This document shows positions 1-64,000 of a DNA stretch of 64,000 nt, in pieces; the stretch's first letter is position 1, and each line of letters starts with the position of its first letter. The DNA is taken from assembly GCF_000091045.1 (NCBI RefSeq), contig NC_006686.1, forward strand, positions 223,501 to 287,500, written 5' to 3'. A model generated the notes under the pieces. That model had not been told where the DNA came from, ran no database searches, and worked only from the letters and a program-made list of their open reading frames with translations. The DNA comes from Cryptococcus deneoformans JEC21. Its lineage: Eukaryota; Basidiomycota; Tremellomycetes; Tremellales; Cryptococcaceae. Both the position numbers and the translations under genes were made by a program.

Positions 1-284
1 CGTGTGATGCGCTGGGCTGGGTCTTAATTCACCACATAGATCGTCATCCCAAACCAGTTACTGTAAAGTATTCCCATCAGTATTGGAATGGGGGACAAAA
101 CCTAGCACTCCAAGGTGTATGAGGTTACCTCTAGTAGTTCTCATTAGGTTGGGTGGTTTGTTGGACAGTACATGTGATTTATATGTTGGTGCTATGACGA
201 ACAATGGATCAGAATGTCACTTTGTGTAGTTTGAAGGAGTGCGCAATTTAAGAGAGGGGGTTTCGGTAGTTTACCTGTTGAGAT

Positions 285-754
285 ACAGTCGTCTTCCTCA
301 GATCCGGAACCCTTCTGGGTGCATTCAGGTTGTCTGCCACCGTACAGACAGTTGAGATCCGGACATTTGGGCAGATCCGGATCCAGAACCTCTTGGGGGG
401 CCAACTTCCGGATCTCAAGTCAATAGGTTTTTGGAAGGCCCATAGAGTCACCGGGAGCCTATTATTAATAGGCATGCAACTGAGTTCCTCTGAAGGTTGG
501 AATGCATTCTATAAAATAATTTCTGACGCGTAGCTGTCTGCCGTCCCATCTGTCTACAGTTTCTATAATCATCTTCTAATAACTGGCATGCACACTGAGT
601 GAGTCTGACCCATCTGACCATAGATATGTTGTGACGCAACCAGTAAAAGCCCAATTACGTAATTAAATTATCGTTGTCCCGATCCAACCTCCTCGAGAAC
701 CGGAACCCCCAAACCGTTGCACGGTGATGTTCCGGATCTGAGGAAGACGACTGT
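285..754. repeat. 26-bp perfect inverted repeat, arms 285-310 and 729-754
   Basis: The arm at 285-310 (starts acagtcgtcttc, ends gatccggaac) is the exact reverse complement of 729-754. The 418-bp spacer holds further ccggatc/ccggaac motifs near 355-415 and 690-720. The arms could be remains of a terminal-inverted-repeat element or a diverged foldback unit. No flanking target duplication was recognised. Confidence 0.6.
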
Positions 755-1457
755 AGATGGCGTAGATGAATAAATGATGTGTTGTGACTTGGGCCCAGTG
801 TTTGACATATTATCAAGGCTGGGAGGAGGCATTCTCATTGGGATTTGGAGCTGAGTAAGTGTCTACTGTCAACTTTTGAAAAAGAGGCCCATATTGAAGA
901 GCACATTAAAACTGCCTGGGCGCTCAAAAAGACCTTAAGGCATAGAATTGCTCTATAGGGACTTTTTGTACCGTTCCTGCCTCATCGTAAAATGACGATG
1001 TTAGCAGAGGATGTAAGTTCTATAACTGATGATGGGTAGTTACGCCCTTCAGCGAGATGGGATCTAGGAATACCATCCATATTCTCCCTCGCTGGTGATA
1101 AATCAGAATGAAATGGAGGTGTAAAAAGTGGCGGCTTTTCTCGCTCACACGTTGGGATTTTTTACTTCCATAGGTTTCCTGTATGGTCCCACGGCCGCTG
1201 CTAGGTTCTATTTCAGAGCTTGCATGGTAGCCGCGACGTCATCCACTGTAGGGAGATTGTATCGACGATGATCATGTTGTTTCGGGTTTAGTAGGCGTGA
1301 GCAGATTTGCCTACAGCAGAGACGTTAGCTATATTATACAACTGTGAAGTAAAACGCACTTACATGAGGCTCTCGCTGCAGTCTTGCCTTAACTGTTAGG
1401 AGTTATTTGATATAAAAATCTACACACAGCGACATCTGCTCAATCCGCCTGAGGATT

Positions 1458-1589
1458 GCCGATCACAGTAGTTGACGGCATTTCAACTCTGTCAAGTTGG
1501 TGGACTCTGCTATCTTCGTTAAGGCCGATCACAGTAGTTGAAGGCATTTCAATTCTGTTAAGTTGCTGGACTCTGCTATCTTCGTTAAG
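1458..1589. repeat. 66-bp tandem duplication
   Basis: Two adjacent 66-bp units begin with gccgatcacagtagttg at 1458 and 1524 and differ at a handful of positions. 66 is a multiple of three, so a frame across it stays open on the minus strand, but nothing else suggests coding. Confidence 0.75.
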
Positions 1590-2503
1590 TTCGGACATAC
1601 CGACCTGAGCATAAATAGAGGCGTCTCCAGGCGCAGACAAAATGAATCTGATGAGATGATAAGATTCAGCTGCAAATAATGGGTAACAGATCGAATGCCT
1701 TTGAGTCCCCAGACGGATTGATGTCGATGTCTGAAAGCGCCGTTATAGTTGCGAAGGTCGCTTCTGAAGCCGGCTGCATTCTAGGTGATTTCACAGAGGT
1801 ATGATCAAGGGGACTGGGTAGAAGGGAGGCATACCTTTGGAATTACTTGTCGAAAGCTTAGCTTGTAGGGTTCAGGTTCAGGATCTGTAGGCAGAGGTAG
1901 CTGTACAATTTCATTGGCACAGCATGTATTGTAGGGTTAGCAGCTAGAGAGCTTCGCTGGGCCACTTCCAGTCGCGCCATCAGATCCAAAATCTAGCATG
2001 ATATTTTGGGCACAGGCAGCCAAGTTATGGCGATTGCTGTTTGTTGTTTGGTTCGAGGGGCCGTAAGTCTGGGAGGAACCTCACCGCCAGGGAGAGGACC
2101 ATTGGAGGACAGTGGCGGTTGATTGGGTGTGACTGAGGATGGACAGTTGGAGAAGGCGGGTCTCCTGGGTGTTTAGGGACAGGGGATAGAAAGAGGAGCC
2201 ATCGGGATAGGTGCGTTTTATAGGAATAAAGGCAGTTAAAGCCGTTTATAGTGCAGTAGAAGGTCCAGGAAGCTGTGGCATGAGAAAATACGTATAACAG
2301 AAGAAGAAACATAAGAAAGTTCTATCTAATAGAAACTGGACGGTTCTTTCACGAATGATGACCGAGGAATGAAACAGCGGTGATATCTGCCATGCATATG
2401 GCGGCCCGAACGAATCCATGCCTTCAGGCACAAATCAGGCATGGTCACGATTTTTTTGGCGACATTTTTCATGTCCATGGTTCAATGCATGCACATCTGA
2501 AAA

Positions 2504-2996
2504 TGTTACGACTCGTCCCCAACAAGGTCCGGCCTTGGAGACGAGATAGAAAGCCGTAGTTTAACTAAGCAATGAGATATATGTATGATATACCTCTTGA
2601 CACTTGTCTGTTGGCGTATGGTATAGGGCGGAGGTATATTCGCTTGGGAAGATCAGGCAAGCTTATATACTAGTGGAGTAAGTTTATGTCGAAGGTGGTG
2701 CAAGGTAAGACGAGAGTGAGCACTGGGAGCTCGAGGACCTTTCGCAAAGTAACTTATGAAATATTGATCTTCGAGGGGAAGAAGATCAAGATCGAGGACA
2801 GAGCTCCCCTTTATATACTTCTACAGAAATCTATTTATATCCTTTGAGGTCCAGCTGGAGGTCCAACTGGAGGTCCAACTGGAGGTCCAGCTGGAGGTCC
2901 AGCTGGACCTTTTTATCTGAATCGGATCTTGCCTTCCTATTACGTAACTCCCTCCTATGATATCTTATCTCTTCTTCTTTGTGCAGGCTCATGACA
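2504..2996 (-). mobile_element. Solo LTR, family B (copy B1)
   Basis: The 493-bp element has TGT...ACA ends and is flanked on both sides by the 5-bp direct repeat gaaaa (2499-2503 and 2997-3001), a target duplication. A second copy lies at 43460-43960 on the other strand. The strand is assigned from a TATATAAAGGGG promoter-like box that reads in this orientation. The LTR contains a 12-bp minisatellite (unit ggtccarctgga, about 2849-2915). No matching internal region is present in the window, so the autonomous partner is unknown. Confidence 0.88.
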
Positions 2997-3119
2997 GAAA
3001 AGGGTATAGACATGTAGAGACGATTTTCGTCTACGTAACGGTGGCGGTTGAATGGGGGGTTGTGGGGGTCATGGATGAGAACGGAGGCGAAAAGTGAGGA
3101 AATTTTCAAAGGTGACATG

Positions 3120-3427
3120 GGGAATATTAATATATAAAGATATATGTATATATGCATGAATAAAGAACCAAACAGAAACCCATCGAAAAAGGGAGGCGGA
3201 GATCCGGCGAAATCCGCCCCCGCATTTTGGCAGCAATTGCCGGTCCTATGCATGAGAATAAAATATCATGCATAGGATAAAGGCCGGACAGAGCTTGATG
3301 CCGCATTTCGGCGAAGTCCGAAAGACGCGTTTCGGCATCAAATCTCACCTACCAACATCGACCAATGCATAGGAATAAATCCTACCATATGGTGAGAACG
3401 AGTGGTGGTAAGGGCTCTGCACTTACA
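3120..3427 (-). mobile_element. Truncated or diverged A-family LTR (copy A1)
   Basis: The right end carries the A-family terminus (reverse complement of TGTAAGTGCAGAGCCC, ending at 3427) and the characteristic hairpin around TCCTATGCATGA. Similarity to other A copies fades leftward of about 3120, so the other LTR end is missing or strongly diverged. Solo LTR B1 sits just to the left. Confidence 0.7.
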
Positions 3428-3729
3428 ATGAGCTTCTCTTCTTCCTAGCAGTTTGGGCCTTATTTTTGAGGTACTGCATGCCCAGTGACTGTATAGGCCA
3501 CTTGCTTTTGCAGCAGGCAGCACCAAAGACACCGATGTGCTTGTCAGTGACCTTCAACAAGGTTAGCTGGCCATCCAAAACATATAAAAGAATGTCACTC
3601 ACAAGACCCATGAAGAGCACATGCTCCTCATAATCCGTCCCCTTCCATGTCTCCATGTCCACTTTATCACCAAAGGCTCGAACAGCACTTCGGCGGACAT
3701 CCTCCTAAGGAAAGCATTGGGAGCTTATC

Positions 3730-4247
3730 TGTAGGCACTGAGGTGTGCCTCACTGCGTTCAGTTGGCGTTCGAGAAGGATAAGCGTTCGATGTTTGCGTT
3801 TGAGGAAGCGTTTCGAGGGCATTCGAGGGCATTCGAGGGCGTTCGGATGCGTTCGAGGTTTGGTTATAGTTATAGTGGTCTAATGGATGCGAAACTAGCA
3901 ATGGGTTGTATGCATGGTTTCGCTCCGAGGAAGAGAAAACTATAACTATGTACCAGATCTATATATATATATATGGATGCTTGAAGAAACAAACAGAAGT
4001 CCATCGAAAAAAAGGGGCAGAGATCCGGCGAAGTCTGCTGCCGCGTTTCGGCAGCAATTGCCGGCCTATGCATGAGAATAAAATATCATGCATAGGATAA
4101 AGGCCGGACAGAGCTCGATGCCGCATTTCGGCGAAGTCCGAAAGACGCGTTTTGGCATCAAATCTCACCTACCAATGTCGACCAATGCATAGGAATAAAT
4201 CCTACCATATGGTGAGAATGAGTGGTGGTAAGGGCTCTGCACTTACA
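3730..4247 (-). mobile_element. Solo LTR, family A (copy A2), TSD ttatc
   Basis: The 518-bp LTR begins tgtaggcactgagg and ends with the reverse complement of TGTAAGTGCAGAGCCC. The 5-bp direct repeat ttatc flanks it at 3725-3729 and 4248-4252, so insertion and loss of the internal region are clear. It carries the family's GAACGC-type motif cluster, TA-run and 12-bp hairpin. It lies within a probable intron of the minus-strand gene remnant. Confidence 0.93.
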
Positions 4248-4330
4248 TTATCCAATGAAATATCAATTGCTACTCACTAGAATCTTCCTCCAAAGATCAT
4301 CATTCACCCCATGCCCCAGTCCTATTTAAT

Positions 4331-4362
4331 GCTCTAACGCTCTAACGCTCTAACGCTCTAAC
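4331..4362. repeat. Four tandem copies of the octamer gctctaac
   Basis: Four exact 8-bp units lie within an exon-like part of the minus-strand gene remnant. Because 8 is not a multiple of three, changes in copy number shift the frame, and in-frame stops follow directly. Confidence 0.85.
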
Positions 4363-4896
4363 ACTTTAAGCGGCGTGGAGGATTTGGGATCTGAGATGGT
4401 GTAGGAGATGTCAGGGTCAAAATGGAGAGCCCCAGGGGGGGGGGATACCTCTGGTGAAGAGGGAGAAGTTCGAGTGGGAGAGAAGGAGGCATTGTTGTGG
4501 AAGGAGGAGGTGGCGGGGACGCCGTGGACATCAGCTGCAAGAGGCAGGAGTCAATGCATGAGCAACCTAGTCAACAACAAGGGGAATAGGAAGGAACAGA
4601 AGATGTATCATACCTGTTCTCTGGGATTGTTGATATTCCTGGGATTTGGCCAAGAGTCCATCGAACATCTCTTGGTCACTCCGAGTCCTCCTTGGATGAA
4701 GATGGGAGGGGACATCAAGATGGGTTTGAGAGGGTCCAGGTTGCACTGAGTGAGACTCCCGCATAGAATACGGTACAAAGCAGTTTACACCTCTTTGGCC
4801 ACCACTTCTCTGCCCACTGTTCGATGAAGATGCAAGAAGAGGACTGGATGGTGTTGGTGAGACAGGGCGAGTGTTGGACCTGGTTGGGTGGGGCAT

Positions 4897-5221
4897 TGTA
4901 GATAGAATGACTAGAAATAAAAAGTGAGGTTGTGAAAGATTTAGTGAGATTTTGTGTTGAACTTTCTGGCATCACACTGTAAAGCCAGGACTATGGACTT
5001 ATTATATAAGTACTACATGCACTCACTGCATTATTTGCCACTCTAACTATGCTTGCTGTGCTTCTGCTCCAAAACCCCACTCTGATCTTATATGATATCT
5101 GACGGAGTTCACTAGTCTAGTTCCTTAATTAGATAGATGACTACGTGGTCTATTTTCGGTCAGACTCTATACCATTATTAAAATTCTTTTTGTAACTTTC
5201 TGGTCTTTCTCATCACTATCT
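4897..5221. other. Spacer left of the Copia remnant
   Basis: No gene is recognised. This should hold the missing 5' part of the Copia element, but I see neither a Copia LTR end nor a start of gag. The frame used by the downstream gag is open leftward to about 5160 without convincing protein similarity. Confidence 0.4.
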
Positions 5222-8200
5222 AGTACACTGTTCTACGAGACTGTTTGTACGAAGGTGCTAAGTAAAGACCAGTTTGACACCGATCCCTGTCCCTACCTTG
5301 CAACCCTTCGCTCTGCGCTCGCCCAACTGAAGCAGACACAGTTTGTCGATGACCAACAGTGTGCATATGCCATGTTACATGCTCTACCGGCGAGCTTCCG
5401 CCCAATCAAACAACTTCTGTGGGCTCAGACGAAGTTCTCCACTTCAGATGTTATTGCTCAGGTTTCTGGCGAGTGGGTCCGAGCCCAAGGAGATGTCGCA
5501 GAGGAGGCCAGGATGGCCCTATTGGCACAGTCGAAATCAACAGTGAATAGTAAGAGAAGGAAAGAAAAAAAGGGGGACGATGCTGGGGAGAGTCAGTATT
5601 GTATCTGGCATGGTCCAAGTAGACACTCATCAAAGGACTGTTGGGTCGAACACTGTCAAAAAGAAATCAAGGCAGGGAAGGTAGCTGAAGCTAAGCTAGC
5701 CGAGGCTGACACATACAAGTCAGATGTGTCATCTGCCTATTTGGCACAAACCACTGCACCCAACCTCTCTTCACCCTCCACCACCTTTGTCATTGACTCT
5801 GGTGTGACTGACCATATGGTCTCCGATCCCTCCCTCCTGCACGACGTCCGCCATGCCTCCACGGAACACATTCGCATCGGCGATGGATCCCTACTCCCGT
5901 CAACCCAAAGAGGCAGTATCACCATTCAAGGTGTTGACTTCCACAATGTCTTAGTGGTCCCTGGTCTTGACTGGAACCTCCTCTCCGCTCATAGAATGCC
6001 TACCGGTGCGCAGTGGCTTTTCACCCGACAGGCTGCTCTCCTGCTCGATGCCTCTGGTAAAATCCTCCTAGCCTCTGATTTTTCCGACAAAGGGCTCTAC
6101 ACCCTTCAGGCGAGTTCTCTGTCTGTGTACCTTGCATCCACTACTGATGCCCTGCTAGATTGGCATTGTCGCCTAGGACATCTCAACGTCCAAAGCGTGG
6201 CTAAGCTGGCTAGGAGGAGGAGAAGGTTGTCGGGTCTACATGAGGTACCGGAGAAGGATTTGCTTGGATTTGAATCTGAGGCATGCATTCGTGGTAAAGG
6301 TACTTGTCTACCATCTCCGCCCAGTTCTGTGCATGCCCAAGAACCCTTAGCACTAGTTCACCTTGATCTGTGGGGTCCATCATCAACTCCATCTCACAAT
6401 GGCAGTCGCTATTTCCTCACCTGCTATGATGATTATACATGCAAGGTCCATCTTTATTTTCTAAAGGCCAAGTCTGAAGCATTCCATAAAACCCAGCATT
6501 ATATCGCAATGGTTGAACGACAGTTAGGACGGCAAGTCAAGGTCATTAGATCGGACAATGGTTGGGAGTTTACGTCAACGGAGTGGAAGAAGTATATGGA
6601 AGAGAAAGGGATTGAACATGTCTGTGTTCCACCAGGGGCACATGCACAAAACAGTCGAGTCGAGTGTGTGCATCTTACCCTCCTCAATCTGGTCCGTACC
6701 AATCTTATTCATGCAGGCCTCCCTGCCGTCTTCTGGGCAGAGGCTGCAGCCTATGCGGCCTATGTTCGTAATCGCGCGCCTGCCAGCAATGGCAAAATCC
6801 CTGATGATCTCTGGAGGAGACATCCTGTCTGCCATGATCATTTACAACCATTCGGCAGCCGCCTGTTCTTTCGGGATCATCGACAAATCGGTAAACTTGC
6901 CCCACGTTACTCTGAGGGTATTCTCATGGGCTATCAAAAAGGCTCCCACAACTGTCATGTATGGGATCCGGAGCTAAAGAAGGTTATTTCTACCAGGGAC
7001 ATCCGTTTTTCCCATGTTCCCCCCACCCTTCTCGATCATATTCCTGATCTTACCCCCAGAAATGATCCATCTCCCTCGTTTATTCCCCTCGCCAATCCAG
7101 ACCTCTCAACTCCAGCTCCGCCTATTCTTGAGCCCCCACCTCCAATTCCTCCGCCCCCCCCACCGAGCGCTCCACCTTCCCCAGGTAATGAATCTGCTGC
7201 TTCGGTGCCTTGCTCTGCTTCTCCTGCTCCCATGGGTATCGACCACCAGGGCTGGACCTATGAACCTTATCCTCGTTCTGCAGCCCCATCCCTGGAAATC
7301 CCCAACACTGACACCCCTCAGGTAGCAGAAGGCTGGACGTTACGATCAGGACATAGTTATTTGGCGGAGAAGAGTGAGCACAAGGTGTATGCCTTGGCAG
7401 CGCAAGTTGTAGGGGATCCGCAGACTTATCGAGAGGCACTCCATGCTGGGGATAGTGCAGAATGGGTGAAGGCGATGAAGGATGAATTGGACAAACTGGA
7501 CAAGTACAAAGTTTGGGATGTTGTTCCCCGAGAGAAGAATATGAGAGTGATGGGAGCGCGTTGGGTTTATACCCGCAAAATTGATGGAGAGACAGGGAAG
7601 CTGGCAGCGTATAAGGCGCGATGGGTGGCAAAGGGCTACAGACAAAGGGAGGGGATCGACTATGGCGAACTATTTGCGGCTGTTGCACACAAGGATTCAA
7701 TCCGAGTTTTTCTCGCCCTTGTAAATCACCTCGACCTTGAGTGTGACCAAGTTGACATCAAGTCTGCATTTCTCAATGGTGACCTTGACGAGACCATTTA
7801 CCTTTCCCCACCCGAACACAGCGATATTCCACAAACTCACATCCTACGCCTTCGCAAATCGCTCTATGGCCTCCGGCAAGCCCCTCGATGTTTCAACAAA
7901 GCGTTTGATGGTTGGCTCAAAAGCCAAGATCTCATGCCCACTCATGCTGATCCCTGTCTGTATGTGCACCAGCGTGGCAAGGAGTTTCTGATGCTCTCTG
8001 TGCACGTCGATGATCAGCTTATCGCCTGCAACAGCTGACCTGCCCTCGATGAGTTCAAACAAGTACTCCACACCACTTTCCCCTGCTCCGATTCTGGCCC
8101 AGTCAATTACTTCCTTGGCTTCAACATCTACCGAGACCGTGCTCATCGTAAACTCTATATTTCGCAAGAACATTACCTCGAAAATCTCCTCGAACAACAT

Positions 8201-8865
8201 GGCATGCATGCTAGTAATCCTGCCAAAACCCCTCTCCCTGTTACCTTCTGCCTCCTCCCAGCTACGGATGACGAATTTGAAACTGCTCGCCATCTACCTT
8301 TTCCCCAAGCAGTCGGTGCAATCCTCTATGCCTCCACAATCTCTTGGCCTGATCTTGCTCATCTGGCTAGTGTGCTTTCTCGTGCCCTGAGCAAGTGGAA
8401 CAAGGAACATTGGCTGGCGGTCAAACACATTTTACACTATATCCGTGGTACTTCTGATCTTTGCCTCACTTTCAATGCCACCAGTGGCAAGCACCTCACG
8501 CTAAGGTATGCCGATGCAGACTGGGGGGGGGGGGGATATGGACACCAGGTGATCGACCACTGGATATGTGTTCAAGGTTTATGGGGGAGTTGTGGCATGG
8601 AGGAGCAAACGGCAGTCAACCATGGTGCTGTCAACGATGGAGGCTGAATACATGGCCACCACCGATGCAGCTTGACAAGCCCTTTGGCTGCAGCTACTCC
8701 TGGAAGACCTCCAAGTCAACACGCCGAATACCCCATTCCCGATCCTGAATGACAATGCAGGTGCAGTGGCTATTGCACACAACCCCAGTCACCACGAGAA
8801 AACTAAGCATTGGGGGATCAGGCTTGGATGGTTGCGAGAAAAACTGGCCGATGGCTCCATCCAGC
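5222..8865 (+). pseudogene. Ty1/Copia gag-pol remnant, 5' truncated and inactivated
   Basis: Domains in order: gag (LYETVCTKV-like block from 5225); a zinc-knuckle-like motif CIWHGPSRHSSKDC near 5600; aspartic protease FVIDSG near 5785; pre-integrase WHCRLGHLN near 6160; integrase with D, D and E in HLDLWGP, RSDNG and NSRVE (6360-6660); reverse transcriptase with KARWVAKG, VDIKSAFLNGDL and HVDD in place of YVDD (7560-8020); RNase H with ADADW. A TGA at 8036-8038 ends the long frame. Further TGA codons occur near 8548 and 8674, all at positions where CGA would keep the frame. A 13-G run at 8523-8535 shifts the frame. The 3' end is cut by LTR A3, and no Copia LTR is visible. Decayed, not functional. 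Confidence 0.92.
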
Positions 8866-9367
8866 TGTAAGTGCAGAGCCCTTACCACCATTCATTCTCA
8901 CCATATGGAAGGATTTATTCCTATGCATTGGTCGATGTTGGTAGGTGAGATTTGATGCCGAAACGCGTTTTTCTGACTTCGCCGAAACGCGGCATCGAGC
9001 TCTGTCCGGCCTTATCCTATGCATGATATTTTATTCTCATGCATAGGACCGGCAATTGCTGCCGAAACGCAGCAGCAGACTTCGCCGGATCTCTGCCCCT
9101 TTTTTTCGATGGACTTCTGTTTGTTTCTGCATACATCCATACATATATATATATATAGATCTCATACATAGTTATAGTTTTCTCTTTCTCTAAGCGAAAC
9201 TCATGCATATCAACCATTGCTAGTTTCGCATCCAGTAGACCACTATAACTATAAACAAACACCGAACGCTTCCTCGAACGCATCCGAACGCCCTCTAGAC
9301 CTATACCACGAACGCCCATCCTTCTCGAACGCCAACCGAACGCAGTGAGGCACCCCCAGTGCCTACA
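8866..9367 (+). mobile_element. A-family LTR (copy A3)
   Basis: The 502-bp LTR runs from TGTAAGTGCAGAGCCC to CCCAGTGCCTACA. The left flank (ccagc, Copia) and right flank (ttccc, Gypsy) do not match, so this LTR marks a rearrangement or recombination junction and not a simple insertion. Confidence 0.9.
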
Positions 9368-10015
9368 TTCCCATATTCCAGGGGCCACTAATGTCATCGC
9401 CGACGCTTTCTCCCGGCTCCGCAACTCCGACACCCACGTCAACGCCCTCACCATGATGGTTCTCTCACCAAACGCAACCTTCCTGGATGACGTGGCTGAA
9501 GGGTATGGGCAGGACCCGGTAATGAGTATTTGGAGGGAAGAAGACCACTGTCCTCCGGGTGTCTGCACTACTGAAGTCAAAGGAGCACGGGGGGTCAGGA
9601 CGGTGTTGACATATGAGGACCGGCTCTGCATCCCCGAAGTACTAACCTTGCGAGAACAGTGCCTACAGGAATGCCACGATGTGATGGGCCATTTCAGGGT
9701 GGAGAAAACACTTGAACTACTGCGTTGTAAGTACTTCTGGGATGGTATGGCTAGTGACGTAAAGGACTTTGTCAGCACTTGCCCAGCCTGTCAGACATCC
9801 AAAGCTACCACCACAAAACCTCCCGGACTACTACACTCATTACCAGTTCCTCCCGCCAAATTCTCTGACATAGGCATAGATTTCGTGGGGCCACTACCGC
9901 CATCACACAGCTTCGACTATCTCATCGTCATTACCGATTGCCTCACTGGCTGGGTCGCTCTCATACCAACAGTCATGATGCTCACGTCCTCCGCTTTTGC
10001 TCAACTCTACTACGA
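9368..10015 (+). pseudogene. E-family Gypsy pol fragment (RNase H end to integrase core)
   Basis: The translation begins at the RNase H/integrase junction (HIPGATNVIADAFSRL). It passes the integrase zinc-binding region (ECHDVMGHF and CPACQTSK) and ends in the integrase core just past IDFVGPLP. It closely matches the intact E protein encoded at 18835-23793. Several differences are CpG-to-TpG changes. Both ends coincide exactly with A LTRs. Confidence 0.9.
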
Positions 10016-10518
10016 TGTAAGTGCAGAGCCCTTACCACCATTCATTCTCACCATATGGTAGGATTTATTCCTATGCATTGGTCGATGTTGGTAGGTGAGA
10101 TTTGATGCCGAAACGCGTCTTTCGGACTTCGCCGAAACGCGGCATCGAGCTCTGTCCGGCCTTTTCCTATGCATGATATTTTATTCTCATGCATAGGATC
10201 GGCAATTGCTGCCGAAACGCGGCGGCGGACTTCGCCGGATTTCTGCCCCTTTTTTCGATGGACTTCTGTTTGTTTCTGCATACATCCATACATATATATA
10301 TATATATAGATCTCATACATAGTTATAGTTTTCTCTTTCTCTAAGCGAAACTCATGCATATCAACCATTGCTAGTTTCGCATCCAGTAGACCACTATAAC
10401 TATAAACAAACACCGAACGCTTCCTCGAATGCATCCGAACGCCCTCTAGACCTATACCACGAACGCCCATCCTTCTCGAACGCCAACCGAACGCAGTGAG
10501 GCACCCCCAGTGCCTACA
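10016..10518 (+). mobile_element. A-family LTR (copy A4)
   Basis: The 503-bp LTR is followed directly by the family leader and the first 21 bp of A gag (10519-10582), so it is a 5' LTR. Segment 10369-10379 is the exact complement of the downstream primer site at 10526-10536. A TA-run near 10290-10308 lies upstream of that putative RNA start. Confidence 0.92.
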
Positions 10519-10582
10519 CTTTTTTCGAAACTAGCACCTACCCTTTTACACCATATCCACCATGCCCAAATCAGCTCAGGAC
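10519..10582 (+). mobile_element. A-family leader and start of gag, cut by a second A LTR
   Basis: The 64 bp hold the C plus T-run primer site, a short leader and the ATG of A gag. The gag is interrupted after seven codons by LTR A5. This is what nested insertion of one A element into the gag of another leaves at its left side. It also resembles a very short LTR-flanked (TRIM-like) unit. Confidence 0.85.
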
Positions 10583-11061
10583 TGTAAGTGCAGAGCCCTT
10601 ACCACCATTCATTCTCACCATATGGTAGGATTTATTCCTATGCATTGGTCGATGTTGGTAGGTGAGATTTGATGCCGAAACGCGGCATCGAGCTCTGTCC
10701 GGCCTTTTCCTATGCATGATATTTTATTCTCATGCATAGGACCGGCAATTGCTGCCGAAACGCGGCGGCGGACTTCGCCGGATTTCTGCCCCTTTTTTCG
10801 ATGGACTTCTGTTTGTTTCTGCATACATCCATACATATATATATATATATAGATCTCATACATAGTTATAGTTTTCTCTTTCTCTAAGCGAAACTCATGC
10901 ATATCAACCATTGCTAGTTTCGCATCCAGTAGACCACTATAACTATAAACAAACACCGAACGCTTCCTCGAACGCATCCGAACGCCCTCTAGACCTATAC
11001 CACGAACGCCCATCCTTCTCGAACGCCAACCGAACGCAGTGAGGCACCCCCAGTGCCTACA
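10583..11061 (+). mobile_element. A-family 5' LTR (copy A5)
   Basis: This 479-bp LTR lacks 24 bp that A4 has, between two ccgaaacgcg repeats in the upstream half. That looks like a slippage or recombination deletion. It is followed by the leader and gag-pol of copy G1. Confidence 0.92.
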
Positions 11062-11079
11062 CTTTTTTCGAAACTAGCA
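11062..11079 (+). promoter_or_regulatory. Putative primer-binding site of A-family element
   Basis: Directly after the LTR end CTACA comes CTTTTTTCGAAACTAGCA. It does not start with TGG, so tRNA priming is unlikely. CGAAACTAGCA is the exact 11-nt complement of TGCTAGTTTCG inside the LTR, about 150 nt before the LTR end. This suggests self-priming as in Tf1/sushi elements. Confidence 0.6.
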
Positions 11080-11105
11080 CCTACCTTTTTTACACCATAT
11101 CCACC

Positions 11106-13531
11106 ATGCCCAAATCAGCTCAAGACTCTCCAACGGAGTTGCTCGCGCGTCTGGTCGACCGCGTCCAACAACAAGACGATACGCTGGCGCTCCTCACTGA
11201 GCTGCTGGCTAAACAAAACAAACTATCAGCTACCAAGGAACGCTATACACCCCGAGGTATACCATTGCCCAAGGCGTCAGACATCCCTCGTTTCGAGGGT
11301 CCCCTTGGCGATGCGGACCGCGCCCTTACCCATTTGCGTCGGCTTCAACAGGTTTTGCGAACGCACGGCCTTCTGACTCCCTCGGATGACGAGGAGGTGG
11401 AAGAGAGACGCCGTGTGACAGTGATTGAGCTGGCGAACAATTCGATCGAGTGCGCTGGTCTCGTTGGTTGGGTTGAGCAAGACGGTCGCCGTATGGAGGC
11501 CGATGGAATAACGACATGGGAGACGTGGTCAGCCGCCTTCAAGGCTAAGGCCATGCCGTCCAACTGGGAGTTCCGCGAAAGCCGTGCTCTTTTTCGCCTC
11601 TCCTTCCACGAGGTGTCGTCGGAGGGTTGGAAAAAATTCGACAACGCGGTGATTTTGCACCGTGCCCACCTCCATGGGAGCAAGCTATACCCGACCGACC
11701 AACAACTCACCAGTTTTTACCGTGCGGCCTGTCCCGAGCGCCTTTTCCTTCGCTTGGTTGACTTGCCCGAATTTCATGTCGACGATCTGGACGCACTGCG
11801 GGCCTTGATCAGCAACAACGTCGAACGAATTCAACACGAGGATGCCGCCTCTCGGATTAGGTCCCGTCCCACCAACCAGGTTTCTTCCGACAACGTCCAA
11901 TTACCCCACTCCATGTCCTACTATCACGACCCTTCCCACGCTCTGCCATACTATCTCTCCCCGGCGGGCCGCCATATCCGTGAAGTCTTCCGCAAGGAGA
12001 ACCGATGCTACGATTGTCGTAAAACGGGGCATCAGCATTCCAAGTGCCCTACCCGTACCCGCGCTCCGACTCCTAAGGTCAACCAACTCGAGACTGAACT
12101 GACGGCAGGCGACGCCACCTCGGCCTATCTGACGTTAGCCCAAACCGTTCCTCCAGCCGATGATGATACCTGTGACGCGACGTACGCTCTTTTCCATCCT
12201 TTGCTCTCCATATCCGTCCCAGTCTCCGCTGACAGCCGTTTATCAGCCCCCTCCCCTAAATTCTTACTCGACACGGGGGCGTCCACAACCTTTGTGAATC
12301 CGAGGTTGGCGGCGAGACTGGGCTGGGAAGTGAAGAAAGGGTTGGTACGGATGCGAGTGCGTCTAGCCGGAGGTTTGGCGGGTCCGTTGGTCACAGATAT
12401 GGTCGTCGGGTCGTTTTCCCTAGGTGGTCGCATGTATCGAGTCGATGGTGTCCTGATGGATCTGCACGGTACCTACGATGGTATCTTAGGACTAAATTTC
12501 TTCGCGCGGCACGGATTACTCGCGGAATCAAATTCTTTCGTTCGGTTATTGGAGGCGGGCGGTGTGAACTTGTCTGTGTTAGGCTTGCAACAGTTAGGTG
12601 CGCCAGTTTCCCACGCCGCCGCAAATCCCGCCTCGACTACCGCCACAGTGTCATTCGCCGACACCCGCCCCAATCTTTCGCAGACCCGCGCGGCCGCCGA
12701 GTCCGACAGTCTGACGGATGTTCTACGCAAGCTTCAGACCGAATTCCACGATGTTTTCTGCGACGACCTAGGCGACGTGCGAAATTTCCCCACCATCTCC
12801 AAAACAAAGTCTGGCGTGCGCTTCGAAATTAACTTGAAACATGGTGCTACTCCCCACCGCTCGCCACCCTATCGAGTACCGGAAGCCCTGCTTCCACGTT
12901 TCCGAGAGATGTTATTAGAACATCTGAATGCAGGACGTCTTCGATACTCTAGTTCCCCTTGGGCCTCCCCGGCGTTCCTCGTGTCCAAAGGTAATGGCAA
13001 ATTCCGAATGGTCTGTGATTTCCGCGCTCTGAACAACGTCACGGTCCCCGACATGTACCCTATGGGGAATGTCCAGGATATCCTCCACCGTGCCGCCAGG
13101 AAGGGCAAGATTTTCGCAAAACTTGACTGTAAGGATGCCTTTTTCCAAACGCTAATGAAGGAGGAGGACATCCCGAAAACCGCTATCACCACTCCTCTCG
13201 GTCTCCTAGAGTGGGTGGTAATGCCTCAAGGGATCCGGAACGCGCCGGCCGCTCAACAGCGTCGCATTAATGAGGCGTTACAAGGTTTAACTGGGGAATG
13301 TTGCGAGGCTTACGTGGACGATATCATCATCTGGGGGAAGGATGCGAAGGACCTGCATGATAATATTGTGAGTGTTCTTTCTGCTCTACGTCGAAGTGGT
13401 CTTCGCTGCTCGCGTGAGAAGTCAAAGCTGTTCCTCGACGAAGTAGCGTTCTTAGGCCACATCATCCGCCCCGGACAGATTCTGCCCGACCCCGCCAAAA
13501 TAGCACGTGTCGAGCAGTTCCCCCTCCCGGT
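11106..13531 (+). pseudogene. A-family Gypsy gag-pol copy G1, 3' truncated
   Basis: The ATG at 11106 lies 44 bp after the LTR. One frame encodes gag, a CCHC knuckle (CYDCRKTGHQHSKC), an aspartic protease (LLDTGAS) and reverse transcriptase with CDFRALN, KLDCKDAFFQ, VVMPQG and YVDDIIIWG. The coding part stops at RVEQFPLP, where LTR D1 begins. RNase H, integrase and the 3' LTR are missing. The frame continues by chance for about 36 codons into the D LTR, and these are not element protein. A nearly identical mirror copy on the minus strand ends at the same base (27230-29655). Confidence 0.93.
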
Positions 13532-14121
13532 TGTAACAACCCAGGGGGGGATGTTCACTGAAAGAGTTCGGCTTGATTTGATTGAAAGAGAGACAGCTGG
13601 AACACGACTGTTGTCTAGTCGGTGGCAAGGAAAGAGGTAGTTGGATTGTCCGGGCGCAGAAGCGGTCTATGAGTTTGCATATGTTTGTTGATCACTGGGC
13701 AGAGTGTCAACGAAGCTATAATTAAAGCACTCAAAAGAACTACAGCAGGTCGCGGACAACCAAAGGAAAAGGGCTCTCTTTCTAAAGATAAAGAAGAAGT
13801 TACAAGCATACCTGGGCAGAGTGTCAACGAAGCTATAATTACTAAAGTCCGCCCAGTTAGCATAAAACCACATTCCAAGTAGGAAGTGGGACTCACAAGC
13901 ACTCAAAAGAACTACAGCAGGTCGCGGACAACCAAAGGAAAAGGGCTCTCTTTCTAAAGATAAAGAAGAGAGGCTTTTCCTTGCTGCAAATTCCTTTGAG
14001 GCCTGTGAGGAGCGCGCAAAATAAACGGAATCAAAATAAGAGAAAAGCGGCAGCAAATCTATGTATGAAGTGAAACAGACCTTGGGATCATAATGACCGT
14101 GTTTGGCATGCATGCCTTACA
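13532..14121 (-). mobile_element. D-family 3' LTR (copy D1)
   Basis: The 590-bp LTR runs on the minus strand from TGTAAGGCATGCATGCC to GGGTTGTTACA. A GGAAGGGGAGGG polypurine tract abuts its start (14122-14133), so it is the 3' LTR of the D element to the right. Internal plan in sense direction: copy 1 exon-like part 13897-13969, intron-like insert 13842-13896 (GTGAGT...TTTAG with TGCTAAC), second part 13812-13841, then a 14-nt stub starting GTATGC (13798-13811), then copy 2 without the insert (13797-13695). Confidence 0.93.
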
Positions 14122-14944
14122 CCCTCCCCTTCCTGAAAAAGGCCATGGTCTTGGAAGAAAAGGCGAGAGCAAGAAAAACTAGGTAAAAAAATAAGTGGGG
14201 TCCATTGGTGAAACAACTAGGCTAAAGGGTAATAAGTGGGGTCCATGTTTGAAAGAAGAAAGAAAAAAGACATCAAAATTACTCCAACAACAACTCATCT
14301 GGGCCATCATACACCTCCCACGCAGCCTTGAAACCATCCCATAACTCGACTTCAACTCGGGGTAGCCACTTGCCAAGGGCTGGCTCACCAACTAACCGGA
14401 CTCGGACCTCCTCAGTGTTCTTCCTGGTGCGGATGTCAAGGACCTCAAGGACCTGGGGGCGAGGTGGAGCTGGGACTTGGGGTTGGAGGGGAGGTGACGA
14501 GGAATGATAGCGTTCAGAGACCACGTAAGGCTTGAGGAGGGAGACATGGCGTCGAGCAGTGTCATTGACGCGAGCAGGGACATCGAGTTCATAGAGGGAT
14601 TGATTTGGAAAAGCTTTGACAATAGTGTAAGGACCATCATAACGTGGGATGAACTTAGCAGAATTTTTGAAGCCTGATGAGGACTTGTATTCATGCCTGA
14701 CATGACGGGTGTTCACCAGCACTTGGTCACCGACCTTGTAAATGGGATCAGGCCGGCGATGTTTGTTGGCTTGAACTGCTTGTCGATGTTTGGCCATGAG
14801 GAGATTGTCTCGTGCTTCCCCTTCGTCGAGCCGCATATGCCGAGCTGCTGCTTCCCATTCGTCTTCCGAAGGTACCATGAACTGCAAGGCTTCGGCAATT
14901 TTCGCTGGAGTGTCAGCCACCAAGGGAGGAACATGAGAGAGACG
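14122..14944 (-). pseudogene. D-family Gypsy pol, C-terminal part and 3' end
   Basis: The minus-strand frame (stop near 14279) encodes the integrase C-terminal region (NKHRRPDPIYKVGDQVLVNT, SAKFIPRYDGP, HVSLLKPYV). It ends in a chromodomain-like tail (QVLEVLDIRTR...ALGKWLPRV...WEVYDGPDEL). About 150 bp of 3' untranslated sequence and the polypurine tract lead into LTR D1. The upstream part continues beyond solo LTR A6. Confidence 0.88.
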
Positions 14945-15445
14945 TGTAGGCACTGGGGGTGCCTCACTGCGTTCGGTTGGCGTTCGAGAAGGATGGGCGT
15001 TCGTGGTATAGGTCTAGAGGGCGTTCGGATGCGTTCGAGGAAGCGTTTGGTGTTTGTTTATAGTTATAGTGGTCTACTGGATGCGAAACTAGCAATGGTT
15101 GATATGCATGAGTTTCGCTTAGAGAAAGAGAAAACTATAACTATGTATGAGATCTATCTATATATATATGTATGGATGTATGCAGAAACAAACAGAAGTC
15201 CATCGAAAAAAGGGGCAGAGATCCGGCGAAGTCCGCCGCCGCGTTTCGGCAGCAATTGCCGGTCCTATGCATGAGAATAAAATATCATGCATAGGAAAAG
15301 GCCGGACAGAGCTCGATGCCGCGTTTCGGCGAAGTCCGAAAAACGCGTTTCGGCATCAAATCTCACCTACCAACATCGACCAATGCATAGGAATAAATCC
15401 TACCATATGGTGAGAATGAATGGTGGTAAGGGCTCTGCACTTACA
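14945..15445 (-). mobile_element. Solo LTR, family A (copy A6), TSD agacg
   Basis: The 501-bp LTR has the perfect 5-bp direct repeat agacg at 14940-14944 and 15446-15450. It interrupts the D pol frame just after FGKRL, and the frame resumes on the other side of the duplication. Confidence 0.95.
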
Positions 15446-15629
15446 AGACGCTTGCCAAAAACCAGCTCGGCAGGAGTGTGCTTGGTTGATGCACGGACAT
15501 GGTTGTTGAGAGCAAAAGCAATGCGCTGCAAATGGTCAGCCCATGTACGCCCACGGATGTCAGTGAGGGTTCGAAGCGACTCGATAACTGATTTGTTGGA
15601 CCGTTCAGAGATACCATCAGTCTGGGGGT
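15446..15629 (-). pseudogene. D-family Gypsy integrase segment
   Basis: This 184-bp piece encodes the end of the integrase core: QTDGISERSNK (with the catalytic Glu), then ALNNHVRASTKHTPAELVFG. It is bounded by solo LTR A6 and solo LTR D2, and joins in frame with its neighbours once one copy of each duplication is removed. Confidence 0.92.
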
Positions 15630-16219
15630 TGTAACAACCCAGGGGGGGATGTTCACTGAAAGAGTTCGGCTTGATTTGATTGAAAGAGAGACGGCTGGAA
15701 CACGACTGTTGTCTAGTCGGTGGCAAGGAAAGAGGTAGTTGGATTGTCCGGGCGCAGAAGCGGTCTATGAGTTTGCATATGTTTGTTGATCACTGGGCAG
15801 AGTGTCAACGAAGCTATAATTAAAGCACTCAAAAGAACTACAGCAGGTCGCGGACAACCAAAGAAAAAGGGCTCTCTTTCTAAAGATAAAGAAGAAGTTA
15901 CAAGCATACCTGGGCAGAGTGTCAACGAAGCTATAATTACTAAAGTCCGCCCAGTTAGCATAAAACCACATTCCAAGTAGGAAGTGGGACTCACAAGCAC
16001 TCAAAAGAACTACAGCAGGTCGCGGACAACCAAAGAAAAAGGGCTCTCTTTCTAAAGATAAAGAAGAGAGGCTTTTCCTTGCTGCAAATTCCTTTGAGGC
16101 CTGTGAGGAGCGCTCAAAATAAACGGAATCAAAATAAGAGAAAAGCGGCAGCAAATCTATGTATGAAGTGAAACAGACCTTGGGATCATAATGACCGTGT
16201 TTGGCATGCATGCCTTACA
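15630..16219 (-). mobile_element. Solo LTR, family D (copy D2), TSD ggggt
   Basis: This 590-bp D LTR has the perfect 5-bp direct repeat ggggt at 15625-15629 and 16220-16224. It inserted in the integrase of a D element, so it is nested in its own family. The intron-like insert is at 15940-15994. D2 carries a G-to-A change relative to D1 in both internal copies (15864 and 16036), the key evidence that the two copies change together. Confidence 0.95.
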
Positions 16220-17367
16220 GGGGTGATATGATGTTGAAAGCATAGACTTGGTGTCGATATGCTTGGTGACATGACGCCAAACCCCAGACTGGAAGATGCT
16301 ACCGCGGTCGGAGACGATGGAGCGAGGGCAGCCGAATTTGGAAAGCCAGTGGTCGTAAAAAAGTCGGGCAACCTCTCGCGCATTTGCTGTGATGGTGGTA
16401 GGAATGAGGACCACATAACCCGTGAGGCGGTCGGTGATGACAATGAGTTGGTCAAAACCTTGCGACGTGGGGAGAGGGCCCACGAAGTCAATGCCAATGT
16501 CGAGAAACTTCGCCTGTGGAACTGGTAGAGAGTGAAGGCGGCCTGCGGGCTTGACAGTAGTGCTCTTGGAAGTCTGACAGGGTGCACACGAGCTTACATA
16601 GTCCACAACATCCTGCCTCATGCCCTCCCAGTAATAGCTGCGGCGCACCATCTCCAATGTCTTCGCTACGCCGAAATGGCCCACATCATCATGACACTGG
16701 CGGATGAAACCTTCTCGGAGCTCACTGGTATCGGGCACACATAGCCTGCCTTCCCATCGCAACACCTGATGTACTCCTTGACCATTCTCAACATTCTCCA
16801 GCGTTACTCCAGGTGCCCTATCCTCCTCTTGCAACCATGCTCCCATGACCTGATCTTGAGCATAGCCTTGCGCGACCTTGGTGATGGTGGATGTGTCATG
16901 GCCGAGGAGACCGAGGACTGCTACACTGACTTCAGCTGTCTCCATACCATCCTGCTCATCGTCGACGCCGCCAAGCCGAGAGAGGGCATCTGCGATGAAG
17001 TTATTGACACCTGAGATGTGGTCAATACGCAAGTCGAACCGGGATAGGATGCCCAGCCAGCGCTTTTGGCGTTCGGATAGGTCGCGCTGTTGGAGGAACC
17101 ATTTGAGAGTGAAGTGGTCGGTCTGAACTTGAATGGGGACATCCAGAAGGAGAGGCCGCCAGAGTTTGAGGGCACGGACGATGGCCAAGAGTTCTTTCTC
17201 ATGTGTTGGATAGTTGCGTTCGGCGGCTGATAAACTGCGAGAGTCGTAAGCAACTGGAAATGCATGATCGGGGTCAGGGCCTTGACCAAGCCAGGCGCCA
17301 GTGCCGTGATTGCTTGCATCAGTGAAAAGGTAGATGGGGCACTCGCCGGTTAACGCAGCTGCATAGT
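16220..17367 (-). pseudogene. D-family Gypsy RNase H to integrase core
   Basis: The minus-strand frame covers RNase H (YLFTDASNHGTGAWLG, HEKELLAIV, ISGVNNFIADALSR), the integrase zinc-binding region (QCHDDVGHFG, CAPCQTSK) and the core with the first two catalytic Asp residues (IGIDFVGPLP, SIVSDRGS). It ends at SYHP where D2 inserted. On the upstream side it stops where the complete E element inserted (TSD atagt) and resumes at 24799. Confidence 0.93.
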
Positions 17368-18310
17368 TGTAAGGTCCGGACAATAGACCTTCACTGAACT
17401 GGTGGGGCTAGCTCGGAGGGACAGGGCTTGGAGAGAACTGGTGGGCTCTTAGGGCTGGCAGGGCTCGAGGCTTAACTTCGGACTGGAGAGGAGCAAACAA
17501 GATCCCAAATGCATATGCTGATTATGTCCTATCAGCGACTAGTAAAGGAGACAAGATGAAGAATTGATAGGAACAAGAGGAGAAGGCAAGGTACTTGTGA
17601 CTGTAAAGTCGGAAGAAGGAAAGGTTGAACACAACAAGGATAAAGGGATAAAGGAATTTGTGCGAAACCCAAAGAGCCCGAAGCTTACCTGATTATGTCC
17701 TATCAGCGACTAGTAAAGGAGACAAGATGAAGAATTGATAGGAACACTGATCAGGATTAGCCAGGGGGTCTGAGGGGAGAAGGTAATTAGTAGAGAGCTC
17801 TGCTTACAGAGGAGAAGGCAAGGTACTTGTGACTGTAAAGTCGGAAGAAGGAAAGGTTGAACACAACAAGGATAAAGGAATAAAGGAATTTGTGTGTCAA
17901 CCTTTCCATGCACTTTGCCTTCGCTCTCGAAACCAGTCGCGACCAAAGCCCGGTAAACACCGGGGCTTGTGGCATGAAAATCGGACAAGAAGCTCGGACT
18001 TAGGACGAGAAATGGAAGAGAAAACAAGAAGAGAAAAAGCGGAAGTAAAATGATGCACGTGACCTGGGAGGGAGAGTGCGGATGCAATTTGACGCGCGCG
18101 ACTTGGAGGAAAGGAGCGGAAGTAAATTGAGACGCGGCTCGGAGAAACAGGGGAAAAATAAAGCACGTGACCTGAGAAAGGGAGCGCGGATGCAATTTGA
18201 CGCGCGCAACTTGGAGGAAAAAAACGGAAGCAAATTGAAACGCGGCTCGAAATTAGAAGCTGGGGAAAGTGGTGACCGTGGGTCACTGGGTCGGAGGCTA
18301 GCCTCTTACA
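17368..18310 (-). mobile_element. E-family 3' LTR with unspliced plus spliced internal copies
   Basis: Sense direction: exon-like part 17894-17808, intron-like insert 17807-17747 (61 nt, GTAAGC...GATCAG, TACTAAT inside), second part 17746-17689, a 26-nt stub beginning GTAAGC (17688-17663), then the same 145 nt without the insert (17662-17518). A polypurine tract (GGAGGGGGAGGG) abuts the LTR start at 18311. Confidence 0.93.
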
Positions 18311-18834
18311 CCCTCCCCCTCCTGGATGAGACGGAGTATGTGAGGGAGAAGAAGGAAATGAGACACACACACAAGGAGGGAGAAAGAAATGAGCTAGAAA
18401 ACTGTAGAAGCTGGGCTTCAAGGAGGGGCCAGGCTGAGAGACAATCCATGAAACATGTTGACTGAGGGAAACCCCCACCACGAAAAAACTCCCTGGCCTT
18501 TTGGCTTCTTTTCAGATTCTTTGTCTGGGGATAAAAAAAATGGGGGGTGGGGGAACCTCTTGTCTGTCTTCAGGCCTGTGAGGAAGGGGGGGAGGAGACT
18601 GGAGGAGAAAAAACGGACGAGAAAAAAAATGAGAAAACACGGCACGAAGGAAAAAAAGGGGGGGAACGAAATTGAAAACCTGGACGGGTGGGCTTGGGGC
18701 TTGATGGGGGGGGGGGGGGGGTGGTTTGGCATCTGTGTGAAGGTGTCAGCCTGGTCTGAGGGGTAGATGAGGAAAAAAAAGGTGTTAGGGAGGGTGTATA
18801 CGGCTCACGACGGAGTGTGGCCATGTCGGGGCCG
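18311..18834 (-). other. E element 3' untranslated region with polypurine tract
   Basis: This lies between the stop of the E gag-pol frame and the 3' LTR. It holds the polypurine tract next to the LTR (18311-18322) and a plus-strand G-run near 18706-18721. No gene is seen. Confidence 0.75.
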
Positions 18835-21800
18835 TTAACCCTGGGTGAACATCTGGGAAACATCAGTAGTAACGTCCAGTACGTCGAGATGTAGCTCATC
18901 TTCGCCAATAAAGTCTTCCCAAGCCTCCTGCCAACCTGCATAGTCCTGCGCCGTATCGCGACTGAGCCACCGAGCCTTGGGGCCTTCGCCGGCGAGGCGG
19001 GCGCGCACTTGATAGACCTTTGGATGATTTCCCTTGGGGGTGAGGGTGCGGTCTTCAAGGATTTGGAGGATGCGTGGCGAGGAAACAGCCGGGCGGTCGA
19101 GTAGGCGAGGAACCGCGTGCTGGTGATACTGTTCGGACTCCCGGTATGGCTTGAGGCGCGAAACATGGCGGCGAGGCGTCGACTGTGTTGAGGTGACGGG
19201 AACATCCAATTCATAGAGTGATTGCTCGGGAAAGGCCTTGAGGATGGTGAAGGGGCCTTCCCAACGGGGCATGAACTTCGCAGAACGGTTAGTGGCTGTC
19301 TTATATTCGTGACGGAACTCAGCTGTGTTCAAGTAGACTTTGTCTCCCGGGCGGTAGACCGGGTCCGGCCGACGATGCTTGTTGGCTTGAACACTTTGCC
19401 GATGCTTAGCGAGAAGCAGTTCGTCACGAGCGATGCCCTCTTCGAGGGCCATGCGTTGGGCAGCGAGATCCCATTCGGAGGCTGTAGGTTGGGCGAGGGA
19501 CTGGTCCGTAGCTGATGTTGAGGGGAGAAACGGCGGAGTGAGTGACAGGCGTTTCCCGAAAACGAGCTCGGCGGGGGTGTGGTGGGTTGAGCGTCGGATG
19601 GTGTTGTTCATTGCGAAGGCGACCCGCTGTAGGTTGGCTGCCCAATTTCGGCCTTGGTCGTCAGTCCAGGTTCGCAGGATCTGGATGACTGTCTTGTTTG
19701 ATCGTTCTGATATACCATCGGTCTGGGGGTGGTATGCTGTGGACATTTTTAGCTTAGTGCCCAGGAGTGAATTCAACCGACGCCATGACGCAGCAGTGAA
19801 TAACTTATCGCGGTCTGAGACGATCGATTGTGGTACCCCATATTTAGAAACCCAGTGGTCGTAGTAGAGTTGAGCGAAAGCGGAGGACGTGAGCGTCGTG
19901 ACTGTTGGTATGAGAGCGACCCAGCCGGTGAGGCGATCGGTAATGACGATGAGATAGTCGAAGCTGTGTGATTGCGGTAGTGGCCCCACGAAGTCTATGC
20001 CTATGTCGGAGAATTTGGCGGGGGGAACTGGTAATGAGTGTAGTAGTCCGGGAGGCTTAGTGGTGGTAGCTTTGGATGTCTGACAGGCTGGGCAAGAGCT
20101 GACAAAGTCCTTTACGTCACTAGCCATACCATCCCAGAAGTACTTACAACGCAGTAGTTCAAGTGTTTTCTCCACCCCGAAATGGCCCATCGCATCGTGG
20201 CATTCCTGTAGGCACTGTTCTCGTAAGGTCAGTACTTCGGGGATGCAGAGCCGGTCCTCGTATGTCAGCACCGTCCTGACCCCCCGTGCTCCGTTGACTT
20301 CGGCTGTGTGGACACCCGGAGGGCAGCGGTCTACTTCCCTCCAAATGCTCATGACTGGGTCCTGCCCATACCCCTCAGCCACTGCATCCAGGAAAGCTGC
20401 GTTTGGTGAGAGAACCATCATGGTGAGGGCGTTGACGTGGGCGTCGGAGTTGCGGAGCCGGGAGAAAGCGTCGGCGATGACATTAGTGGCCCCTGGAATA
20501 TGGGAAATCTGGAGGTCGTAATCGGCGAGTACTAGTAGCCATCGCTTCTGACGTTCGGACAGATTTGGTTGTTGAAAGAACCACTTGAGAGTCGCATGGT
20601 CCGTCATGACGTGCACTGGGACGCCGAGAAGTAGAGGCCGCCACTCTTTGAGGGCGTGGATGATGGCGCATAACTCTTTTTCGTGTACCGGATAATTTCG
20701 TTCGGCGGCGGTGAGAGAGCGGGAATCGTAGGCGATAGGTTGAGCGTTGTCGGGGGATAGACCCGTGCCCAACCAGGCGCCGAGGCCGGTGTTGCTTGCG
20801 TCGGTGAAAAGGTAGAGATTGGTTTTACCTGCGAGGATAGCTTCATGGGAAAGGGGGGACAGACCTGTGATACGTGCCACCATTTCCTTCAGCGCCTCAA
20901 ACGCGTCTTGCGCCGACGTTGTCCACTTCCATACCCAACTCAGTGATTCTAATCGCTCAGCTGGGAGGCCCTTAGCCAGTTGACGTTTACGGGATTCATA
21001 CGCTTTCTCTGCTGTCTTGTTCGGAGGGAGAAGAGCCGTGAGAACGGACGTCTTGGTGGCGATGTGTGGGATGAATTTGCGTAAATATTGGAGAAGGCCA
21101 AGAAAAGATCGGAGGTCTTTCACACAACCAGGAGATGGCCATGCGCGTAGTGCTTCGACTTTCTTCGGATCTGGCCCAATGTGATTGGGGGAGATTACGT
21201 GGCCCAGGAAGGAGACTGAGTCGACGAAAAATTTCGACTTGCTAGGCGAGCAAACAAACCCGCTGTTATGTAAAGCCGTGAGAACCGCGCGAATATTTTT
21301 CGCTAAGTCAGAGTCGGTCGCGCCCCAAATGATGATATCATCGACATAAGCTTCACAACAAACGCTGATGAGGTTACGTAAAGCCTCGTTGAGGCGGCGT
21401 TGTTGTGTTGCCGGCGAGTTGCACGCGCCTTGCGGCATCACAACCCATTCGTATAAACCCCAGGGAGTGCTAATTGCCGTTTTCTCGATATCGGGCTCGT
21501 GCATGAGCGTCTGAAAAAATGCATCGGTAAGGTCGAGTTTGGCGAAAACCTTGCCACGGGCGGCGCGTTGGAGAATGTCGTCAATGTTGGGAACCGGGGT
21601 GCGATCTTTAACCGTGACACTGTTGAGGCCGCGAAAATCGCAGAGGAACCGGAATTTGCCATTTTCTTTCTTAATGAGGAAAGCAGGGGCGGCCCAAGGG
21701 GAACTGGATGGACGGAGGCGGCCTGCGGTACGGTGTTTCTCGATTTCTTGTCGAAGGGTGTCGCGCCACGCTAACGGTACTCGAAATCCAGCTCGAGCGA

Positions 21801-23793
21801 CAGGCATCGCATCAGGAAGAATGTTTATTCGGTGGCGGACTTGGGAGGTGGACGAACAAATGGGCGGGTAGTGGGAGACATCAGAGATATTGGCTGGAAG
21901 GATGTCGGCAAATTCACGGAGGATGGCGTCGGAGTGGGAGTGGCGTTCAGTGCTTACGGTCGGGGATTCGACTGGTGTGATGGAGTTGAGTTGTAGTTGC
22001 ACAAGCGATGTATAGGATGACCCCCCTGCATTGAGGAGGTGATTTAAACGCTCCGCCCCATCAAATAGGCGGTGTTGACGACAGAACTGTAATCCGAGGA
22101 TAAGGCGGTATCGTGGGCCAAGGGCCATGGCGTAGAATGGGGTAGCGTTGTAGGTAGTGTCACCAATGATTACATCCACTACATACTCCTGGTCTACGAC
22201 TGGACCCGCCCGATTGTCTGCCATTTTGGTCCCCACCGGTATAATCGGCCGTCCTTGCCATCCCTGTTGCTCTGCGTACGCCCGGTCGACGACGTTGATG
22301 CCAGCGCCACAATCAACGAGTGCTGGGACAGGGTCTCCGTCAGCCTTGAAACGGCAATTGACCATGATGAGAGGTACTGACCCAGCGAGCGCAGACGAGG
22401 CATCCTGTACTAGAGTGTCTGTGACAGGGTCGACAGCGAAAACGCCGTGGTGGTCGGACTCGTCGTCGTCGGCAAGGGAGACGAGGTTAGCGACCGGCAC
22501 GGACGCGGAGGCATTGGGCGGGGTGGAGGGGGGGCGGGTTGGGCAGATAAGGCGGTGATGGCCGACAACGCGGCATGAGAAACACGCGTTGATGCTTTGA
22601 AGATAGGCGCGGGCGGATCGGCCGGCGTCACCGAGGGGGAGCCGTTTGGCGGGGTCGAGCCAGTCGAGCTGTTGCGTAGTGTGGCCCTTCGTGGTGGTGG
22701 AGGGGGCGGGGGCGAGTTTGGCAATGAGTGGAGGCGCGGGGACGGGAGCGATGACGTTGGCGACGGTTGGTGGGTAGCGGGGGCGTGTCGGCACCTGAAG
22801 GAAACGCGCCTCAAGCATGGCGTCATCGATGACGTCCATCATGATCTCATATAGGTCGGCCGACGTTGCGGAGAGCACCGTTTTGCCACGTGCGCGGAGA
22901 GCAGCTTTGGTGCGGTGAGTAACCAAGGCATCGACACCGTCCAATAGTCGGCGGTTGACGTCCACGTCGCTGAGGGGGTCCTCGAAGTCATGAAGAATGC
23001 CTTGGTAACTGATAACAAGGTGAAAGAATGCATCGAACGCGGCGGGTGTGGTGTCCAAGCAGCGGAGCTGCATGAATCGGTGGCGGAGTTTGGACTCCCA
23101 GCCGCGGGCGAGAATGTGAGACTTAAGGGAGACTTGCCATGCATCCCAAGTTTCGGCGTGTTTGCCATGGAGCTCGAGCCACGTGGTGAACCGGCCGCCC
23201 GATTGGGAGATCGAGGTATTTGCCACCGAAATCTTCCACGCGTGCTCAGCCGGGCCGGGGCTCCAGTGTAGGAGGGCGTCACGGAAATAGGTCTCCAAAG
23301 CGAGGAGGTGTCGCTGGAGTGCAAACGGGTCGGCGGAGGAGTGGGTCCCAAGTCGCGGCGGGGAGATCTTGTCCGGGCGGGACCCGCGTGTGGAGGGGGG
23401 GACGTGACGGTCGTTGCTGGTGGTGGCTTGATCGGCTAGCGCTTGGGTTGAACGGAGGAGTCCGGCAACAATAGATTTAAGCTCGTCGATCTCAGGAACG
23501 GCCGGGCCGGAAAAGGCAGTGGTGAGGCCCGGGGTCTTTCGGTAGGTTACACCCGTGGTGTCGTGTACAGGGGTGGTGTAGGTTACCAGCTTTTCGTCGG
23601 TTGTGTCAGGCACCGAAGGCACCGCGTTAGAAGTTGTGGGCGAAGCCAACTTGTCTCCGGAGCCCGCGGACGATAGGTGGTCTTCCGTGAAAGTGCCGAA
23701 GATGGGAACGCCAGTGGGGTGATGCCCGATGATGGGACGGGAAGTCACCTCGTCGTACGCAATGATGGGTTGGCCCTGAGAGTCGAACGCCAT
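18835..23793 (-). CDS. E-family Gypsy Gag-Pol polyprotein, intact frame
   Basis: One uninterrupted frame of about 1650 codons encodes the proteins that package and copy the element. I chose the ATG at 23793 (MAFDSQGQPI), 62 bp after the 5' LTR, because the open frame to its left has no other ATG and runs into the LTR. Order: gag; CCHC knuckle (CFSCRVVGHHRLIC, about residue 430); protease with LVDCGAG (Cys where Thr or Ser is usual); reverse transcriptase with CDFRGLN, KLDLTDAFFQ and YVDDIIIWG; RNase H (YLFTDASNTG, IPGATNVIADAFSR); integrase HHCC (ECHDAMGHFG, CPACQTSK) and D,D,E core (DFVGPLP, SIVSDRD, TDGISERSNK). A chromodomain-like tail near the end (RILQILEDRT...KARWLSRD) lacks clear aromatic-cage residues. 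Gag and pol lie in one frame with no stop or shift between them. Confidence 0.95.
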   Translation of the reverse strand: MAFDSQGQPIIAYDEVTSRPIIGHHPTGVPIFGTFTEDHLSSAGSGDKLASPTTSNAVPSVPDTTDEKLVTYTTPVHDTTGVTYRKTPGLTTAFSGPAVPEIDELKSIVAGLLRSTQALADQATTSNDRHVPPSTRGSRPDKISPPRLGTHSSADPFALQRHLLALETYFRDALLHWSPGPAEHAWKISVANTSISQSGGRFTTWLELHGKHAETWDAWQVSLKSHILARGWESKLRHRFMQLRCLDTTPAAFDAFFHLVISYQGILHDFEDPLSDVDVNRRLLDGVDALVTHRTKAALRARGKTVLSATSADLYEIMMDVIDDAMLEARFLQVPTRPRYPPTVANVIAPVPAPPLIAKLAPAPSTTTKGHTTQQLDWLDPAKRLPLGDAGRSARAYLQSINACFSCRVVGHHRLICPTRPPSTPPNASASVPVANLVSLADDDESDHHGVFAVDPVTDTLVQDASSALAGSVPLIMVNCRFKADGDPVPALVDCGAGINVVDRAYAEQQGWQGRPIIPVGTKMADNRAGPVVDQEYVVDVIIGDTTYNATPFYAMALGPRYRLILGLQFCRQHRLFDGAERLNHLLNAGGSSYTSLVQLQLNSITPVESPTVSTERHSHSDAILREFADILPANISDVSHYPPICSSTSQVRHRINILPDAMPVARAGFRVPLAWRDTLRQEIEKHRTAGRLRPSSSPWAAPAFLIKKENGKFRFLCDFRGLNSVTVKDRTPVPNIDDILQRAARGKVFAKLDLTDAFFQTLMHEPDIEKTAISTPWGLYEWVVMPQGACNSPATQQRRLNEALRNLISVCCEAYVDDIIIWGATDSDLAKNIRAVLTALHNSGFVCSPSKSKFFVDSVSFLGHVISPNHIGPDPKKVEALRAWPSPGCVKDLRSFLGLLQYLRKFIPHIATKTSVLTALLPPNKTAEKAYESRKRQLAKGLPAERLESLSWVWKWTTSAQDAFEALKEMVARITGLSPLSHEAILAGKTNLYLFTDASNTGLGAWLGTGLSPDNAQPIAYDSRSLTAAERNYPVHEKELCAIIHALKEWRPLLLGVPVHVMTDHATLKWFFQQPNLSERQKRWLLVLADYDLQISHIPGATNVIADAFSRLRNSDAHVNALTMMVLSPNAAFLDAVAEGYGQDPVMSIWREVDRCPPGVHTAEVNGARGVRTVLTYEDRLCIPEVLTLREQCLQECHDAMGHFGVEKTLELLRCKYFWDGMASDVKDFVSSCPACQTSKATTTKPPGLLHSLPVPPAKFSDIGIDFVGPLPQSHSFDYLIVITDRLTGWVALIPTVTTLTSSAFAQLYYDHWVSKYGVPQSIVSDRDKLFTAASWRRLNSLLGTKLKMSTAYHPQTDGISERSNKTVIQILRTWTDDQGRNWAANLQRVAFAMNNTIRRSTHHTPAELVFGKRLSLTPPFLPSTSATDQSLAQPTASEWDLAAQRMALEEGIARDELLLAKHRQSVQANKHRRPDPVYRPGDKVYLNTAEFRHEYKTATNRSAKFMPRWEGPFTILKAFPEQSLYELDVPVTSTQSTPRRHVSRLKPYRESEQYHQHAVPRLLDRPAVSSPRILQILEDRTLTPKGNHPKVYQVRARLAGEGPKARWLSRDTAQDYAGWQEAWEDFIGEDELHLDVLDVTTDVSQMFTQG

Positions 23794-23837
23794 GATGTAT
23801 GTTGGTGTGGTGGGGTGTGGTATGAATTGATTTGGGT

Positions 23838-23855
23838 AATGAGTTTGAAAAAAAG
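23838..23855 (-). promoter_or_regulatory. Putative primer-binding site of the E element
   Basis: Immediately after the 5' LTR end CCTTACA the minus strand reads CTTTTTTTCAAACTCATT. The same C plus T-run plus (C)AAAC layout follows the 5' LTRs of families A, C and F. No TGG start is present, and I found no long complement inside the E LTR. Confidence 0.5.
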
Positions 23856-24798
23856 TGTAAGGTCCGGACAATAGACCTTCACTGAACTGGTGGGGCTAGC
23901 TCGGAGGGACAGGGCTTGGAGAGAACTGGTGGGCTCTTAGGGCTGGCAGGGCTCGAGGCTTAACTTCGGACTGGAGAGGAGCAAACAAGATCCCAAATGC
24001 ATATGCTGATTATGTCCTATCAGCGACTAGTAAAGGAGACAAGATGAAGAATTGATAGGAACAAGAGGAGAAGGCAAGGTACTTGTGACTGTAAAGTCGG
24101 AAGAAGGAAAGGTTGAACACAACAAGGATAAAGGGATAAAGGAATTTGTGCGAAACCCAAAGAGCCCGAAGCTTACCTGATTATGTCCTATCAGCGACTA
24201 GTAAAGGAGACAAGATGAAGAATTGATAGGAACACTGATCAGGATTAGCCAGGGGGTCTGAGGGGAGAAGGTAATTAGTAGAGAGCTCTGCTTACAGAGG
24301 AGAAGGCAAGGTACTTGTGACTGTAAAGTCGGAAGAAGGAAAGGTTGAACACAACAAGGATAAAGGAATAAAGGAATTTGTGTGTCAACCTTTCCATGCA
24401 CTTTGCCTTCGCTCTCGAAACCAGTCGCGACCAAAGCCCGGTAAACACCGGGGCTTGTGGCATGAAAATCGGACAAGAAGCTCGGACTTAGGACGAGAAA
24501 TGGAAGAGAAAACAAGAAGAGAAAAAGCGGAAGTAAAATGATGCACGTGACCTGGGAGGGAGAGTGCGGATGCAATTTGACGCGCGCGACTTGGAGGAAA
24601 GGAGCGGAAGTAAATTGAGACGCGGCTCGGAGAAACAGGGGAAAAATAAAGCACGTGACCTGAGAAAGGGAGCGCGGATGCAATTTGACGCGCGCAACTT
24701 GGAGGAAAAAAACGGAAGCAAATTGAAACGCGGCTCGAAATTAGAAGCTGGGGAAAGTGGTGACCGTGGGTCACTGGGTCGGAGGCTAGCCTCTTACA
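23856..24798 (-). mobile_element. E-family 5' LTR
   Basis: The 943-bp LTR is indistinguishable by eye from the 3' LTR. Its intron-like insert is at 24235-24295. It is followed in the sense direction by the short leader and gag. Confidence 0.94.
24235..24295 (-). other. Intron-like segment within E 5' LTR
   Basis: The 61-nt segment starts GTAAGCAGAG and ends CTGATCAG in the sense direction. It contains TACTAAT and a CTAAT 12 nt or so before the AG. The second internal copy of the flanking segment lacks exactly these 61 nt. Confidence 0.75.
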
Positions 24799-26639
24799 AT
24801 AGTCCAATGGCCGGAGGCCAGAAATCTCCGCCACTTTCGCCTTCAGAATCTCAAACGCGGCGGTCGCTTCACTAGACCATGCCCAGACCCATGACAGGAC
24901 ATCCTTGGGGGACTGGCCCTTCCGGAGTGCACGCTGTTGCTTCTCCCAGGCTTTCTCGGCGGCTGGAGTCGGCGGGAGGAGGGCGGTGAGGGTTCGTGTG
25001 TGGGTAGCTAGGCTCGGTATGAATTTTCTGAGGTATTGAAGGAGGCCTAGAAAGGATCGCAGCTCTTTGACGGACTGAGGGAGCGGCCAGGAGGCGATGG
25101 TGCGGAGTTTGGCGGGGTCTGGGCCGATGTGGTTGGCGGATATCACGTGACCAAGAAATTTGACTTTGTGGCGAAAAAATTCAGACTTGGTGGGAGAGCA
25201 CACAAGCCCCGATTTTCGTAAGGCAGCCAGCACTGCTCGCAACCGTTTGTCAAGATCCTCGGCATCAGCAGCCCAGACAATGATATCATCAACATAAGCC
25301 TCACAAGAATCCCCCAGCAACCCACGGAGGGCCTCATTTAGTCGGCGTTGTTGAGTAGCAGGTGAGTTGCAAGCACCTTGTGGCATAACTACCCATTCAA
25401 ATAGGCCGAGTTCGGTAGTAATGGCTGTTTTTTCGATGTCTGGTTCATGCATAAGTGTTTGGAAGAAGGCATCAGACAGGTCAATTTTGGCAAAGATTTT
25501 ACCACAAGCAGCTCGATGGAGGATGTCGTCGACATTGGGAACTGGCGTGGAGTCTGGAGTAGTGACTTTGTTAAGGCCCCGATAATCACAGATAAACCGA
25601 AATTTTCCATTCTCCTTCTTAACCAAGAACGCCGGTGCTGCCCACGGCGAACTGGAGGGTCGCAATCGGCCAGCCTCCCGATGTTTCTGGATCTCTTCAA
25701 TTAACTGCTGTCGCCACATGTGAGGGGATCGATAACTCGCGGATTTGAAGGGTATCGCACCGGGGGTGAGGTTGATATGGTGGCGGACCTTTGAGTTGGC
25801 ATCACAGATCGGTGGGTAATTTGCAACTTCACCAATATTGTCTGGGAAAATGTCGTGATACTCATGCAGGATTGCTAGGCGGAGGTCCTCATACCCATCA
25901 GCGGTCGTCACTGAAGCAACCACGGGGCCAAGGAGGTCAGGAGCGAGATTGCCTAGCCGAGAAGCACCGCTGAGGAGCCCATGAGAGCGGATGAAATCCA
26001 GGCCTAGGATGACTTTATAGCGGGCATGTAGGGGCATGACATAACCATGTAGTGCGAAGACTTGATTCTGGATGCATACCTCTACTCCTACACGACGTTG
26101 TAAAGCTGGACCCTGTGCTCCTCCTGCTAACGATACCACCCGCCGTTGCTCTGATGGATAAGTTTGGAGTTGGTGGGTGGTGATGAGGGACGGATCAACT
26201 AGAGTGACTGTTGCTCCTGTGTCGAAGAGGGCGAGGAAGGGTGACCCATTAGTGCCTATGCGACATTCGAGAAGGATGGGTGGGACTGACAGCTCCGGCG
26301 CAAGGTGTGTGGCTAATACCTCGGCAAACGTCTCCCCCTCCTCCTGCTCAAATTCCGCTTCCTCATGGTCGAAGGTGCTTACAGCAGCGATTGCCGTGGG
26401 TTCCTTGCGCTTTGGGCAGTCGGGAGACTTGTGACCGGGTTGGCGGCAGAGGAAGCATCGCTGTTCACTGGCAAGGTGAGCTCGAGCGCGGCGACCAGCA
26501 CCACCCTTGGGGAGCGGAAGTCGTGGGTTGAGCCATTGAGCAATGTCGATGGGCGAAGACACTTCGGGCGAGACAGCAGCGATCGGCGTGCGGGTGGGCG
26601 CGATGGGGGCGAAAGCGGACTGGTAGCGAAGGAGTCTGG
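24799..26639 (-). pseudogene. D-family Gypsy gag end, protease and reverse transcriptase
   Basis: The minus-strand frame holds the end of gag with a CCHC knuckle (CFLCRQPGHKSPDC), protease (ALFDTGATVTLVD), reverse transcriptase (CDYRGLNKV, KIDLSDAFFQ, YVDDIIVWA) and the connection up to KVAEISGLRPLDY, where the E element inserted. The gag N-terminal part and the 5' LTR are missing, because at 26639 the sequence joins LTR D3 in the opposite orientation. The chance frame running on into the E LTR at the low-coordinate side is not element protein. Confidence 0.93.
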
Positions 26640-27229
26640 TGTAAGGCATGCATGCCAAACACGGTCATTATGATCCCAAGGTCTGTTTCACTTCATACAT
26701 AGATTTGCTGCCGCTTTTCTCTTATTTTGATTCCGTTTATTTTGCGCGCTCCTCACAGGCCTCAAAGGAATTTGCAGCAAGGAAAAGCCTCTCTTCTTTA
26801 TCTTTAGAAAGAGAGCCCTTTTCCTTTGGTTGTCCGCGACCTGCTGTAGTTCTTTTGAGTGCTTGTGAGTCCCACTTCCTACTTGGATTGTGGTTTTATG
26901 CTAACTGGGCGGACTTTAGTAATTATAGCTTCGTTGACACTCTGCCCAGGTATGCTTGTAACTTCTTCTTTATCTTTAGAAAGAGAGCCCTTTTCCTTTG
27001 GTTGTCCGCGACCTGCTGTAGTTCTTTTGAGTGCTTTAATTATAGCTTCGTTGACACTCTGCCCAGTGATCAACAAACATATGCAAACTCATAGACCGCT
27101 TCTGCGCCCGGACAATCCAACTACCTCTTTCCTTGCCACCGACTAGACAACAGTCGTGTTCCAGCCGTCTCTCTTTCAATCAAATCAAGCCGAACTCTTT
27201 CAGTGAACATCCCCCCCTGGGTTGTTACA
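26640..27229 (+). mobile_element. D-family LTR (copy D3), inverted relative to D1
   Basis: This 590-bp LTR is on the plus strand. Left flank tctgg and right flank accgg do not match. The right flank is the exact reverse complement of the left flank of D1 (ccggt), because both sit at the same base of mirror copies of A pol. Copy 1 runs 26792-26949 with the insert at 26865-26919. The stub beginning GTATGC is at 26950-26963. Copy 2 without the insert runs 26964-27066. Confidence 0.94.
26865..26919 (+). other. Intron-like segment within LTR D3
   Basis: 55 nt, starting GTGAGTCCC, with ATGCTAACTGG near its 3' end (branch-site-like CTAAC) and ending GACTTTAG. The downstream internal copy reads straight from GAGTGCTT (27036) into TAATTATAG (27037), so the insert is exactly absent there. 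Confidence 0.8.
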
Positions 27230-29655
27230 ACCGGGAGGGGGAACTGCTCAACACGTGCTATTTTGGCGGGGTCGGGCAGAATCTGTCCGGGGCGGATGAT
27301 GTGGCCTAAGAACGCTACTTCGTCGAGGAACAGCTTTGACTTCTCACGCGAGCAGCGAAGACCACTTCGACGTAGAGCAGAAAGAACACTCACAATATTA
27401 TCATGCAGGTCCTTCGCATCCTTCCCCCAGATGATGATATCGTCCACGTAAGCCTCGCAACATTCCCCAGTTAAACCTTGTAACGCCTCATTAATGCGAC
27501 GCTGTTGAGCGGCCGGCGCATTCCGGATCCCTTGAGGCATTACCACCCACTCTAGGAGACCGAGAGGAGTGGTGATAGCGGTTTTCGGGATGTCCTCCTC
27601 CTTCATTAGCGTTTGGAAAAAGGCATCCTTACAGTCAAGTTTTGCGAAAATCTTGCCCTTCCTGGCGGCACGGTGGAGGATATCCTGGACATTCCCCATA
27701 GGGTACATGTCGGGGACCGTGACGTTGTTCAGAGCGCGGAAATCACAGACCATTCGGAATTTGCCATTACCTTTGGACACGAGGAACGCCGGGGAGGCCC
27801 AAGGGGAACTAGAGTATCGAAGACGTCCTGCATTCAGATGTTCTAATAACATCTCTCGGAAACGTGGAAGCAGGGCTTCCGGTACTCGATAGGGTGGCGA
27901 GCGGTGGGGAGTAGCACCATGTTTCAAGTTAATTTCGAAGCGCACGCCAGACTTTGTTTTGGAGATGGTGGGGAAATTTCGCACGTCGCCTAGGTCGTCG
28001 CAGAAAACATCGTGGAATTCGGTCTGAAGCTTGCGTAGAACATCCGTCAGACTGTCGGACTCGGCGGCCGCGCGGGTCTGCGAAAGATTGGGGCGGGTGT
28101 CGGCGAATGACACTGTGGCGGTAGTCGAGGCGGGATTTGCGGCGGCGTGGGAAACTGGCGCACCTAACTGTTGCAAGCCTAACACAGACAAGTTCACACC
28201 GCCCGCCTCCAATAACCGAACGAAAGAATTTGATTCCGCGAGTAATCCGTGCCGCGCGAAGAAATTTAGTCCTAAGATACCATCGTAGGTACCGTGCAGA
28301 TCCATCAGGACACCATCGACTCGATACATGCGACCACCTAGGGAAAACGACCCGACGACCATATCTGTGACCAACGGACCCGCCAAACCTCCGGCTAGAC
28401 GCACTCGCATCCGTACCAACCCTTTCCTCACTTCCCAGCCCAGTCTCGCCGCCAACCTCGGATCCACAAAAGTTGTGGACGCCCCCGTGTCGAGTAAGAA
28501 TTTAGGGGAGGGGGCTGATAAACGGCTGTCAGCAGAGACTGGGACGGATATGGAGAGCAAAGGATGGAAAAGAGCGTACATCGCGTCACAGGTATCATCA
28601 TCGGCTGGAGGAACGGTTTGGGCTAACGTCAGATAGGCCGAGGTGGCATCGCCTGCCGTCAGTTCGGTCTCGAGTTGGTTGACCTTAGGAGTCGGAGCGC
28701 GTGTACGGGTAGGGCACTTGGAATGCTGATGCCCCGTTTTACGACAATCGTAGCATCGGTTCTCCTTGCGGAAGACTTCACGGATATGGCGGCCCGCCGG
28801 GGAGAGATAGTATGGCAGAGCGTGGGAAGGGTCGTGATAGTAGGACATGGAGTGGGGTAATTGGACGTTGTCGGAAGAAACCTGGTTGGTGGGACGGGAC
28901 CTAATCCGAGAGGCGGCATCCTCGTGTTGAATTCGTTCGACGTGGTTGCTGATCAAGGCCCGCAGTGCGTCCAGATCGTCGACGTGAAATTCGGGCAAGT
29001 CAACCAAGCGAAGGAAAAGGCGCTCGGGACAGGCCGCACGGTAAAAACTGGTGAGTTGTTGGTCGGTCGGGTATAGCTTGCTCCCAAGGAGGTGGGCACG
29101 GTGCAAAATCACTGCATTGTCGAATTTTTTCCAACCCTCCGACGACACCTCGTGGAAGGAGAGGCGAAAAAGAGCACGGCTTTCGCGGAACTCCCAGTTG
29201 GACGGCATGGCCTTAGCCTTGAAGGCAGCTGACCACGTCTCCCATGTCGTTATTCCATCGGCCTCCATACGGCGACCGTCTTGCTCAACCCAACCAACGA
29301 GACCAGCGCACTCAATCGAATTGTTCGCCAGCTCAATCACTGTCACACGGCGTCTCTCTTCCACCTCCTCGTCATCCGAGGGAGTCAGAAGGCCGTGTGT
29401 TCGCAAAACCTGTTGAAGCCGACGCAAATGGGTAAGGGCGCGGTCCGCATCGCCAAGGGGACCCTCGAAACGAGGGATGTCTGACGCCTTGGGCAATGGT
29501 ATACCTCGGGGTGTATAACGTTCCTTGGTAGCTGATAGTTTGTTTTGTTTAGCCAGCAGCTCAGTGAGGAGCGCCAGCGTATCGTCTTGTTGTTGGACGC
29601 GGTCGACCAGACGCGCGAGTAACTCCGTTGGAGAGTCCTGAGCTGATTTGGGCAT
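27230..29655 (-). pseudogene. A-family Gypsy gag-pol copy G2, mirror of G1
   Basis: Same content and same truncation point as G1 (gag, CYDCRKTGHQHSKC, LLDTGAS, YVDDIIIWG, ends at RVEQFPLP), on the minus strand. Only a few residues differ in the coding part, for example Leu for His after AHL, His for Asn before VERI, Met for Thr in DATYALF, Asp for Asn after TTFV, and Arg for Lys before KGLVRM. The leader 29656-29698 and LTR A10 follow upstream in the sense direction. Confidence 0.93.
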
Positions 29656-29698
29656 GGTGGATATGGTGTAAAAGGGTAGGTGCTAGTTTCGAAAAAAG

Positions 29699-30201
29699 TG
29701 TAGGCACTGGGGGTGCCTCACTGCGTTCGGTTGGCATTCGAGAAGGATGGGCGTTCGTGGTATAGGTCTAGAGGGCGTTCGGATGCGTTCGAGGAAGCGT
29801 TCGGTGTTTGTTTATAGTTATAGTGGTCTACTGGATGCGAAACTAGCAATGGTTGATATGCATGAGTTTCGCTTAGAGAAAGAGAAAACTATAACTATGT
29901 ATGAGATCTATATATATATATATATGTATGGATGTATGCAGAAACAAACAGAAGTCCATCGAAAAAAGGGGCAGAAATCCGGCGAAGTCCGCCGCCGCGT
30001 TTCGGCAGCAATTGCCGGTCCTATGCATGAGAATAAAATATCATGCATAGGAAAAGGCCGGACAGAGCTCGATGCCGCGTTTCGGCGAAGTCCGAAAAAC
30101 GCGTTTCGGCATCAAATCTCACCTACCAACATCGACCAATGCATAGGAATAAATCCTACCATATGGTGAGAATGAATGGTGGTAAGGGCTCTGCACTTAC
30201 A
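29699..30201 (-). mobile_element. A-family 5' LTR of copy G2 (copy A10)
   Basis: The 503-bp LTR ends next to the G2 leader. Unlike its mirror partner A5 it has no 24-bp deletion. Confidence 0.92.
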
Positions 30202-30668
30202 CCACGTCTCCCATGTCGTTATTCCATCGGCCTCCATACGGCGACCGTCTTGCTCAACCCAACCAACGAGACCAGCGCACTCAATCGAATTGTTCGCCAG
30301 CTCAATTACTGTCACACGGCGTCTCTCTTCCACCTCCTCGTCATCTGAGGGAGTCAGAAGGCCGTGCGATCGCAAAACCTGTTGAAGCCGACGCAAATGG
30401 GTAAGGGCGCGGTCTGCATCGCCAAGGGGACCCTCGAAGCGAGGGATGTCTGACGCCTTGGGCAATGGTATACCTCGGGGTGTATAACGTTCCTTGGTAG
30501 CTGATAGTTTGTTTTGTTTAGCCAGCAGCTCAGTGAGGAGCGCCAGCGTATCGTCTTGTTGTTGGACGCGATCGACCAGACGCGCGAGCAACTCCGTTGG
30601 AGAGTCTTGAGCTGATTTGGGCATGGTGGATATGGTGTAAAAAAGGTAGGTGCTAGTTTCGAAAAAAG
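30202..30668 (-). pseudogene. A-family leader and gag N-terminal fragment between two LTRs
   Basis: The ATG at 30624 starts the A gag frame (MPKSAQDSPTELL). It stays open until it meets the start of LTR A10 after a coding stretch ending at TWETW. On the other side lies the leader and LTR A11. This mirrors the 10519-10582 piece but keeps about 400 bp more of gag, so the break points differ. Confidence 0.9.
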
Positions 30669-31171
30669 TGTAGGCACTGGGGGTGCCTCACTGCGTTCGG
30701 TTGGCGTTCGAGAAGGATGGGCGTTCGTGGTATAGGTCTAGAGGGCGTTCGGATGCGTTCGAGGAAACGTTCGGTGTTTGTTTATAGTTATAGTGGTCTA
30801 CTGGATGCGAAACTAGCAATGGTTGATATGCATGAGTTTCGCTTAGAGAAAGAGAAAACTATAACTATGTATGAGATCTATATATATATATATATGTATG
30901 GATGTATGCAGAAACAAACAGAAGTCCATCGAAAAAAGGGGCAGAAATCCGGCGAAGTCCGCCGCCGCGTTTCGGCAGCAATTGCCGGTCCTATGCATGA
31001 GAATAAAATATCATGCATAGGAAAAGGCCGGACAGAGCTCGATGCCGCGTTTCGGCGAAGTCCGAAAGACGCGTTTCGGCATCAAATCTCACCTACCAAC
31101 ATCGACCAATGCATAGGAATAAATCCTACCATATGGTGAGAATGAATGGTGGTAAGGGCTCTGCACTTACA
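30669..31171 (-). mobile_element. A-family LTR (copy A11)
   Basis: The 503-bp LTR is positioned as mirror partner of A4. It joins the A leader on the left and an E-family pol fragment on the right (31172). Confidence 0.92.
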
Positions 31172-32169
31172 CATAGACTTCGTGGGGCCACTACCGCAAT
31201 CACACAGCTTCGACTATCTCATCGTCATTACCGATCGCCTCACCAGCTGGGTCGCTCTCATACCAACAGTCACGACGCTCACGTCCTCCGCTTTTGCTCA
31301 ACTCTACTACGACCAATGGGTCTCTAAATATGAGGTACCACAATCGATCGTCTCAGACCGCGATAAGTTATTCACTGCTGCGTCATGGCGTCGGTTGAAT
31401 TCCCTCCTGGGCACTAAGCTAAAGATGTCCACAGCATACCACCCCCAGACCGATGGTATATCAGAACGATCAAACAAGACAGTCATCCAGATCCTGCGAA
31501 CCTGGACTGACGACCAAGGCCGAAATTGGGCAGCCAACCTACAGCGGGTCGCCTTCGCAATGAACAACACCATCCGACGCTCAACCCACCACACCCCCGC
31601 CGAGCTCGTTTTCGGGAAACGCCTGTCACTCACTCCGCCGCTCCTCCCCTCAACATCAGCTATGGACCCATCCCTCGCTCAACCTACGGCTTCCGAATGG
31701 GATCTCGCTGCCCAACGCATGGCCCTCGAAGAGGGCATCGCTCGTGACGAACTGCTTCTCGCTAAGCATCGGCAAAGTGTTCAAGCCAACAAACATCATC
31801 GGCCGGACCCTGTTTACCACCCGGGAGACAAAGTCTACTTGAACACAGCTGAGTTCCGTCACGAATATAAGACCGCCACTAACCGTTCTGCGAAGTTCAT
31901 GCCCCGCTGGGAAGGCCCCTTCACCATCCTCCAGGCCTTTCCCGAGCAATCACTCTATGAATTGGATGTCCCCGTCACCTCAACACAGTCGACGCCTCGC
32001 CGCCATGTTTCGCGCCTCAAGCCATACCGGGAGTCCGAACAGTATCACCAGCACGCGGTTCCTCGCCTACTCGACCGCCCGGCTGTTTCCTCGCCACGCA
32101 TCCTCCAAATCCTTGAAGACCGCACCCTCACCCCCAAGGGAAATCATCCAAAGGTCTATCAAGTGCGCG
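31172..32169 (+). pseudogene. E-family Gypsy pol fragment (integrase core to C-terminus)
   Basis: The plus-strand frame starts at IDFVGPLPQSHSFDYL and runs through SIVSDRDKLF, TDGISERSNK and HTPAELVFGK to the chromodomain-like tail (RILQILEDRTLTPKG), ending at VYQVRV next to LTR A7. Its first about 140 bp repeat the last about 140 bp of the fragment at 9368-10015. Together the two would cover the second half of an E pol gene with that overlap. Confidence 0.9.
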
Positions 32170-32654
32170 TGTAGGCACTGTGGGTGCCTCACTGCGTTCG
32201 GACAGGGTTCGTTGAGCGTTCGAAGGGGAAATGAGGTTCGAGAAAGCGTTCGAGGAGAGCGTTCATAGAGGTGTAAGATAGTTATAGTTGTCTGAATGGA
32301 CGCAAACTAGCACGGGAATATGCATTAAGTTTGCTAGGTAAAAGGAGAACTATAACTATGTACCAATATATATATATATATATGAATGTATGAGGAAACA
32401 AACAGAAGTCCATCGAAAAAAGGGGCAGAGATCCGGCGAAGTCCGCTGCCACGTTTCGGAAGCAATTTGCTGGTCCTATGCATGAGAATAAATATCATGC
32501 ATAGGATAAGGCCGGACAGAGCTCGATGCCGCGTTTCGGCGAAGTCCGAAAAACGCGTTTCGGCATCAAATCTCACCTACCACATCGACCAATGCATAGG
32601 GATAAATCCTATCATATGGTGAGAACGAGTGGTGGTAAGGGCTCTGCACTTACA
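32170..32654 (-). mobile_element. A-family LTR, variant subfamily (copy A7)
   Basis: The 485-bp LTR ends in the usual A termini. Its downstream half differs from A2-A6 (gttcgttgagcgttcgaagg region) and matches A8. A polypurine tract (GGGCGGGGGAGAG) abuts its start on the right, so it is a 3' LTR. Confidence 0.9.
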
Positions 32655-32771
32655 CTCTCCCCCGCCCAGATGAGAGCCAGGGGAAGACTCGACCGGATCA
32701 AAGAGATAAAGAAAGAATTAAGAGATAAGGCAAAGGAACGTAAAATTGAAAAGAAGAGAATAGGGGCAAAA
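32655..32771 (-). mobile_element. A-family internal 3' end with polypurine tract
   Basis: 117 bp remain of the internal region that preceded 3' LTR A7. The rest was displaced by, or recombined with, the C element whose 3' LTR starts at 32772. It is purine-rich on the plus strand and has no coding potential. Confidence 0.7.
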
Positions 32772-33173
32772 TGTAGACACTGGGTGTCTCACTGAGTGTC
32801 GTAGTAGTATAGTGTGTAGTTGACTAGCAAAACATGCACTGGTTGTAATACATGTGGATTGAGTATTGAAGAACTACAACAATATGCGACTACTATTTTA
32901 CTAAGTACCAACTGTGTGTCAGAAAGTAAAGTTACACACATCAAATGCCACGTCATTACTAAGTATTTCAAATGTAACATTATGCACATGGACTGTTACA
33001 TAATCTGGATGAATACATACACAACAAATATAGCTGAATACTCATACAGCTTATGCATGGGAATGCATGCATGTAAATGCACTGCATAAATTCCTGCATG
33101 TAAATGCAATGCATAAATTCCTGCATATGCAATATGCATAGGGAATAAATGAGTATAGTGCTCTGCACTTACA
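32772..33173 (-). mobile_element. C-family 3' LTR
   Basis: It starts TGTAAGTGCAGAGCAC in the sense direction, sharing its first 14 bases with family A, and ends CACCCAGTGTCTACA. It contains short tandem units around tgcatgtaaatgcaatgc. It is 31 bp shorter than the 5' LTR. Confidence 0.92.
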
Positions 33174-33706
33174 CTCTCCCCCATCTGTCAAAGAGCCTAT
33201 GCCTGGAAGCAAGAACAGCAGTTACCAGGAGGCAGGGACAGGAAAAAGAAATAGAAGTAATAAGAGAAGGACAAAGAGGCAAAAAAGAAAGGAGAAAAAA
33301 ACAGCTATAAGCATGGGGGTCATGGGCTGACTCTGTAAATTCTTGTCACCAGATCCAGGATGGATAAGATGGGGAAGGAGAACGCAGCAGGTAACCACTC
33401 CTGAGCGTAGCCTTTTAAGATTTAGTCTTGTTGAGCACAAGCCAGGGGAAAAACAAACCATAAAGGCCAAAAAAATAACCCAACAGAGCAGCCCAAGCCA
33501 AGCCATGACACTATGGAAGAAAAGAAAAGAGGAGAGGAAACCAGAAAATAAGCAAAAAGGAAGAGAAGAAATGAGCCAGAAAAGAAGAAGAGAGAAGAAG
33601 ATAAAAAGAAAAAATGAAGAGAGAAAAGAAAATGGAAAGGAAGAAGGAACAGGCGGACGAGAAAGAGAAAATAAGGAGAGGAATAGAGAAGAAGAGGAAG
33701 GAATGA
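33174..33706 (-). other. C element 3' untranslated region
   Basis: 533 bp between the stop of the C polyprotein and the 3' LTR. It is very A/G-rich on the plus strand, that is T/C-rich in the sense direction, and ends in the polypurine tract. No gene is seen. Confidence 0.7.
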
Positions 33707-36700
33707 TCAAATGGCAAGATCATCAGGACCCAAGTACTCCTCATACAGGGACTGGAAACCAGCCAGAGGGCGGAGGTCATCCAGATAGCGCCATTGGCCA
33801 GTGGGACCATTGCCAGAGAATACCACACGAAGCTGACGGCGACCACGGAACTCACGATCATCCAGAATCTGTAATAACCTTGGGGAGGAACTAGAGGAAG
33901 GGCTTGATGGCGCTGAAGAAGTCAGAGGTGAGGTCTGATGAAAGCGAGAAGATGAGAGGTAGGGCTTGAGAAGGTTGGCATGGAACTTGGTGTAACTGCC
34001 AGAGGGAGAGTCTGGAAGATCCAAGGTATACACTGAGCGGTTGGAGTGAGCAGCCAGTACCTTGTAAGAACCTTGGAAACGTGGGAAGAACTTAGCAGCA
34101 CGGAAATCCCCATCACCAGACTTGAACTCTTTGAGTCTATTGCGAGTATCCAACCAGACCCAATCTCCAACATTGTAAATGATCTCCGACCGACGGTGGC
34201 GGTTAGCTTGGGTAGCCATGCGATGCTTAGCCAAGACCAGGTTGTCCTGAGCGTCGGCCAGGAAGAGATCTTGTTGAGCAGCAGCGGCGGTCCAGTCAGC
34301 ACGAGTAGGGACGGACTCGCGAGTGAAGGGTGGCGGGCGGGCGATGCCAGGAAGCGTGCGGAGGCGGCGGCCAAAGACAAGCTGAATGGGAGAGTACCCT
34401 GTAGAACGACGGACAGTATTGTTCATAGCCTGAGAAATACGAGGAAGGAACTTAGCCCATGAAGTGCCCTGTCTGTTAACCCAACTCCGCAACAATTGTC
34501 CTACTGTCTTGTTTGATCTCTCTGAAGTCCCATCAGTTTGCGGATGAAAAGCAGTCGACATCTTCAACCGGACACCCTGTTCATCCCAAAGGGTTGTCCA
34601 AAAGCGAGAGGTGAAGAGAGCGTCACGATCCGAGGTGATGGAGAGCGGTAAGCCATAGCGAGAGACCCAACAGTTCCAGAAGAGAAGGGCGAGGTCGCGA
34701 GCGTTGAGGGTGGTGGAGCATGGGACGAGTTCGATGAAGCCAGTTAACCAGTCGGTGATGGTGAGGAGATAGTCGTGGCCGCCAGCGCTGGGTAGAGGAC
34801 CAACAAAATCCATAGCGATATCGTCGAATTTGTCGCGAGGGACCGGCAGCGGATGCAAGGGACCGACAGGTTTTTTGGTGGATGCATTTGCCTGTTGACA
34901 TGAGTGACAAGCACGGACGAACTCACGGACATCTCCAACCAAGCCTTCCCAGAAGTAGCTGTCACGTAATACCTCCACTGTTTTCTCTATGCCCAAGTGT
35001 GCTGCAGTGCCTTCATGTGCTTGATGCATAAGGTCCTCATGAAGAGTGTCAACATCGGGGATGCAGAGGCGGTTATCGAGAAGGAGGAGAGTATGAGTGT
35101 CATGGGGGATGGTAGAGACGCCAGGAGCTGTGGTAGGATCAGCGAGCCAGTCCTTGAACAGATTCTCACGGTCATAACCCTGGGCAATGGTACGAATAAG
35201 CTCCGGTGCTAATGTGGGAGCGAAGGTGACCACGGGGGCGAGAATACAATTGTCGGGCTCGGGCAGGGCGGGATCGGTGGGCGGAAGAGTGTCGGAGCCA
35301 ATGTGTCGTGAAAGATGGTCGGCTAAGACGTTATGTTCACCCTTGATATACTCTATACGAACGTCGAAGTCTTTGAGGATGTCCAGCCAGCGGATTTGTC
35401 GAGAGGACAAGTTGCGTTGACCTAAGAACCATTTGAGCGTAAAATGATCTGTGAAAGCATACACGGGAATACCATAAAGGAAAGGGCGCCAATGATCAAG
35501 AGAATGGACGATGGCCAGGAGTTCGCGCTCGTGTGTGGAGTAGTTGCGTTGTGCAGAGTTGAACGAGCGAGAATCGTAGGCGACAGGTTGAGCGTTTTCC
35601 TTGGTAGTACTGACGCCTATCCAGGCGCCCATGCCGACTTTGGATGCATCTGTGGTGAGGAAAACCTTGAGAGTACCAGCCTTGACAGCATCATAGTCGA
35701 TTGTAGTCAAGCAGGGAACAGTACTCACGGCGCGACGCAAAGCGTCAAAGGCTACCCGTTCCTTAGGCCCATAGTTCCACCTCCAACCCTGCCATGACTC
35801 TTGCAAACGGCCCTTATGCTCCTTCAAGTGCCTGTAGTAGGCTTTCTCGGCGGCAGTGTTGGGAGGGAGACATGCGTGCAAGACCGAAGCGTGAGTAGCA
35901 AGGCTGGGTATGAACTCACGGAGATAGTTCAATAAACCAAGAAACGAGTGTAAAGCCTTGGGAGTCGTGGGGTGAGGGAACTGTTCAATGCGTGCGATTT
36001 TCGTGGGGTCGGGGAGTATCTGACCAGGACGGATGACATGGCCAAGGAAAGAGGTTTCGGTGAGGTAGAACTGTGATTTCTCACGAGAACAGCGCAAGCC
36101 ACTCCGACGCAGAGCTGCGAGAACACTCACACAATTTCGACGAAGATCCTCGCTGTCCGTTCCCCAGATGATGATATCGTCCACGTACGCCTCGCAACAT
36201 TCTCCAGCGAGACCTTGCAGTGCTTCATTGATGCGACGTTGTTGGGCAGCAGGTGCATTCCGAATGCCCTGCGGCATGACGACCCATTCCAGCAACCCAA
36301 GCGGTGTTGTAATCGCCGTCTTGTGAATGTCGTCGTCCTTCATCAACGTCTGAAAGAAGGCATCCTTACAGTCGAGCTTGGCGAAAAGATTGCCGCGTCG
36401 AGCAGCACGGTGCAAGATGTCCTGGATGTTTCCCATAGGATACATGTCGGGCACGGTCTGGTTATTGAGTGCGCGAAAGTCGCAGACGAGACGGTGTTGG
36501 CCATTGGGTTTCTTGACGAGAAAGGCAGGTGACGCCCAAGGAGAACTAGAGTAGCGTAGACGACCTGCATTCAGATGTTCAGCAATCATCTCACGGAAAC
36601 GGGGCAAAAGAGTTTCAGGAACCCGGTAGGGAGCTGCATGACTGGGCGTAGCGTTAGGTTTCAAGATGATTTCGAACCTAACACCACTCTTGGTCTTCGT

Positions 36701-38587
36701 AATGCTTGGGAAATCGGCTACATCACCCAGTTTGTCACAAAAAACTTCTGCAAAGTCGTTCTTGAGTTGTGCAATGATCTCGGCGTAGGAAGCAGTTTCA
36801 GCCGCACCGAGAGAGACAGAATTTGATGAAGGAATCGCCGAAAATTTGGTGGTTATCGCCGAAGGCTGAGGCGCGACAGGAGTTTGCGAAACTTTTGACT
36901 TGTGAAAAATTTTGGAGTGAGGTGTGGGAACGGTGACGTCTTCGTTTGGCGCAGCAGCAGTTGTCGAAACTTTTGACTTGTGAAAAATTTTGGAGTGGCG
37001 CATGGGAACGGTGACGTCAGTCCCGGCGAGAGGAGAAATTTTCGCATCATGAGAAACTGGTGGGGGAGTCGTGGGAACGGCGACATCATTGCCGGTGAGA
37101 ACTTTCCCAGAGCTGCTCAAGAGACGCCGAAAAAGAGGACTTTGATCAAGTAGATGATAGCGCTTGCAGAAATTGAGACCCAAGATCCCATCATATGTAC
37201 CGTTCAACTCCATGACAACTCCTTCGCCTGAATATATTGCATGTCGAACCCTAAACGTTCCACTCGTCACATCTCTGACTACCGGCCCAGGTTTCCCACC
37301 AGCCAACCGCACAGTACGCTCCACTGCGTCCTTTCGGACTTTCCAACCTAGTCTAGCTACCACTGACGGATCAAAGAAAGATGTACCAGCGCCCGTGTCG
37401 AGGAGAAATCGGAGAGGAGGGGGAGGGGCAATCGAGGTACGTCCGTCAGCGGCAGCAGAGGCTTGAATGACTAGAGGAGGATGAAACAGTGCGTACGAGG
37501 TCTCGTCTGAGTCAATAGACGTCTCAAGCTGGAGATGATCGTCAAGCTGACTGGTAAGTTCTTGGATGAGAACCTCGTGGTTGTCGACGTGGCGAGAGTT
37601 GACACGCGTAGGACCACGGCGGTTGGGACAGGTTTTGAAGTTGTGGCCCACCTTGCGGCAGTCCTTGCATCGGTTTTCTTTGGCGAAAAGTTCGCGAATG
37701 TGTTTACCGGCAGGAGAGAGATAGTAAGGTAGGGGGTTTTGAGCTTGATAATAGTGACTGATTGGATGAGCCAGGTGCGGTTGGGTCTGCGAGGTGACCG
37801 AGGCTTGAGGTTTGATGCGAGCATGAGTGGGTTGATCCCGGTTCTCCAAATACTTGACAACTGTCAGTTCTAACAGGTTGCGTACCTCGTCCAAGCTTCC
37901 ATTCCTGAACTCCGGCGTCGTCATCAAACGAATGAATAATGGCTCGGGACAAGCGCCGCGGTAAAGGGTGGCCATAGAGGTGTCACTGGGATAGAGGTCA
38001 GTGCCCATCAAATTGTGTCGGTGTTGTATGGCTTGGTTATCGAAGGTTTCCCAGTCGCTAACCTGATTGAACTGTAGGCGGAGGAGGGAACGAAGTTCTT
38101 TCTGATCCCAGGCGAGCGGCATCGCTGCCTTTTTGAAAGCCACTGTCCATGCGTCCCATCCCGACTCGCCATCTGCTTCCATCATCCGACCAGTAGTCCT
38201 CACCCATGCTTTCAGCGCGGTACATTCGATAGAGTTGTTCGCCACCTCCAGGATAATGACTCGCAGTTTCTCTGTCTGGGCATCGTCATCTTGAGGGGAA
38301 AAAAGCGAATTAGTCCGGAGAAGTTTCTCTAGACGATCAATGTGAAGAAGGACAGCTGGAGCATCACGAATGGGACCAGTAAAGTTCGGAATGCTGGAGG
38401 CTTGTGGGATAGTTACTTCTCGAGGTTTGTGATTCCCCTGAGTACCGAAGAGACTTTGCTGACTGGTTAATTTCGACAGGTGGAGGATAACTGCTGCCAC
38501 CTGAGCATTGATGTCTCCTTCGACAGGAGATGCGTTTGCCTCCTCCGAGGGAGGAGTGTCTTTGAGCGTTTGACCCTTGGGGGGCAT
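33707..38587 (-). CDS. C-family Gypsy Gag-Pol polyprotein, intact frame
   Basis: A 1626-codon frame starts at ATG 38587 (MPPKGQTLKD), 67 bp after the 5' LTR. Gag resembles that of family A (IILEVANNSIECTALKAWV; YYLSPAGKHIRELF). Further motifs: CCHC knuckle CKDCRKVGHNFKTC (about residue 310); protease LLDTGAGTSFFD; reverse transcriptase with CDFRALNN, KLDCKDAFFQ, VVMPQG and YVDDIIIWG; RNase H (FLTTDASKVGMGAWIG, IEYIKGEHNVLADHLSR); integrase HHCC (HEGTAAHLG, CHSCQQAN) and D,D,E core (MDFVGPLP, SITSDRD, TDGTSERSNK). The chromodomain-like tail has RLLQILDDREFRG...QWRYLDD...LYEEYLG. No stop or frameshift is seen, so it may be coding-competent. Gag, protease and pol are in one frame. Confidence 0.95.
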   Translation of the reverse strand: MPPKGQTLKDTPPSEEANASPVEGDINAQVAAVILHLSKLTSQQSLFGTQGNHKPREVTIPQASSIPNFTGPIRDAPAVLLHIDRLEKLLRTNSLFSPQDDDAQTEKLRVIILEVANNSIECTALKAWVRTTGRMMEADGESGWDAWTVAFKKAAMPLAWDQKELRSLLRLQFNQVSDWETFDNQAIQHRHNLMGTDLYPSDTSMATLYRGACPEPLFIRLMTTPEFRNGSLDEVRNLLELTVVKYLENRDQPTHARIKPQASVTSQTQPHLAHPISHYYQAQNPLPYYLSPAGKHIRELFAKENRCKDCRKVGHNFKTCPNRRGPTRVNSRHVDNHEVLIQELTSQLDDHLQLETSIDSDETSYALFHPPLVIQASAAADGRTSIAPPPPLRFLLDTGAGTSFFDPSVVARLGWKVRKDAVERTVRLAGGKPGPVVRDVTSGTFRVRHAIYSGEGVVMELNGTYDGILGLNFCKRYHLLDQSPLFRRLLSSSGKVLTGNDVAVPTTPPPVSHDAKISPLAGTDVTVPMRHSKIFHKSKVSTTAAAPNEDVTVPTPHSKIFHKSKVSQTPVAPQPSAITTKFSAIPSSNSVSLGAAETASYAEIIAQLKNDFAEVFCDKLGDVADFPSITKTKSGVRFEIILKPNATPSHAAPYRVPETLLPRFREMIAEHLNAGRLRYSSSPWASPAFLVKKPNGQHRLVCDFRALNNQTVPDMYPMGNIQDILHRAARRGNLFAKLDCKDAFFQTLMKDDDIHKTAITTPLGLLEWVVMPQGIRNAPAAQQRRINEALQGLAGECCEAYVDDIIIWGTDSEDLRRNCVSVLAALRRSGLRCSREKSQFYLTETSFLGHVIRPGQILPDPTKIARIEQFPHPTTPKALHSFLGLLNYLREFIPSLATHASVLHACLPPNTAAEKAYYRHLKEHKGRLQESWQGWRWNYGPKERVAFDALRRAVSTVPCLTTIDYDAVKAGTLKVFLTTDASKVGMGAWIGVSTTKENAQPVAYDSRSFNSAQRNYSTHERELLAIVHSLDHWRPFLYGIPVYAFTDHFTLKWFLGQRNLSSRQIRWLDILKDFDVRIEYIKGEHNVLADHLSRHIGSDTLPPTDPALPEPDNCILAPVVTFAPTLAPELIRTIAQGYDRENLFKDWLADPTTAPGVSTIPHDTHTLLLLDNRLCIPDVDTLHEDLMHQAHEGTAAHLGIEKTVEVLRDSYFWEGLVGDVREFVRACHSCQQANASTKKPVGPLHPLPVPRDKFDDIAMDFVGPLPSAGGHDYLLTITDWLTGFIELVPCSTTLNARDLALLFWNCWVSRYGLPLSITSDRDALFTSRFWTTLWDEQGVRLKMSTAFHPQTDGTSERSNKTVGQLLRSWVNRQGTSWAKFLPRISQAMNNTVRRSTGYSPIQLVFGRRLRTLPGIARPPPFTRESVPTRADWTAAAAQQDLFLADAQDNLVLAKHRMATQANRHRRSEIIYNVGDWVWLDTRNRLKEFKSGDGDFRAAKFFPRFQGSYKVLAAHSNRSVYTLDLPDSPSGSYTKFHANLLKPYLSSSRFHQTSPLTSSAPSSPSSSSSPRLLQILDDREFRGRRQLRVVFSGNGPTGQWRYLDDLRPLAGFQSLYEEYLGPDDLAI

Positions 38588-38654
38588 GAGGGGCGTTTGA
38601 GCGTTTGGTGAGTGGGCATTTGGCGTTATTTTGTGTGCGTTGTTTTGAAAAAAG

Positions 38655-39087
38655 TGTAGACACTGGGTGTCTCACTGAGTGTCGTAGTAGTATAGTGTGT
38701 AGTTGACTAGCAAAACATGCACTGGTTGTAATACATGTGGATTGAGTATTGAAGAACTACAACAATATGCGACTACTATTTTACTAAGTACCAACTGTGT
38801 GTCAGAAAGTAAAGTTACACACATCAAATGCCATGTCATTACTAAGTATTTCAAATGTAACATTATGCACATGGACTGTTACATAATCTGGATGAATACA
38901 TACACAACAAATATAGCTGAATATTCATACAGCTTATACATGGGAATGCATGCATGTAAATGCACTGCATAAATTCCTGCATGTAAATGCAATGCATAAA
39001 TTCCTGCATATGCAATATGCATAGGAGGATGCATGCACAAAGACTGCATGCATAGAGAATAAATGAGTATAGTGCTCTGCACTTACA
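38655..39087 (-). mobile_element. C-family 5' LTR
   Basis: The 433-bp LTR is followed in the sense direction by CTTTTTTCAAAACAACG (38654 downward), the putative primer site, then a 67-bp leader. It carries 31 bp (around 39029-39059, atgcatg-rich) that the 3' LTR lacks. Confidence 0.92.
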
Positions 39088-39567
39088 TGGATTGTCCAGG
39101 CGCAGAAGCGGTCTATGAGTTTGCATATGTTTGTTGATCACTGGGCAGAGTGTCAACGAAGCTATAATTAAAGCACTCAAAAGAACTACAGCAGGTCGCG
39201 GACAACCAAAGGAAAAGGGCTCTCTTTCTAAAGATAAAGAAGAAGTTACAAGCATACCTGGGCAGAGTGTCAACGAAGCTATAATTACTAAAGTCCGCCC
39301 AGTTAGCATAAAACCACAATCCAAGTAGGAAGTGGGACTCACAAGCACTCAAAAGAACTACAGCAGGTCGCGGACAACCAAAGGAAAAGAACTCTCTTTC
39401 TAAAGATAAAGAAGAGAGGCTTTTCCTTGCTGCAAATTCCTTTGAGGCCTGTGAGGAGCGCACAAAATAAACGGAATCAAAATAAGAGAAAAGCGGCAGC
39501 AAATCTATGTATGAAGTGGAACAGACCTTGGGATCATAATGACCGTGTTTGGCATGCATGCCTTACA
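39088..39567 (-). mobile_element. Truncated D-family LTR (copy D4)
   Basis: 480 bp of a D LTR. The sense-direction end (about 110 bp up to GTTGTTACA) is missing where the C element's 5' LTR begins. The intron-like insert is at 39288-39342. Copy 1 has a private change (gggctc to gaactc near 39390) that copy 2 lacks. Confidence 0.92.
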
Positions 39568-39572
39568 CCTTG

Positions 39573-39686
39573 TCGGTGGAAGCAGAAACCGTGATCCCGG
39601 CATCGAGGAGAGCAGAGCGGAGGTCCTCCCTGGTCACCGTGGCGAGGAAGGTGCGGAGCAGGGACTGGGGCAGAGTGCTCATATCA
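39573..39686 (-). pseudogene. Short gag-like N-terminal fragment
   Basis: An ATG at 39686 starts a 38-codon frame (MSTLPQSLLRTFLATVTRED...) that runs into LTR D4. Position and style suggest the start of a retrotransposon gag, perhaps the part missing from the D element, but nothing in the window confirms this. Confidence 0.3.
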
Positions 39687-39689
39687 GAA

Positions 39690-40484
39690 AGCAAGTCGGT
39701 AGGTATAACTTTGGAAAAGCAAGTCCGTAGGTAGAATATAGGTGACAAGGTGAAGATGAAATGAATTAGAAGATGAAGATGATAGAAGCTAAGCATAAAG
39801 ACAGCCTCAGTTGAACGATGGACAAGGGACAGGCACTCAACTGCACGGAACCTGCCACACCCATCCTCCACTCAATAACTCCGGCTAACACTTTAGCCGC
39901 CCATTTAGTGCCCCTTCTTAGTCTTCAACCCATAAATACCAATTATAGGGTCCAGCTTGACTGCGTTGTGTAAATTTCGCATTTATCTATGCATATCTGG
40001 TGACCAATTGGTGCAGATAGAGGCAAGCGAAACAAACCCATTAGCTACTGGATTTAAATCCCAATAAGAGCTCAAAATAAGCTGTACTAGCTGCTCAAAA
40101 TAACCACAGCAAGAAGCTTGAAACGAGCTTGTAATTGTTCTTGAAATGAGCCGGAAATCAAGCCACCTCAAGGCTCATTATAAGCGCCATATAGGGTCAA
40201 ATCGAGCCAGTAAATCGAGTTGATTGAAACACTTTTCACTTAAAACAAGCTGGTGCGAATTTGGCTTGAAACAAGCTGCTGCAGGTCCCATAGTGTATTC
40301 AAGATGCTTTGGAAGCAGGAAGCAAGTTAGGGAACAGTAAATCCACTACAGTGCAATATGAATATAGAAAAAGAGTCTTCAAACAGTGGACTGCAGATAA
40401 CCAGATAGAAACAGGGTGAGCGCCACATCTGGAAGATCTTCTGGCTGTTTTTGGCACTGACTGGCTGAGACAGGGAACAAGTCA
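39690..40484. other. Stretch without a recognisable gene
   Basis: No domain-bearing frame is found. Around 40070-40280 are loosely repeated motifs such as gcttgaaacgagctt and cttgaaacaagctgctg. These could be a decayed transposon end left of the Crypton remnant. Confidence 0.4.
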
Positions 40485-41110
40485 ATGGGGCTGTCGTCCT
40501 TCTCCATTTCATGTGGGACTATGTCTTCACTTGTCCCAAGAATTCTTGAACAAAAGGATTCACTAGCCAGGCTCCTTCTACCACAAGCGCCGCTTCCTTT
40601 CCCAATTCAAATTCATCACACGACAGTGCTCATCCAAGTAACTCCAGTGTCTCTTGTCTTCGCAATGGGTCTCTTGTTGGTCACATGTGCTTTGAGCCAG
40701 AATCTGTCAGAGAAAACAGAACACCTTCTACCCAACTGGCTGGCGTGGCTGAATTGGATGAAGAAGATATCAATGACAGTGACAATGAGAGCAGTGATAG
40801 CGATAGGGAAATGGAGGATGATGGTGTCGAAATGAGTGTCAGGTCTATCAGAGATGGACCCGATTTGACAGCCTCTTTACAAGCCACAGTCAATGACAAC
40901 AGTTCAGATGAAGATGAGGAGGATGAAAACGAGGTCCCTGAAGGTTTGATGCAAGATGTTAATGATAGGATAATACCCATTGGCACTGGTATGTCGAAGA
41001 AGAAAAGAAGCAGTGCAGGGAAGAAAAGTGCTGTCCAGGGGAAAAACAGGTTGAATATGGATGAGACACTACAAAAGAAGGGAGAGATGAGGAGGAAGGG
41101 GAAGAAGGAA

Positions 41111-41165
41111 GAGAAGGGAGAGAAGGGAGAGAAGGGAGAGAAGGGAGAGAAGGGAGAGAATGGAG
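41111..41165. repeat. 9-bp minisatellite (Gly-Glu-Lys codons)
   Basis: Tandem repeats of an agaagggag-type 9-bp unit inside the recombinase remnant. They keep the frame and add a highly charged stretch. Confidence 0.85.
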
Positions 41166-42590
41166 AGAAAAGAAGGTTGCAGCCAGATCCCAGTCTTACC
41201 CAAGTCGAGTTGGATGAATCACTCAATAACATTGTTGTAAAACATGGTAACCTTTCGGTTGCGACAACCAGGGAAGAGAGGATCCATAAGCTTTTTTCGA
41301 TATGATCAGAATCGTCCCGATGACATAGTCAATGATTGAATCAATCTAGAGCTTGGACTTGAAAGGATTCGAAACTGCCAGCTATCACCTGCGGCTGTCA
41401 AAACTTGGTACTATGCAATCGTTAGTCTTTGGATGGAACAGTCTGTAACAAACTGTGGTACCAGGCACCCTTGGACAAAGCAATGGCACAATCTTCTTAC
41501 TGCTCTACACCAGGTGACAGAGCAGTGTCGCAAAGAGAAGCATGTCGACAAAATGATTGGTAAGTCATATTGGTATTTCAGTAGTTTTCCTTCCATTGAT
41601 TATTTGGCTTTCTGAAGACACAATCTTTGAAGGGTACCAGACTCGGAATGAAATCCAGTGAACTTATGGATACTATTTCCAAAAAGGAACCCTGGAAGCT
41701 CTTCGCAACATGGTTTCTCAGAGCTTCGGCCTCTATAACCTCTTTCAGGGAGATAACCAAAGGATGGTGATGCTTTCTGAACTCACAGCTCTGGTGCTGA
41801 AGGAAGAGGGGCCAACCAAATGTGTGGCCATTGTGGTGGTTTCTAGGGCAGGCAAGCGGAATATGAAGGGATTAGCGCAGTATGGTGCAATGCTGTGAGC
41901 CAAAGACATGTTCGCTTGTCCTGTCTGGGCTCTTTCCGCATGGCTCTTTGTCTGGTGCATGTTCTCGACTTCATGATGATTCTTCAACTTATATCTTGCC
42001 AGGTTTAACATCCTCCTGAATCGCCCTCCCTCCTCTCAATCCTCTTTCCCCTCCTTCACAGAGAGAAAAGATTGGTATGACCTCCCCCTGTTGAGCCAAG
42101 TTAGAGATCTGACAAAACTGATCTCTTACAAAACCCAGCAGGAAGCCATGATCATGCCCTCCTGGCTGCCGTTGTTTTTTCATCCAAGTTGACTCATGAA
42201 AACTGGAGGACAGGGGTGTGTTTGGCAGAGAAGAGGGAGGTGTCCATAGACGACATCGCTAGGGTGGGAGGATGGGCGATGGTGACCTTGAAGACCACGT
42301 ATTTATCTGCATTGCCTCGCAAGAGCATGTGGCTGATTGCTGGTCATCCTAAAAAGAAGGGATTTTTTTGTTTTGCCCTGGGCTTTTGTCATCCCAGACA
42401 CTCTGAAGGGTCAGGTGTTTCCAGAAATAAAAAAAAAATGGTACGATGACAACTGTTTGTGAATGCTGTGAGCTCACCACTAACATCTCTACAGGAAGAT
42501 CTACCTCCAACAAAAAAAATGAAGAGCTTGCAGATGAAGCAGATGTGGCAGGACAGAAGAGGAAGAGAGGGCCCAAAAAATGAGTGCCCA

Positions 42591-42859
42591 TGTAAGTGCA
42601 GAGCCCTTACCACCACTCGTTCTCACCATATGATAGGATTTATCCCTATGCATTGGTCGATGTTGGTAGGTGAGATTTGATGCCGAAACGCATCTTTCGG
42701 ACTTCGCCGAAACACGGCATCGAGCTCTGTCCGGCCTTATCCTATGCATGATATTTATTCTCATGCATAGGACCGGCAAATTGCTTCCGAAACGTGGCAG
42801 CGGACTTCACCAGATCTCTGCCCCTTTTTTCGATGGACTTCTGTTTGTTTCCTCATACA

Positions 42860-42895
<36 letters not shown>

Positions 42896-43089
42896 TACAT
42901 AGTTATAGTTCTCCTTTTACCTAGCAAACTTAATGCATATTCCCGTGCTAGTTTGCGTCCATTCAGACAACTATAACTATTTTACACCTCTACGAACGCT
43001 CTCCTCGAACGCTTTCTTGAACCTCATTTCCTCTCGAACGCTCAACGAACCCTGTCCGAACGCAGTGAGGCACCCACAGTGCCTACAGC
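42591..43089 (+). mobile_element. Solo LTR, family A variant (copy A8), TSD gccca
   Basis: The 499-bp LTR has the perfect 5-bp direct repeat gccca at 42586-42590 and 43090-43094. It interrupts the Crypton remnant, whose frame (AQKMSAHHNF) reads across after removing it. It shares the variant downstream half seen in A7 and a long TA-run. Confidence 0.95.
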
Positions 43090-43459
43090 CCACCACAACT
43101 TCACAGCAGAGATCTTTCTTCAGCTGTTGGAACATTTGGCAGAATCTTTTCTTCAGGATGCTGTCCACTGGAAGGCTAGATACCCTGACCACTTTATTTG
43201 GTGACATCCTCTTTTCCAATCCCCTGAATGGCTCGAGTTTGAGCAGTATGCTCGCCGGCAAACCGCCCTGGCCAAGGAAGATCTGGTGGTTCTACCCCCA
43301 TCCATCAAACAAGCCATGCCTGAGCTGCTGCAGGGGTTTCAGATGCTTTCCAGTAACCAACAGCAATTTCAAATACAGTTGGATGTGTCATTCAATTGTC
43401 TGAGAGAGGAAGTAATGGACAGTATCAGGAACAGGTTTGGCAACATTTCAAAGACTCTG

Positions 43460-43960
43460 TGTCACGAGCCTGAACAAAGAAGAAGAGATAAGATATCATA
43501 GGACGGAGTTACGTAATAGGAAGGCAAGATCCGATTCAGATAAGAAGGTCCAGCTGGACCTCCAGTTGGACCTCCGAGAAAAGAACTGGATGTCCAGTTG
43601 GACCTCTAGTTGGACCTCAAAGGATATAAATAGATTTCTGTAGAAGTATATAAAGGGGAGCTTTGTCCTCAATCTTGATCTTCTTCCCCTCGAAGATCAA
43701 TATTTCATAAGTTACTTTGTGAAAGGTCCTCGAGCTCCCAGTGCTCACTCTCGTCTTACCTTGCACCACCTTCGACATAAACTTACTCCACTAGTATATA
43801 AGCTTGCCTGATCTTCCCAAGCGAATATACCTCTGCCCTATACCATATGCCAACAGACAAGTGTCAAGAGGTATATCATACATATATCTCATTGCTTAGT
43901 TAAACTACGGCTTTCTACCTCGTCTCCAAGGCCGGACCTTGTTGGGGACGAGTCGTAACA
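43460..43960 (+). mobile_element. Solo LTR, family B (copy B2), TSD ctctg
   Basis: The 501-bp LTR runs from TGTCACGAGCC to ACGAGTCGTAACA, with the 5-bp direct repeat ctctg at 43455-43459 and 43961-43965. It has a TATATAAAGGGG box near 43648 and a diverged version of the 12-bp minisatellite seen in B1. It is inserted in the end of the Crypton remnant. Confidence 0.94.
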
Positions 43961-44016
43961 CTCTGTCAGCCATGGAGTCTCGAAACGTTAGTGCCATGCA
44001 AGAGTCTGAGGCTCGC

Positions 44017-44500
44017 TGTAGGCACAGGGTGTGCCTCACTGCATTCATTTGGCGTTCAAGAAGGATAAGCATTTGTGGTGCTCTAGAGGGTGTTCAGATG
44101 CGTTTGAGGAAGCATTCAGTGTTTGTTTATAGTTATAGTGGTCTAATGGATGCAAAACTAGCAATGGTTGGTATGCATGAGTTTCGCTTGGAGAAAGAGA
44201 AAACTATAACTATGTGCCAGATCTACATATATATATATATGAATGTATGAAGAAACAAAAAAAAAGGGGGCAGAGATCCAGCGAAGTCCGCCGCCGCGTT
44301 TTGGTAGCAATTACTGGTCCTATGCATGAGAATAAATATCATGCATAGGACAAAGGCCGGACAGAGCCCGATGCCGCATTTCGGCGTAGTCTGAAAGACG
44401 CGTTTCGGCATCAAATCTCACCTACCAACATCGACCAATGCATAGAAATAAATCCTACCATATGGTGAGAATGAGTGGTGGTAAGGGCTCTGCACTTACA
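44017..44500 (-). mobile_element. A-family LTR (copy A9), diverged
   Basis: The 484-bp LTR has A termini and many substitutions relative to A2-A6. Left flank ctcgc (Crypton) and right flank ccatg (start of an F-family gag) do not match, so it marks a junction between two elements. Confidence 0.88.
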
Positions 44501-44582
44501 CCATGGGTGTTCCTTGCCATGATTTAATAGTATTCTTTCTTGTATTCAATTTGATTAGGTAGTCGATAGGGGACTGGTTCAT
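44501..44582 (-). pseudogene. Start of an F-family gag, cut by LTR A9
   Basis: An ATG at 44582 (MNQSPIDYLIK) lies 27 bp after the F LTR end. The frame stays open for 27 codons until LTR A9. The leader (44583-44609) begins with CTTTTTTTTCAAACATC, matching the primer-site layout of the other families. The rest of the element is absent. Confidence 0.65.
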
Positions 44583-44609
44583 GCCAGGAAGAGATGTTTG
44601 AAAAAAAAG

Positions 44610-45190
44610 TGTAACAGGCCTAGGGGGCTTGTCCACCAGGGCGGCGACAGATGGATCTGTGTATTGAGAGAATCTGCAATGATGAGAGCGATGGCTGGAC
44701 GGCAATAAGACAGCAAGGCAAAGGAGAACAGCAAATGGTCTATGGGTGCATGTACGAAATGCTGGGCAGAGGCATCAATATATACTCTAAGCACAAACAC
44801 GCCAAAAGACTGCGGCATAACTTTATAAGAGGCTCTCGCCTCTTCTGACAGATCACCTACTTGGGCAGAGGTGTCAATATATGTTCTAAGCACTGTTCTG
44901 CCCAGTCAGCACATCATCAGGAAGAGGAGTAAGCATAAAAGAATACCCACCAAACACGCCGAAAGACCGTGGCATAAAGGAGGCTCTCTTCTGACGGATG
45001 GGAAATGAAAAGAGAACTCTAGAAGGATTTGCGGTCTTATATCCTCTGGTGTTTGGGTCAGCATGGGAAAAAAAAAAAAATGGGAAAAATCTGCATGCAG
45101 CTGGAGGCCATGCTGTAGGGAAATACCCGGGTCTCCTATTGGTTAAATGATCCAGTTGGTTCCGTTCCACTGCCACCCACAGCAGATAAC
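44610..45190 (-). mobile_element. F-family LTR with unspliced plus spliced internal copies
   Basis: The downstream end in the sense direction is sharp: GGCCTGTTACA followed by the primer-like T-run (44610/44609). The upstream end is uncertain, somewhere near 45100-45190. Inside, copy 1 runs from about 44994 to 44861 with the insert at 44893-44950. A short stub begins GTAGGT (about 44860-44850). Copy 2 (about 44849-44762) lacks the insert. Copy 1's second part ends CTCTGCCCAA where copy 2 has CTCTGCCCAG. Confidence 0.75.
44893..44950 (-). other. Intron-like segment within the F LTR
   Basis: 58 nt in the sense direction, GTGGGTATTC at the start, GTGCTGACTGG before the end and GAACAG at the end. 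The second copy joins GGCGTGTTTG directly to TGCTTAGAG at 44794/44793, exactly without it. Confidence 0.72.
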
Positions 45191-46233
45191 AGAATATCGA
45201 CTCTTTGGTATCAATTCTATGGAATACAAAGCCTTCCTAAGTTTGGCTGTTGGTGGTCGATCTACCTAGTAGTGATACTGACGATAGGTCGTTAGATTGT
45301 GTAGTGGTATAATTGAACTCGGGTCCCATGTCGAGTTGTTGTGTGTTGTGTGGTGTGTATCAAACAATATAGCAATATAGGCTCCATGAGCGAAACTAAC
45401 AGTTATGTACCTATGTACTTGGGATCTCTGTAAGCTGTTTGGCAGCTACCCATGGAAGGGGTAGTTACTGTCACAGGCTCTACTCTGTTCTCTCTCCTCC
45501 TTCTGATCCCCTCCCATATATCTCAATCCATCTCTCTCTCTCTCTTCTCTACCTCTCCTCCTCACTGTCACCGGCAGTAGCTTCCGACTGTGATGTGGCA
45601 TTAGTCTATGAGGCCGAAGGCTCATTGCACTACAATGCGGGAGCCATGGGTGAGGCCGAGACGCAGTGAGACGCCATGTGCATCAGTGGAATTTGTGCAA
45701 CGTGCGGAAAGTCGCGAATCACCTTGCCGTGCCTTTTTGGGATTACAATTGATTACCCAGGCTGCGCCGCAATTGTCCCAAATCAGCTGCCGGCTTTGCC
45801 GGCACCTATTAAATGCCCATGCAACCTGGAGTAAACCTTGGAATCTCTTTGAAATTAATCAAAATACCTTGAAAACTCTCTATTGCCTTTGATATTACCT
45901 TCAAAAGTACGATGTAAGTTGCAAATGACCTTTTCCATGTCATTAATTTATTTTAGAACTTACTTGCAATATGTGAAGTTCAATTTATCATAATGGTTGG
46001 AACAAGTCGTCAGGAGTCAAGCTTCATGCATGATGTAAGTGAGGATGGCAGGCCTTCAGTTAGTGCACTCCATGGTTTACCTCTATTATGTATTATATAA
46101 TAATTTCCATGCATAAAAGACCATTACCGGCTGTGTCATAAACTGCTCAATCATTACTACTACTGATCCTGATCCTCATCCGGATCGTTATCCTCATCTC
46201 AATTGATTCATCTTCATCCTCATCTCACTGCAA
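45191..46233. other. Stretch without a recognisable gene
   Basis: No coding region with family resemblance is seen. There is a CT-rich run near 45530-45560 and otherwise unremarkable sequence between the F LTR and the 3' end of the Plavaka transposase. Confidence 0.45.
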
Positions 46234-49200
46234 TCAGTACTGATACTGATCCTCCTCATCCTCATCCTCATCCTCATCCTCATCCTCATCCTCATCCTCA
46301 TCCCCATCCCCATCCCCATCCCCATCCTTATCCTCATTGCTCTCTGCCCCTTCGACATCTGTTCCTTCCTCATCATCCACAATCATGATGGTCTGACTAA
46401 CATCAAGGCGATCATTGATTACGAGCCCACTGCGCTGCACCGACTCGTCCACATGCCCTATACCTCTACCATGGAAACGCATGAACATATCCCTATCGCA
46501 GAATCTACAATGGCAGCTGAATCAGAAGGGAATTACTTGTTTGAAAGACTGGTTAATAACTTACATGTTCACAAAGTAGTATTTGTAGACCTGGTTCTCA
46601 GAATTGACTGCCTGCCGACCTGATGCAAAGTCCGGAATGAGGTGGCATCCCCAGCTAATATCTTGAGGATCTATAAAGTTGTATGACTCTTGTGTTGTGG
46701 GCAGTTGTAGTTTCGGATAACACCGTCCGCCGACGCTGTTTTCATCCACTACTGTGTAGTACTGTACCCACATAACATCGAGTCCTTGTACATTTCCAGA
46801 GTCTTTTTGGGCATGCAGACGAAATAAACCTAGGACTTGTGCATATATGGGCTGGCCTATTGCCCCTGTACGCTTCAGCATAATATTTGCCTGCTTGTTA
46901 GCAGCAATATAATCGGAAGCTTCGGTCGTGTCATAAGCAATGTAGTAAACCCTTATGCCATTGGAGGGATAGACTTTATCACCCCTAATGGTGATCCGAC
47001 AGTGCACATCAAGCGGTGTCCTCGGCGGATCTCGATTTTGGGGATTCGAAAGCCTGGACCATAAGTGCCTCTTTAGTCGCAGACTAAATTGCTGTGGATA
47101 CGGTATCAGTGACTGTGTACAGTCTAGGTGAAGTCAGTGGCTTACACTATTATGACCCATATCTCGCAAGAGTTTCCGGATGGTGTAGCCTCGAGGAGCT
47201 CTCACCTGTGCCTTCTGATCCGAATGAAGTTTAGGAATTTTTTCTGTGGGATGCCGCAAGTCGTGTCTTGATCTCCTATGAAGCTCATTAGCCCGGCGGA
47301 TACCATCCATCTTGTGTCTCTGGAAGGCTCTTCTGGCTATTTGGAAATCTTTATCAGGACCTTTGTTGCTGTTTGCATATGCACTTTGTCACGTGGCTGT
47401 CGCCACCCGACCTCTTCCTCATGTCAGCACGATTATGACGGTAACCCTTCCTCATCCACTTCAGTCCGCGTCCGAGCATACCCCTTCGTTTTCGGCCGCG
47501 GCCTTCCCCCGAGAGATATACAGAGATAGAGAGATCGACAACCCTCCGACACCTTCCTCGCCACCGGGTTTCGGCAACGCAAAAGGATGTAGAGCTGGCT
47601 GGTGTGGGAAAGATGAGTCAGCAGAGCTTGAGGTGTAAAGGTATATAAGACAGTAGTTTTCCATAGTTTTAGATACTTGTCAATCCACTATTGTTGTCCT
47701 CTCCAAGTATTCTTCATCTACTTAAAGCTATCATCTTCCGGCATTGATCTGGCTGCCTATTTAAAGAGGCCCTCGGATCATTTGTTGTCCCTAACCTGTT
47801 GAAGGCTATCGCCAGAAGAGATAGCCCCCTGACACACTTTTAGAGTATTTGTGCTGCAGTTCGCCCTGTCACGCCATCAAAATATTAACAACAAGCATCA
47901 TCTTGATAGATGATAGGAATACAGACCATTTCTGTAGTGTAGCCGACTGTCGGTCTGAAAGATTTGATGGACAATGAGGTGTGACCCATCATATGGGTCT
48001 TGGGAGTATTGATACTCCAAAGCTTTTCAAGGGAAGTCGAGCCTTTTGCAACCTGTCGCTGTTGCCAAACGTCAGCCCTTACCTTGAAAGCCCGAAGTGT
48101 CTTCTCAAACACCGAAAGCTCATCGTCCATGGCTTTGATGGTTTCATCTGTCTGCATGTGTAGCTTCGCCAGGGCAAACCACACATTCAGAGAATACACC
48201 AAACGACTTGCCAAAGGCTCAAAGCCTGGAAGCAACCCAGAGATGACAGGCAACAAGCACTACATGTTGTAATCAGTACAGATGTTCGCTTCAGTTAATA
48301 GTTATCGGTGGCCTGTCAATAACAAAACTCACGAGCAGATTTTGCTTGTATTCTCTGGCCGTCATACCCTCTGCGGCTGTAACACTATCTCGGAATTTCC
48401 TAATGGCGTCTCCAAACCGGGGAATCTGAGCAAAGCTAGATATTCAGGCATTTAGTATTTAGAGCGACATGCAGTGAAACGATATCTCACTCACCATTCA
48501 TCCATCATATCGGCAGTGCCAGAATGCCGAACGATCCTGTAGATGTACATAATGATGTTCTTGATGACACCAAGTTCCATTTCATGCATCAAGTCGGTAG
48601 CAAAAATCCGATGGTAATCTCCAGAGGTGAAAGAACCAAAGACAGATGAGAACGGTGACTGTGGAAATCGGAGTATCAGCCAAATGTAGAAGGAAACTAC
48701 TCACTAACGTGGCAGAACAACCTATCAGCCAAATGTAGAAGGAAACTACTCACTAACGTGGCAGAACAGCCAAAGGGTTGTAGAAGGCACCGGATGAACT
48801 TTGAAGATTGCAAAGGTCTTCCTTGTTCAAAAATTCTCTTTCGAGCTTTGAGAACTGCCTTCTGCATCTCTTGAGAGTCCACCCGCTGGAAACGCTTGCG
48901 CTCTGCCTTGTCGTTGCAATGGCCTTACCAATGTTTGCGAAATTTTCTTTTTTCATCAGGCAGCTGGGGCATTGGGTACTGCAGGAAGGGTATCCACTCA
49001 TGTAGGATCTACAAGTGAATTGTTATCATTGTCGAAGTTGGGAATGCACAAAGAAACTCACTTTTCCTGAAGGTCTGCAGAGTATAAGATTATTTTTGGG
49101 AATACTCGCCTTGTTACTCCATCCCCGCACTTCAATATTATCCCTTCCTCACAAGCAGCCTTGAAACTAGGTTCTAACAATTGTTTGTGCCATGCCTTCT

Positions 49201-50850
49201 GCAAAATTTCTCGTTGAAGGAACGCTTTCACCGCCTCTGGCATAGCATGTTTTAGCTGAGATTTTTTTTTGCATACTTAGAATTTTTATTCATTTGCTTG
49301 TCTAGCCGCTGCTTCTCGGCAATCCAGAAGTGAATTGATTCTTTAGGCAACTGTAAATCAATATCAGCACATGAGATGGGAGAATTTTATACCTGAATAT
49401 ACTTACTTTAGGGAGCATCATGAGTTCGTGCTGACATTGTCGACCTAATCGCGCACGATCTGCTCGAGAGTGGTTGGCAAGGGAGACATATACTGGCCAC
49501 AAAGTATTGTTACCGGAGCTCGATAGCTGAGTTGAATCAGAATATAACATGATTCCGAGAGGCGCATAAGGCATATCTTTGGGATCAGCGGGGTTTCGTT
49601 CTCGGCGTTGGATCGATTGAGCCATTTCAACCATAGCAGGTGAATCGAATACTTCACTGAACACCCGAATAGGTGTCGGCCGAGCAGGGTCTTGATAAAA
49701 TTGTTCAAAAGGTTGCCATTCGATTTCAGGACCGCTACGACCTTCGCACATATCTGTTATGACGTCTATGAGACATCGCATGGGAATGCCTTCCACTGTA
49801 TATGTCGGCGCATGTTGCTCAGAAGCAAAACAATGGCCTGGAAATGGTAAGCGAAGATCGATGCTTTCTTTTTTGAAACCATTCATGTCATCATCAAGAT
49901 CCTTGAGAGCTCTTCGCATGTTGAAATTATGCAAGTCTGAAATATTGAAACCGGGATGGAGGAGGACTTCTTTCACTAATTTTTCGACGTTTTGAATTGA
50001 AAGACCTCGAGTGTGAAGTAAAACCCAATCCAGCAGAAGTGTTTGGGACAGATTGCATAAAGGACCAAAGCTAAGTGCCACTAGATGTCAGTCATGATTT
50101 ACAGCTCTGCTTTGGCCCGTTGATACACAGTGGCAACTTGGTTTTCTTTACCTTGTAAGACTTCCCTGTGAACCTCCTTCCTGGGCGTCGATGCCTGTAG
50201 CAGACATATCCTCGTCATGATCCCCATTTTGAGCTACGCCATAGCTCCGCCCATTGCCATGTTGGTCAGTAATTACCTCTTCGTTTCCTCCCAAAAGCCC
50301 TGGCGTTTTACGGAACAAACCAAACCTATTGACCGGCCTGATAACATATGGTATGCAATTTGAGTCGGGGTGTGCCATTTCGACCGTGGCATCAGAATTC
50401 TCAATCTCATCGCCAGTGCGACTGTAGCGGCTTTTGCCCCCTGGAATATAATCTTCAAAACCTTTCAGGTTTTTTCGTCGTCTTCCAAATGAAGATGGTG
50501 CTAGCACATTTGTACGCTTGGAGATGTTGGATAGGGGAGAGGATCCTTGCTGCATTGACCAAGGCTTGTTACCTTCAATCCGATGTGACTGAAGTGATGA
50601 TATATGGCTCACACTATGATCCTCTGCTTCTGTAAGGGTAACATATCCTTTCCACCTGCGTCGAGTCTGTTTTTGTTTTTGTTTTTCATTATCTTTCAAT
50701 AATAAGGCAAGCCTTTCCCTGTACCCATTGTTTCCATTCTGGGAAGAAGCCCCAAGGGCGCACATTTCTTTATCATGTCATTGTCCAGTCTTGAATTTGA
50801 CTTTGCAAGACGGACAAGTATGTGGACGATAAAACTTTGATAGATTGGGT
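46234..50850 (-). pseudogene. Plavaka-type (CACTA-like) transposase gene, possibly decayed
   Basis: Minus-strand exon-like blocks in order: N-terminal zinc finger start (HTCPSCKVKFK, about 50800); linker with NRFGLFRK; a block with VEGIPMRCLIDVI, WQPFEQFYQDP and LGIMLYSDSTQLSSSGNNTL (49300-50081), a strong Plavaka signature; ILKCGDGVTRRVFPKIILYSA (about 49100); ATDLMHEMELGVIKN (about 48580); KAMDDELSVFEKTLRAFK and HMMGHTSLSIKSFRP (47950-48256); YYIAYDTTEASDYI, QVLGLFRLHA and FIDPQDISWGCHLIPDFA (46561-47007); and DRDMFMRFHGRGIGH with an acidic tail. Several joins need introns, and at least the zinc-finger region seems to need a frameshift, so activity is doubtful. Terminal inverted repeats were not located. 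The enzyme would cut and paste its own element. Confidence 0.85.
46249..46326. repeat. Hexanucleotide microsatellite (cctcat)n/(ccccat)n
   Basis: About thirteen 6-bp units, first cctcat then ccccat. On the minus strand they lie in the transposase C-terminal frame and encode a run of Asp-Glu then Asp-Gly. Confidence 0.9.
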
Positions 50851-51241
50851 GTTCTCATGTCGAGAAATGTGGTTCATTTCTATAGAGTACCAAGTCAAGA
50901 AATTCGATTAAGGGATCTGACTTATATCACAATCCACACCAGATAAAATGGACTTAAGGCGAGGATATCAATATCTTAATGATCGTTAATGCGGCTAGAA
51001 ATTTCGGTTGACAGCAGTTCTTCGCCGGCCCTCTTCAGGCGGGTGTACCAGCTATTAGCGCTATTACGTATGACTTCAGCTGTATGGAGATCCGTTCCAT
51101 CGAGGACTTTTTAAGTTAAGATCTGAAGATGGCGCGTACACCAAGACGTGTGTTCTTTTGTTTGTCCCAAACAATGAAGGGGTTCTTTTGTTTTGTTTCC
51201 TTGTTTCTCTTTCTCTTTCCTATCTCCAGCAAGTCACAGCA
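50851..51241. promoter_or_regulatory. Divergent intergenic region
   Basis: This separates the start of the minus-strand transposase from a plus-strand multi-exon gene. A CT-rich stretch with tctccag just before 51242 may be a 5' untranslated intron acceptor. No defined promoter box was recognised. Confidence 0.35.
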
Positions 51242-53452
51242 ATGCCTCCAAGAAGATATCCTTTGAATACCTCTGCCTCCAAGAACTCGCAGGCGGCATT
51301 AACCCAGCGTAGCCTTATTGATCCGCACCTCGAGCCTCAGGAAGGTAACCAGTCACAAACACATATCAGCAGCAAGTATTCAAAGACCCTACAATCAAGA
51401 ACACATGCCAAAAAATCTCTTCAACAGGCCAGCAGCGCTAGACCACGTGGCGCAGGCGAAGCCGTTGGGCATGACAAATGCTTCGGAGATGAAGACTCCG
51501 ATTCCTTGGATGGGATTGGCGAGGAATCAGGCACAGATGCAGAGGAGCAAGGTAGAGTCACTCATCTTTGGTTATTAATCGTCGAATAGCTGAATGGAAT
51601 TTTTCAGAACTGAATGGGATAGAATCGGATGATTTAGAATCAGCAGACGATGCTGAGTCGCAGCGCCCTCATAAAGCCCTCAAGGCCAATCATCGACTAT
51701 CAGTTGTGAGTTACTTATACATACTTCAATTATTAAAATTATCTTGTAATTAATAAACGATCGCTGCTACCGGAAAAATTATAAATATATAGTTCCCCCA
51801 GATAAGAACAACGGCAGAAGTGATTAATAATAATGGTCGCCATTCACCGAGGGATGGCCGGCGGCCAGGCGACCGCTTGAACCGCCCGGTCACGGTTGTG
51901 AGGCGAAACGGTGTACAATGTCCTTCAAACCCGACTGCAGAAAGAGCCAGCAACGCTTCTCAACAAACCTCCCAAGAAACCCATAGTACCGGTAGCAGGG
52001 GCATATCAAGAGGCAATTCATCCAGCGCCTCAGCTGTTCCTATCCATGATTCCACTAATACAGTGAGTCATTTTGGCCATGCAGTGTTTCTCATCATATC
52101 TTTGTCGATGCTCAACGTGTTGGTTTATTGTTTAGCCTCTTCAAAATATGGAACAGACATCCTCCAGGGAAATTGGACAACCCAGCCAAATCACTAGGGA
52201 TTCGGTTACAGACAGGTCACGATTTTCTCCCTGGCCAACAACTCACATATGCAAAGATCTCCCAGAGTCTCCTATCGACACCAATATTGAGGAAATATAC
52301 AGCATCCTGAAGGCCAAGTAAGTCCCATTTATGTCAAGTAAAATAAACAATTCAAAGATGAGTTGACGCTGATGTGATCCAATTGCGGAATGGCTGTCAT
52401 TACTACCCCACTACTTGCAGACAAGAGTACAAGAGTCCCTTCAAGACTGTTCTTGACCGTTGTTGCAGACTTGTTGCTCGTTACTATTCAATCCACACAT
52501 CCTCATATACTGGAGGGATATTGTGTTCCCTTAGGTACAAACACTACCTTAACTCATCCATCCTAGAAATGGAAGAGGGAGAAATTTCCCCTGATATATG
52601 GTTTACAAACACCACAGGTGATGATATTCTTGAGAAGTATGCGCAATTCTTGGACATGTAAGTGAGATGTCCTATGAGGAACACCTGACCCTTTTTATGG
52701 AGCTTCAATAGCAGAACTGCAATTTACTGACAGTGGCATATATTACAGCGAGCCTGCCATGTTGATGATGTATTACAACGACGCTCTCAGCCTAGCTGCC
52801 CAAGTCCTTGCTCCTCTTCGAGCGCTTCCAAGATTGTGTTGGCTAATCATGAGCCTACTGATGAAGTCGAAGGCATTTTACCTGCCTCTGCTCGGAACAA
52901 AACTGATGATAACACTGTCTATGGCACCGTGGCTCGCTATGTGAGTTTCATATCCTTTTATGCTAAAAGAAAGTATACCATGTTCATGTTGATTTAATGG
53001 GACGCTACCCAAGATCCACCACCATGCCATTGACGCCAAGCATATGTATATATCGAACATACGGCAGAGCTTCTCACAGATCCTCTCATCAGCCAACTTA
53101 CATGATGAAGAAAATGTGGTTCTTCGACTCGACCATCATAGCTATGACAAGGAAGCGCATGGTGGCTTCAAAACTGAGGTCCCCGCTAGCCTAAACGTCC
53201 CTTTGAATGAACGCAATTTGTTTATCGCGGATAAGGCGAGGTGTGTTGATTTGGCTTCTATGGCTTATTTGCAAGCTTAGTGTTATCCATACAGCTTCAT
53301 GGCATCAAAGTTGGATGAGCAAGATGGCCCGTCGTCCGACATTGATATGTCGGATCTACCTGGTTGCCTACCTTCGTTCTTGTTTTCATGGCCTCCTCAA
53401 GATGACGGCAACTATCGAGTTTCATTTCTCAGAAGTGAGCTCGTAGCCTGAG
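51242..53452 (+). CDS. Unrecognised multi-exon protein next to Plavaka
   Basis: I do not recognise this gene. The ATG at 51242 (MPPRRYPLNT) starts a polar exon ending in acidic residues (DEDSDSLDGIGEESG) before a GTAGAG donor. Further exon-like blocks start after TTTTTCAG (ELNGIESDDLESADD), near 51806 (TTAEVINNNGRHSPRD), near 52137 (MEQTSSREIGQPS...IEEIYSILKAK before GTAAGT), near 52365 (IQLRNGCHYYPTTCRQEY), near 52750, and near 53020 (HMYISNIRQSFSQILSSANL, RLDHHSYDKEAHGGFKTEV). A last block (MASKLDEQDGPSSDIDMSD) ends at TGA 53450-53452. Introns appear to be about 50-90 nt. It is divergent from the transposase and may be a partner gene of the same element or an unrelated host gene. The exact exon joins are not certain. 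Confidence 0.45.
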
Positions 53453-55600
53453 TGAGTGTCTAATTTCCATTACAGTCTGATACTGATTGCTACAATGGTA
53501 ATAGGTCCTGCAAGTCCTCAATTTGGGTCCGGCCTCCCTTAAAAAAGGGAACAGCCATTATGGGGCCCCCACCACTGCCCAAAGATCGAAGGCCACTGCG
53601 TCTTCGATCTCCACCATTATGTACGCGGCCTCACTCGTGAGTGGGATAACGAAAATTTCACCAAGAGACTTCCACTAACCGGTTTCAACTCGCCGCTCAG
53701 GTACATTTTGTTCTCTCTGTGGCTCCGAAAATCGACAATGTCGATATAGCCATACATGATACAATCTATCATTCTGGCATTTTCTTTTTTCGAAGTCTGG
53801 AGGAAGTCGAACAGCAGGCCATCATAGACTTCTATGATGGGTAAGTCTACAGGTCCATGGCCTTCCTGTCTGCTTGTTTTCTCTCACTGACTTGGATGGA
53901 TACCAGCCATGCTCGAGACGACCGGGGAGAAGGGGATGGGAGGATTAGCAGCATGTGGCAGGATTTGTGGAGGTGGAGGAGGTCGCAGCAGAGGAGGGGG
54001 GAGTGATGGTGGGCTGGGGGATGAAATATGTATTAATATAACCAATGTATAAATAATGCCTGCTACGAAGATGGCTTTGCTCGACATTCAAAAGTTCTCC
54101 TAGCCTGCAGTGCACCATTGAAAAGCCAGCAGATGGTTGTTGAAATAGTGACAAGGCTACGGTAATCTAAATCAAGGTACTGCAATCCCAGTCAAGCCTA
54201 GTCACTGGTTGGGAAAGAACCCCAGGCTAGAGTGGGATTGATGGAACGTTATGTATACATATACAGGTAGAATAAAAGCTTGGAATGGAATTGATGGCAG
54301 TTTATGTATGCATTTGAAGGTGGCATAAGTCCTTTTAGGGTACTTATGAAAAGTGCTCGACAGGCTTGGAGCTGAGTTTTGGTCAGGTGTCGAAACACCT
54401 TACAAGGTCAATTCAAAGGTCATTCCCAGGTCCCCCCAAGGTGGCCCACGGCCCAGTAAATTAGTGCGCAGAATTTTCAGGCGTTGGAAACTTTTAATTT
54501 AATATTCACGCAGTTTGTAAACGCCATGTCTGGTCGAGGGGCAAATTCGGCGGCCCCCGCAGACATTCACAGACCCTCGAACAGTTTTCAAGGTCTTCCG
54601 CGGCTCATCTTAAGGTTACACAGATTCGGCTGATGCTGCGGAGAGGCTGAGTTCGGGTGTTGGCCGCATGTGAGAGATGAAAGCAAAAAAATAAAAAATA
54701 AAAAAATGGAAAATAAAACCAGCATGTGTTCACAACCAAATGAAACTGACTGTGCAGGCTCTGTCAGCTTGCTGGGAGCCTTACAGGTCATAGTTGCAGG
54801 CTCATGACAAATGATGAGACTGGTGTGAACAGTTGAGCACAGGTCTAGTTTGATGACATTTCAGACAACAAATGACAAGATAGGGACCAATGAATTGAGT
54901 CTCATGTTTGGGAGATTAATGTTCAAGTGGAAGGTTTTTGGTGCTAAGAAAGATCTGGTCACTCATAGTGAGTGAAGGGGAAGTAGATGATGGTTGTTAG
55001 GCTGCATTGCAAATTGTCTATTAGCCTGCCTCATGCACTCTCTGTTATCCCCTATGCCTCTCAAATGCTTGTAATTGACATGATTCTCTCTGGCAGCTTC
55101 CAGCCTGCCCTTAATTGTTGTGAAATCAGAAATGGACATTACAATCATACAGTGCTTCAAAGGGTGATAACCTTGTTGTTCGGCTGTGTAAGTTGTGGTA
55201 AGTGAACCCAGCGCATGGTAGGAGCTGGCTCCAATCATCCATGTTGTATGATGTTAAAGGCTCAGATATTGCCCAAATTGTTGGTTCACTTGTTCAGTCC
55301 AACTGTGGCTCTGTGGATGATAAGGTGGTGAATAGACTGTTGACATTCCTACAAGCTTAGCAAACTCTTCACCATTCAGATCTAGAAGATGGAGCCTCAG
55401 TCTGATACTACCTTGTCTGTCACCCCATGTTTTTGAGAAATGAGATTAACAAATAGCTGCACCAGAGCCATTGGAAGGCAAAAAAATTTCAATGGCATTT
55501 TGGCAATGCATCTTTTGTTTACTAATTTGGAACCCTTGGATCCAGAAAGCTAAAGAGAAATGATGTAATTGTATTTTTGAAATATGATAGGGAATATGGA
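53453..55600. other. Intergenic stretch with one possible exon
   Basis: A block near 53560-53700 (reading GHCVFDLHHYVRGLTREWD on the plus strand) looks exon-like and may belong to a decayed gene, perhaps continuing the gene to the left. The remaining 1.8 kb shows no convincing gene and ends before the stop of the Prp22-type helicase. The transposon-rich part of the window ends about here. Confidence 0.4.
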
Positions 55601-59955
<4,355 letters not shown>

Positions 59956-60536
59956 AAAAGCAGCTTCTGAAGTCGGAAAAGAATTATAGGAATCGGCGAC
60001 TTTCGGTGGGTAGTCTAGGTGATAAGTAGAAATTGGGAGTGTCGTTGGCTGACCGATCAGCTTGAGCGCAAGCAATTGCGGGTTTTTAGGAATATCGTTT
60101 TGATAGTAGTATTGCTCGTCGTGACGGTTGCCGTTGCTGGCGAGTGGCGGCGACGGAGCAGGAACACGCAAGAAGCAGCAGCAGCAATAACGGCGGCGGC
60201 GGCGGCGGCGACGAAGAAAAGAAACAACAACAATAACACGTCACCTCTTTGTAAATCAGTACTGTTACGTAAAAAATCCACCCTACTCCTCTGACGTCAT
60301 GCTCGTCATGCATATATACCTATAACGACTCTCTCCACCAAACACCAGCGAACGAATATGTGTAAGCTACTAAAAGCTACTTATATTATGTTGCATATAA
60401 AAGGCATTCATTGGTGAAGTTCCAGCCGCTAACATGCACACTAGGGGAAAGTTGAATCATTGAATTGAACAACGCCTTTGCTCTTCATTCTCACTAATAC
60501 TCCCTCGACATACGCTAGCACCTCAAACTCTCGACC
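59956..60536. promoter_or_regulatory. Divergent promoter region of helicase and EI24-like gene
   Basis: This 581-bp region lies between two divergently transcribed genes. It contains a GCN-type run (agcagcagc and a ggc repeat, about 60175-60212). The minus-strand frame of the helicase is open through part of it, so the 5' untranslated region may instead be coding. No specific factor site was recognised. Confidence 0.5.
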
Positions 60537-61990
60537 ATGTCGTCTTCTCAGACACGCAAACGATCACAGCGACTGAAACTGCCGGGTGGAACAGCGACCG
60601 AGTCAGCCCGACGTCAGGTACAAGAAGTAGGGGCTATAGCCCAAGATGGTCTGAGTAGTGGGGCTTGGATCTATCCCCTTTTGGTGAGTCTTTGAATGGA
60701 AGAGGGTAGAGAAATATGAGATCTCAGTGCTGTTGATTCCTGGCATCATAAAGTCAAGTTGTTGATGAGTTTCATCTGTAGGGTATTTTGTATCTGTTTT
60801 CTCGTATGTGCAAAAACCGCTATTGGACTCATTCATAGACTTACTTTTGCTCGTTTGAAATTTGTAGACCCAACTTTGATCAGACCACTGCTCCCCATAA
60901 TATTTAAAGGGATTTTGATGTCAGCGGGGGTGATCGCGGCTCTGTTCGCATTTGCTTATTTGCCCCAAGTGGCAATACTCGCGGTAATCTCTGGACCTCT
61001 AGGCAAGTATTGTCATCATTACAGGCACACTCAAAAGCAACCATTGACGAACGTTCATGCCTATAGCCTTTGCTTTAGCGATTCCCCTCATTTTGGGTGA
61101 AGCCTTTGTAGTGGTCATGTTCCTCACCAGAGGAATCTTAGTGGCTCAGGCTACCGTCGACATATTCGATGCGGTGAGGCTTTTCTGTTATGGATTGTTT
61201 TGACTGTAGCTAATTTGCTTATGTTGATCCATAAGGTTCTTTTACAAAAAGGACATTCTGTTTTAGTCGAAAATGGTAGACAAGTTACCAACAAGGGGGG
61301 AAAGGTCAAACAGTTGGGAACTTTGATGACAAAGCCTTTGTCCCGTTTCAATGTCGTAAGTTCACCATTATGATTAGCTGGCTACCATGGTATCTTTCTG
61401 ACACTTGAGTCTTCAGGACAGCGTTGTTCGTTATCTTCTCACCTTGCCTTTGAACTTCATTCCCTTGATTGGAACTATCTTCTTTTTAGGGTAAGTCCCC
61501 TTAAACCTTATCTGCTTTCTCTTTTGTTGAAGCCTTCCTCATTTTCGGTAGCTATAATGGCTACAAGGCAGGGCCTGGCTTCCACGCACGTTACTTTCAG
61601 CTTAAAAACTTCGATAAGGATCGTCGTCAGGCCTTTATTAAGAAGAGGCGCGGTGCTTACCTCATGTCAGTTTCTCCCGTGTTAGGATAAATCATGTGTC
61701 TAACATTCTGTCAGGTTTGGTACCATGGCTATGGCGCTGAATTTAATTCCCATTGTGTCAATTGTGTTCTCTTGTGTGTATTAACATACTTCAAATGTCA
61801 GTTTGTTACTAACTCCTTAACAGTTACTACCGCTATAGGCGCCGCTCTGTGGGCGGCTGAACTAGAGAGCAAGGGTAAGACGCCAACAGCAGTTTCTCAG
61901 AGCGATGCGAACAATTCAACTGGCCAGCAAGAGGAAATAGAAGTGCAGCTTCCTGAGCGGGCCGTAAATGACCAGAAGAAAGAATTATAA
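60537..61990 (+). CDS. EI24-domain multi-pass membrane protein
   Basis: The family includes animal EI24 and the yeast spore-wall/lipid-droplet proteins Rrt8/Lds1/Lds2. These are integral membrane proteins of the ER or lipid droplets with poorly defined biochemistry. The ATG at 60537 gives a basic N-terminus (MSSSQTRKRSQRL). Exons: 60537-60683, 60782-60803 (22 nt), 60868-61002, 61067 on, and several more to TAA 61988-61990. Hydrophobic segments include IRPLLPIIFKGILMSAGVI, FAYLPQVAILAVISGPL, AFALAIPLILGEAFVVVMFL and MALNLIPIVSIVFSF. Diagnostic motif: YKAGPGFHARYFQLK, then FGTMAMALNLIPIVS and GAALWAAELE. The intron at 61003-61066 has a GC donor (GCAAGT) instead of GT. The C-terminal tail is polar. 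Likely intact. Confidence 0.85.
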
Positions 61991-62788
61991 GACGCGGAAG
62001 TATTGGTGAGGATATTAATTCAAGATGCAGTGTTATTATCTCGAAATACGTCTTTGTCCTTATGTCTCCACAGTGCTGGTGTCATTCGCTTTCTGGGGGA
62101 GCGATGAGCAGGCCTACACGCAGGCAGATTTCCTTTTCTTTCTTCTCAGAAACCAGATACTTTCTTATGCAAGTTGTGCTCTGTACTTACATTATTACAC
62201 GTTATACCACCGACACTACTACTATGTATTGGCTGATGGAAACTGAAGAGTGTACGGCACCGACAACGGACACATTCGCTGATGTTTTTGCCTTGTCACA
62301 TACATAACTAAGTAATTCCGAATTGCATTGATAAAACGTTGCATGTAAAATTTGCCTGCGTTGATGTCTCATTTGTGAACGTTTCATTTGTGATCAATCA
62401 TATAATAGTACAAGTGCGTACGCAGTAGTGGTGCGTGATGGTAATACAATAACGGTGTCATCGCAGTCCCAGTGCCTCCTCGTTGTCACCATCTTTCATA
62501 GACGACCAACGCAATCGTCTTCAATCATCGTCGTCAACAACCACCACACACCGTGACAAACGTGATAAATGATGATGATGATGTGTGGCGGCTGCTGGTG
62601 GCGGAACACCCCGACTGTCATACAACAACTCGTACTACTGCCTGCAGTATATGTTAATTATACTCTTCTTCTTATACTACGAGTACTATTTACGTCGCCA
62701 CACCTCTCGCTCGCTAACGTGGTTCAATCTCGTTTTTACTCTTTCTATCATCATCGCCAATTAGCTAAAACAGTGTCAGTGCAATAAT
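61991..62788. other. Intergenic region upstream of the Isd11-type gene
   Basis: 3' region of the EI24-like gene and 5' region of the next gene. It has a short atgatgatgatg run near 62568 and no convincing frame. Confidence 0.5.
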
Positions 62789-63249
62789 GTGAGTACAGAG
62801 CTTTCTAAAACTGTCTTGTCTGTTGAACGCATAGAACATCCGGAATCCAAAAAAAAACTGATATGCTTTCATTTTTCAGCATCATGCCTCCAGCACCCAC
62901 AGTTCAACAAATTCAGAGCCTCTATTCAGCCACTGTCAATGCGTCCCAGCGCTTCACTTCTTATAACTTTCATAAATACTTTCTTCGAAGAGCCGACGAA
63001 GTATTCAAACCCGTCCTTGCCTCATTAGCTCCACCCGCTGGTTCGGCACCTTCAGATCCTATAGACCCTTCCAGACTTGCTCAGTTTTACGAACAGCAAA
63101 AGACTCAACTTGAGATACTTGAGAGGGCTTCAGAAGTTAACAGGATGTATGAAGGACCGAAGTTGGTAGTGGAACATGCTCAGCCTATAACAAGTGGCGG
63201 AGGGGCTGGTATGGAAGCTAGTGCCGGTGGTGGCGGTCAACCTGAATGA
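62789..63249 (+). CDS. Isd11/LYRM4-type LYR protein with 5' UTR intron
   Basis: Isd11 binds and stabilises the mitochondrial cysteine desulfurase (Nfs1) with acyl carrier protein, for iron-sulfur cluster assembly in the matrix. The coding frame is 62884-63249 (121 residues). It begins MPPAPTVQQIQSLYS, then ASQRFTSYNFHKYFLRRADEVF, the family's core (compare the usual phenylalanine-tyrosine-asparagine-phenylalanine block followed by Arg-Arg). The LYR tripeptide is LYS here. The protein is longer than usual (about 90-100): it has a Pro/Ala/Ser insert after the core and a Gly-rich tail. An intron at 62789-62879 (GTGAGT...TTTTCAG) lies just before the ATG, so I rejected the ATG at 62863, which falls inside that intron. 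Confidence 0.8.
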
Positions 63250-63620
63250 GTGTGAGCTATTTGTCTGACAGCTGCCAAATTATTAAAGTGTTTAGAGGAT
63301 CACTGATACACATAATCAGGTCTCACCAATAGTGTTCTTGTGTCATAAGGTTGTGATCGATTTAGGATATCGTCCTCCAGTATGATAAAGTACCTGTTCA
63401 AGTACAGTTGCCCCATTTAACAAAGACCCTACCATGGATCCTTTGTATGCGACTTTTCCTCGTATTACAATTATGTGTTTCGACCCTATGTAAAGTGAAC
63501 GTGCGCTTCCTTTCATTAGTCCCGGTTAGTATCTTCTGGTCACATAATAGCTTCATGTCTACACAAGTCGGTTGCATCCTGTCCTACTGATTGCCATCGA
63601 CACCCCACGGCTTTACCAAT
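63250..63620. other. Intergenic region
   Basis: 3' region of the Isd11-type gene and promoter of the next gene. No gene or defined signal was recognised. Confidence 0.5.
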
Positions 63621-63629
63621 ATGATCTAA
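63621..63629 (+). promoter_or_regulatory. Minimal upstream ORF (ATG ATC TAA)
   Basis: A two-codon reading frame ends one base before the ATG of the next gene (63631). If the transcript starts upstream, ribosomes would have to leak past it or reinitiate, so it could lower translation of the downstream protein. Confidence 0.45.
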
Positions 63630-63630
63630 G

Positions 63631-64000
63631 ATGTCTCCTATCATGCGTTTATTTGGCAAGGCGCAGAAAGACCAAGAACGTGATAGGGCATGGACTGCAC
63701 TTGCCGATGAAGAGGTAGGCGCTAAGCGGAAAGGCTCGAAAGAAAAGAGCAATCATCAATCTGCGGGAGCGCAAGCAAGCTATAGCTCTTCTAAGTTGCA
63801 ACTTAAACCGGATGACGCCAACGATCTCGACACTCAACCGTTCGTGGCCACCATCCCAGAATTCTCCAAGGGAAAACTTTTACTCTGGCGATTAAGCATT
63901 ATTTTGCCCTTCCTCACGGCCGGGTGCCTTCTGTACTTGTTGACATGCTCGACATCGTCTTGGAGAGCAAATTGGAGCTCCATCAAGATTGAATTGCCAA
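63631..64000 (+). CDS. Predicted membrane protein, N-terminal part
   Basis: The frame starts MSPIMRLFGKAQKDQERDR and has a long polar, charged N-terminal region. One predicted membrane segment (LLLWRLSIILPFLTAGCLLY) follows, then LTCSTSSWRANWSSIKIELP at the window edge. A polar cytoplasmic part, then a membrane helix followed by a 'W...I' segment, is seen in Sur7/PalI-type proteins, but this is too little to assign a family. The gene continues beyond the window, and it is preceded by a two-codon upstream frame. Confidence 0.6.
   Translation, partial: MSPIMRLFGKAQKDQERDRAWTALADEEVGAKRKGSKEKSNHQSAGAQASYSSSKLQLKPDDANDLDTQPFVATIPEFSKGKLLLWRLSIILPFLTAGCLLYLLTCSTSSWRANWSSIKIELP

What the first reader, a model, noticed from the sequence alone, without database searches (positions are those of the whole stretch)
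13532..27229. D-family LTRs carry an unspliced and a spliced copy of the same segment in tandem
In the sense direction each full D LTR (D1, D2, D3) reads: part 1, a 55-nt insert GTGAGT...TGCTAAC...TTTAG, part 2 ending CTCTGCCCAG, a 14-nt stub GTATGCTTGTAACT, then parts 1 and 2 again exactly without the insert, then TGATCAAC. In D3 the insert is 26865-26919 and the fused junction is 27036/27037. The insert has donor, branch-like site and acceptor of a fungal intron, so the second copy looks reverse-transcribed from spliced RNA.
Basis: partly seen in the sequence, partly recalled or inferred. Interest (0 to 1): 0.93.

Follow-up and report, generated by a model that had tools for sequence, protein, structure and literature searches.

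The report
LTR carrying intron plus spliced twin
Two families of jumping genes in a Cryptococcus-like yeast carry, inside their end repeats, an intron-bearing segment followed by its already-spliced twin, which may be how an element that copies itself through spliced RNA keeps its intron.

Summary
Each D LTR reads exon 1, a 55-nt GT-AG intron, exon 2, a stub with donor GTATGC, exon 1-exon 2 without the intron, then U5. Of 26 full D LTRs found in the host genome (probably C. neoformans JEC21), 19 are tandem and 7 single spliced. A second family in the window (E), with LTRs unlike D's and pol 57% identical in part, has the same design. Of its 57 exon2-U5 sites, 31 are tandem, 6 single with intron, 16 show only a spliced join (12 read as single spliced), and one each is double- and triple-spliced. 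Within an LTR the two E copies change together (1.41 versus 3.48 differences; 0 of 100,000 shuffles), and copy 2's 5' edge is the most variable stretch. Best reading: copy 2 is rewritten by reverse transcription. RNA starts at copy 1 and loses intron 1 and a second intron (stub plus copy 2); its strong-stop cDNA equals copy 2 plus U5, lands on copy 2 of the 3' LTR, and so preserves copy 1 with its intron. Origin from spliced RNA is near certain, the repeating cycle likely. No RNA evidence was available.

The parts
26640..27229 (+). D3 LTR, 590 nt, tandem form
26792..26864 (+). D3 copy 1, exon 1; its 5' edge is the inferred transcription start
   Evidence: edge set by where copies 1 and 2 stop matching
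26865..26919 (+). D3 intron 1, 55 nt, GTGAGT...TGCTAAC...TTTAG (branch motif recognised from recall)
26920..26949 (+). D3 copy 1, exon 2, ending CTCTGCCCAG
26950..26963 (+). D3 stub, start of inferred intron 2 (donor GTATGC); the last T could belong to copy 2
26964..27066 (+). D3 copy 2: exon 1 fused to exon 2 at 27036/27037; inferred landing site of strong-stop cDNA and rest of intron 2 (TTGAC branch-like site by eye, CAG acceptor)
27067..27229 (+). D3 U5 (inferred exon 3)
13532..14121 (-). D1 LTR, tandem form; intron 13896-13842, stub 13811-13798
15630..16219 (-). D2 LTR, solo with TSD ACCCC; intron 15994-15940, stub 15909-15896; carries one substitution in both copies
39088..39567 (-). fourth D LTR, cut short in U5; intron 39342-39288, stub 39257-39244
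23856..24798 (-). E-family 5' LTR, 943 nt: copy 1 exon 1 24382-24296, intron 24295-24235, exon 2 24234-24177, stub 24176-24151, copy 2 24150-24006, U5 24005-23856
17368..18310 (-). E-family 3' LTR, identical to the 5' LTR: copy 1 exon 1 17894-17808, intron 17807-17747, exon 2 17746-17689, stub 17688-17663, copy 2 17662-17518, U5 17517-17368
18835..23871 (-). E-family gag-pol frame (protease, RT, RNase H, integrase; Ty3/gypsy order)
24385..26658 (-). part of a D-family gag-pol frame (protease, RT), cut by the E and D3 insertions

Best explanation
The D and E LTRs hold a 5'-leader intron together with a pre-spliced copy that acts as a landing site for first-strand transfer. (1) Transcription starts at the 5' edge of copy 1 [inferred]. 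(2) Intron 1 (55 nt in D, 61 nt in E) and intron 2 (stub plus all of copy 2, ending at the CAG before U5) are spliced out, giving exon 1-exon 2-U5 [inferred; at least one such splicing is recorded in the DNA of each family, or of their ancestor]. (3) That leader has the same sequence as copy 2 plus U5 [shown]. (4) The minus-strand strong-stop cDNA made from it anneals to copy 2 in the 3' LTR of the genomic RNA, and extension copies the stub, copy 1 with its intron, and U3 [inferred]. (5) The new element therefore keeps copy 1 with its intron, while copy 2 is rewritten from the spliced copy 1 [inferred from concerted change and the variable copy-2 edge]. (6) If the cDNA lands on copy 1, or the RNA is only partly spliced, the single spliced, single intron-bearing and multi-copy forms result [forms shown; route inferred].
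For: Two families with dissimilar LTRs (best blastn E 0.067; pol 57% aa identity over 386 aa) share the design, including the join of copy 2 to U5 exactly at the exon-2/GT boundary. In E, copies 1 and 2 of one LTR differ at 1.41 core positions on average against 3.48 between LTRs; 0 of 100,000 re-pairings were as low; 9 of 21 variable core columns have a variant present in both copies of at least one LTR, three of the nine touching one 3-nt deletion (17 distinct of 31 tandem LTRs, 14 with the same core dropped). In exon 2, one variant is in both copies of 7 of 31 E LTRs and never in one copy alone; another is in both copies of L098 and in copy 1 alone of 3. In D, 3 of 19 LTRs carry a substitution in both copies. 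The five most haplotype-rich 16-nt windows of the E LTR, of 233, are those at copy 2's 5' edge (11-14 haplotypes, median 4). One variant there, GGGTT-A-CACAC, has the base that precedes CACAC in copy 1. Forms interleave on a U3 tree: S needs 11 changes in 12 rows, at least 5 forced by well supported branches. A D element with target duplication CTGAG has both LTRs in the single spliced form, as expected if the form arises in reverse transcription. In E, the six donor bases of intron 1 and of the stub show no variation in the 31 tandem LTRs, nor do the last 18 nt of copy-1 exon 2. Insert sizes fit the C. neoformans introns reported in PMC3990503 section 9: median 56 nt, 65 nt in 5' UTRs.
Against: No transcript, cap-site or poly(A) data were available, so splicing and the start site are inferred. 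The single forms U and S can also arise by deletion between the direct repeats. Some differences are confined to one copy: 5 of 21 columns have copy-1-only and 12 of 21 have copy-2-only variants in at least one LTR; in D, L011 and L012 have one-copy changes, and the fourth window copy has two changed bases in copy 1 alone. The D donor of the stub is GTAGGC in 2 of 19. L090 carries copy-2 variants of another lineage, but its U5 does not carry that lineage's markers, so copy 2 and U5 are not always inherited together. L082 and the window E element have a U5 unlike that of most LTRs of their U3 group. The model needs the RNA's 3' end to lie beyond copy 2; this is unknown. No other species' LTR DNA was examined.
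Confidence: 0.7

Rival explanations
1. One-off fossil: in each family (or in their common ancestor) a spliced strong-stop cDNA was once joined downstream of an unspliced copy; the tandem was then passed on by ordinary transposition of unspliced RNA, and copy 2 has no role.
For: Explains the exact intron-less second copy and both splice boundaries. Needs no repeating cycle.
Against: Does not explain why variants are shared by both copies of one LTR, nor why copy 2's 5' edge is the most variable stretch.
Confidence: 0.12
2. Tandem made once from spliced RNA, then kept alike by DNA gene conversion or unequal exchange between the two copies; the single and multiple forms are deletion and exchange products.
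For: Crossing within exon 1 gives exactly the single spliced form and within exon 2 exactly the single intron-bearing form; exchange could also give the double- and triple-spliced LTRs.
Against: Conversion should at times remove the intron from copy 1 or put it into copy 2. All 31 two-copy E LTRs of the tandem class have the intron in the first copy and a spliced second copy; only L107 and L108 have intron-less repeated copies. It does not predict a variable copy-2 edge or a D element with both LTRs single spliced.
Confidence: 0.15
3. The 55/61-nt inserts are not introns but insertions or deletions in one copy that happen to have GT-AG ends.
For: No RNA evidence was available here.
Against: Two families agree in donor type, size, place and a second donor exactly at the end of copy 1; donor bases do not vary among 31 tandem E LTRs.
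Confidence: 0.03

Closest known systems
Ty3/gypsy LTR retrotransposons of C. neoformans (Tcn2-Tcn5 group; TCN3 may be D)
   Same: Protease-RT-RNase H-integrase frame, LTRs with TG...CA ends and 5-bp target duplications, copies clustered in one region per contig, as told for centromeric Tcn1-6 in PMC7175516 and PMC3990503 (passages). PMC12810828 (passages seen) gives TCN3 as about 6.3 kb with 606-bp LTRs and a 4.7-kb ORF; tandem D LTRs are 588-590 bp with frames up to 1571 aa.
   Different: An intron-bearing and a spliced copy inside the LTR are not mentioned in the passages I saw. The naming of D as TCN3 is a guess from size; no TCN3 sequence was compared.
SpIREs, spliced LINE-1 copies (PMC5860796, search listing and start of abstract only)
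   Same: Intra-5'UTR splicing leaves spliced copies in the genome.
   Different: LINE-1 is not an LTR element. From recall, spliced copies there are dead ends; here spliced and unspliced copies sit side by side in families with many near-identical tandem LTRs.
Penelope-like elements that keep introns (PMC3846280, passages seen)
   Same: A retroelement class that keeps introns through retrotransposition.
   Different: There intron retention is put down to an antisense or perhaps unspliced template; here the element would use spliced RNA and keep the intron through a duplicated landing site.
Split-intron retroviral vectors (recalled, not looked up)
   Same: Use strand transfer to rearrange splice sites around the LTR.
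   Different: Engineered; no natural regenerating spliced copy.

Membership tests
Ty3/gypsy LTR retrotransposon | RT-RNase H upstream of integrase in one polyprotein | tested here: met
   E frame: protease 509, RT 733, RNase H 1018, integrase zinc domain 1215, rve 1292-1382 (rve below Pfam's cut-off); D pieces carry protease-RT and RNase H-integrase
Ty3/gypsy LTR retrotransposon | paired LTRs with short target duplication | tested here: met
   E element 24798-17368, LTRs identical, TSD ACTAT; D pairs ATCAT and CTGAG
Ty3/gypsy LTR retrotransposon | tRNA-type primer site (TGG...) after the 5' LTR | tested here: not met
   D and E 5' LTRs are followed by CTTTT...; the review PMC7175516 says Tcn2-5 may prime in a new way. 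Not required of all members of the group (recall)
Spliceosomal intron | GT-AG ends, branch-like motif, size usual for the host | tested here: met
   D 55 nt with TGCTAAC, E 61 nt with CTAAT/CTGAT, motifs judged by eye from recall; host median 56 nt, 65 nt in 5' UTRs (PMC3990503)
Spliceosomal intron | removed from RNA | not testable with these tools
   No RNA reads held; intron-less twin copies in DNA are indirect evidence
Tcn3 | sequence identity with published Tcn3 | not tested
   No Tcn3 sequence was compared

The most novel reading that the evidence does not exclude
A self-renewing, intron-preserving LTR: the element carries a cDNA of its own spliced leader as a landing site, rewrites it from spliced RNA each round, and so propagates spliceosomal introns through a spliced RNA intermediate. 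Two families with wholly dissimilar LTRs keep the design.
Probability: 0.6. Interest if true: 0.93.

Novelty: new variant of a known kind. Interest (0 to 1): 0.86.

Why it matters
Reverse transcription of spliced RNA should erase introns, so how a retroelement could keep one is an open puzzle. This design would solve it with nothing but a duplicated segment and ordinary strand transfer. It would leave a natural genomic record of transcription start, splicing isoforms and strand transfer for each element. In C. neoformans, introns modulate expression (PMC3990503, section 9) and slowly spliced introns trigger RNAi (SCANR, as told in a passage of PMC7175516), so an LTR intron that survives transposition bears on both expression and silencing of these elements.

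Tried and rejected
F and G families (LTRs starting TGTAAGTGCAGAG): 14 starts in the window examined, no tandem intron design seen; only window copies were looked at. L034, a 72% relative of the D LTR, holds only a single intron-less copy; it may be old and was not used to root anything. The hope that copy 2 and U5 would always travel together was not borne out (L090, L082, window E). U and S forms were first taken as proof of splicing; rejected as proof, because deletion between the direct repeats gives the same products. Two E sites first counted as single spliced (L113, L120) turned out on checking to be cut by other sequence just upstream and cannot be typed. No description of the tandem was found in the held library (searches; only listings and the passages named were seen). 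The key older paper on these families (Goodwin and Poulter 2001, PMID 11427969) is known to me only through passages on it in PMC7175516 and was not read, so prior description there cannot be excluded.
Full report
The observation. D3 reads, in the sense direction, exon 1 (26792-26864), a 55-nt GTGAGT...TTTAG insert (26865-26919), exon 2 (26920-26949), a GTATGC stub (26950-26963), exon 1-exon 2 fused (26964-27066) and U5 (27067-27229). D1, D2 and a truncated fourth copy agree. The stub has 4 matches in the window and none in 100 shuffles. The window lies in a 19,051,922-base genome of 14 contigs; with Cryptococcus proteins as best hits, the host is probably C. neoformans var. neoformans JEC21 (inference).

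D across the genome. One search found 45 matches (a lower bound). Among the loci held, 26 D LTRs are full: 19 tandem (588-590 bp) and 7 single spliced (416-418 bp). Insert ends are GTGAGT in 19 of 19 and TTTAG in 18 of 19; the stub donor is GTATGC in 17 and GTAGGC in 2; both copies end CTCTGCCCAG in 19 of 19. Three of 19 tandem LTRs (L006, L015, L019) carry an exon substitution in both copies; L011 and L012 carry changes in one copy only. Copy 2's 5' edge has extra bases in L017 and L019. Eleven of the 26 (7 tandem, 4 single spliced) have a target duplication directly around a lone LTR. One element has both LTRs single spliced with duplication CTGAG, and one has both tandem with ATCAT.

A second family. 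A scan for tandem copies differing by a GT-AG insert found a second design at 24295-24235 and 17807-17747, minus strand. It belongs to an element 24798-17368 with identical 943-nt LTRs and TSD ACTAT. Its LTR reads exon 1 (87 nt), 61-nt intron GTAAGC...CTGATCAG, exon 2 (58 nt), 26-nt stub starting GTAAGC, fused copy, U5. The same scan of the window and all 106 loci then held gave no third family. D and E LTRs are not alike (best E 0.067), but their RNase H-integrase regions are 57% identical over 386 aa, so the design may descend from one ancestor or have arisen twice.

Forms of E. One search listed 49 matches (40 of 69 candidates scored). The 39 pieces fetched, plus the two window LTRs, gave 31 tandem, 5 single with intron (U), 3 single spliced (S) and 2 truncated. 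Four pattern searches found 37 stubs, 40 intron-1 donors, 57 exon2-U5 joins and 53 spliced joins, with no match to the reversed patterns. Sorted by place, the 57 joins are 31 tandem, 6 U, 16 with a spliced join only, 1 double-spliced, 1 triple-spliced, 1 stub-plus-spliced without donor, and 1 alone; 2 stubs and 3 donors had no join. Of the 16, 12 were read as single spliced, 2 are cut just upstream and cannot be typed (L113, L120), and 2 were not read. All 6 U were read. Reading the DNA confirmed the double and triple forms (L107, L108).

Concerted change. Over 72 alignment columns of exon 1, the two copies of an LTR differ at 1.41 positions on average, copies from different LTRs at 3.48, and 0 of 100,000 re-pairings reached the observed value (17 distinct of 31). 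Of 21 variable columns, 9 have a variant in both copies of at least one LTR, 5 have a copy-1-only and 12 a copy-2-only variant in at least one. In exon 2, the C at 568 has its partner in copy 2 in the same 7 of 31 LTRs; the T at 569, in copy 1 of 4 LTRs, is also in copy 2 of one of them, L098. L090's copy 2 carries four variants of another lineage, which suggests transfer between two RNAs, but its U5 does not follow.

The rewritten edge. In 16-nt windows stepped over the E LTR, the five richest in haplotypes of 233 are those starting at 641-657, the start of copy 2 (11-14 haplotypes, median 4); windows at the start of copy 1 have 2-7. That is where a strong-stop cDNA's 3' end would be joined to the acceptor RNA. 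The variant GGGTT-A-CACAC carries the base found before CACAC in copy 1.

Form switching. On a tree of U3 (50 rows; L113 and L120 not placed; L121 long and unsure; bootstrap not settled), S needs 11 changes in 12 rows, at least 5 forced by well supported branches; U needs 6 in 6, at least 3 forced; the two multi-spliced LTRs form one clade (99/94). S labels are no more clustered than shuffled ones (381 of 500 shuffles as low). A single spliced LTR cannot regain the intron alone, so repeated loss from a persistent tandem state is the simplest reading (inference).

Mechanism. The fully spliced leader equals copy 2 plus U5, so its strong-stop cDNA fits copy 2 of the 3' LTR exactly; extension then preserves the stub and the intron-bearing copy 1 and rewrites copy 2. 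Partly spliced RNA or landing on copy 1 would give U, S and multi-copy forms. Gene conversion could also keep the copies alike, and direct-repeat deletion could also make U and S; I give these routes 0.15 together. Splicing, start site and poly(A) site are inferred throughout. Intron sizes fit those of C. neoformans (median 56 nt, 65 nt in 5' UTRs; PMC3990503 section 9), and the same section reports frequent low-level retention of UTR introns, which would supply partly spliced RNAs.

Literature. I saw passages of PMC7175516, PMC12810828, PMC2864245, PMC3990503 (and its section 9 in full), PMC3846280 and PMC8022950, and search listings otherwise. None of what I saw describes an intron-bearing and a spliced copy in one LTR; Goodwin and Poulter 2001 was not read.

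Noticed in passing
D, E and F LTRs; e.g. after 23856 and after 29698 on the minus strand: The bases right after the 5' LTR are CTTTTTT(T) in three families, not a TGG tRNA primer site; a shared unusual primer site is possible.
   Followed up: partly
L107 and L108 (G000:C2:877160-878010 and 880750-881780): E LTRs with two and with three spliced copies separated by stubs, without intron 1.
   Followed up: partly
17368-18310 and 23856-24798: The E LTR's U3 holds a 95-nt unit repeated 108 nt apart, 86% identical.
   Followed up: no
29232-31172 and 10016-11061: F-family LTRs and adjacent sequence stand in tandem (spacing 969-970 and 567).
   Followed up: no
L034 (G000:C3:789864-793043): A 72% relative of the D LTR with a single intron-less copy, possibly an old single spliced form.
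   Followed up: partly
5255-8038: A 927-aa Ty1/copia-type frame (integrase, RVT_2) stands among the Ty3/gypsy elements.
   Followed up: no
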